Shown one piece after another: positions 1 to 31,057 of a DNA stretch of 31,057 bases. The notes beneath the pieces were generated by a model. The model ran no database searches and was not told the origin of the DNA. It worked only from the letters and a program-made list of their open reading frames with translations. The position numbers and the translations under genes are program-made. Numbering within the stretch: the stretch's first letter is position 1; every line of letters starts with the position of its first letter. Source of the stretch: a virus; IMG/VR virus record IMGVR_UViG_3300035698_006157, positions 1 to 31,057 of that record. One strand, written 5' to 3'.

Positions 1-919
1 GAATCTTATCAATAATCAACTTTACTGTGTCAAAGATACCAGTTCTCTTCTCCCCTACCTTCTTAATATGACCATATTCTCTATTATCTAAATTGGCACG
101 TTCTGGAGGCAGACTCATACAGAAGAATAATATTCTATCACGAATTTCTCCATATTTGATTCTTAAGTCTTCTCTTTTGTTATCTGGAATATCATTACTG
201 TAGTCAAAGATCACGGGAAATACATTAGTGTTCAAATCATTATCAATTGCAGTCATATCGTATACATGTATCATTCTATCTTCACTACCAGAGTCATCAT
301 AGTCGTTATTAGTGGCAATGAATTGACCATATGATTGATAATAGAAATGACTGTAGAACTCTTCAAGTGATTCGAGGAATAACAGTGATACTCGATATAA
401 TTCGTTAAGAAGACCATAACTTTCATAATCATATGAGAACTTCTCAATATTTGTAAGAGAAACCCATGCCTCTGTCATTTTAATACCATCAAAGATGTAA
501 CTAACATTATTACCATAATTATCAATGAAATATTGATTGATCTCGGCAAAATTCAAATCGTTATATTTTGATATCTGGTTATAGTATCTTAGAATCGTCT
601 CGTCTAAAACTGTGATTTGAGAATTGGGGTTATTGCTCTCTTCGATTACAACATCACTTTCGATAAGTTTAGTTTGTGATGTTGTTGAAAAATTAACATC
701 ACCCCACCTCAATACTAAATCTTGTACGTCACCATCAATCATATTTGGTAGAACGCCATTAGAAAGTTCTCTAATCAATTCAATTTCATGATCTTCGTCG
801 ATTAGTTCTTTTGCTTTTGATTCTAATCTTGTTAAATCTGTAAGTGATCTATAAAGAGCTTGAATTGCAACAAGAACTCTTTGTTCTTTGATATTTCTAC
901 CAAGAAAATTATAAGACAT
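1..919 (-). CDS. Unidentified phage protein, partial (C-terminus beyond left edge)
   Basis: The reading frame is open from an ATG at 919 down to base 1, 306 codons with no stop, so the C-terminus lies outside the window. The start follows an AGGAT ribosome site and lies 8 bases after the stop of the neck-protein gene, which fits one transcription unit. The protein begins MSYNFLGRNIKEQRVLVAIQ and is rich in Asn, Asp, Tyr and Ile, with no membrane segment. I do not recognise the family. Its position directly after a gp13-like neck protein suggests another neck, tail-completion or baseplate component, but this rests on context only. Confidence 0.75.
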   Translation of the reverse strand, partial: MSYNFLGRNIKEQRVLVAIQALYRSLTDLTRLESKAKELIDEDHEIELIRELSNGVLPNMIDGDVQDLVLRWGDVNFSTTSQTKLIESDVVIEESNNPNSQITVLDETILRYYNQISKYNDLNFAEINQYFIDNYGNNVSYIFDGIKMTEAWVSLTNIEKFSYDYESYGLLNELYRVSLLFLESLEEFYSHFYYQSYGQFIATNNDYDDSGSEDRMIHVYDMTAIDNDLNTNVFPVIFDYSNDIPDNKREDLRIKYGEIRDRILFFCMSLPPERANLDNREYGHIKKVGEKRTGIFDTVKLIIDKI

Positions 920-927
920 ATGTTATC

Positions 928-1668
928 CTATGCTACTTCAAAGTCAGGTGGTTCTGACCATTCATTATAAAGTTGTTCGGTAAGTTTCTCAACCATTGCT
1001 TCACCTTTAGATAGGTACATATCACCATTGAGATTACCACCACCGGGAAGAGAAATACCTGTATACTTACTTCGATTCATACCAATTTGTATAAGAGATT
1101 TAGCAAAGACATAATCCTTAACCCACGAGTAGTCAAAAACCTCTTCTTCTGGACGCTTTACCCATACTAAAAAAAGAACACTACCGGCTGCTTCTGGCAT
1201 CGGTAACATATATAATGTTTGTCTCTTTTCATTAATCTCTGCTCGATATGCTTTACCGTAGACAGTTCCAAAGAAATCTAACCATAAGTTAATTGTTTGG
1301 AATGTTAAAAGGTCTGGAGATCTAAAGTTCATTGCAAATCTATTAACAACCATGTTTTCAAGAGAGAATAGACGATTAAAGTTTTTCCAGTTAACAGAAC
1401 TTAGGTTATCGTGGGTAACTTCACGTACCGATGTTGGTGGACGATCTAATCCACTAATATCATATTCTGACTGACCACGTTCTACTGGAAGATATAAGAT
1501 TTTTTCCTCTTGAGCAAACCCCATAGCATGTTCATAGAATCTGGTTAGTGATTCATCAATGATATCATCCAATTGGTCCGGATGCAAATCTGCGGTCTTT
1601 ACGATTGGCATTCCTAGTTTTCTGTGAACCCACCTAACCATATCTTCTCTAGTATTTACTTTAGACAT
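928..1668 (-). CDS. Neck / head-tail connector protein, T4 gp13-like family
   Basis: This 246-residue protein opens with NTREDMVRWVHRKLGMPIV followed by a segment rich in Asp (DQLDDIIDESLTRFYEHA). That pattern (TRxxLxxxxxRKLGxPV, then DxQxDDxIDExLxxF) is characteristic of a neck or structural protein common in marine T4-like myoviruses, where it sits between head and tail. The middle holds alternating hydrophobic beta-type segments (YLPVERGQSEYDIS, TLYMLPMPE) and the end is a charged helix. It has its own ribosome site (AAAGGAAAT) and a late-type promoter at 1691, after a terminator that ends the upstream operon. The family call comes from motif recognition, so the exact neck position is uncertain. 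Confidence 0.65.
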   Translation of the reverse strand: MSKVNTREDMVRWVHRKLGMPIVKTADLHPDQLDDIIDESLTRFYEHAMGFAQEEKILYLPVERGQSEYDISGLDRPPTSVREVTHDNLSSVNWKNFNRLFSLENMVVNRFAMNFRSPDLLTFQTINLWLDFFGTVYGKAYRAEINEKRQTLYMLPMPEAAGSVLFLVWVKRPEEEVFDYSWVKDYVFAKSLIQIGMNRSKYTGISLPGGGNLNGDMYLSKGEAMVEKLTEQLYNEWSEPPDFEVA

Positions 1669-1690
1669 TTTATTTCCTTTCTGTCTATGG

Positions 1691-1698
1691 TATTTATG
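1691..1698 (-). promoter_or_regulatory. T4-late-like promoter element CATAAATA
   Basis: On the minus strand the sequence reads CATAAATA, one base from the T4 late consensus TATAAATA, about 23 bases before the neck-protein ATG. It lies just downstream of the terminator at 1747, where a new promoter is needed. Confidence 0.5.
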
Positions 1699-1740
1699 AT
1701 TTATAAGGGAAGATTTTACAAAATATATAGTTTGTTATAA

Positions 1741-1769
1741 AAATAACCCCCACTCAAGGAGAATGGGGG
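1741..1769 (-). terminator. Rho-independent terminator after the SAP-domain gene
   Basis: On the minus strand CCCCCATTC pairs with GAGTGGGGG (positions 1769-1747) around a short loop, followed by TTATTTTTAT. One pair is a G-U wobble on this strand but a mismatch on the other, which supports the minus orientation. It closes the portal-to-SAP operon. Confidence 0.8.
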
Positions 1770-1795
1770 ATTATAGAAATTAAAGTTTTCCCTCT

Positions 1796-2374
1796 TTAAT
1801 CATCTTTAAGATCATCCATTACTAACTTTGATATGAGGTCATCACGATTGCCACTCGATGAAATGTTTCTTTCCTTACACATATCTTTTAGTTCCAACTT
1901 TCTAAAGGAACAGTAATCAACAGGTGCTTTATACTCTTCCTCTGCTTCATCATCCACTTCATTCATCCAATTTTCTTCAACTTCTTCAACTTCTTCCTCA
2001 ACCACTTCCTCTTCTGGTTCAGGAACCACTAGTGCTTGAGGAGGAATACCTTTAGATTCATATTTTGCGAGTGGGTCTTCTCTTGGATCAGGCAAAGGTT
2101 TCTTTTTAATAACAATTTTAGTCTTTGTTTCTTTTATTTTTATAACTTGTTCAACTATCGGTTCTTTACCAGTTATTAATGCTTTTACCTTTAGTGGTTT
2201 CTTAATAATAATTTCACTAATGGTTTCAAATGCAGCATAACCAAGTGTTTTCGTTACTTCGGAGTCTGGAATAGTGAGGTGATCTCCGGGTCGCACAACA
2301 TAACTATATTGCTTTCCACTAGAAATCCAATTTAATCTCTTCTTGCTTGAACCCAAATATTTTAATACTACCAT
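1796..2374 (-). CDS. SAP-domain protein, possible virion protein
   Basis: This is a 192-residue protein. Residues 1-55 form a compact beta-rich start (MVVLKYLGSSKKRLNWIS, then YVVRPGDHLTIPDSEV). Residues about 60-100 are Lys-rich and residues 110-150 are a Glu/Val low-complexity stretch. The last 40 residues match a SAP motif: hydrophobic FRKLELKDMCKERNI, a Ser/Gly turn, then RDDLISKLV. SAP motifs bind DNA in many nuclear and phage proteins. The gene starts one base after the end of the giant acidic protein gene with an AAGGGGAAA ribosome site and is the last gene before a terminator. A structural or DNA-associated role in the head is plausible; the SAP call is good and the role is inferred. 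Confidence 0.7.
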   Translation of the reverse strand: MVVLKYLGSSKKRLNWISSGKQYSYVVRPGDHLTIPDSEVTKTLGYAAFETISEIIIKKPLKVKALITGKEPIVEQVIKIKETKTKIVIKKKPLPDPREDPLAKYESKGIPPQALVVPEPEEEVVEEEVEEVEENWMNEVDDEAEEEYKAPVDYCSFRKLELKDMCKERNISSSGNRDDLISKLVMDDLKDD

Positions 2375-2375
2375 T

Positions 2376-5300
2376 TTATTTCCCCTTTTTCTTTTCTAAG
2401 ATTCCTTTGATGATTGCATCTGCGGCACTCTCAAATATATTCTCTGATACAACTTTATCCTTTTCTCTTTTTTCCTGTCTCTTCTTCTCTTGGGATTCTT
2501 TCTCTTTGAAAGTAACTAAGAGTTCTCTAGTACCATCAGGAAGAATCTTACTCTTCTTACTTTTAGGTGGAATGGCGTTTACATATTTTCTTATAGTTTT
2601 ACCATTCCAATCTCTCTTCTTTTCTTTATCACTCTTATTGGTTTTGGGTTTTGCTTCTTCTTCCATCTGCCCGCCACCATCTGTACCCTTAGATCCTACC
2701 TTTGGAGATCCGGGTTGTATTTCTAAGGTATCGGGATTATATTCTTCTTCCTTTTTCTTTTGTATCTTCTTTTGTTCATCAACCTGTTCTACCCAAATTG
2801 GTTTACAGGTATCCCAATTACGATCTGAGTTGTTAGCATCAAATGGATCACCAAAGGCTCCGTATACGGTATCAGTATCTAGTTTAGACTTTCTGATAAT
2901 AGTATCAATTGCCTTACGAAGAGTCTTTGCTGTATCCATATCACCACGAACATTAGAAAGAACCCAATAACGTACAGTCTCACCAAGAGGACCATTAACC
3001 ATATGTCTAGATCTCTTAATAGAATTCTGGTCAACAGCATCGGGTCTAACTATAGCATTAGTTTCTGGTGCTTCTGGAGTCTCTACACCAACAAGATCAT
3101 CTTCTTGGGCAACTTCATCTTCACTAGACTTACCATCACAATCATTACGATCATCTTTCTGACTTACAACCTCACCCTCAGTCTTTACAGTTTTATCAGC
3201 ATCATCTTTACTCTTTTTGACATATACATCATCTTTACCACCACTAGTTAATCTTTCTCGAAGATTTATGGATAAAATCTCCTTAAAGTCATCCTTCTTA
3301 GAGATAAGAGTTTTATCATTCGATGCTAAGTCTACACCATGAGCAATTGTTTGTGAGATATCTTCAGCAATCTTTATGCCCTTTTCGGTAGCAGAGTAAC
3401 TATCATCATCTTTAATATTAATCTTTTCCACAGTAGAGTTGATCTTTGGTCTTATAGACTTTAGCAAATCCTGTGTTTCTGAACTTAGTGAACCTTCAAC
3501 GCCCTTCGCTAAATTCTCTCCAGCAACATTACCCGGTCCTATTCCTAGTGCAGCTGCTCCTAATTTAGCAGCCACCCCTCCAGCTTTCCTTACAACCTTT
3601 TGTGCGGTAGATGGTTGTGCTTTTTTGGAAATCTTAACTACAGCATCAAAAATAAAGTTCTCAACTTCTGTTACAATTTTTTCTGCTGCTTTTTGGTCTA
3701 CCACAAATCCTTCGGCAGCCTCAACACCTTCGCTAATTTGCGTCCCGATGGAAATTTCACTAATAAAGTTCTTAAAAGCATCAACATCATCTTCACTATC
3801 AAACTCTCTAGATTCTTTATCTGCTCTACTTCTATCAACCTCATCATCGTTCTTAGTTGCATCTACATAATAGACATACTTATTGGAGTTCTTAACCTTT
3901 TTCTTTTTGATAACAATATTATAATCAGTATCAGAAATACTAAAACCAACAGTTATCTTATTAGCAACTTCGAAATCTGAATCTACTGGAAGGACTTCTT
4001 TTGCTATCTCTATTTCTTTATCAGTAAAGATTAGTGCTTCATCCTCACCCCTATATTCAACAGAATCCGTTCCTCCAATACCATCTTCTGGAGCATCTAG
4101 ATCCAATTCGTCCTCTGGATCATCTACGGGTTCATCAACTGGATCTTCTGGATCTATCTCATCTTCTACTGCTTCTTTCTTTAACTTAAGTTTTTCTTCA
4201 ACCTTAAGACTCAAAGAATCAACTAACTCTTTTGCTTCTTGGAAGTTATCATCACGAATGTTTTCTTCAAAATCAATCTTAAGTTGTTCTGCTACTAACT
4301 CAATATATGAATTAGGAAGATCATTTTTAGTCATCTTTTTAGCACCACGAGTAGCAACTTTTCTAAAATAATCTAATGCTCTTTCTTCGTCATAAGAGTT
4401 AGGTCTTTTAAACTTTACTCTTTTGATAAGATGATTAAGGGATTCTCTAGAGAGATACTGCTCAAACATCTCCTCACTCTTCTCTGTGATGAATGTATAT
4501 AGTTTGGCAGATGTACCACTAAGTTCTTCCTTCAACATCTTTCTATCATCTTTATCTAATGACTTCTGTTTTGGATTCTCACCAGTAGTAGGATCAGTTA
4601 CAGGGAACTCAAGGTTCTTAGGAACAGGAGTCTTTGCTGCTGCTTCTTTTCCCATACCTACAATATCTTCTGTGTCTGCTGATTCAATCTTAATAAGAGG
4701 AACATACTCTGCAACCTCGTTACGATCCCAACTATACAGTAGAGCAGACTGATCTTTGATATCCTTAGGTGCTGTTTCGTCTGGATTCCAAGGACCAAGA
4801 CTGATGAAGTCACCAATAGTCCATAGATCCTTTTTCCATATAACAATTTGACCTACCTGAAAATCACAACAGGTAACTCCTTCTTCCATCTTCTCAGCAA
4901 TGATGGTTTTCAAATATGTTAATTCGTTAGGATTAATTTCTTTACGAATTGGTTTTGGTTTACGATACGAATATTCGAATGCAAATGCTTCTGTTAAGAA
5001 ATGACACTCTTCTTTAACAATCTTAGTAATGCGGAAGTTTCTTTCTCCAGCATCTTTTTCGCGAATCTGATCTTGTAGTTGATCTAGTTTTCGGTTGGTC
5101 ATTCTAAGATTATAAGTTTGCTTATTATTAAGAACACTAGAAACATTTACATCATACTCTTGTTCTAATCCCTTCCAAGGAGTATGGTCGCCCTTTTCTG
5201 GTCCTTGGTATCTTACTTGAACGTTAACGAATTGATAATCATCAAGTGCTACTTTCTCTCCGGGTTTACCATTAAGGATTGCTTGGACTGATTTGCTTAG

Positions 5301-5867
5301 ATCTTCATCAGCACCACTATCATTTTCCATCCATGTCTTTGATCCAGTAGTAATGAGTTCGATACCGGGTTCTCTATCAATCATTTGTTCTTTTTTCCAA
5401 GGATGTTGATAGTAATAGATCTTCCTATCGTCTACCTTAGTGATAATAGTAAGACTTGGTTCGGAACCAGCACCCATGAAGTAACGTTGACCGGGACCTA
5501 AGAATAACTGAGGAGAACCATCTGAAACTTCTGCTTCTGGTTCTTCATCTTCTCCAGCATCTACGTCAGCATCTTCTCCAGCATCTACGTCAGCATCTAC
5601 GTCAGCATCTACGTCGGCATCTACATCAGCATCCACATCGTCCATTTCAATATCATCTTCATTATCGTCTACTTCAATATCGTCTTCTGGTTCTTCGTCG
5701 GTGAGTTCTTCTAAGAATGAATGTAGAGTATGTTTCTTCTTCCCAACCTCTTTAAAGTAAGGATTGAAGGGAGCATCTATTCCCTTCTTCCACTGTACAT
5801 CTTCAAGGAAATCAGTGAGATCACCTAAATCTTCTTGCTTTTTCTTTTCGTAAGGTGTATCGTGCAT
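2376..5867 (-). CDS. Giant acidic multidomain protein with two N-terminal FLE-type motifs
   Basis: This 1163-residue protein has no family I recognise as a whole. Two copies of the window's shared motif lie near the N-terminus: GDLTDFLEDVQ (residues about 15-25) and HTLHSFLEEL (about 46-55). Residues about 70-115 are an Asp-rich run built from a DVDA repeat. Globular segments follow, including WTIGDFISLGPW and GPGQRYFMGAG regions, then a second acidic linker near residue 590. An Ala/Gly-rich stretch at about 740-790 follows. A module at about 962-1010 also occurs in the 228-residue protein upstream, and the Lys/Glu-rich C-terminus ends in ADAIIKGILEKKKGK. It lies in the portal operon, 10 bases after the 304-residue gene. 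A head-internal or core role is inferred from motif, acidity and position. Confidence 0.8.
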   Translation of the reverse strand: MHDTPYEKKKQEDLGDLTDFLEDVQWKKGIDAPFNPYFKEVGKKKHTLHSFLEELTDEEPEDDIEVDDNEDDIEMDDVDADVDADVDADVDADVDAGEDADVDAGEDEEPEAEVSDGSPQLFLGPGQRYFMGAGSEPSLTIITKVDDRKIYYYQHPWKKEQMIDREPGIELITTGSKTWMENDSGADEDLSKSVQAILNGKPGEKVALDDYQFVNVQVRYQGPEKGDHTPWKGLEQEYDVNVSSVLNNKQTYNLRMTNRKLDQLQDQIREKDAGERNFRITKIVKEECHFLTEAFAFEYSYRKPKPIRKEINPNELTYLKTIIAEKMEEGVTCCDFQVGQIVIWKKDLWTIGDFISLGPWNPDETAPKDIKDQSALLYSWDRNEVAEYVPLIKIESADTEDIVGMGKEAAAKTPVPKNLEFPVTDPTTGENPKQKSLDKDDRKMLKEELSGTSAKLYTFITEKSEEMFEQYLSRESLNHLIKRVKFKRPNSYDEERALDYFRKVATRGAKKMTKNDLPNSYIELVAEQLKIDFEENIRDDNFQEAKELVDSLSLKVEEKLKLKKEAVEDEIDPEDPVDEPVDDPEDELDLDAPEDGIGGTDSVEYRGEDEALIFTDKEIEIAKEVLPVDSDFEVANKITVGFSISDTDYNIVIKKKKVKNSNKYVYYVDATKNDDEVDRSRADKESREFDSEDDVDAFKNFISEISIGTQISEGVEAAEGFVVDQKAAEKIVTEVENFIFDAVVKISKKAQPSTAQKVVRKAGGVAAKLGAAALGIGPGNVAGENLAKGVEGSLSSETQDLLKSIRPKINSTVEKINIKDDDSYSATEKGIKIAEDISQTIAHGVDLASNDKTLISKKDDFKEILSINLRERLTSGGKDDVYVKKSKDDADKTVKTEGEVVSQKDDRNDCDGKSSEDEVAQEDDLVGVETPEAPETNAIVRPDAVDQNSIKRSRHMVNGPLGETVRYWVLSNVRGDMDTAKTLRKAIDTIIRKSKLDTDTVYGAFGDPFDANNSDRNWDTCKPIWVEQVDEQKKIQKKKEEEYNPDTLEIQPGSPKVGSKGTDGGGQMEEEAKPKTNKSDKEKKRDWNGKTIRKYVNAIPPKSKKSKILPDGTRELLVTFKEKESQEKKRQEKREKDKVVSENIFESAADAIIKGILEKKKGK
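5563..5640. repeat. 12-bp tandem repeat coding for DVDA units
   Basis: Around six to seven imperfect copies of a 12-base unit (GCATCTACGTCA on the plus strand) lie within the giant acidic gene. They encode the DVDADVDADVDA region with some GEDA variants. The DNA-level similarity between copies implies recent expansion by slippage, so copy number may differ between relatives. Confidence 0.85.
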
Positions 5868-5877
5868 TAGATTCCCT

Positions 5878-6792
5878 TTATTTTACGGCTTCTTCGATCA
5901 TTCCCTTTAGCATGGCATCTAGTCCTTTTGCTTCTTCCATCTTCATACCAGTTTTGTCATCTTCGTCCATCTCTTCATCATCTTCATCATCTTCATCACC
6001 ATCGTCAGACTCAAGTTTGAAGTCTGATCCACCATCTACGTCTTCAGGTGGTTCTTCTTCGCCCTCTGGTGCTGGTTCTTCACCTTCTGGTTCTTCTGGA
6101 GCAGGTTCTTCTGGAGCAGGTTCTTCTGGAGCAGGTTCTTCACCTTCTGGATCAATCTCATCTTCAGGCGATTCGTCTGGAACTATTTCAACTGCTGATT
6201 CATCAGTTGATACTGTAAACTTTTTACCTTCTTCTGTTTCGTATTCAGTTGAACTTACCTTGGTAAATTCTGCTTCACCTTCATCGTTAGAAAACTTGAA
6301 CTTAGAACCATCCTCTAGTTCAGCAAATGTTGATGGACCAGCTTCTGCTTCTCCACCTTCAAGATCACCCTCTGGTGCTGGTTCTTCGAGATCACCTTCT
6401 GGTTCTTCGAGATCACCTTCTGGTTCAACGACTTCGCCATCCCCACCTTGATCTTCGGCATCATCAACTTCTTCTGCATCTTCTGCACCGGGTTCACCTT
6501 CTAGTTCTCCGTCTTCTTCGTCGTCTTCTTCGCCATAACCATTTTCTGGATCTGCCTTAGAAGGACCACCACCCATACCCATACCCTTTGGAGGTATATT
6601 AGGGGATGCATCGCCGGGACTACCCTTCTTCCCGGCAGAACTACCCACTTCATAGCCAGATGCTTCCATGAAATCTTTGAGTTCAATTGAATCGAGATCA
6701 AACGATTCCTTGATAGTAGAAACTAAAGATGCCTTGATATCTTCGATCTCTTCACTTAATCTTTGAAGTCTGTTCATAATTGGTTTTAACAT
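5878..6792 (-). CDS. Very acidic low-complexity protein, candidate prohead core/scaffold
   Basis: This is a 304-residue protein. Residues 1-50 are amphipathic helix (MNRLQRLSEEIEDIKASL, then IELKDFMEASGYE). Residues 60-80 are Gly/Pro/Met-rich, and most of the rest is Glu/Asp/Pro repeat (EEPAP and EPEGDL units). A small non-repetitive domain sits at about 150-205 (FAELEDGSKFKFSNDEGEAEF). The end, EAKGLDAMLKGMIEEAVK, is a helix resembling the C-terminus of the giant protein downstream. T4 encodes its prohead core proteins (gp67, gp68, gp22) right after the portal, and those are acidic and helical, so a core or scaffold role is reasonable by position and composition. No sequence match to gp22 is visible. 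Confidence 0.75.
   Translation of the reverse strand: MLKPIMNRLQRLSEEIEDIKASLVSTIKESFDLDSIELKDFMEASGYEVGSSAGKKGSPGDASPNIPPKGMGMGGGPSKADPENGYGEEDDEEDGELEGEPGAEDAEEVDDAEDQGGDGEVVEPEGDLEEPEGDLEEPAPEGDLEGGEAEAGPSTFAELEDGSKFKFSNDEGEAEFTKVSSTEYETEEGKKFTVSTDESAVEIVPDESPEDEIDPEGEEPAPEEPAPEEPAPEEPEGEEPAPEGEEEPPEDVDGGSDFKLESDDGDEDDEDDEEMDEDDKTGMKMEEAKGLDAMLKGMIEEAVK
6055..6150. repeat. 15-bp repeat coding for EEPAP units
   Basis: Several near-identical copies of GGTTCTTCTGGAGCA (plus strand) encode the EEPAPEEPAPEEP run of the 304-residue protein. A second block with a 21-base period at about 6365-6430 encodes EPEGDLEEPEGDLEEP. Both look like slippage expansions. Confidence 0.8.
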
Positions 6793-6794
6793 TT

Positions 6795-7481
6795 TTAATC
6801 CCCTTGTGTGTTTTTATTTAAATTTAAATCGTATTGACCGTGATAAACTGTTTCTCTGTCCAAGTTTCTAATTTCAATTCTCTGTTCGATTTTTCTTCTT
6901 AGAACAGATGCTTCTCCCAAATTTCCATCTACCTTTGCAACAAAATATTCACCTACCCACTCAGCTAAATCTTTATCCTTTAAAGCACCAAGAGATCGTC
7001 TGATTTTAGCAACATCAGTATCATCGTCTTCTATCTCACTCTCATCGGGTTCACCAACTGGTTCTTTTGTTGGTTCGTCTACTGGTTCATCTGGTTCTTC
7101 ATTATCATATCCTATATCTTTTACATCATTATCTTCAATATCATCTTGTTCAGGTTCATCTAAAGTGACATCTGCTTCTGCTATACTTTTCTTCACATTC
7201 TTTGCTTGCTCTTTCTTACTTTTTGCTTCTAACTCTGATGCTTTTGCTGATTGCTCTAATGCTTTTGATTTTGCTTTAGCTACTTTCTTTGGGTCAATAA
7301 CTTCTTCTAAAGGTTTCTTTTTTGATTTCTTTGTAGGTACTTCCATTGGCATCTTCATAACTGCAAAACTTTCCCCACCACCACCATCTTCTAAAAGACA
7401 AGAGATACCTTTAATTAGATTATCACATTCTTCTTTAGCAAGATCTAGTTTTTCGATACTTTTATTCAAACATTTTAACAT
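6795..7481 (-). CDS. Acidic protein with N-terminal LLED motif and module shared with the giant protein
   Basis: This 228-residue protein is not assigned to a family. Residues 1-35 are a helix ending in IKGISCLLEDGGGG, a variant of the shared FLE-type motif. Residues 45-110 are Lys/Ala/Glu-rich and probably coiled. Residues 110-150 are an acidic linker. Residues about 160-222 form a compact module (WVGEYFVAKVDGNLGEASVL, then LDRETVYHGQYD) that aligns with residues about 962-1010 of the 1163-residue protein. The gene follows the portal gene with a 64-base gap holding an ACTAAATA late-type element and has an AAAAGGAAT ribosome site. Its stop is 2 bases before the next start. An internal head role is inferred. 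Confidence 0.75.
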   Translation of the reverse strand: MLKCLNKSIEKLDLAKEECDNLIKGISCLLEDGGGGESFAVMKMPMEVPTKKSKKKPLEEVIDPKKVAKAKSKALEQSAKASELEAKSKKEQAKNVKKSIAEADVTLDEPEQDDIEDNDVKDIGYDNEEPDEPVDEPTKEPVGEPDESEIEDDDTDVAKIRRSLGALKDKDLAEWVGEYFVAKVDGNLGEASVLRRKIEQRIEIRNLDRETVYHGQYDLNLNKNTQGD

Positions 7482-7509
7482 GATTATTCCTTTTAAATTA
7501 CCTATATAT

Positions 7510-7517
7510 TATTTAGT
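7510..7517 (-). promoter_or_regulatory. Late-type promoter element ACTAAATA
   Basis: The minus strand reads ACTAAATA 29 bases before the ATG of the 228-residue gene, in the only sizeable gap between the portal and the genes after it. It could boost expression of the three acidic proteins relative to the portal. Confidence 0.35.
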
Positions 7518-7545
7518 ATCTAAGTGCTAATAGAGGGGACATTTT

Positions 7546-9186
7546 TTATATTTCGATATCTCCTAGACCACCACCTTCTTCCCCATCACCTAAATCACCT
7601 TCATTTCCACCACTCTCGCCACCTTTAGGTTGAGCTGGTGATTGTTCTGCCTTTAACAATTCTTCATTTTCCTTAATCTTATCATCTGACCAATTTAATC
7701 CGTGCTTTAGTGCTGTTTTTCTAGCAAAGATAGGACTATCAACATCTGTATTGTTTACAAAATTAGCAAATCTAGAGAATTGTGCTTCAAGTACTTCACT
7801 ATTCTTCATATATGAGTAGTAGGATGGTGGGACTGCATTAATATCCATATCCTTTTCGGTTAAATGATAGTGATCCCAAATTCCCTTTAGTTTTAAGTGA
7901 GTATAGAAGATCTGTTTAACTGGTCTGACGAATTGTTGTACCATAGAATAGACAAACTTTTCAAATTTGATCTCATCTCTATTCATACCCACATTTTGCT
8001 CTGATGCAGCCTCACCAGTATATCTAGCATATGGTACTTTCATTGATTTGTATAGTTTTTGTACAAAGAATGTAACATCATCAATCTCTCCAAAATTTGT
8101 ATTTTGATCTAGAGTTGTAACATCAGTTCCTCTACCCGAAGCATCTTTAACAAACCAAAAGTCTTCAATAATATTTTTAACGTTTTGAGTTTGATCTACC
8201 TCTCCAGTGTCAGGATTATAAGTCAACTTCTTTCTATACTTATTGATAATCTTCTGTAAGTATTGTTCTGACTTGTTCTTAGGTAGATTACCAGTTGATA
8301 TATTGAATACAAGACGGTTGGGAGCGCGAGACAATCTACTAATAACTAGAGAATCTTCTAGTGCATCTAATTGCTTATAAGGTTTACGAGCATCGTGAAT
8401 AAAACTCTTAGGTAGTCTTAATACATTTGGTCCTGCTGTAACGAACCTTTGGGCATAAGATGGATACACACCTTCAATAAAGTCATATTTACCAGAATCA
8501 ACATAAGCGATTTGTGTTGTATCTGCTAGGATTCTAGTTTCTTGGTTCCACATATTTCTAATGATAAATGCATCTAAGGTTCCATCTGGCAAGTATTTAC
8601 AAACAAATTCTTCTGAATGCATGAACTTGATTTTCTTAACACCATTCTTTTTAATTTTACCATCATCATCATCAATAATAGACTCAAGACCATATTCACC
8701 CATTAGAACAAATTCACGGAACCACTTTAAGAAATTAGTCTTATAATCTAGTACATTTTTAGTAATGTGTTCGAATTCTCTTCGCAGATTCTCTCTGATA
8801 TTCTCATTAACTGCTAGGTTATTGTTCTTGATCTCTAATGTTAATGGTTCTCCACTTTCATCCTCGTTGTAGGCAGAATATACAATTTCATCCAACCCTT
8901 CAGAGACATACGCATTCTGTTCCATTTCTCTATAAAGGGATATTCTATCATCCTTGGATTTTTCAACCATAGCGATCCAAGACATGTAATCGAATGATCC
9001 AAAGGCTCCGTTCCCCATGCCGGAATCCATTTCCTTCTCGGCATAACCTCTTAGATTTTCGAAGTTTACATCATATTCTTGTGGATCGAGTGGATCTGTT
9101 ATGGATTGGACTTTCTCATCTTCGGGTTCGCCATAATTAGATCGGAAGAACCGAAATCTACCTAGATAATCACTAATCGAACTCAT
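7546..9186 (-). CDS. Portal protein, T4 gp20 family
   Basis: This 546-residue protein, close to the usual length of the family (T4 gp20 is 524), forms the dodecameric ring at the head vertex through which DNA is packaged and which the neck and tail join. Diagnostic stretches are LSRAPNRLVFNISTGNLPKN (about residues 285-304), EQYLQKIINKYRKKLTYNPD, IIEDFWFVKDASGRGTDVTT and FVQKLYKSMKVPYARY. Each matches the corresponding T4 gp20 segment (RLARAPERRVFYIDVGNLPK, MLEDFWLPRREGGRGTEITT). The C-terminus is Gly/Glu-rich. The start ATG overlaps the stop of a 47-residue gene in ATGA, so the two are translationally coupled. This is the firmest identification in the window. Confidence 0.97.
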   Translation of the reverse strand: MSSISDYLGRFRFFRSNYGEPEDEKVQSITDPLDPQEYDVNFENLRGYAEKEMDSGMGNGAFGSFDYMSWIAMVEKSKDDRISLYREMEQNAYVSEGLDEIVYSAYNEDESGEPLTLEIKNNNLAVNENIRENLRREFEHITKNVLDYKTNFLKWFREFVLMGEYGLESIIDDDDGKIKKNGVKKIKFMHSEEFVCKYLPDGTLDAFIIRNMWNQETRILADTTQIAYVDSGKYDFIEGVYPSYAQRFVTAGPNVLRLPKSFIHDARKPYKQLDALEDSLVISRLSRAPNRLVFNISTGNLPKNKSEQYLQKIINKYRKKLTYNPDTGEVDQTQNVKNIIEDFWFVKDASGRGTDVTTLDQNTNFGEIDDVTFFVQKLYKSMKVPYARYTGEAASEQNVGMNRDEIKFEKFVYSMVQQFVRPVKQIFYTHLKLKGIWDHYHLTEKDMDINAVPPSYYSYMKNSEVLEAQFSRFANFVNNTDVDSPIFARKTALKHGLNWSDDKIKENEELLKAEQSPAQPKGGESGGNEGDLGDGEEGGGLGDIEI

Positions 9187-9326
9187 CTATTACTCCCTTT
9201 TGTTTTTTCTTTACCGCTTTTTATAAATTGTTCTAATTTCTTAATAGCACTTTGCCATCTCACAATGTCTTCTTTTCTTATATCTAGATCTTGTTCCTTT
9301 AAATTATCTCTCAACTGAACACTCAT
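9183..9326 (-). CDS. Small 47-residue protein coupled to the portal
   Basis: This is a 47-codon gene with an ATG at 9326 and a TGA overlapping the portal start (ATGA). Its own start overlaps the stop of the upstream gene (TAATG), so three genes are chained without gaps. The product (MSVQLRDNLKEQDLDIRKED, then a WQSAIKKLEQFIKSGKEK segment) is highly charged and predicted helical, with no membrane segment or cysteines. No family is recognised. Perfect coupling to both neighbours argues that it is expressed. A portal or prohead assembly accessory role is a guess from position. Confidence 0.7.
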   Translation of the reverse strand: MSVQLRDNLKEQDLDIRKEDIVRWQSAIKKLEQFIKSGKEKTKGSNR

Positions 9327-10009
9327 TACTTTCCCCTGTTAACCACTATTCGATTCCCAGAATATCTATTGTTATTTATAAGTTGAATATATTCTTTATC
9401 AATAAAATAATATTCTCGTGTGTTATTATCTACAGAGTATGAGAAATTCTTAGGATATTTATTGATAATGAATTTAAGATCTGATTCATTGATTGAACCA
9501 TCTCGTTGAAGTGAAGTTCTGATTAGAGTGAAACAATCTGATATGGTTTGTACTTCAGGGGTTCCAGACCAAGGTATATATTGTTTAGGAACTCCAATAG
9601 TAACAACAATAAAAATAGCAGCAGATATCACAATCAAACTTACGACTTTCTTTATTGCTTCTAATTTATATACCTTTATTTCTTTTTTATGTTCTATTTC
9701 CTTATCTTCTCTACTTTGATAATCCTTTTCTAAAACTTCCACTCTATCATTATAAATCGAACTATTTTCCTTTAATGTTTTAGTTACTGAGTCGAGAAGA
9801 CCCACTTCTATTTTAATTGCATCTAATGCCATCTTAAGTGCTTCTTTGTGTCCTTCACATCTAATGCCACCAGAGGCCTTAAACTCTGCATAATTAATCT
9901 CTATATTTTTAAGATTACTTTCCAACTTCTCTATTCTTTCAGGAAGAGTCTCTATTAATCCTATTGTTTTTATGAATAATTCGTTTATGTTGTCGTTTTT
10001 GTTTTCCAC
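9326..10009 (-). CDS. Single-span membrane protein with long coiled coil
   Basis: This 227-residue protein starts with GTG at 10009, chosen because an AAGGA ribosome site lies just upstream and the start overlaps the previous stop (TAGTG). Residues about 5-45 and 65-120 are charged heptad-like helices. One membrane helix follows at about 122-142 (KKVVSLIVISAAIFIVVTIG). The last 85 residues are polar, including an EF-hand-like or helical stretch ending IVVNRGK. No family is recognised. A membrane protein between a tail-tube-like gene and the portal is unusual and could be a lysis, superinfection-exclusion or virion membrane-contact protein; the sequence does not decide. Confidence 0.8.
   Translation of the reverse strand: MENKNDNINELFIKTIGLIETLPERIEKLESNLKNIEINYAEFKASGGIRCEGHKEALKMALDAIKIEVGLLDSVTKTLKENSSIYNDRVEVLEKDYQSREDKEIEHKKEIKVYKLEAIKKVVSLIVISAAIFIVVTIGVPKQYIPWSGTPEVQTISDCFTLIRTSLQRDGSINESDLKFIINKYPKNFSYSVDNNTREYYFIDKEYIQLINNNRYSGNRIVVNRGK
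9373..9380 (-). promoter_or_regulatory. Possible intragenic late promoter TATAAATA
   Basis: A perfect T4 late consensus octamer on the minus strand lies inside the membrane-protein gene, 47 bases before the 47-residue gene and portal. In AT-rich DNA this may be chance. Confidence 0.3.
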
Positions 10010-10767
10010 TAAAGAATCCTTGTATTGTTCGTAATCGCATCCCCAAGAACAAACTGTGATATATCCATATCTGTTACCTTAAATGTACATTCAAAATCTA
10101 TTTCATCCGGAGAGTCAACGGCAAGACTAAGACCGGGGATCTGATCAATGATGATCTTATAACCAATCTTTCTACTAGTATCTTCATTCGCATTTAAGAA
10201 CTCAACAATAAACAAAGACTCTAATGCTTTTTGTGGTCTGTCTTTTGGTTCCTCTTGCTCAATTTGTTGATTAGAAAGACCTGTAGACCAATCCCATTTT
10301 AGGAACTGCCAATTCAACAGGGAACAATAGTTATTCAAATACCTATCTAATTTAAATCTTATACTAACGGTTCCTAGTTCTCCATCCCCAACACCGGGAT
10401 ACTGACTATTCTGCATTCCAAAGTAAGGAACAGGGATCATTGGAACGTTAAACTCAGGTAAAGAGATTCCACGAATTGCTTCATTAAGTCTATCTTGATA
10501 ATAGGATCTTAGTCTAAAGTGTGTCTCATCCGCATAGTAACCAGTTTGGGGTACATTAATAAACTGCCCCATGAATTGATTACCAAAATAAGGATTAGTA
10601 ATACTCTCTACAGGAGTATCATAAATCTGATTTTGTTCTGGTTGCTCTGATGGTGGAATCTTATTCTGAGCAACATTGATAACCTTGTCGGGACTCCTAT
10701 GGTTATTAGCTGGATCATTCCTGTCTTCGAGCTCAGGCATCGTTTCCCCTAAGATATTTTCTTTCAA
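10009..10767 (-). CDS. Tail-tube-fold protein (tube or tube-initiator type)
   Basis: This is a 252-residue protein. The first 75 residues are polar and Pro/Asn-rich. From about residue 130 the pattern fits the T4 gp19 / gp54 tube fold: VSIRFKLDRYLNNYCSLLNW, then FIVEFLNANEDTSRKIGYKI, and PGLSLAVDSPDEIDFECTF. These correspond to the strand-helix-strand core that stacks hexameric rings in contractile tails. A 252-residue length is larger than gp19 (163), so a tube-initiator or a head-proximal tube terminator is possible. It is the first gene of the head operon behind two TATAAATA elements. I am fairly confident of a tail-tube-related protein but not of its exact place. Confidence 0.6.
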   Translation of the reverse strand: MKENILGETMPELEDRNDPANNHRSPDKVINVAQNKIPPSEQPEQNQIYDTPVESITNPYFGNQFMGQFINVPQTGYYADETHFRLRSYYQDRLNEAIRGISLPEFNVPMIPVPYFGMQNSQYPGVGDGELGTVSIRFKLDRYLNNYCSLLNWQFLKWDWSTGLSNQQIEQEEPKDRPQKALESLFIVEFLNANEDTSRKIGYKIIIDQIPGLSLAVDSPDEIDFECTFKVTDMDISQFVLGDAITNNTRIL

Positions 10768-10806
10768 ATACTTATAAATTTATTTTAATAAGATGTATTA
10801 CATACA

Positions 10807-10814
10807 TATTTATA
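10807..10814 (-). promoter_or_regulatory. T4-late-consensus promoter TATAAATA (operon head)
   Basis: An exact TATAAATA on the minus strand, 40 bases before the first gene of the portal operon, in a divergent intergenic region. It is the best-placed late promoter in the window. Confidence 0.6.
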
Positions 10815-10860
10815 ACTACTAGGAAATAAAAAGTATAAAAAAGAACCAATCTTGTACGAT

Positions 10861-10868
10861 TATTTATA
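10861..10868 (-). promoter_or_regulatory. Second TATAAATA element, minus strand
   Basis: A second exact TATAAATA on the minus strand, 54 bases upstream of the first. It could be an alternative start for the same operon. Confidence 0.4.
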
Positions 10869-10886
10869 AAATATGAAGACTCCTAT

Positions 10887-10894
10887 CATAAATA
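10887..10894 (+). promoter_or_regulatory. CATAAATA element ahead of the amidoligase gene
   Basis: CATAAATA on the plus strand lies 47 bases before the amidoligase-like gene. The leader between them contains the ribosome site CAGGGAG. No sigma-70 pair is visible here, so late control is likely. Confidence 0.4.
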
Positions 10895-10941
10895 TTGTGA
10901 TATATTTGATCTGCATCTCAGGGAGTACATAGGTTGATTAT

Positions 10942-11706
10942 ATGTACAAAGGCAAAAGACGATTTGGTGTAGAGTTGGAATACGATTGCAGTTTTTCTGA
11001 TTTCAAACCTATAGCAAAAGAAATTATACAAGAAGTGTATGGTTCCGATTCCTGCTATTGTAGGGATGATAGATTCGATTCTACGTTTAAGTTAAGTAAA
11101 TGGCATATCAAGATAGAGAATTCATCTGTATCTGAGTTAACCACACCTATTTCTGTATTAGCAGATATACCAAAAATATGTAAAGTACTTAGAGGATTAA
11201 GAAAGAAGTTAATCAAGGGTGATCCTGCGGATTGTGGGATGCATGTTCATATAGATATACCAGACATCAATGAATACGAATGGTGTATCTTCTGGATGAT
11301 ATACGAAAAAGCAATACTATCTTGCTTCCCCGAAGAGAGAAGACATAATATATTTTGTACGAGAATAATTGATAAAGATAGAAAAGGAAAGAAGATACCT
11401 AGTTTATTGAAAGAATGCGTTGTTGCAGACAAAGAGATATTCAGTCTACATGATTACAAGAAAAGGAAAACGGTAGAGATAAGACTAGCAGAATCAACTG
11501 TTGATGCTGATTTCCTTTCATCGTGGGTTAAATTTCTTTTATCTTATTGTCAATATATCAAAACCCTAAACCCATACCTATCTTGTAATGAAAAGAGTTG
11601 CGATACCACCACACCAGAATTACTAGAAAAAATGACCTTGGATAATAAATCCAAGGCCATTATGATGAATCGATATCACAAATTCATAAGAGTTAAATAT
11701 TGGTAA
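10942..11706 (+). CDS. Amidoligase-family (COOH-NH2 ligase) enzyme
   Basis: This 254-residue protein matches the Amidoligase_2 pattern of ATP-dependent carboxylate-amine ligases related to glutamine synthetase and gamma-glutamyl-cysteine ligase. It has FGVELEYD at residues 8-15 (metal-binding Glu pair). KIENSSVSELTTP at 57-69 is the substrate-region Glu. CGMHVHIDI at 98-106 carries the signature His residues. VEIRLAESTVDADFLSSWV near 188-206 is the Arg/Glu plus Trp segment. Family members in phages and mobile elements are predicted to form peptide or protein amide bonds, and their substrates are mostly unknown. The gene stands alone on the plus strand between two minus-strand operons; its stop abuts the convergent neighbour's stop. 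The substrate cannot be read from the sequence. Confidence 0.75.
   Translation: MYKGKRRFGVELEYDCSFSDFKPIAKEIIQEVYGSDSCYCRDDRFDSTFKLSKWHIKIENSSVSELTTPISVLADIPKICKVLRGLRKKLIKGDPADCGMHVHIDIPDINEYEWCIFWMIYEKAILSCFPEERRHNIFCTRIIDKDRKGKKIPSLLKECVVADKEIFSLHDYKKRKTVEIRLAESTVDADFLSSWVKFLLSYCQYIKTLNPYLSCNEKSCDTTTPELLEKMTLDNKSKAIMMNRYHKFIRVKYW
11634..11658 (+). other. Strong hairpin near the end of the amidoligase gene
   Basis: CCTTGGAT and ATCCAAGG form a perfect 8-bp stem with a four-base loop inside the coding sequence. There is no U-tract after it on either strand, so it is not a classical terminator. It might slow convergent transcription or protect mRNA ends. Confidence 0.4.
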
Positions 11707-12750
11707 TTACTTACTCATAGTCCTCTTGACGATTTGTTCTACCAGCTTGTCTGCTTTTGACACTTCTTTAACTTCTTCTGCTGCGACCTTTGGTGGAACT
11801 ATAGATGGTTTGGGTTTAAATTCTGGTTTCTTTGCTTCTACTGGTTTCTCTTCTGGTTCTTCGCCTTCTGGTTTTTGACCTTGTGATAAAATTTTGATTA
11901 CTTTCTTAACATTAACAATCTGTTTATTTGATATATTATTCAATAGACTAACAATTACTTCTGATACGCCTGTCTGTAGTTGTTCACTACCTTGTAACAT
12001 TGCGTATGCTTTAGGGTTGATGTACCTAATACCCTTAAGAAGATTGGTAACTGCTACCTTGGTTTTTTCTACTGCGGCCTTATCTCTTCTATCTAACATT
12101 GCCTGTGCTTTATCACCCGCACGATTCTGACCACTTGCGGCCGCATCTTTAACGTTTTCAATACCCGCTCTGCTCTTTTCGTAAGCACTCTTCACCCCGT
12201 CAATGAACCCACTCCACGCACCTTCTTCAAAATCCTCAAGATCATCCTCACCTTCAGCAACACTAGATCTAGCAGATGTTGGTGTTACTCCTAGTTCTCC
12301 ACTTCGATTTGATAGATTTCTTCCAGCAAACTGTCTTTCGTGCCGCGCATCATTTCTATCACCCAATTCCCGTTTAGGTTCAAATTTAGGTGTTTCTTCT
12401 TGTCCTTTATCCATATCCACTTCAGACTCTGCTCTATTCAAGTCTTGGTCATTAAACTTTCCCTTTGCTCGTTTTAAGAATGCAACACGAACACTTTTAA
12501 GATCATTATCACTCATCTTTAGTTCATGTTTGTATCTTCCATACCAACCTTTATATCGTTCTAATGCTGCATCTTTCTCTTCAGAATCGAATTTTTCATT
12601 TAATAACGTTTCATTCAAACTTGCTATAGGATCGGTTTCTTCAGGAACATGTGGTGTCATTTCCTCATCGTACTCTTCTTTTAGGATCTCTTCGAATATA
12701 GAGATACCTGATACTAATTCTTCTTTTAATAAATCTTTACGTTCTTCCAT
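11707..12750 (-). CDS. Unidentified charged protein, candidate internal head protein
   Basis: This is a 347-residue protein. The N-terminus (KDLLKEELVSGISIFEEILK) carries a variant of the shared N-terminal motif. Residues about 45-110 are helical (ERYKGWYGRYKHELKMSDND). Residues 110-175 are disordered and mixed-charge. Residues about 180-285 are Ala/Lys-rich helices with a hydrophobic stretch (VSEVIVSLLNNISNKQIV). The rest is a Pro/Lys/Glu tail. No family is recognised. It has its own late-type promoter (TATAAATA at 12807), directly opposed to the tape-measure gene's promoter, and ends against the amidoligase gene. It could be an internal or tail-associated virion protein. Confidence 0.7.
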   Translation of the reverse strand: MEERKDLLKEELVSGISIFEEILKEEYDEEMTPHVPEETDPIASLNETLLNEKFDSEEKDAALERYKGWYGRYKHELKMSDNDLKSVRVAFLKRAKGKFNDQDLNRAESEVDMDKGQEETPKFEPKRELGDRNDARHERQFAGRNLSNRSGELGVTPTSARSSVAEGEDDLEDFEEGAWSGFIDGVKSAYEKSRAGIENVKDAAASGQNRAGDKAQAMLDRRDKAAVEKTKVAVTNLLKGIRYINPKAYAMLQGSEQLQTGVSEVIVSLLNNISNKQIVNVKKVIKILSQGQKPEGEEPEEKPVEAKKPEFKPKPSIVPPKVAAEEVKEVSKADKLVEQIVKRTMSK

Positions 12751-12806
12751 ATTATTATTCCTTTAAAGATAACAACATACTAAATAATTATAGAATTATA
12801 CATATC

Positions 12807-12814
12807 TATTTATA
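12807..12814 (-). promoter_or_regulatory. Late promoter TATAAATA for the 347-residue gene
   Basis: An exact TATAAATA on the minus strand, 57 bases upstream of the ATG at 12750, in the divergent gap between two virion-type genes. Confidence 0.5.
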
Positions 12815-12823
12815 CACTTCTCG

Positions 12824-12831
12824 TCTAAATA
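12824..12831 (+). promoter_or_regulatory. Late-type promoter TCTAAATA for the tail block
   Basis: GTCTAAATAAG on the plus strand, 31 bases before the tape-measure start. The same sequence (GTCTAAATAAT) precedes the 647-residue gene on the minus strand at 29874, which suggests a shared late promoter variant. Confidence 0.5.
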
Positions 12832-12861
12832 AGTAAGGAATTATTATAAAGGTTTTTAATT

Positions 12862-15126
12862 ATGGCAGAAGAAGAACTTAAGACTAATGGATTTGAATCT
12901 ATTCTTGAAAGATTTAAAAAGAAAGAAAGAATAGAAGATACAGAAAAGGACGATTCAAAAGTCCAAAGACCTACCAAAAAAGCAGAGAAAGCAGATTCCT
13001 CTACCCCACCAGAATCCGAGAAAAGTGATATATTTGGAAGTATGGGTGTTGGAGCAGATGGAGCAGCCGGAGGCGTTGCTGGTATATTTGGCGGCATGTT
13101 GGGTGGTGGTAAAGATTTTGCTAAGTCTGATGCCTTTAAGATGTTGACCGATAAGAAGTCTCAGAAATACGCACTTAATGTTAGAATCGTATCAGATCAA
13201 TTTATGGAAATGACAACTGGGGAAGAAGTAGTAGAAGAAAAAGAAAGTGGTGGGATTTGGGGATTCATTAAGAAAGCAGCAGGTTTGCTTTTGCTTGGTG
13301 GTGCTGGATTAACGATATTCAAAATGTTGGGAGTAGATAGTCTTGCTGAGGCTGGGCAATTGGCCGTAGGGAAAGTTACTGAACTATTCAACTATCTTGG
13401 TTCTGATGAATTTAAAGCTAGTTTGTGGTCAACTTGGGAATCGATAGATAAATGGTTTGATGATTTTGCAGCGAACCTAAAAGATGATTTGAAAGGGATT
13501 TACGAATGGGCAGGGAAATTTTGGGATGAGAATGAAGATACCTTTATAATGGTCGGAGAAACATTCTTGTCGATCTTTGAAGGTATAGGTAATTTTATAA
13601 AAGATAATCCATTATTGAGTATACTTATTGGTGGTGGAGTGATCGCTGGTGGTGGGATTCTTGCTACCATTTTGCCTGTCTTAACGGTTGCCTTGGGTCT
13701 TTTTAGTGGTATTCTGACTATTATAACGACTGTTGCTGGAGCCATTGGTACTCTCATTGGTGGTATTGGTACTGTTCTTGGTGGATTAGTAACGGTAGTT
13801 GGGACTTCCATTGGTGCAGTAATTGCTCCTCTTATTGTAATTGGAGTATCTCTTTATTCTCTCTATACACAATTAGACAGTATCATTTATCTCGCCAGTG
13901 AATATTGGAAAGATATGAAAGAGTATATATCTGGTCTATGGAATGATATGACCAATCTCGCTGGTGACTTTTTGAATAGTGTAGTATCCTTCTTCTCAGA
14001 CGCTGTTGATTCATATATTGCTATGTGGACTTCGGTTGGAGAAACAATTTGGGATGTGGTTAGTTCTATTGGTGAGTGGTTTTCTGGAATCGGGGAAACG
14101 ATCTGGGATTCCATTAGTGGTTTTGGTGAAATGATCACTGGTGTCTTTAGTGGTGCAATTGATGGTATAATTGGTTTGGTAAAGAAAATACCGGGTGTGG
14201 GGATGCTCTTGGATGGTGCTGGAGTTGTGGGTGATGCTGTTAGTGGTGCTTGGAATTCCTTATGGGGTGGAGATGAAAAACCAGAATCAAAAATAGAGAA
14301 TGTTGAGAGGGTTGCAGAGAAGAGTTCAGTAGATCTAGCAAGAAAAGATATAACTCAAGAACAACTTCCATTAATTAGTAAAACTATGTATGAAAATGAT
14401 ATTGCAAGAAAAGAAAAACAGAAAGAAAAAGAAGTAATTGGATCAGAAATGATTTCAAAAATGAAAGGACTAAAAGATGAGTATGATTCTACAGATGATC
14501 CTGCCAAGAAAAAAGAACTCGAACGACAAGCAATGCTTTTACAGTTCGTGATGGACGCGAAAGTAGATGCGTCCGAATATCAACGTGAGTTAAAAAAGAA
14601 GTTTGATTCTACAGATGATCTTGATGAGAAAGCAGAGTACACACAGAAGGCAATGGATGTAGATACTCATATGCTGGCCTTGGAAAAGAAATATCTCGAA
14701 AAAAGTAAATCGGATGCAGATCTATCCAAGTCTTTAGATGATAATTCATCAGAGTTATCAAAGGTTAATAAATCTACATCAGAGTTATCAAAAGTTAATA
14801 AAGAGGCCGAGTTATCAAAAGTTGATCCTCTCACAGCAGAGTTAATGAGAGCAAAAGAGAATGATCCATTTGCTATGCTCGATGGAGTAATAAACGGAAT
14901 TACAGGATCAATAGAAAAGATGAACTCAGGTAAGGGTCTTTTGGGTGATATTGTTAAGACTATGGATTCGCAAGCAAAGTCAGTTAGTAGTCAAGCAGGA
15001 GCAATGATGGCAACCTCAGCTGGTACTCCTGCTATCAGATCAAGACCGGGAGACGATGCATCAATGAAAGCATTATCGAGTTCTTTCCAATCTTCTGTCT
15101 TGAGTAAAACAATTGGTATGTCTTAG
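12862..15126 (+). CDS. Probable tail tape measure protein
   Basis: This is a 754-residue protein. The N-terminal 50 residues are charged (NGFESILERFKKKERIED), followed by Gly/Ala-rich sequence. The middle (about residues 125-470) is strongly hydrophobic, with several membrane-like helices and a Gly-rich block (about 250-330). Trp-spaced repeats of the type GETIWDVVSSIGEWFSGIGE follow. The C-terminal third is charged and helical, with two KxxYDSTDD/KKKFDSTDD repeats and three ELSKVNK repeats. Hydrophobic centre, Trp/Gly periodicity and long helices are usual for tape measures, which set tail length and help DNA cross the inner membrane. It heads the plus-strand tail block and is followed by tube-cap and baseplate-like genes. 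The call is from architecture and position, not a specific motif. Confidence 0.6.
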   Translation: MAEEELKTNGFESILERFKKKERIEDTEKDDSKVQRPTKKAEKADSSTPPESEKSDIFGSMGVGADGAAGGVAGIFGGMLGGGKDFAKSDAFKMLTDKKSQKYALNVRIVSDQFMEMTTGEEVVEEKESGGIWGFIKKAAGLLLLGGAGLTIFKMLGVDSLAEAGQLAVGKVTELFNYLGSDEFKASLWSTWESIDKWFDDFAANLKDDLKGIYEWAGKFWDENEDTFIMVGETFLSIFEGIGNFIKDNPLLSILIGGGVIAGGGILATILPVLTVALGLFSGILTIITTVAGAIGTLIGGIGTVLGGLVTVVGTSIGAVIAPLIVIGVSLYSLYTQLDSIIYLASEYWKDMKEYISGLWNDMTNLAGDFLNSVVSFFSDAVDSYIAMWTSVGETIWDVVSSIGEWFSGIGETIWDSISGFGEMITGVFSGAIDGIIGLVKKIPGVGMLLDGAGVVGDAVSGAWNSLWGGDEKPESKIENVERVAEKSSVDLARKDITQEQLPLISKTMYENDIARKEKQKEKEVIGSEMISKMKGLKDEYDSTDDPAKKKELERQAMLLQFVMDAKVDASEYQRELKKKFDSTDDLDEKAEYTQKAMDVDTHMLALEKKYLEKSKSDADLSKSLDDNSSELSKVNKSTSELSKVNKEAELSKVDPLTAELMRAKENDPFAMLDGVINGITGSIEKMNSGKGLLGDIVKTMDSQAKSVSSQAGAMMATSAGTPAIRSRPGDDASMKALSSSFQSSVLSKTIGMS

Positions 15127-15138
15127 TAAGGAGTTATA

Positions 15139-15894
15139 ATGGGATTACCAGCAGGTCATAATTTTACTCCCGGTGGTGGAGATAGTGCTAGTGGTCATAG
15201 TGAGATTGTTAAAACTGGTACTTACTGGTACTTAGAACCAATAGATGATAAACCAGAAAGAGGGAGTCCTAAAAAGGTATTCCTTCCTGTTGGTGATTCT
15301 GTATCAGCATCTTGGGAACACGAATGGTCATCAACACAAAACTTAGCAAAGAGTAATGCTCCATCCGAAATTGGCCTCGGTTTAATATCTTATGCTGCGG
15401 TGCGATATGCACAAAAGAAAGCAACAGGTGGTGGTGGTTTAGTGGTATCGACTACTGCTATGTATAATGATAGTAGAGCCCCAACTGTCACAATCAATAG
15501 TAAAGTACTATCCCCTAAGGGTGATGGATCACTCATGAAACTTTTAGAAATGTTAAGAAATTGTAGTAGTGGTATAGGTAAAGGAAACCCTACGCCGAAC
15601 GTAGCTAGAGGTACTATGACAGATGCTGGAATTTATACTCAATTTATAAACCATCCAACATTATGGAATGTTAAGCTCATTACGATTGGTGGAATGAAAG
15701 AAGATTCAACAGATATAAAATATTCATCTGCACAAGTAGTGGGACATTGGGGCGAGATGTATATTTCTAGATTGAATATTGAATTGTTTTCACCTTGGAT
15801 TGGTCTTGATCCATGTTATGCTAACATAAATCTTGATATGATTCACGCAAAACCGGGAATGAATATGTCCTCCCACCTTGGTCTTAAACAATAA
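15139..15894 (+). CDS. Tail-tube-like baseplate protein (gp48/gp54-type candidate)
   Basis: This 251-residue protein is Gly/Ser-rich at the start and beta-rich overall. It has segments such as VFLPVGDSVSASWEHEWS, PTVTINSKVLSPKG and TLWNVKLITIGGMKE, ending with YISRLNIELFSPWIGLDP. This strand pattern, and the position right after the tape measure and before a gp53-like gene, fits a tube-fold protein that caps the baseplate hub (gp48 or gp54 in T4). The start ATG is preceded by TAAGGAG, 12 bases after the tape-measure stop. I do not see a definitive motif. Confidence 0.45.
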   Translation: MGLPAGHNFTPGGGDSASGHSEIVKTGTYWYLEPIDDKPERGSPKKVFLPVGDSVSASWEHEWSSTQNLAKSNAPSEIGLGLISYAAVRYAQKKATGGGGLVVSTTAMYNDSRAPTVTINSKVLSPKGDGSLMKLLEMLRNCSSGIGKGNPTPNVARGTMTDAGIYTQFINHPTLWNVKLITIGGMKEDSTDIKYSSAQVVGHWGEMYISRLNIELFSPWIGLDPCYANINLDMIHAKPGMNMSSHLGLKQ

Positions 15895-15903
15895 GGATAA
15901 AAT

Positions 15904-16428
15904 ATGTCTATTAATCTCTCGGATATTAGAAATAAAACTTCTGAAACATTAAAAACTGATGAGATGTATGAGTATCCTCAGTCTATTAGATTATTTCTAT
16001 CTGATAATCGATATCCCAAATTTGATAAAAAATATACAAATCGAAGTCCACGATCTTTTATTTCCTTCTTCAATCATATTCCATATAATATAGACGATAG
16101 AGATCATGCATCAACACATGAGAGTTTTTGTAATATCTATTATACGTTTCTAAATGATAAGAGTGTTAATGAATATATTGATGCATACGTTGAAGATGGA
16201 GAATTTTGGGTTCACCCATATAGAAAATTTGAAAGATATGATATTATCTCAACTAGGTATTATCAAAATGATAGAGATTGGTGGGTTATTCCTCTCTTTA
16301 ATAAGGTATCAGATCCATTCATGGCAACCTTAGACTTCAATATTTTACGAGTACCATTCCTTGGGTTTATTGACAAACTAACCAAAAATCCATTTTACAA
16401 CTGGACCGGCGGTGAGAATATTTTATAA
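15904..16428 (+). CDS. Baseplate wedge protein, gp53-like candidate
   Basis: This is a 174-residue protein rich in Tyr, Phe and Asp. The stretch STRYYQNDRDWWVIPLFNKV followed by SDPF resembles the wedge-protein pattern (YYG-x-x-x-WW-x-I-x-x-x-N-x-I-x-DPF) found in gp53-type baseplate proteins. There that segment forms a LysM-like wedge domain. The N-terminal part (SINLSDIRNKTSETLKTDEM) is polar. It is last in the tail block, 9 bases after the previous stop, with AAGGAT as ribosome site. Context with a tube-cap-like protein and tape measure supports a baseplate role. Confidence 0.5.
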   Translation: MSINLSDIRNKTSETLKTDEMYEYPQSIRLFLSDNRYPKFDKKYTNRSPRSFISFFNHIPYNIDDRDHASTHESFCNIYYTFLNDKSVNEYIDAYVEDGEFWVHPYRKFERYDIISTRYYQNDRDWWVIPLFNKVSDPFMATLDFNILRVPFLGFIDKLTKNPFYNWTGGENIL

Positions 16429-16547
16429 ATTTCTCTTGACATCGAATTCTTAATATGTATAATCTATTTCAATAGGCTTTAGCCATCTGAAGTGAATGCT
16501 ATGTTAAAAGCTATAGCTCGTCGATAATTCGAACTCAGGGAGATAAT
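16429..16547 (+). other. Intergenic leader with short palindromes
   Basis: This gap holds a sigma-70 promoter (16436-16463) and a transcribed leader of about 75 bases. The leader contains GGCTTTAGCC and AGCTATAGCT palindromes, then the ribosome site CAGGGAG. The last part (CTCAGGGAG) is the same as in the amidoligase leader. No tRNA or known riboswitch is recognised. Confidence 0.5.
16436..16463 (+). promoter_or_regulatory. Sigma-70-like promoter, start of accessory region
   Basis: TTGACA (16436-16441), 16-base spacer, TATAAT (16458-16463). Both hexamers are perfect. It should be read by unmodified host RNA polymerase and so be active early. Confidence 0.85.
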
Positions 16548-17096
16548 ATGATAATTAGCACTAGCGGTAATTTCTTAGAACCAGAAGTCAAAGGAAAGAA
16601 GATTATTTTAAACCTTGTTAATGATGTTGGAAAGTGGGGTCAAGGAAGTCATGAAAAAATATCAGAGAAATTCAAAGATCTAAAGGATTGGAGTCCAGAG
16701 AGAATATACGAGAATTATTATCTTGACTATGTTGTTGTTAATAAGGTATCGCCATATCTACCAATAGGTGAAGTTCAATTCATAAACTTAGAAAATGATA
16801 TTGCTATTGCTAATATCTTTGCACAACACAATATATTTTGGGATGGGAATGTACCTTCAATTAGATATGATGCTTTATCGAAATGCTTAGATACTGTTTC
16901 TGCCATGGCACACGAGCATGAGTGTACATTACATACAGAAGAATTTGGAAAGATATATGCCGGAGCAAATTGGAAAATCATTGATATGTTATTTGAAAGA
17001 TATATTAATAAGGATGTAAAGTGTTACATTTATCGTGAGTATGCACCTCCCACCGTGACATATTGGCAAGCAATCAAGAATTCATTTTCTTATTAA
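16548..17096 (+). CDS. Macro-domain protein (ADP-ribose-binding / ADP-ribosyl hydrolase type)
   Basis: This 182-residue protein is almost entirely one macro domain. It has IILNLVNDVGKWGQGSHEKI (residues 19-38, the N/G-rich ADP-ribose loop) and LPIGEVQFINLENDIAIANI (71-90) with AQH. RYDALSKCLDTVSAMAHEHE (107-126) is the conserved helix. EFGKIYAGANWKIIDMLFER (about 132-151) is the second binding loop, with YAGANW matching the usual G-x-AGG-x-W. Such proteins hydrolyse ADP-ribose-1''-phosphate or remove ADP-ribose from targets. In a phage this could serve RNA-repair metabolism or counter ADP-ribose-based host responses. It is transcribed alone between a strong promoter and a terminator. Fold confidence is high; the substrate is unknown. 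Confidence 0.85.
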   Translation: MIISTSGNFLEPEVKGKKIILNLVNDVGKWGQGSHEKISEKFKDLKDWSPERIYENYYLDYVVVNKVSPYLPIGEVQFINLENDIAIANIFAQHNIFWDGNVPSIRYDALSKCLDTVSAMAHEHECTLHTEEFGKIYAGANWKIIDMLFERYINKDVKCYIYREYAPPTVTYWQAIKNSFSY

Positions 17097-17119
17097 TCTA
17101 TAATATTATCCTTTATTCC

Positions 17120-17153
17120 ATAACCTCTTGAATATCAAGGGGTTATCTTTTTT
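17120..17153 (+). terminator. Rho-independent terminator after the macro-domain gene
   Basis: ATAACCTCTTGA pairs with TCAAGGGGTTAT (one G-U pair), followed by CTTTTTTTAT. It makes the macro-domain gene a single-gene unit. Confidence 0.85.
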
Positions 17154-17162
17154 ATATTTATG

Positions 17163-17190
17163 TTGACTTTTTGTATTTTTGTGGTATAAT
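17163..17190 (+). promoter_or_regulatory. Sigma-70-like promoter before the phosphoesterase gene
   Basis: TTGACT (17163-17168), 16-base spacer, TATAAT (17185-17190). The core TTTTGTGGTATAATATA is identical to that of the two promoters at 30428 and 30675. Confidence 0.85.
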
Positions 17191-17212
17191 ATAAATATTG
17201 ATGGAGGAATAA

Positions 17213-17761
17213 ATGAATAACACTTGGCTAACTGCTGATACGCATTTCAATCATAACAACATTATAAAGTATTGCAACCGTCCTTTCGGCTCAGTAACAG
17301 AGATGGACGAAACTCTAATTGAAAACTGGAACAAACTAGTCTCCTCAGGTGATACCGTTTATCACGTTGGGGATTTTGGTATGTTTAAGAAAACCGAAGA
17401 TGTAAACAAATACATTGATAGATTGAATGGTCAGATCTTTTTGATCAAAGGCAACCACGATCATACTAGTGTGAAGAAAGCAAACTTCGTAAAGGTTACT
17501 AGGAACTACATGGTTAATATCAATGACGGTTTATTCCTTCACCACTTTGCTTGTAGGGTTTGGGATAAGAGTCATCATGGATCTTATCATGCCTATGGTC
17601 ACAGTCATGGACTACTAGAAGATGATGTAGGAAGTTGGAGTACAGACGTTGGTGTTGATCGTTGGAATTTTAAACCCGTACATTATGATGAACTTTCTGT
17701 TCTTTTTGGAAATAGAATAAATAGAAAGATATTTACTTTCAAAAGAAAAAGGAGATTTTAA
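17213..17761 (+). CDS. Calcineurin-like metallophosphoesterase
   Basis: This 182-residue protein has all the metal-site motifs of the family in order: ADTHF (D9, H11), GDFG (53-56), GNHDH (80-84), HHFA (about 110) and GHSH (129-132). Two divalent metals are bound and phosphate esters hydrolysed. Small single-domain members of this type are common in phages, and their substrates (nucleotide, cyclic nucleotide or nucleic acid ends) are largely unassigned. It begins the transcript from the promoter at 17163, with GGAGGAAT as ribosome site. The next gene starts 1 base after its stop. Confidence 0.93.
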   Translation: MNNTWLTADTHFNHNNIIKYCNRPFGSVTEMDETLIENWNKLVSSGDTVYHVGDFGMFKKTEDVNKYIDRLNGQIFLIKGNHDHTSVKKANFVKVTRNYMVNINDGLFLHHFACRVWDKSHHGSYHAYGHSHGLLEDDVGSWSTDVGVDRWNFKPVHYDELSVLFGNRINRKIFTFKRKRRF

Positions 17762-17762
17762 G

Positions 17763-18029
17763 ATGACTAAAGAAGAAATTGAAACGATTGTTGGTATGTA
17801 TTTTTATAATACTAATTTTAATGCTCTAGATATTGATCGTCTTGAGTGGGATGCCGAAACCAATACGGTAAAATTTACATCTCGGCGGCCGGGTGTTCTT
17901 ATTGGTCCTCGTGGTAAGTATATTAAATCTCTCGGTAGATATCTTGATGAGAAAGTTGGGTCTAAAGTTAATGTTAGAATCATTGAAAATACACTCTGGA
18001 ATTCAGTACCAATCGCCGGAGTTTATTAA
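17763..18029 (+). CDS. Small KH-domain RNA-binding protein
   Basis: This 88-residue protein carries a KH domain. RRPGVLIGPRGKYIKSLGRY (residues 41-60) contains the GxxG loop (GPRG, 48-51) preceded by the hydrophobic strand. KVNVRIIE (68-75) forms the final strand. The order resembles type II KH domains such as in ribosomal protein S3. GxxG loops grip single-stranded RNA or DNA, so the product may bind RNA in infected cells. It follows the phosphoesterase gene by one base with AAAGGAGAT as ribosome site. The C-terminal end overlaps another reading frame. Stand-alone KH proteins are unusual in phages. Confidence 0.75.
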   Translation: MTKEEIETIVGMYFYNTNFNALDIDRLEWDAETNTVKFTSRRPGVLIGPRGKYIKSLGRYLDEKVGSKVNVRIIENTLWNSVPIAGVY

Positions 18030-18162
18030 ACATAATAAACGTGTTGAATGTAAAGACGAAACTATAAAAGTTAGAAAACTAATTAATGAGACTTATGATT
18101 TTAATGGAGAGATTAGATATCCTTATGATTCTAGGGGTACTATTATTGATCTTATGGGGTAA
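17971..18162 (+). CDS. Overlapping small ORF or frameshifted extension after the KH gene
   Basis: A frame shifted by one base relative to the KH gene is open from an ATG at 17971 to a stop at 18162 (63 codons). Beyond the KH stop it encodes KHNKRVECKDETIKVRKLIN, then YDFNGEIRYPYDSRGTIIDL, which looks like real protein rather than noise. No good ribosome site precedes the ATG. Either this is a separate overlapping gene with a non-obvious start, or the KH reading frame was once longer and was split by a frameshift. I cannot tell which. Confidence 0.4.
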   Translation: MLESLKIHSGIQYQSPEFIKHNKRVECKDETIKVRKLINETYDFNGEIRYPYDSRGTIIDLMG

Positions 18163-18167
18163 AGATT

Positions 18168-18341
18168 ATGCGATACGAAAATGAATTTGATCTCTTGGGA
18201 GTTGTATTGTCCTGTCTTTTTAGTTTGATAGTTGTACTTCTAATTACTATAATAGTGTTTTGTTTCCGAGATCTTTCAACAAGAGAATACCAAGATAAAA
18301 ATAGTGGAGAACTTTCTACCACACAGATGAATAGGAGATAA
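18168..18341 (+). CDS. Small single-span membrane protein
   Basis: 57 codons from an ATG at 18168, after a GGGGTAAAG ribosome site, to a TAA one base before the next start. Residues about 9-33 are a clear membrane helix (LLGVVLSCLFSLIVVLLITI), and the short tail is polar (STREYQDKNSGELSTTQMNR). No family is recognised. Tight spacing with neighbours supports expression. A role at the inner membrane in early infection is possible. Confidence 0.7.
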   Translation: MRYENEFDLLGVVLSCLFSLIVVLLITIIVFCFRDLSTREYQDKNSGELSTTQMNRR

Positions 18342-18342
18342 C

Positions 18343-18840
18343 ATGGAAGATGTGTTTAATTTTGAAGTTCGCGATGTAAATCAAATTTCTCAAGGTGATA
18401 TTCGTGTTATAAAAGAGTTCTTCTCTTTTGTTTACCCGCAATTCGAAGATATGGTAAATTCTGATATTTGGAAAATTAAAGAGATTGATGGTAAGAAGTT
18501 TTTCTTCTTCTTTGGTGTGTTCTTTTGTGTAGATACCGAAGGATCGTATATAGCATTTACGCATCCAGACCAACCAGAGAAACCATATGGTACTCTTGGG
18601 TGGATTATAACTGATAAAGAATTACCTGAAGTTCTTATAAAAGTAGCAATAGAGAGATCAAAACATATTTCTCGAATGTTTTTTGAAGATGGATATGATT
18701 TTGAAAAAGATCAATATATCCAATTCACAAGTAGATATGAGTGTGCAATACGCAATAAGAAATATATAGAAGAAGATCTTTGTGAAGAAGATGAAGATTT
18801 TCTCAACGGTTTTCTAGAACCAGACTCAGAGGAAGAGTAA
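18343..18840 (+). CDS. Unidentified acidic early-region protein
   Basis: This 165-residue protein begins after an excellent ribosome site (TAGGAGATAAC). The centre has aromatic-rich strands (KKFFFFFGVFFCVDTEGSYI) and a GTLGWIITDKELPEVLIK segment. The last 25 residues are strongly acidic (EEDLCEEDEDFLNGF, then DSEEE). No membrane segment long enough to be convincing is present and no family is recognised. An acidic tail of this kind is seen in DNA-mimic or inhibitor proteins, but that is speculation. Its stop overlaps the next start (TAATG). Confidence 0.7.
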   Translation: MEDVFNFEVRDVNQISQGDIRVIKEFFSFVYPQFEDMVNSDIWKIKEIDGKKFFFFFGVFFCVDTEGSYIAFTHPDQPEKPYGTLGWIITDKELPEVLIKVAIERSKHISRMFFEDGYDFEKDQYIQFTSRYECAIRNKKYIEEDLCEEDEDFLNGFLEPDSEEE

Positions 18841-19004
18841 TGAAGAACCTTGGTTATACAAATGGGTGGAGAGAATACCCAAAAGAAGTCAAAGAGTGTA
18901 AAGAGAAAGGTCATCGATTAGATCACGTTACTATAGGTCGATGTTTAAATAAATATACATGTAGAGAATGCAAAATTACTTATAAAGTCGATTCGTCAGA
19001 TTAG
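18840..19004 (+). CDS. Small zinc-ribbon-like protein
   Basis: 54 codons starting in the stop of the previous gene. Cys and His residues lie at KECKEKGHRLDH, GRCLNKYTCRECKITY and the end KVDSSD. This pattern of Cys/His pairs with a C-terminal Y-x-V-DSSD is familiar from small uncharacterised phage proteins. A zinc-binding role is likely and the function is unknown. Confidence 0.65.
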   Translation: MKNLGYTNGWREYPKEVKECKEKGHRLDHVTIGRCLNKYTCRECKITYKVDSSD

Positions 19005-19023
19005 ACTCAGAGGAGGAATAGAA

Positions 19024-19290
19024 TTGTTAGCAATATTAGCAAGATGGAATAATGAAGGTGTGTTCGGTCTTCATATGTCTTTTGAAGAAGAGTCTGATAT
19101 GAAGAAAATATTCAAGGGTTTGGTATTGGATGCAAAGAAGATGGGAACCCCTGTAGAATATAAGATGGATGTACTTCCGGGAAATTTAGACTACGCGAAT
19201 AAGAAGGAAGTAGAAGAACATCGAGGTAAGATGATTGTTTTTAATCAAGGCTCGAAATATGCTATTGATGTCGATAAGGATAAAAAATAA
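19024..19290 (+). CDS. Unidentified small protein with TTG start
   Basis: An 88-residue product starting at TTG, chosen because AGAGGAGGAAT lies eight bases upstream and no in-frame ATG appears until codon 18. The sequence (MLAILARWNNEGVFGLHMSF, then EESDMKKIFKGLVLDAKKMG) is mixed helical and strand, soluble, with a charged C-terminus (DVDKDKK). No family is recognised. Its stop is immediately followed by the ATG of a membrane protein. Confidence 0.65.
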   Translation: MLAILARWNNEGVFGLHMSFEEESDMKKIFKGLVLDAKKMGTPVEYKMDVLPGNLDYANKKEVEEHRGKMIVFNQGSKYAIDVDKDKK

Positions 19291-19512
19291 ATGTGGAGCA
19301 AGTTGGGCGAATTTGTGTTTAATGTTATAGTTAGTGTTTTGCCGATCACATGGCCACCCGGATACGCGATCTTGATTGCCTGTGCTTCAAATGCATTTCA
19401 CATATTATTGTTTTCTGTTATTAAATATGGACTCTTGGGTATTGTCGGACTTACTTCTATAATACTCTTGAAAGGATTCGCCGAGTGGATTCGAAAAGAA
19501 GTGCCACCTTAG
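19291..19512 (+). CDS. Small membrane protein with two hydrophobic segments
   Basis: This 73-residue protein has hydrophobic stretches at about residues 8-35 (FVFNVIVSVLPITWPPGYAI) and 38-60 (ILLFSVIKYGLLGIVGLTSI). A short positively and negatively charged tail follows (EWIRKEVPP). The ATG directly follows the previous stop, with AAGGAT as ribosome site. The stop overlaps that of the convergent HAD gene by 2 bases. The size and two spans could fit a holin or a small early membrane effector; nothing decides between them. Confidence 0.6.
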   Translation: MWSKLGEFVFNVIVSVLPITWPPGYAILIACASNAFHILLFSVIKYGLLGIVGLTSIILLKGFAEWIRKEVPP

Positions 19513-20138
19513 GCAGCATGAACAACATGATGGGAATTGATTTCAGTATCTAACTTGTTATCTATTCCTTTAACTGCCTTGATATTCTTAAGACTGTCGT
19601 CAAAGAACTCCACTCTATCGTAGTCGGAGTTTTTTGCTTTGTTGTAGATCCATATTGCTTTCTTCATTGGGTCTGATGATCCTATTGTAATCAACTCAAC
19701 CTTACTTGTATTGATACCAACCTTACCTAAGTATTTCTTTAACGAATCCTGAGACTCATCTCCTCTGGCAGTCAGGATTACAGTATCATGTACTGGATTG
19801 TCAATGTATTCTTTAAAGAGTTTAAAGTTTTCTTTTATAATCTTCGGTTCAATCACATCATCAAACTCAGAGAAATCGAGATCATCCTCTGGTCTTTCCT
19901 CATACACGGCATACTCTGCTGGAGTTAGATACATTGTCTTCCCGTCCCTGTGAATAATAACTCTGGAATTAGATGTAACTAACGTATCGTCGAAATCAAA
20001 TACTGCGAGAACCTTCCCTTCGGTGTTGGATAATTTGTTAAATGCTTCCTTAAAGGTAATGGTTTCGTATATAATGTCCTTCGTTTCCTCTTTGAAAGAC
20101 GTATCCTCAAATAGAAGGTCTAGTTCTGATCTCTGCAT
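19509..20138 (-). CDS. HAD-superfamily phosphatase with N-terminal packaging-type motif
   Basis: This 209-residue protein has the HAD motifs: I at 48-52 (DFDDT, nucleophile Asp), II at 121-126 (ILTARG, Thr), III Lys near 159-160 (DPMKKAI) and IV at 178-182 (FFDDS). Closest in style are phage and polynucleotide-type 3'-phosphatases that remove phosphate from nucleic acid or nucleotide substrates. The first 20 residues, MQRSELDLLFEDTSFKEE, precede the domain and match the short motif shared by the late minus-strand proteins. It is the only minus-strand gene in a 7-kb plus-strand block, has a TTAGGAG ribosome site and a CATAAATA late-type element at 20196. I infer late expression and packaging into the head. 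Confidence 0.85.
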   Translation of the reverse strand: MQRSELDLLFEDTSFKEETKDIIYETITFKEAFNKLSNTEGKVLAVFDFDDTLVTSNSRVIIHRDGKTMYLTPAEYAVYEERPEDDLDFSEFDDVIEPKIIKENFKLFKEYIDNPVHDTVILTARGDESQDSLKKYLGKVGINTSKVELITIGSSDPMKKAIWIYNKAKNSDYDRVEFFDDSLKNIKAVKGIDNKLDTEINSHHVVHAA

Positions 20139-20182
20139 CTCATTGACTCCTAAGGGTTTATAACTTTCTTTAAAAAAACTTA

Positions 20183-20210
20183 TTGACTTCTGAGTTATTT
20201 ATGATATAAT
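20183..20210 (+). promoter_or_regulatory. Sigma-70-like promoter for the SWIM/nuclease unit
   Basis: TTGACT (20183-20188), 16-base spacer, TATAAT (20205-20210) followed by ATA. It drives the genes from 20251 on. A minus-strand late-type element lies inside its spacer. Confidence 0.85.
20196..20203 (-). promoter_or_regulatory. Late-type element CATAAATA ahead of the HAD gene
   Basis: The minus strand reads CATAAATA, 58 bases before the HAD start, inside the spacer of the divergent sigma-70 promoter. Early and late transcription would therefore compete for the same DNA. Confidence 0.4.
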
Positions 20211-20250
20211 ATACTTATTAAATAAAAGTTTTTGATCTTTGGAGAAAATA

Positions 20251-20472
20251 ATGAATGATTTAATTGAAGCATTGACAATCCTTAGCAAGTATGGTAATCC
20301 ATCGAATCCCACTCACTGTGAACACGATGTTTTAATGATTCATCCAGACATTAAACCAAGTTCTGTATCAGATGGAGATAAAGAAAGACTTGAACAATTA
20401 GGATTTTTTGTGTCTGGACATGAGATGATTCCCGATGAGCATTTTCAATCTTTTAAATTTGGGAGCTGCTAA
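20251..20472 (+). CDS. Small conserved phage protein of unknown function
   Basis: 73 residues from the ATG at 20251. An upstream in-frame TTG is less likely because the ribosome site TTTGGAGAA sits just before the ATG. The text PTHCEHDVLMIHPDI, then DKERLEQLGFF and FQSFKFGSC, is a recurring pattern in small proteins of many phages, with conserved HCEHD and a terminal FGS(C). The function is unknown. The stop overlaps the next start (TAATG), so it is coupled to the SWIM-finger gene. Confidence 0.7.
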   Translation: MNDLIEALTILSKYGNPSNPTHCEHDVLMIHPDIKPSSVSDGDKERLEQLGFFVSGHEMIPDEHFQSFKFGSC

Positions 20473-20813
20473 TGGATTTTGATTCTATTGAAGTATATTG
20501 TAATCCGTGCGTAATGAAAGTCCCAACTGGATCTTATGTTGTTGGTTGTACTCCTTGGGTTGAGTATACTGAAGAGAACTTCCAAAAGATCAAAAAGATT
20601 TGGGACGATAAGATGGATGCTTTTAATAAGAAAAACGCATCTAAGAATTCATTTAAGATTGAAGTAATTACTAGCAACTCTGATCCAACAAAGGCGTATA
20701 AGGTGAAGGTGTTTGAAGACGGTAGATTCGAATGTGATTGCAAAGGATTTCTTTATAGAAAATCTTGCAGCCACGTTGACAAGATTAAGGAGAAAAAATG
20801 TCTGGAAAAGTAG
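20472..20813 (+). CDS. SWIM zinc-finger protein
   Basis: This is a 113-residue protein. The C-terminal half holds a SWIM finger: CDC (residues 88-90), GFLYRKS, then C99-S-H101, matching C-x-C-x(n)-C-x-H. SWIM domains bind DNA or protein. The N-terminal half is strand-rich and unrecognised (YCNPCVMKVPTGSYVVGCTP). It overlaps the start of the PD-(D/E)XK nuclease gene by 16 bases, so it may act with that nuclease. Confidence 0.8.
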   Translation: MDFDSIEVYCNPCVMKVPTGSYVVGCTPWVEYTEENFQKIKKIWDDKMDAFNKKNASKNSFKIEVITSNSDPTKAYKVKVFEDGRFECDCKGFLYRKSCSHVDKIKEKKCLEK

Positions 20814-21562
20814 TGACTGTATCAAATCCTTTAGGGTTTAAGATAACGTTTAGTGAAGACAAGCATACTTATGAGGATGAGAGTGGTGCAATCTATCGTT
20901 CTGTTACGAAGATCATCCATAATTTATTCCCTGCATTTGAGAGGGATAAGATTGCCGGATTCTGTGCTAAGAGTCGTGGGTGTACAAGACAAGAAGTTAT
21001 TGATGAATGGTCAGAGACAGGAAGAATTGCTTGTGATCTAGGTAACATTGTTCACTATTATGCAGAGTGTTACTTCACCGGTGCAAAATTTGATCAAACT
21101 CCTAGAACCGAGGCCGAAACTACAAGGTTGAAAGTCATCCACGACTTCCTACCTAAACTATTAGATCGTTATGAGTTTGTAGATACAGAGAAGATTGTAT
21201 TTTCTCCTAAGTGTTTGCTTGCTGGAACTGTTGATCTTATCATGCGTAACAAGAATACTGGTAAACTCTGCATCTTTGATTGGAAAACGAATAAAGCGAT
21301 TAACAAGAAGGATAAGTATAACAAGTACGGTAAGTTGTTCCTCTCTAATCTTGACAACTGTAACTACAATCATTATGCTTTACAGTTGAATACTTATCGT
21401 TACTTGATGCACATGGAAGGTTATGATGATTTTGGTGAATGTGAATTAGCATTATTCCATGTTACTGATGATGGTGTAATTGGTTATCCTCTCCCAGACA
21501 TGACTGATATGGTTAAGTTAATTGTCGATTATGTGATTCAAACTAAGGGTGATATCTGGTAA
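20798..21562 (+). CDS. PD-(D/E)XK nuclease, RecB/Cas4-like
   Basis: This 254-residue protein carries the RecB-type nuclease core. It has GNIVHYYAE (82-90, His and Glu of the first helix), an E131 before the strand, GTVDLI (143-148, catalytic Asp146) and FDWKTNK (160-166, D161 and K163). LQLNTYRYLMHME follows as the conserved QxxxY helix. Such enzymes degrade DNA as single- or double-strand exonucleases. In phages they serve recombination, host DNA breakdown or replication. The ribosome site AAGGAGAAAA lies in the SWIM gene. There is no terminator directly after it. Confidence 0.88.
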   Translation: MSGKVVTVSNPLGFKITFSEDKHTYEDESGAIYRSVTKIIHNLFPAFERDKIAGFCAKSRGCTRQEVIDEWSETGRIACDLGNIVHYYAECYFTGAKFDQTPRTEAETTRLKVIHDFLPKLLDRYEFVDTEKIVFSPKCLLAGTVDLIMRNKNTGKLCIFDWKTNKAINKKDKYNKYGKLFLSNLDNCNYNHYALQLNTYRYLMHMEGYDDFGECELALFHVTDDGVIGYPLPDMTDMVKLIVDYVIQTKGDIW

Positions 21563-21616
21563 CATACAAGTTAAAGTAAATTTTGTTACGTCTATAAATT
21601 AAGAGAGGGTTGATCG

Positions 21617-22372
21617 ATGCGAGGAAAGATCTTTAGTATATTGTTATTTGTTATTCTTATATTTCTCGTTGGGATATTGACGTTGAATGTAATCAAATGC
21701 ACTAGAGTAATCATTGACATAGAGAACATTAATCAAGAAGAGTTGTGTATTAATAGACATCTCAAATATCTTGAACCTATCTCACATTCAGAAAAAGATG
21801 GAGAGATTCAATTAAATCCAGATGAGTTTGACAACGATTCTTATCTTCCTGTTTATAGATTACTTACTCCAACTGGTGGGGGTACTTGTTTCTTTATACG
21901 ATACAAGATGAAAGTATATTTAGTAACTGCATCTCACGTTATAGGTGGTGCTAAAGAGATTACTGTACCAACAGCAGGTATCTTCAAGTTACATAAACCA
22001 AGAACTCTTCATGACTGTACAATTATTCCCGTCGATGGGTACAAGGCCGCCGCATTTAAACTTCATACACCAATAGAACAACCACCCCGATTAGGGAATA
22101 TAACAAAGAAGATCATATCTATGACATCATATGGTTATCCTTCTGGATATAATCAACAGAAATCAGAGGGAATTATTAGTCAATCAATGGGTCGTGGTGA
22201 TGATTGGATTTTAATTTCAAGTGCAAAGAGCAAGAGTGGGTTTAGTGGATCGCCTTGGATATGCGATGGTAAAGTGATTGGTATTCATAGTTCGACTATT
22301 GATACTGGTGATACAAAAGGATCAGGTGGAGTTCCGGTTAATACTATTTGGAAACTTTTAGAGGAGAAATAG
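21617..22372 (+). CDS. Membrane-anchored trypsin-like (V8-type) serine protease
   Basis: This is a 251-residue protein. Residues 5-25 form one membrane anchor (IFSILLFVILIFLVGILTLN), probably leaving the enzyme outside the inner membrane. The protease domain has TASHV (His107), an Asp at HDCTI (133) and KSGFSGSPW (Ser210 in G-x-SGSP), in chymotrypsin-fold order, with a GKVIGIHSS strand after it. The catalytic triad appears complete. Phage-encoded secreted proteases of this kind are rare outside prophages. It follows the nuclease gene by 54 bases, with GAGAGGG as ribosome site. Likely targets are unknown; a role in modifying the host envelope is possible. Confidence 0.85.
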   Translation: MRGKIFSILLFVILIFLVGILTLNVIKCTRVIIDIENINQEELCINRHLKYLEPISHSEKDGEIQLNPDEFDNDSYLPVYRLLTPTGGGTCFFIRYKMKVYLVTASHVIGGAKEITVPTAGIFKLHKPRTLHDCTIIPVDGYKAAAFKLHTPIEQPPRLGNITKKIISMTSYGYPSGYNQQKSEGIISQSMGRGDDWILISSAKSKSGFSGSPWICDGKVIGIHSSTIDTGDTKGSGGVPVNTIWKLLEEK

Positions 22373-22374
22373 AT

Positions 22375-22866
22375 ATGAGTAAATTTAGTGATAAACTTAA
22401 AAATGTACATAATGAATCATGCGCGTCTGTGGAAGAAACAATGGATAATCTTCGGTGCAATATCGCACATCGTAAAGAAAATGAGTTGGATATTCTTGCG
22501 CAACTTGAAGCACATGGCGTTCTTACGGGTAGTAGAGTATTCTTAGGTAAGGATGATCCCGAAACCGATTATGATTATGTTGTAACTCCTGTACTCTTCT
22601 CAGAAATCTTTGAAGTATTCCGTGCTAGAGAAATATCAGGTACATTGAATTATAAAGGTGGTCTGAAGTTAACTCTTGATGGTAAGTCTGTTGATGTTTG
22701 GCCAGTACAAAACCCCTCAGTAGTCAAGGTGGTTAATAAGATGATGACAATGATGCAGGAAGATCATAATATCTTATCTGCGAATGGTAAGAGTTGGTAT
22801 GTTAAATTTTATAGTATTGTTAATACTTTGTTAGAAGATTGTACGATGACCTCGAAGGAATTATAA
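22375..22866 (+). CDS. Nucleotidyltransferase-fold protein
   Basis: 163 residues from the ATG at 22375 (ribosome site GAGGAGA), two bases after the protease stop. GSRVFLGKDDPETDYDYVV (52-70) is the NTase signature: the GS followed by D-x-D. DVWPV (107-111) supplies the third Asp. The region before it is a helical arm. Members add nucleotides to RNA, DNA, proteins or small molecules, or act as toxins or antitoxins; this one has no visible partner. It is unrelated in detail to the minus-strand NTase at 24593. Confidence 0.75.
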   Translation: MSKFSDKLKNVHNESCASVEETMDNLRCNIAHRKENELDILAQLEAHGVLTGSRVFLGKDDPETDYDYVVTPVLFSEIFEVFRAREISGTLNYKGGLKLTLDGKSVDVWPVQNPSVVKVVNKMMTMMQEDHNILSANGKSWYVKFYSIVNTLLEDCTMTSKEL

Positions 22867-22867
22867 T

Positions 22868-23080
22868 ATGTATTATTCAATATGTGATGCTTGTGGTAAG
22901 AGAATTATTGATCATGATGGTGAGTATGGTATATTCATCTGTCTTGAGAAATCAGCAGAGAAGATTAAACAACTCAAGACTGCTATGATGGATTCAATCA
23001 ATAGACCAATGGGTGTGGTTCCCGATTCTGCATTACCATTTTATAAGAATACCGTTGAATCTAATAAAGGAGAAGAATGA
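22868..23080 (+). CDS. Small CxxC protein
   Basis: 70 residues beginning MYYSICDACGKRI, with a CxxC and a third Cys at about residue 25. The remainder is helical (EKSAEKIKQLKTAMMDSINR). It starts one base after the previous stop and overlaps the next start by 4 bases (ATGA). No family is recognised. Confidence 0.6.
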   Translation: MYYSICDACGKRIIDHDGEYGIFICLEKSAEKIKQLKTAMMDSINRPMGVVPDSALPFYKNTVESNKGEE

Positions 23081-23265
23081 TGAAAATGGGATATGAAATT
23101 ACTGGTGGTTCACATTACCCAATCAAGACCGAAGGTAGAGTTAGTAAGTCTACTTGGGAATCTTGTGCAAGGGAAGCAATGAAGTTACACCGCGAAGAAC
23201 TCAGAGAGATGGGAAAGATTCGTAGACAAGGTGATAACATTACTATTAAGTTACGGAAACTCTAG
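23077..23265 (+). CDS. Small basic protein
   Basis: A 62-residue product (MMKMGYEITGGSHYPIKTEG, then TWESCAREAMKLHREELREM) with a Lys/Arg-rich end. Either ATG at 23077 or 23080 could be used, with AAAGGAGAAG as ribosome site. It is coupled to the preceding gene. No family is recognised. Confidence 0.6.
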   Translation: MMKMGYEITGGSHYPIKTEGRVSKSTWESCAREAMKLHREELREMGKIRRQGDNITIKLRKL

Positions 23266-23266
23266 T

Positions 23267-23359
23267 ATGAAAATAGAAAAGAAAACAATAGAATCAGAAA
23301 AGATTCTTGAATGTATTTACGAAAAGGCAAAAATTGTAGAAGTCTTGCGAGAGAATTAA
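23267..23359 (+). CDS. Possible 30-residue peptide gene
   Basis: ATG at 23267, one base after the previous stop, reading MKIEKKTIESEKILECIYEK and stopping at 23359. No ribosome site is visible, and it overlaps the next frame. Spacing is the only support. Confidence 0.3.
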   Translation: MKIEKKTIESEKILECIYEKAKIVEVLREN

Positions 23360-23448
23360 AAGAGATTTTCGTTGAGCTGCAAGATTTTGAATCTGCTCAC
23401 TATTGGAGAAGTATAGAACAAGACAGAGATGAGTTATTTAAGATCTAA
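23311..23448 (+). CDS. Possible 45-residue charged protein
   Basis: ATG at 23311 reads MYLRKGKNCRSLARELKEIF, then a helical segment ending RDELFKI, to a stop at 23448. It overlaps the 30-codon frame in another phase and ends against the convergent metallopeptidase stop. It may be the intact remainder of a gene whose start was displaced by a frameshift, or a real small gene. Confidence 0.4.
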   Translation: MYLRKGKNCRSLARELKEIFVELQDFESAHYWRSIEQDRDELFKI

Positions 23449-23864
23449 TCCTCATCGTCGTAGGAGAACCCCTGAAGGATCTCACCACCAAGAGAGTATG
23501 CTTCCTTCTCCAACTTACCTAGAGAATCGTTCTCTCTAAACTTGTCGGCAGGAACGCCAGCAACATCATCTAGCTCTCCATCTTCAAACTGTTTGTGATG
23601 TACAAGTTCATGACAGATGCTCCTTAGGATATCTTTGGGGTGTCTGTCTGTAATATAAACATAGACTGTAGAACTGTTAGGATCATACTCAGCAGTCTTA
23701 GCATGTTGCATCTTGGATGCATTATCAGAATCATCCTTAAGTTCTATAGATGGAGTATTCTCGTAACCTAGAATGTTCTTAGCATATGGTTCTAGTTTAT
23801 CTATAAGACTTTCCCAATCATATGACTGTTCAATATCTTCCAAGAGCATATCTAGTTTATTCAT
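23445..23864 (-). CDS. HExxH zinc metallopeptidase with N-terminal LLED motif
   Basis: This is a 139-residue protein. HELVHHKQ (residues 85-92) gives the HExxH zinc site, preceded by ILRSIC and followed at about 119-121 by Glu residues (KLEKEAY) that could be the third ligand of a gluzincin. EAYSLGGEILQ resembles the helix after that ligand in IrrE/ImmA-like or phage metallopeptidases. The first 16 residues, MNKLDMLLEDIEQSYDW, carry the shared motif and lie outside the catalytic part. It is the last gene of the minus-strand cluster, one base after the zinc-ribbon gene, ending at the convergent plus-strand gene. Small size and a packaged-type N-terminus suggest delivery to the host; that is inference. 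Confidence 0.8.
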   Translation of the reverse strand: MNKLDMLLEDIEQSYDWESLIDKLEPYAKNILGYENTPSIELKDDSDNASKMQHAKTAEYDPNSSTVYVYITDRHPKDILRSICHELVHHKQFEDGELDDVAGVPADKFRENDSLGKLEKEAYSLGGEILQGFSYDDED

Positions 23865-23865
23865 T

Positions 23866-24033
23866 CTAATCTCTTTCTATAACTTTAGTCTCGTCTTCTG
23901 GATCAACATCAGCATCATCAAAGATATTATTAAAGTCTTGCCCACACTTGGCACAAACACTACTATCATGTTCGTACTTATTATTATCATTGATCTCGAT
24001 ACCACAAGCAATACAATTAATCTTCGGTTCCAT
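23866..24033 (-). CDS. Small zinc-ribbon protein
   Basis: 55 residues from the ATG at 24033, taken over an upstream in-frame ATG because AGGAAGAAG precedes it within the end of the preceding gene. CIACG and CAKCGQ form two CxxC knuckles. The tail is acidic (DDADVDPEDET). It overlaps the upstream gene by 17 bases. The function is unknown. Confidence 0.65.
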   Translation of the reverse strand: MEPKINCIACGIEINDNNKYEHDSSVCAKCGQDFNNIFDDADVDPEDETKVIERD

Positions 24034-24439
24034 TTTCTTCTTCCTCCGCAACTGATCCATAGACCTTCTCATCAGGATTTGTTTTTACCTTACGAGAATC
24101 AAATTCTTTTGATTGATTTTTTCTGCTAGTTAGGTTGATGAGTATTTGTTTTAATTCATCATCATTCTTGCTGACAAGTTTCAATGCACTCTTAACATAG
24201 TATGCTTTCTTAATAGGATCACTTGCCTTTAGAGCAGTATACATTATATTAGTGACCTCGGATAACTTCTTATACATCTCTGGATCTTCATCCTTCAATG
24301 CTTCTTCCATCCCAGCCGCAGAGTCATAGGGAACATTATCACCTACTGTCTCTGATTCTATTTCTCCTGCATATCCTTCATCTAGTTCATCTTCAACTCC
24401 CTCTAAGATGGAGTCTAATCTATCGGTTTTTAGTGCCAT
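24017..24439 (-). CDS. Unidentified acidic protein with shared N-terminal motif
   Basis: This is a 140-residue protein. TDRLDSILEGVEDELDEGY (residues 5-23) is a variant of the cluster's motif (I-L-E core). The centre is helical (MYKKLSEVTNIMYTALKASD), and the C-terminus is charged and Glu-rich. No family is recognised. It overlaps the small zinc-ribbon gene above it by 20 bases and the one below by 17. An internal virion protein is the working idea. Confidence 0.65.
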   Translation of the reverse strand: MALKTDRLDSILEGVEDELDEGYAGEIESETVGDNVPYDSAAGMEEALKDEDPEMYKKLSEVTNIMYTALKASDPIKKAYYVKSALKLVSKNDDELKQILINLTSRKNQSKEFDSRKVKTNPDEKVYGSVAEEEENGTED

Positions 24440-24581
24440 TATTCTTTTCCTTTTTATTTAAGTTGGGTTCTTCTATACTTTTATATTTATCATAACAACC
24501 AACACATACTTCTTTTCTTATATAATCAATACCTTTTAATAATCTTCTTCCGCAGTTTGTACAGAATACTTCTTTAGACAT
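24420..24581 (-). CDS. Small double-CxxC protein
   Basis: 53 codons from the ATG at 24581: MSKEVFCTNCGRRLLKGIDY, then EVCVGCYDKYKS and a basic tail. The two CxxC pairs are spaced 19 residues apart and make a zinc ribbon. It lies between the NTase gene (11 bases upstream) and the 140-residue gene, and its end overlaps the next start by 20 bases. No function can be assigned. Confidence 0.65.
   Translation of the reverse strand: MSKEVFCTNCGRRLLKGIDYIRKEVCVGCYDKYKSIEEPNLNKKEKNNGTKNR
24484..24491 (-). promoter_or_regulatory. Possible late-type element GATAAATA
   Basis: GATAAATA on the minus strand lies inside the small zinc-ribbon gene, 45 bases before the 140-residue gene. It is weaker than the others and could be chance. 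Confidence 0.25.
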
Positions 24582-24592
24582 TTTAACATTTC

Positions 24593-25528
24593 CTATTCCT
24601 CCCTCTCTTGAACAGGATCACCTTTAACAAGATCTGCTACATCATCTACATCTTTCAAAGTATCAACATCTCCCGTCTTATCAATCAACTTCTTTAGGTT
24701 CATCATGAGATCTAAGTAATGATATCTCTCTAGTAATTTATATCTGATGTTAGCAGGAACCATGTTAGGTGATGGTAGTCCCTTCTTACTTACAGTTTCG
24801 TAATCCTTAAACTGCTCTATCCTTTCCTTATGTACTTCTTCATAACTATCAACAAGACTATCAATGGCTTTATCTAGATCCTTAATTCTTCTTTCGATCT
24901 TCTGTGATATGATATCTACTTTGGCACCATGATCCATAGCATCCTGTAACCTACGAATGTCCTCAATGGTTCTGGTTGCTTCGGAAGAATCCAAATCAAT
25001 CTTAGTAATATAATCTTTGAACTCATCGTAGACAGAGAAGAGATCCACACCATAGTCACTGGGTTCTTTCATCCACTCTCTATCACCAATGATGTATATA
25101 GAATCGAATCTTTCTATTCCTGTATTCGTATCTACAACAAAGTAATTGACAGGGTGTTTGGTACCGGGAAGGAACTTACCATTGATTGCTCTTGCTCTAT
25201 CTGCTAGTTCCTTAAGGATATCTTCTTCGTAGTCTGCAACAATAGTTACATCGATGTCTGACTTCTGATCGTATCTGTAACCTGTGATGCTTCCTACTAC
25301 ATAAGCATTCGAGTAATCTATATCTTCCACTACCGCATTGACACCATCGAGGATGAACTGCTCTGCCTCCTCAGTTAATACGGGAGTCTCTCCTTCTATG
25401 TTCCAAACAGTATCATCCATCTGATCTCTAGGTTCATCTAAGATAGACTCTCTAAACTTCTCCATGTTCTCCATGAAGTAGTCGAAGTCTTCTGAAAACT
25501 TTACTACCTTTTTATATTTACGAGCCAT
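24593..25528 (-). CDS. Nucleotidyltransferase-fold protein in the late cluster
   Basis: This is a 311-residue protein. VVGSITGYRYDQKSDIDVTI (77-96) gives GS (79-80) and D91-x-D93, and PVNYFVVD (126-133) gives a third acidic residue, as in predicted phage and bacterial NTases. Residues 150-245 are long charged helices (KIERRIKDLDKAIDSLVDSY), and the C-terminus is acidic. The N-terminus has SEDFDYFMENMEKF followed by FRESILDE, a loose form of the shared motif. The start overlaps the DFSGK-domain gene by 11 bases. The substrate is unknown: nucleotides could be added to tRNA, other RNA, or protein. Confidence 0.75.
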   Translation of the reverse strand: MARKYKKVVKFSEDFDYFMENMEKFRESILDEPRDQMDDTVWNIEGETPVLTEEAEQFILDGVNAVVEDIDYSNAYVVGSITGYRYDQKSDIDVTIVADYEEDILKELADRARAINGKFLPGTKHPVNYFVVDTNTGIERFDSIYIIGDREWMKEPSDYGVDLFSVYDEFKDYITKIDLDSSEATRTIEDIRRLQDAMDHGAKVDIISQKIERRIKDLDKAIDSLVDSYEEVHKERIEQFKDYETVSKKGLPSPNMVPANIRYKLLERYHYLDLMMNLKKLIDKTGDVDTLKDVDDVADLVKGDPVQEREE

Positions 25529-26294
25529 AGAATTCCCTTATCTTTCTGATACCATCGCTACTGTGATTAACTTCTGATCCAGATCTATCATTACCATTTA
25601 CCATATCTAAATACCCACCTAGTTCTTCCCACACCTCATCAATGATCTGTAGTTGTGATCGAGTAGGACTCTTAGCAATGTCAATGAGTCCAGAGTTCTT
25701 ATCCATTCTAATAGCACCTAACTTCATGAATGCTACCATCAACTCTGTACCACTAAGTTCACCAACAATCGGTAGTGGTAGTCCTCTGTGGTCTTCGTGA
25801 CGAAAGCCATTAGATCCACCTTCTCTCTTACCACTGAAGTCTAGAAGTGATCCATCGGGAAGAATATATCCTGCTTCCCTAAGATCAAATGTTTCACCTT
25901 TCACAACCTTTGCCCACTCGAATGGATCTAAGGAAGGTTCGAAGTATTCTAGATCTTCTAACTCTAGATTCTCATCGTACTGTCCTTCATAGATTTCTTC
26001 TAGTGTTCTCTTGTCACCAATCTTTTGTAGTGCTTCCTCAGTATATATTGCATCCCAATCTTGTGCTTCTTCTTTATATAAATACTTCATCTCACCTAAG
26101 ATATCACTGTTGAGGAATTCATTCTCCCATAGTTTATCTAGGATCTCTACGATAGCATTCTGCTTGGCAACTCCCTCAGAAGATGTGATCTTGATATGCT
26201 CGTCCACGAATGCCTCAGTACCGGGAAGCACAGGATTGATCTTGAGTGTGTTGGTATCTTCTAACAAGAATAGAAGCATATCTAAGTCTTGCAT
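25518..26294 (-). CDS. DFSGK-domain phage protein with N-terminal LLED motif
   Basis: This is a 258-residue protein. The first 15 residues (QDLDMLLFLLEDTN) are one of the clearest copies of the shared motif. Residues about 135-165 read REAGYILPDGSLLDFSGKRE followed by GG and an HEDHR stretch, a pattern recurring in uncharacterised phage proteins. An ELMVAFMKLGAIRM segment follows. The central part (DENLELEDLEYFEPSLDPFE) is acidic and helical. No enzyme motif can be named. It starts with the late-cluster ribosome site AGGGGATT and follows the endonuclease VII gene with no gap. Confidence 0.65.
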   Translation of the reverse strand: MQDLDMLLFLLEDTNTLKINPVLPGTEAFVDEHIKITSSEGVAKQNAIVEILDKLWENEFLNSDILGEMKYLYKEEAQDWDAIYTEEALQKIGDKRTLEEIYEGQYDENLELEDLEYFEPSLDPFEWAKVVKGETFDLREAGYILPDGSLLDFSGKREGGSNGFRHEDHRGLPLPIVGELSGTELMVAFMKLGAIRMDKNSGLIDIAKSPTRSQLQIIDEVWEELGGYLDMVNGNDRSGSEVNHSSDGIRKIREFYGS

Positions 26295-26588
26295 TTAATC
26301 CCCTATTAACTCGTAGTTCTTTAAATGTTCTGAATGTATCTCGTCCCAACAATCTATGTAGTCTGCTGCTCTTCGCAATGCTTTTGAGTCGTCTTTAAAC
26401 TGGCTCAAACCTAGATTACAATTGAGACAGCAACATCCGCGAACCTCATTATAAAGATGGCAATGATCCACATTAACGGTTTTCATATCGATATCACACT
26501 CACAAATAACACACTTATACTCTTGTTCTTCTAATATATTTATGACATCTTGCTCAGATAACCCAAAGTAATCTCGAACTTTACTCAT
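26295..26588 (-). CDS. Recombination endonuclease VII-like (HNH/His-Me) protein
   Basis: This 97-residue protein matches the T4 gp49 family core: CVIC (26-29), VDHCHL (40-45) with catalytic Asp/His, VRGCCCLNCNLGL (49-61) with the second Cys pair and Asn, and a helix ALRRAADYI. T4 endonuclease VII resolves branched DNA during packaging. This copy has the zinc/His-Me part but is shorter than T4's 157 residues, so the dimerisation helices may be reduced. It has its own late-type element at 26607 directly after a terminator. Small size leaves open a homing-type or other HNH role. Confidence 0.85.
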   Translation of the reverse strand: MSKVRDYFGLSEQDVINILEEQEYKCVICECDIDMKTVNVDHCHLYNEVRGCCCLNCNLGLSQFKDDSKALRRAADYIDCWDEIHSEHLKNYELIGD

Positions 26589-26606
26589 ATATTCTCCCTT
26601 CTCATC

Positions 26607-26614
26607 TATTTAGG
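26607..26614 (-). promoter_or_regulatory. Late-type element CCTAAATA before endonuclease VII
   Basis: CCTAAATA on the minus strand, 19 bases before the ATG at 26588 and immediately after the terminator at 26636-26665, where a new promoter is required. Confidence 0.4.
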
Positions 26615-26635
26615 GAGTATGTGTATTTCTTAACA

Positions 26636-26665
26636 TAAAAAAAGAGCCCCAAATAATGGGGCTCT
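26636..26665 (-). terminator. Rho-independent terminator, minus strand
   Basis: AGAGCCCC and GGGGCTCT form a perfect 8-bp stem with a 7-base loop. On the minus strand it is followed by seven or more U. It ends the transcript carrying the three acidic proteins above. Confidence 0.92.
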
Positions 26666-26687
26666 CAAATCTTTTTATATAATTTTC

Positions 26688-27227
26688 TTATTCTATACCA
26701 TTACTACCCATCCCCGGTGCTGATTCCTTCACTTCTTTGTCTTCTTCATCGTCGTCATCCAAGGGAGTCTTCCATGAACCCTTCTCCACTTCGCACTCTT
26801 CTTCGCCATCTTCTTCGCCATCTTCCTTGAAATCACCACCACCTGAGGCCTCACCGTCCCCACCATATGATTCTTCCATGTCTTTATCAAACTGATCAGG
26901 GTATTTTGCAAGCAATTCCATCCATGCGTCACCAACAACTCCAGCACCTTTTACTGGTGCGAGCTTATCGATTGCTTCCCCGGCAGTCATACCCTTCTTA
27001 ACCACTAGATTGTAGAACTCCTGTGCGACTCTAGATACACCTTCTTCCATTGATTCTGCACTAGCATTAGGAATACCTTGAGTGTCCAATGATTCTTCTA
27101 CTGGTTCCTTAACTTTCTTTTTCTTAGGATCATCACTCTCTTTCTGATCCTCTTGCACATCCTCTAAGAATGTTAGAAAATTCTTATCAATGTTTATTTC
27201 TTCGTTTAACAATCCACGTTTCTTCAT
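26688..27227 (-). CDS. Acidic protein with FLEDV motif, candidate internal head protein
   Basis: This is a 179-residue protein. The N-terminus is MKKRGLLNEEINIDKNFLTF then LEDVQEDQ; the FLEDV core lies at about residues 20-24. Residues about 60-110 form a small helical domain (VSRVAQEFYNLVVKKGMTAG). The last 60 residues are Glu/Asp/Gly low complexity. No family is recognised. The start overlaps the previous stop (TAATG) and it is last before the terminator. It shares its N-terminal layout with the next two genes upstream. Confidence 0.7.
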   Translation of the reverse strand: MKKRGLLNEEINIDKNFLTFLEDVQEDQKESDDPKKKKVKEPVEESLDTQGIPNASAESMEEGVSRVAQEFYNLVVKKGMTAGEAIDKLAPVKGAGVVGDAWMELLAKYPDQFDKDMEESYGGDGEASGGGDFKEDGEEDGEEECEVEKGSWKTPLDDDDEEDKEVKESAPGMGSNGIE

Positions 27228-27871
27228 TATTTCTCTCCTTCGTAATAATCGGCTGAACCTGAACTTACACCTTGGGAACTAAATCTTTCTTTTAATTCTC
27301 CTTTATCTTCTTTTTTCTGAATTAAATCTAAAAACTTATTCCAAAAACTCTTCTTTTTTATATTCTCTTTTTGTGGCAATGAGGATTTGTCTTTTAATCT
27401 CATAGAAACATTAGTTTCTGTAAAGAACGAAGGAACAAAAACAACATTCAAAACATCTCCCCTATTTACACTATTATAGAAGTCATCATTTACAGGAGCA
27501 ACTGCACCGCCGGGAAGAAGTCGATCATCAAAACCTTCTAATTTTCCAGATACTCGTTCAAGAAACAAAGTAGGAGAAATCTCCCCCATCCTATCTCTTT
27601 TCGTATAAATCTTAGCATTCCCTTGTCCTAAAATTTCAAGTTGCTTCTCTTCTTCTTCTGGTAGTTCAGTTGGTTCCTTTTCATTTTCCTCTTCTTCATC
27701 TCCATCTACTGCTTCTTTTCCTTTTTGATCTCGTCTTTTCTTAAAATCATCCGCACCTACAAAACCACGATGAGTCTTATTCTCTGTTGACTCTCCCTCT
27801 ACTTCTTCTAGGAATGAGGTAAGATCTTTACTTACATTCTCGTCCTCTAATAATATTCTTCTTCGTTCCAT
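27227..27871 (-). CDS. Acidic protein with FLEEV motif, candidate internal head protein
   Basis: This 214-residue protein begins MERRRILLEDENVSKDLTSF then LEEVEGES, so a second LLED copy sits ahead of the FLEEV copy. Residues 30-80 are a charged linker. Residues about 85-160 are a compact beta-rich stretch (RMGEISPTLFLERVSGKLEG, then DVLNVVFVPSFF). The tail is basic, then Ser-rich. No family is recognised. It is in tandem with the neighbouring genes and expressed from the same promoter as the 647-residue protein. Confidence 0.7.
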   Translation of the reverse strand: MERRRILLEDENVSKDLTSFLEEVEGESTENKTHRGFVGADDFKKRRDQKGKEAVDGDEEEENEKEPTELPEEEEKQLEILGQGNAKIYTKRDRMGEISPTLFLERVSGKLEGFDDRLLPGGAVAPVNDDFYNSVNRGDVLNVVFVPSFFTETNVSMRLKDKSSLPQKENIKKKSFWNKFLDLIQKKEDKGELKERFSSQGVSSGSADYYEGEK

Positions 27872-27879
27872 TATATCTC

Positions 27880-29823
27880 CTAGTGAATGAGTAGTAAAGT
27901 ATTATTAACTTCTGGACGAGTAGCAGCATCATCACCGTGACCTGCCCAGACTAAAACATTCCAGTAATTCTTTTTACCTAAGAATTCATCATTCTTTTCC
28001 TTAATCATATCCATCATTTCAGGATAAGAGATAAGTGTTTCGCGATCTATTTTCAAATATTTGGCAGTTCTATCCTTCAACACTCCAACATCCTTAGGAT
28101 CACTAAGGTCAAGAACACTTCCTGCATACTCTGGGAAGTCTGCCTTATCTCTCTTACTCTTATTCTTGAATAGACCAGCAGGGATTACATCTGATTTCTT
28201 ATCACCACCGATGTCTGCGTCTTGCGTACCACCTGTACTGAAACTAACTACAAAGTTTTCTGGAAGATCTCTATTCTGTAGGTCAGATACCTGCTTGGTG
28301 TATGCATAGTGAAGAACATCGGGAGTCTCATTAACAACCTCAAGTACGAGATCAGTGTATGCTTCATTAAAGAAGTCACCAGAGTCATGCCAACGAAGAA
28401 CCATTTGCATATCCTTCTTTGCCAACTTTGCTGATGTTACCTTGATTTCATCTACTAGTTGTTGCTTGAACTCTTCTGGATGATTCAAGAGATAGTTGAG
28501 TACTGAACCTGTTAGGATTGATGGAGAAGGGAACATAATATATCCACCCTTGATAGCATAGCAGAACCTCTTACATTTATCTGCGGATGGACAGGTTCTT
28601 ACAAGTTTGAACTCTTTGTCTGCTTCATCATACCATAGACCATGATAGGCAGGAAGTCCATAGTTAAAGAAGACTTTATTATCTTCACCAGACTTTTTAA
28701 TCTTAGCATTTTGTTTAAGTAATTCTTTAGGTTTCTGAGTTAGGATACTAATTAACTTTGAAATATCCCACTCTTCGTTATTTTCATCAACCAAACCCTT
28801 GACTGTAGAATTATGAATAAGTCTTTGAGTCTGTTCAGCGTTAGCAATACCTTTTCTCTTAGCTTTAAGATCTGTAGGATCAATAGTCTTATAGTTTACA
28901 TTACGAAGTGCTGCTGCTGCGTCAATTTCATCTACCTGTTCAAGTTCTTCAAGAAAGTTGTCGAGGACATCGAATCCTTTTTCCTCCTTTGTTAGTTCTG
29001 ATGGAGGTGCGGGAAGTTCATCAAGAGCATCATCAAGAGAACCCATAGCAAAGTCATCAATCATATCATTAGCACCCTTTGCTTCTTCTAGTTCTTCTTC
29101 ATCGACTTCTTTTTTTTTAAAGGTAGGTGTTGGGTCTTCATCTGCTACTCCACCAGTTTCGCATCCACATTCATCTTCATTATATTTTATATCACCTTTA
29201 TCTTTAGGATCTCTTTCATTATTTTTCCAACCAGAATCAGAACTCTTCCAATCGATTCCTCTATCTTCGGATTCTTTACGAGCCATTAGAATTTGAAACC
29301 TTTGATTACCACCTGATTTATTTTCATCTGCTTGAGCTAGATGTACAACAAAATTATCACCAAAGTCTTTTAGTTGTTCGATAACTTCTTCTTTTGTTTT
29401 TCCATACATAAATTTTCTAAATGAATTAGAGTCTACCGTATTCTTAAACTTTTGATATATCTTTTCAAGAACCCCCTCTTCATCAATTTTTTCTTCTGGT
29501 GGACAATTAGGACCATTAGGCCCTCTAGGACCAGAACCATCTCGTGGACGACCACCTCTACCTCTATCGGTGATCTTGACTTCCCCATCCTCTTCTTCAA
29601 TCTCTTCATCATCCCCTTCATCATCTTTCTTCTTGCCTTGTTTCTTTTTGATAGCATCTTGTAGAGCTTGAGGAAGTTTTTCTATCCCCTCATCGATCTT
29701 CTTAATCTCTGCTTCTTCTCCAGTGGGATTTTGTTCTACTTCTTCGAGAAAACCAAGAAGACCATCACTAACATATTTCTCTTCGTCGAGACTCTTGTAC
29801 ATTTTCTTAAACGGGCTTCGCAT
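27880..29823 (-). CDS. Large protein with two FLEE motifs and a C-terminal GP88-like domain
   Basis: This is a 647-residue protein. The N-terminus has the shared motif (SDGLLGFLEEVEQN, about 18-32). Acidic and Gly/Pro linkers follow, then a small domain at about 100-200 and a Cys-bearing acidic stretch (EDECGCETGG). A second copy of the motif (VLDNFLEELEQ) is at about 286-296. From residue about 372 it matches the phage 'gene product 88' type: CPSADKCKRFCYA (411-422) with three Cys, then RWHDSGDFF (477-485) and HYAYTKQ. That family is common in actinophages and other phages and its activity is unknown to me. It is the first gene of the cluster, behind a TCTAAATA element. The motif pair suggests processing that frees the GP88 part. 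Confidence 0.75.
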   Translation of the reverse strand: MRSPFKKMYKSLDEEKYVSDGLLGFLEEVEQNPTGEEAEIKKIDEGIEKLPQALQDAIKKKQGKKKDDEGDDEEIEEEDGEVKITDRGRGGRPRDGSGPRGPNGPNCPPEEKIDEEGVLEKIYQKFKNTVDSNSFRKFMYGKTKEEVIEQLKDFGDNFVVHLAQADENKSGGNQRFQILMARKESEDRGIDWKSSDSGWKNNERDPKDKGDIKYNEDECGCETGGVADEDPTPTFKKKEVDEEELEEAKGANDMIDDFAMGSLDDALDELPAPPSELTKEEKGFDVLDNFLEELEQVDEIDAAAALRNVNYKTIDPTDLKAKRKGIANAEQTQRLIHNSTVKGLVDENNEEWDISKLISILTQKPKELLKQNAKIKKSGEDNKVFFNYGLPAYHGLWYDEADKEFKLVRTCPSADKCKRFCYAIKGGYIMFPSPSILTGSVLNYLLNHPEEFKQQLVDEIKVTSAKLAKKDMQMVLRWHDSGDFFNEAYTDLVLEVVNETPDVLHYAYTKQVSDLQNRDLPENFVVSFSTGGTQDADIGGDKKSDVIPAGLFKNKSKRDKADFPEYAGSVLDLSDPKDVGVLKDRTAKYLKIDRETLISYPEMMDMIKEKNDEFLGKKNYWNVLVWAGHGDDAATRPEVNNTLLLIH

Positions 29824-29873
29824 TATTAACTCCTATTTCTTCTTAGAATTGTCTTAAAATAAAACACTAGTAT

Positions 29874-29881
29874 TATTTAGA
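29874..29881 (-). promoter_or_regulatory. Late-type promoter TCTAAATA for the 647-residue gene
   Basis: TCTAAATA on the minus strand, 51 bases before the ATG at 29823. It shares the GTCTAAATAA sequence with the tail-block promoter at 12824. Confidence 0.5.
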
Positions 29882-29931
29882 CTTATAAACAAAGATTACA
29901 ACCATAAAATATGGATTCTTATAACTAAAAA

Positions 29932-29991
29932 GTTACAACCAAAATTACAACCAAAGTTACAACCAAAAATGACAACCATTATTACCACCCA
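29932..29991. repeat. 12-bp tandem repeat array (RTTACAACCAAA)
   Basis: Three near-identical units (GTTACAACCAAA, ATTACAACCAAA, GTTACAACCAAA) at 29932-29967 are followed by two diverged units (AATGACAACCAT, TATTACCACCCA) in exact 12-base phase. Isolated copies of TTACAACC also lie at about 29896 and 30028. The array is in non-coding DNA and looks like a set of binding sites. Confidence 0.8.
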
Positions 29992-30405
29992 TATTAACAC
30001 CTCGATTCATCTGGATATGAAACCTTATTACAACCACCCTAATAAGAATGCGTAGGTGATCTAATTAAAACGATAACACTCAAAAGGTTGTACAACATCT
30101 CCCAACCAATACGATTTCTTAAAACGCATTAGAATCTGGTATACTTTTAACCCAAAAACACATATAGAAATGGGTCAAAACTACGTTCTCTATTCGCGAA
30201 TGACGAATGACAATTCAACATATATTAGGATACTCTGCGTGGTAATTGCTGTAACTACTTGATGTATCAATAGGTTAGAGGATTCGGTATGTGTAAATTG
30301 GATATCACGAATTGTATCAAGGTTATCATCATGTTGTACAATCTGGTTTGTATAGTCTATACTCAATATCTTTGTATAATTTTTAAAATAAATCTTATTT
30401 TGTAC

Positions 30406-30433
30406 TTGATTTTCTGTACTTTTGTGGTATAAT
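30406..30433 (+). promoter_or_regulatory. Sigma-70-like promoter, copy 1 of a duplicated leader
   Basis: TTGATT (30406-30411), 16-base spacer, TATAAT (30428-30433). It is followed by a leader with GAGGAGAT as ribosome site for the gene at 30460. Confidence 0.85.
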
Positions 30434-30459
30434 ATAGGTATGAGTAGAGGAGATAGACG

Positions 30460-30639
30460 ATGACTAATGAAAATGAGTGTAATAACGATTGCGAAGAATG
30501 TCCCCATTGTGAAATTGATATTGATATTCGTGGGGTTGATTCTTCTGTAGTTTGTAAGAAGTACAATAAAGAAGTCGGATGCGTGATTGACGATCTTGAC
30601 TATGAGGGAAATTCAATTCAAAGAGTTTGGTGGAAATAA
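30460..30639 (+). CDS. Small cysteine-rich protein
   Basis: 59 residues from the ATG at 30460, after GAGGAGATAGACG. Cys residues fall at MTNENECNNDCEECPHCEID and at VCKKYNKEVGC, a likely metal-binding cluster. The protein is acidic, ending NSIQRVWWK. It shares a loosely similar Cys-rich layout with the gene at 30849, so both may belong to one small early family. The function is unknown. Confidence 0.7.
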   Translation: MTNENECNNDCEECPHCEIDIDIRGVDSSVVCKKYNKEVGCVIDDLDYEGNSIQRVWWK

Positions 30640-30652
30640 AATAAAAAAGATC

Positions 30653-30680
30653 TTGCAATTCTGTACTTTTGTGGTATAAT
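30653..30680 (+). promoter_or_regulatory. Sigma-70-like promoter, copy 2
   Basis: TTGCAA (30653-30658), 16-base spacer, TATAAT (30675-30680). The -10 region is identical to copy 1 and the -35 is weaker. It probably serves the gene at 30849 through a 160-base leader. Confidence 0.7.
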
Positions 30681-30848
30681 ATAGGTATGAGTAGAGGAGA
30701 TAGACGACGACTAAGAAATTGATAAAAACTTTATCTGGTAGAATCGTCCTCCATGTTGTTATTGTGTTTGACCATATAAACCACTTTCGCAATCCGCATT
30801 TTTGTTTTTTGGTTCTGCTTTTGTTAGATTTGTTTAAGGAATTGGATA

Positions 30849-31057
30849 ATGTCAAAACGTCAAGGATATCATGAACATACTGAAGTCTGTGCAATGTGTA
30901 AGTATTCTCAGCATGTGGGATGTGAGAATGCCACAGCATGTAGAGTAGACTATCCAGAACATTATGATGAAGATGATTGCGTATCCGAAGATCATAACAT
31001 CGCGAATCATGTTGAATCTTATGGTACTTGTAAATCTTTTGAAAAATGGGATGTATA
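30849..31057 (+). CDS. Small cysteine-rich protein, partial (runs off right edge)
   Basis: ATG at 30849, after a TAAGGAATTGG ribosome site, open for 69 codons to the edge. The sequence begins MSKRQGYHEHTEVCAMCKYS. Further Cys residues are at GCENATACRVDY, DDC and GTCKSF, with many His and Asp residues, so zinc binding is likely. The protein is very acidic. The C-terminus is not seen. Confidence 0.65.
   Translation, partial: MSKRQGYHEHTEVCAMCKYSQHVGCENATACRVDYPEHYDEDDCVSEDHNIANHVESYGTCKSFEKWDV

Follow-up and report, generated by a model that had tools for sequence, protein, structure and literature searches.

A probable membrane-anchored, PDZ-less trypsin-like protease in an early-type gene cluster of a divergent T4-like phage

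The protease gene, its cluster and its phage

The DNA analyzed was the virus record IMGVR_UViG_3300035698_006157 at its full length of 31,057 nucleotides, a 31-kb genome fragment referred to here as the window. Positions 21617-22372 of the plus strand hold a real protease gene, as observed in an earlier note on this DNA. The open frame of 251 codons compares with a longest stop-free run of 163 in 20 shuffled windows, and the strand opposite 21617-22372 was found to carry stops throughout in the open reading frame check. The features of the gene and its cluster are the following.

20183..20210, plus strand: near-consensus extended sigma-70 promoter TTGACT-16-TATAAT, 11/12 matches, TG before the -10 element; heads the cluster
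20239..21562, plus strand: three upstream cluster genes, for proteins of 77 aa and 113 aa and a 254-aa exonuclease, phrog_298 (ORFs, PHROG match)
21603..21609, plus strand: ribosome-binding site GAGAGGG, 7 nt 5' of the ATG (read from sequence)
21617..22372, plus strand: protease gene, 251 aa, ATG to TAG (ORF listing; Pfam PF13365, 4e-10)
21629..21697, plus strand: N-terminal membrane span, residues 5-27, uncleaved-anchor type (KD 3.17; AF2 helix, pLDDT about 85-94)
21698..21871, plus strand: linker, residues 28-85, of low model confidence (pLDDT 44-59 over most of it)
21872..22363, plus strand: trypsin-like protease domain, residues 86-249, nothing after it (Pfam, profile scores, AF2)
21935..21937, plus strand: catalytic His107 in TASHV (posterior 1.0)
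22013..22015, plus strand: probable catalytic Asp133 in HDCTII (posteriors 0.58/0.95/0.99; spacing)
22043..22045, plus strand: Lys143 in GYKAAAFKL, rival for the Asp position (MAFFT with many HtrA rows)
22244..22246, plus strand: catalytic Ser210 in GFSGSP, with oxyanion-hole Gly208 (posterior 0.998-1.0)
22375..23265, plus strand: three small downstream genes, the first 2 nt after the protease stop and likely coupled (ORFs)

Since the downstream gene starts only 2 nt past its stop codon, the protease gene was taken to be part of the plus-strand cluster 20239-23265. Sigma-70 sites matching at least 11/12 positions were found four times on the plus strand (16436, 17163, 18225 and 20183), all among small non-structural genes, and twice on the minus strand, both within genes. 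The six sites in the window compare with a chance expectation of 1.85; the maximum in 100 shuffles was also 6, and the promoter evidence is therefore suggestive and not proof. Within that limit, the early-type promoter at 20183, upstream of the cluster, supports the early-region expression proposed in the earlier note and suggests that the protease is expressed early from it. A late-promoter-like word, TATAAATt, at 21593-21600 counts against early expression. Late-promoter words (TATAAATA) were no more frequent in the window than expected by chance. The promoters at 16436-16463 (12/12), 17163-17190 (11/12) and 20183-20210 (11/12) each precede plus-strand runs of small genes, and a terminator-like hairpin at 17120-17146 stands before the second of them.

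The assignment to a T4-like phage was borne out by the portal protein (phrog_213, 9e-83). The portal was about 30% identical to those of cultured phages and 59% identical to that of an uncultured contig, L009, and by sequence the source is a very divergent T4-like lineage. No protease counterpart was seen on L009, the nearest phage contig, which is too short to reach that locus. Between the portal and the neck gene, window positions 928-9186 and L009 encode mostly very acidic proteins without a PHROG match. Elsewhere in the window, an Amidoligase_2 gene (PF12224, 7e-13) occupies 10942-11706 on the plus strand, surrounded by head and tail genes of the minus strand. Positions 12862-15126 encode a protein of 754 aa with matches to tape-measure families, in the orientation opposite to that of the head genes, and positions 27880-29823 encode a GP88-domain protein (PF17338, 1e-31) whose N-terminus is extended by a long acidic stretch.

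The membrane anchor and its orientation

The single N-terminal span described earlier was confirmed as the sole hydrophobic stretch of the protease, residues 5-27, with a mean KD of 3.17 across residues 5-23. AF2 modelled it as a helix of pLDDT about 85-94, also when no relatives were aligned. Neither an AxA site nor a lipobox was present in the N-terminus as read from the sequence, VIKC being found there. The lack of a lipobox and of a clear signal-peptidase site makes the span look like an uncleaved anchor. The charges flanking it, +2 and 0, favour a topology with the N-terminus inside without forcing it. We infer that the protease domain likely lies on the periplasmic side, as the earlier note had it, because of the positive N-terminal flank and of relatives of the secreted type; this placement is supported, not proven.

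Protease domain, catalytic residues and fold

Trypsin_2 (PF13365) matched residues 89-223 over profile positions 1-144 of 144, with 41 bits against a cut-off of 27.6, and the protease scored 46-59 bits against diverse trypsin/HtrA profiles. No PDZ domain was found by Pfam, and the protein ends at residue 251, right behind the protease domain. In profile alignments, His107 and Ser210 are certain as the catalytic His and Ser. The position of the catalytic Asp varied with the alignment. Asp133 occupied the Asp column in alignment with the phage relative L091 and in some pairwise comparisons, several MAFFT alignments, including those with all HtrA rows, placed Lys143 there, and several pairwise alignments placed Lys143 or Ala144 there. 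With random row sets the column held sometimes Asp133 and sometimes Lys143. A split-fragment alignment was designed to avoid bias around the Asp, but MAFFT misaligned it and it was left out.

Because the alignments disagreed, forward-backward posteriors were computed on three profiles, the query being left out of each. The posterior of Asp133 was 0.58 in the HtrA-only profile, 0.945 in the diverse profile and 0.994 in the non-HtrA profile, which included phage proteins. The His-Asp and Asp-Ser spacings of relatives, excluding three rows in which an incorrect Ser or His motif had been paired, were 25-32 and 69-86 (25/73 in L091 and 25/75 in L110, a second phage relative). The spacing through Asp133 is 26/77, in line with these relatives, and that through Lys143 is 36/67, outside all those measured. 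On posteriors and spacing, Asp133 is probably the catalytic Asp, with a small but real chance that it is not. By the posteriors, the random-row alignments and the spacing, a replacement of the Asp by Lys143 is less likely. Of the full His-Asp-Ser set named in the earlier note, TASHV and GFSGSPW are thus certain, and HDCTI is the best-supported Asp motif, with some doubt left.

The same alignments bear on whether the protein is an enzyme at all. With Lys143 at the Asp position, it could be a dead or weak trypsin-fold protein that acts by binding, for instance by sequestration of a periplasmic protein or by blocking a receptor. Such a reading draws on the Lys143 or Ala144 placements in MAFFT with many HtrA domains and in pairwise alignments, and on the modest posterior of Asp133 in the HtrA-only profile. 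It was judged unlikely: the two other profiles gave Asp133 0.95-0.99, the Lys143 spacing has no parallel among the relatives, and an inactive protein would not be expected to keep, as this one does, an intact His, Ser and GxSGS oxyanion motif. The protein is probably an active protease, though activity is supported and not proven.

An AF2 model was built from a 16-row alignment, with rows mostly from HtrA and chosen in the Asp133 register. The model had a pLDDT of 67, a pTM of 0.56 and a strand order consistent with a trypsin fold; from the single sequence, the pLDDT was 37. Foldseek with the AF2 model matched 311 PDB chains at E<=0.001. The best matches were of the HtrA/Deg type, with Deg1, DegP and DegS-deltaPDZ at the top (E 3e-7 to 2e-6, probability 1.00), followed by MarP and then V8/Spl. 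V8 ranked 49th, and V8 and Spl were only slightly worse than HtrA in this HtrA-built model. Owing to its HtrA-rich rows and Asp133 register, the model cannot count as independent support for Asp133, and it does not compare HtrA and V8 on equal terms. The Trypsin_2 profile over its full length, the His and Ser motifs and the double beta-barrel model agree in placing the protease in the chymotrypsin-fold clan PA, and the trypsin-like fold proposed earlier is upheld.

Single-sequence phmmer against PDB gave one chain only, the Thermotoga maritima HtrA protease domain 1l1j (E 0.014). Other single-sequence matches were weak (HtrA, phrog_11383 and the PADLOC model LmuA). In NCBIfam only NF053637 (HtrA) was matched (8e-4, 18 of 650 bits), and no DegS model rose above its cut-off. 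By sequence and model, the protease appears nearer to HtrA/Deg/MarP than to V8, with the HtrA-rich alignment biasing the fold ranking. The comparison with DegS and V8 folds suggested in the earlier note hence gave a trypsin-type fold with DegS-deltaPDZ among the best matches of this HtrA-rich model, and the label "V8-type" found no support over HtrA. V8 and other glutamyl endopeptidases (S1B) share the fold, V8 and Spl being within the first 50 fold matches, and the His of a GIH motif at residues 222-224 presumably recalls V8-type S1 pockets. V8-type enzymes are secreted with propeptides and have no membrane anchor.

Relatives and a possible role in the host envelope

A tblastn search of 50,697 phage records gave no close homologue, nor did scans of viral and genome contigs with the single sequence, or scans with L091 alone or paired with the window protease (P0001). 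Genomes of two bacterial classes (289 and 274) gave weak matches only, which scored as HtrA-type domains. Four distant phage relatives were identified. L091, of 215 aa, is encoded on a T7-like contig, flanked by genes for a T7-type primase-helicase and for DNA polymerase A; L092 is a full HtrA with PDZ on a contig with T4-type polymerase and tail fibres; L110, of 235 aa, is a trypsin-like protein of the jumbo Brevundimonas phage Bambus, directly upstream of the portal gene; and L111, of 240 aa, is a trypsin-like protein of Sinorhizobium phage AP-16-3. In all four the N-terminus is hydrophobic, of the kind seen in signal sequences or anchors; in L091 it is below the usual membrane-span threshold. 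The survey of homologues thus yielded no close one; the distant relatives keep the trypsin-like domain, L111 with Glu at the Asp position. The latter, annotated as "hypothetical protein" (3809-4531), is a trypsin-like protease with its Glu in TKTEIAIL. With L091, L110 and L111, matches were also obtained to PADLOC RT-Protease_XI models, in the protease region at the C-terminal end of these models (3e-15 to 1e-9), which connects trypsin-like domains of phages with those of defence systems.

Given these distant relatives, secreted trypsin-like proteases encoded by phages belong to a kind already known. A literature search for phage-encoded periplasmic trypsin-like proteases returned nothing usable. 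Among 50 further contigs and 5 genomes that have a T4-type portal, a trypsin-like domain was present in 0/55 records, a weak negative because most contigs are short fragments; it supports the earlier remark that such a protease is unusual in a T4-like phage. The protease is uncommon among T4-like phages and has no close relatives, yet it does not represent a new type of system. Judged by its sequence, it is probably an isolated new member of a phage enzyme type already known. Among PHROG families of phage trypsin/HtrA-like proteases, phrog_9683 (protease) was not matched in the PHROG search, and phrog_11383 was matched at 2e-4 over residues 60-120 only. The latter is listed as of unknown function and is HtrA-type through its match to L092.

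The position of L110 recalls a prohead maturation protease in place of T4 gp21, which would act in the cytoplasm on a membrane-assembled prohead. T4 builds its proheads at the inner membrane. Unlike the T4 order, no gp21 protease or gp23 capsid gene adjoining the portal was recognisable in window positions 928-9186 or in L009; the PHROG search recognised no gp21-like (S77) gene beside the window portal, and none stands out in L009. This role is very improbable for the window protease, given its membrane anchor, its early-type cluster on the strand opposite the head genes, and the hydrophobic signal-type N-termini of its relatives, L110 included. Furthermore, a gp21 gene may lie outside the window, which is a fragment. 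The protease itself matched Trypsin_2 and not the S77 family (Pfam, PHROG).

With DegS, the membrane-anchored periplasmic stress sensor of E. coli, the protease shares an N-terminal inner-membrane anchor and an HtrA-fold protease; it differs in having no PDZ, with 27% identity over 143 columns. The HtrA/Deg family (S1C) requires one or two C-terminal PDZ domains, of which the window protease has none and L092 has a PDZ_2. Thermotoga HtrA 1l1j, the best PDB match of the two-phage P0001-L091 profile (1.5e-9), is only distantly similar in sequence, and derives from a PDZ-containing protease. MarP (Rv3671c), a periplasmic serine protease of mycobacteria, is like the window protease PDZ-less, membrane-linked and trypsin-like, and either the phage profile or the AF2 model found its structures 3k6y, 3k6z and 3lt3. 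L091 and L110 have their top NCBIfam scores on the MarP family, far under its cut-off. MarP has four membrane spans, in contrast to the one of the window protease, which has no MarP-family match of its own.

L092 positions 5818-12430 hold a phage protein quality-control cluster of HtrA with PDZ, glutaredoxin-like, DnaJ-like, peptide-deformylase-like and Clp-type ATPase genes. An analogous envelope quality control, with DegP/DegQ-like removal of misfolded envelope proteins keeping the cell intact until lysis, could be considered for the window protease as well: HtrA/Deg are its nearest families, and the genuine HtrA of the T4-like contig L092 sits near the DnaJ-like, Clp-type ATPase and deformylase-like genes just named. 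This is rather unlikely for a protein with no PDZ or other substrate-gathering domain and with a permanent anchor, which soluble DegP-type proteases lack.

The explanation preferred here, with moderate confidence, is an inner-membrane-tethered PDZ-less protease that processes host envelope proteins during infection. Against it stand the ambiguous Asp column in direct alignments, the AF2 model, which has a mean pLDDT of 67 and is not independent, and the lack of a close homologue showing triad conservation. The protein would be a type-II inner-membrane protein, its short positive N-terminus kept in the cytoplasm, one helix crossing the inner membrane, and the chymotrypsin/HtrA-fold domain held in the periplasm by ~60 residues of flexible linker, with His107, Asp133 and Ser210 as the putative catalytic site. 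DegS is gated through its PDZ. As the window protease has none, unlike DegS or DegP, gating by unfolded outer-membrane protein tails would not apply, and activity may be constitutive or governed only by its own loops. From early infection onward, one or a few host envelope proteins may be cleaved to the benefit of the phage, candidates being a membrane-bound regulator (an anti-sigma factor, for example), a receptor or other protein of the cell surface, and misfolded proteins. The roles proposed in the earlier note, modification of receptors, a block to superinfection and action on stress sensors, are hypothetical. A narrower version, a "DegS without its brake" in which an early, anchored, PDZ-less HtrA-type protease constitutively cleaves a host anti-sigma factor or stress sensor, is improbable; if true, such a mimic would reprogramme host envelope transcription in favour of the phage.

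Phages send many small early proteins into the host cytoplasm, and early phage enzymes placed in the periplasm are poorly known. Together with its relatives, scattered over T7-like, T4-like and jumbo phages, the window protease suggests repeated uptake of envelope-facing proteolysis by phages, and these proteins form a defined set for substrate finding by N-terminomics.
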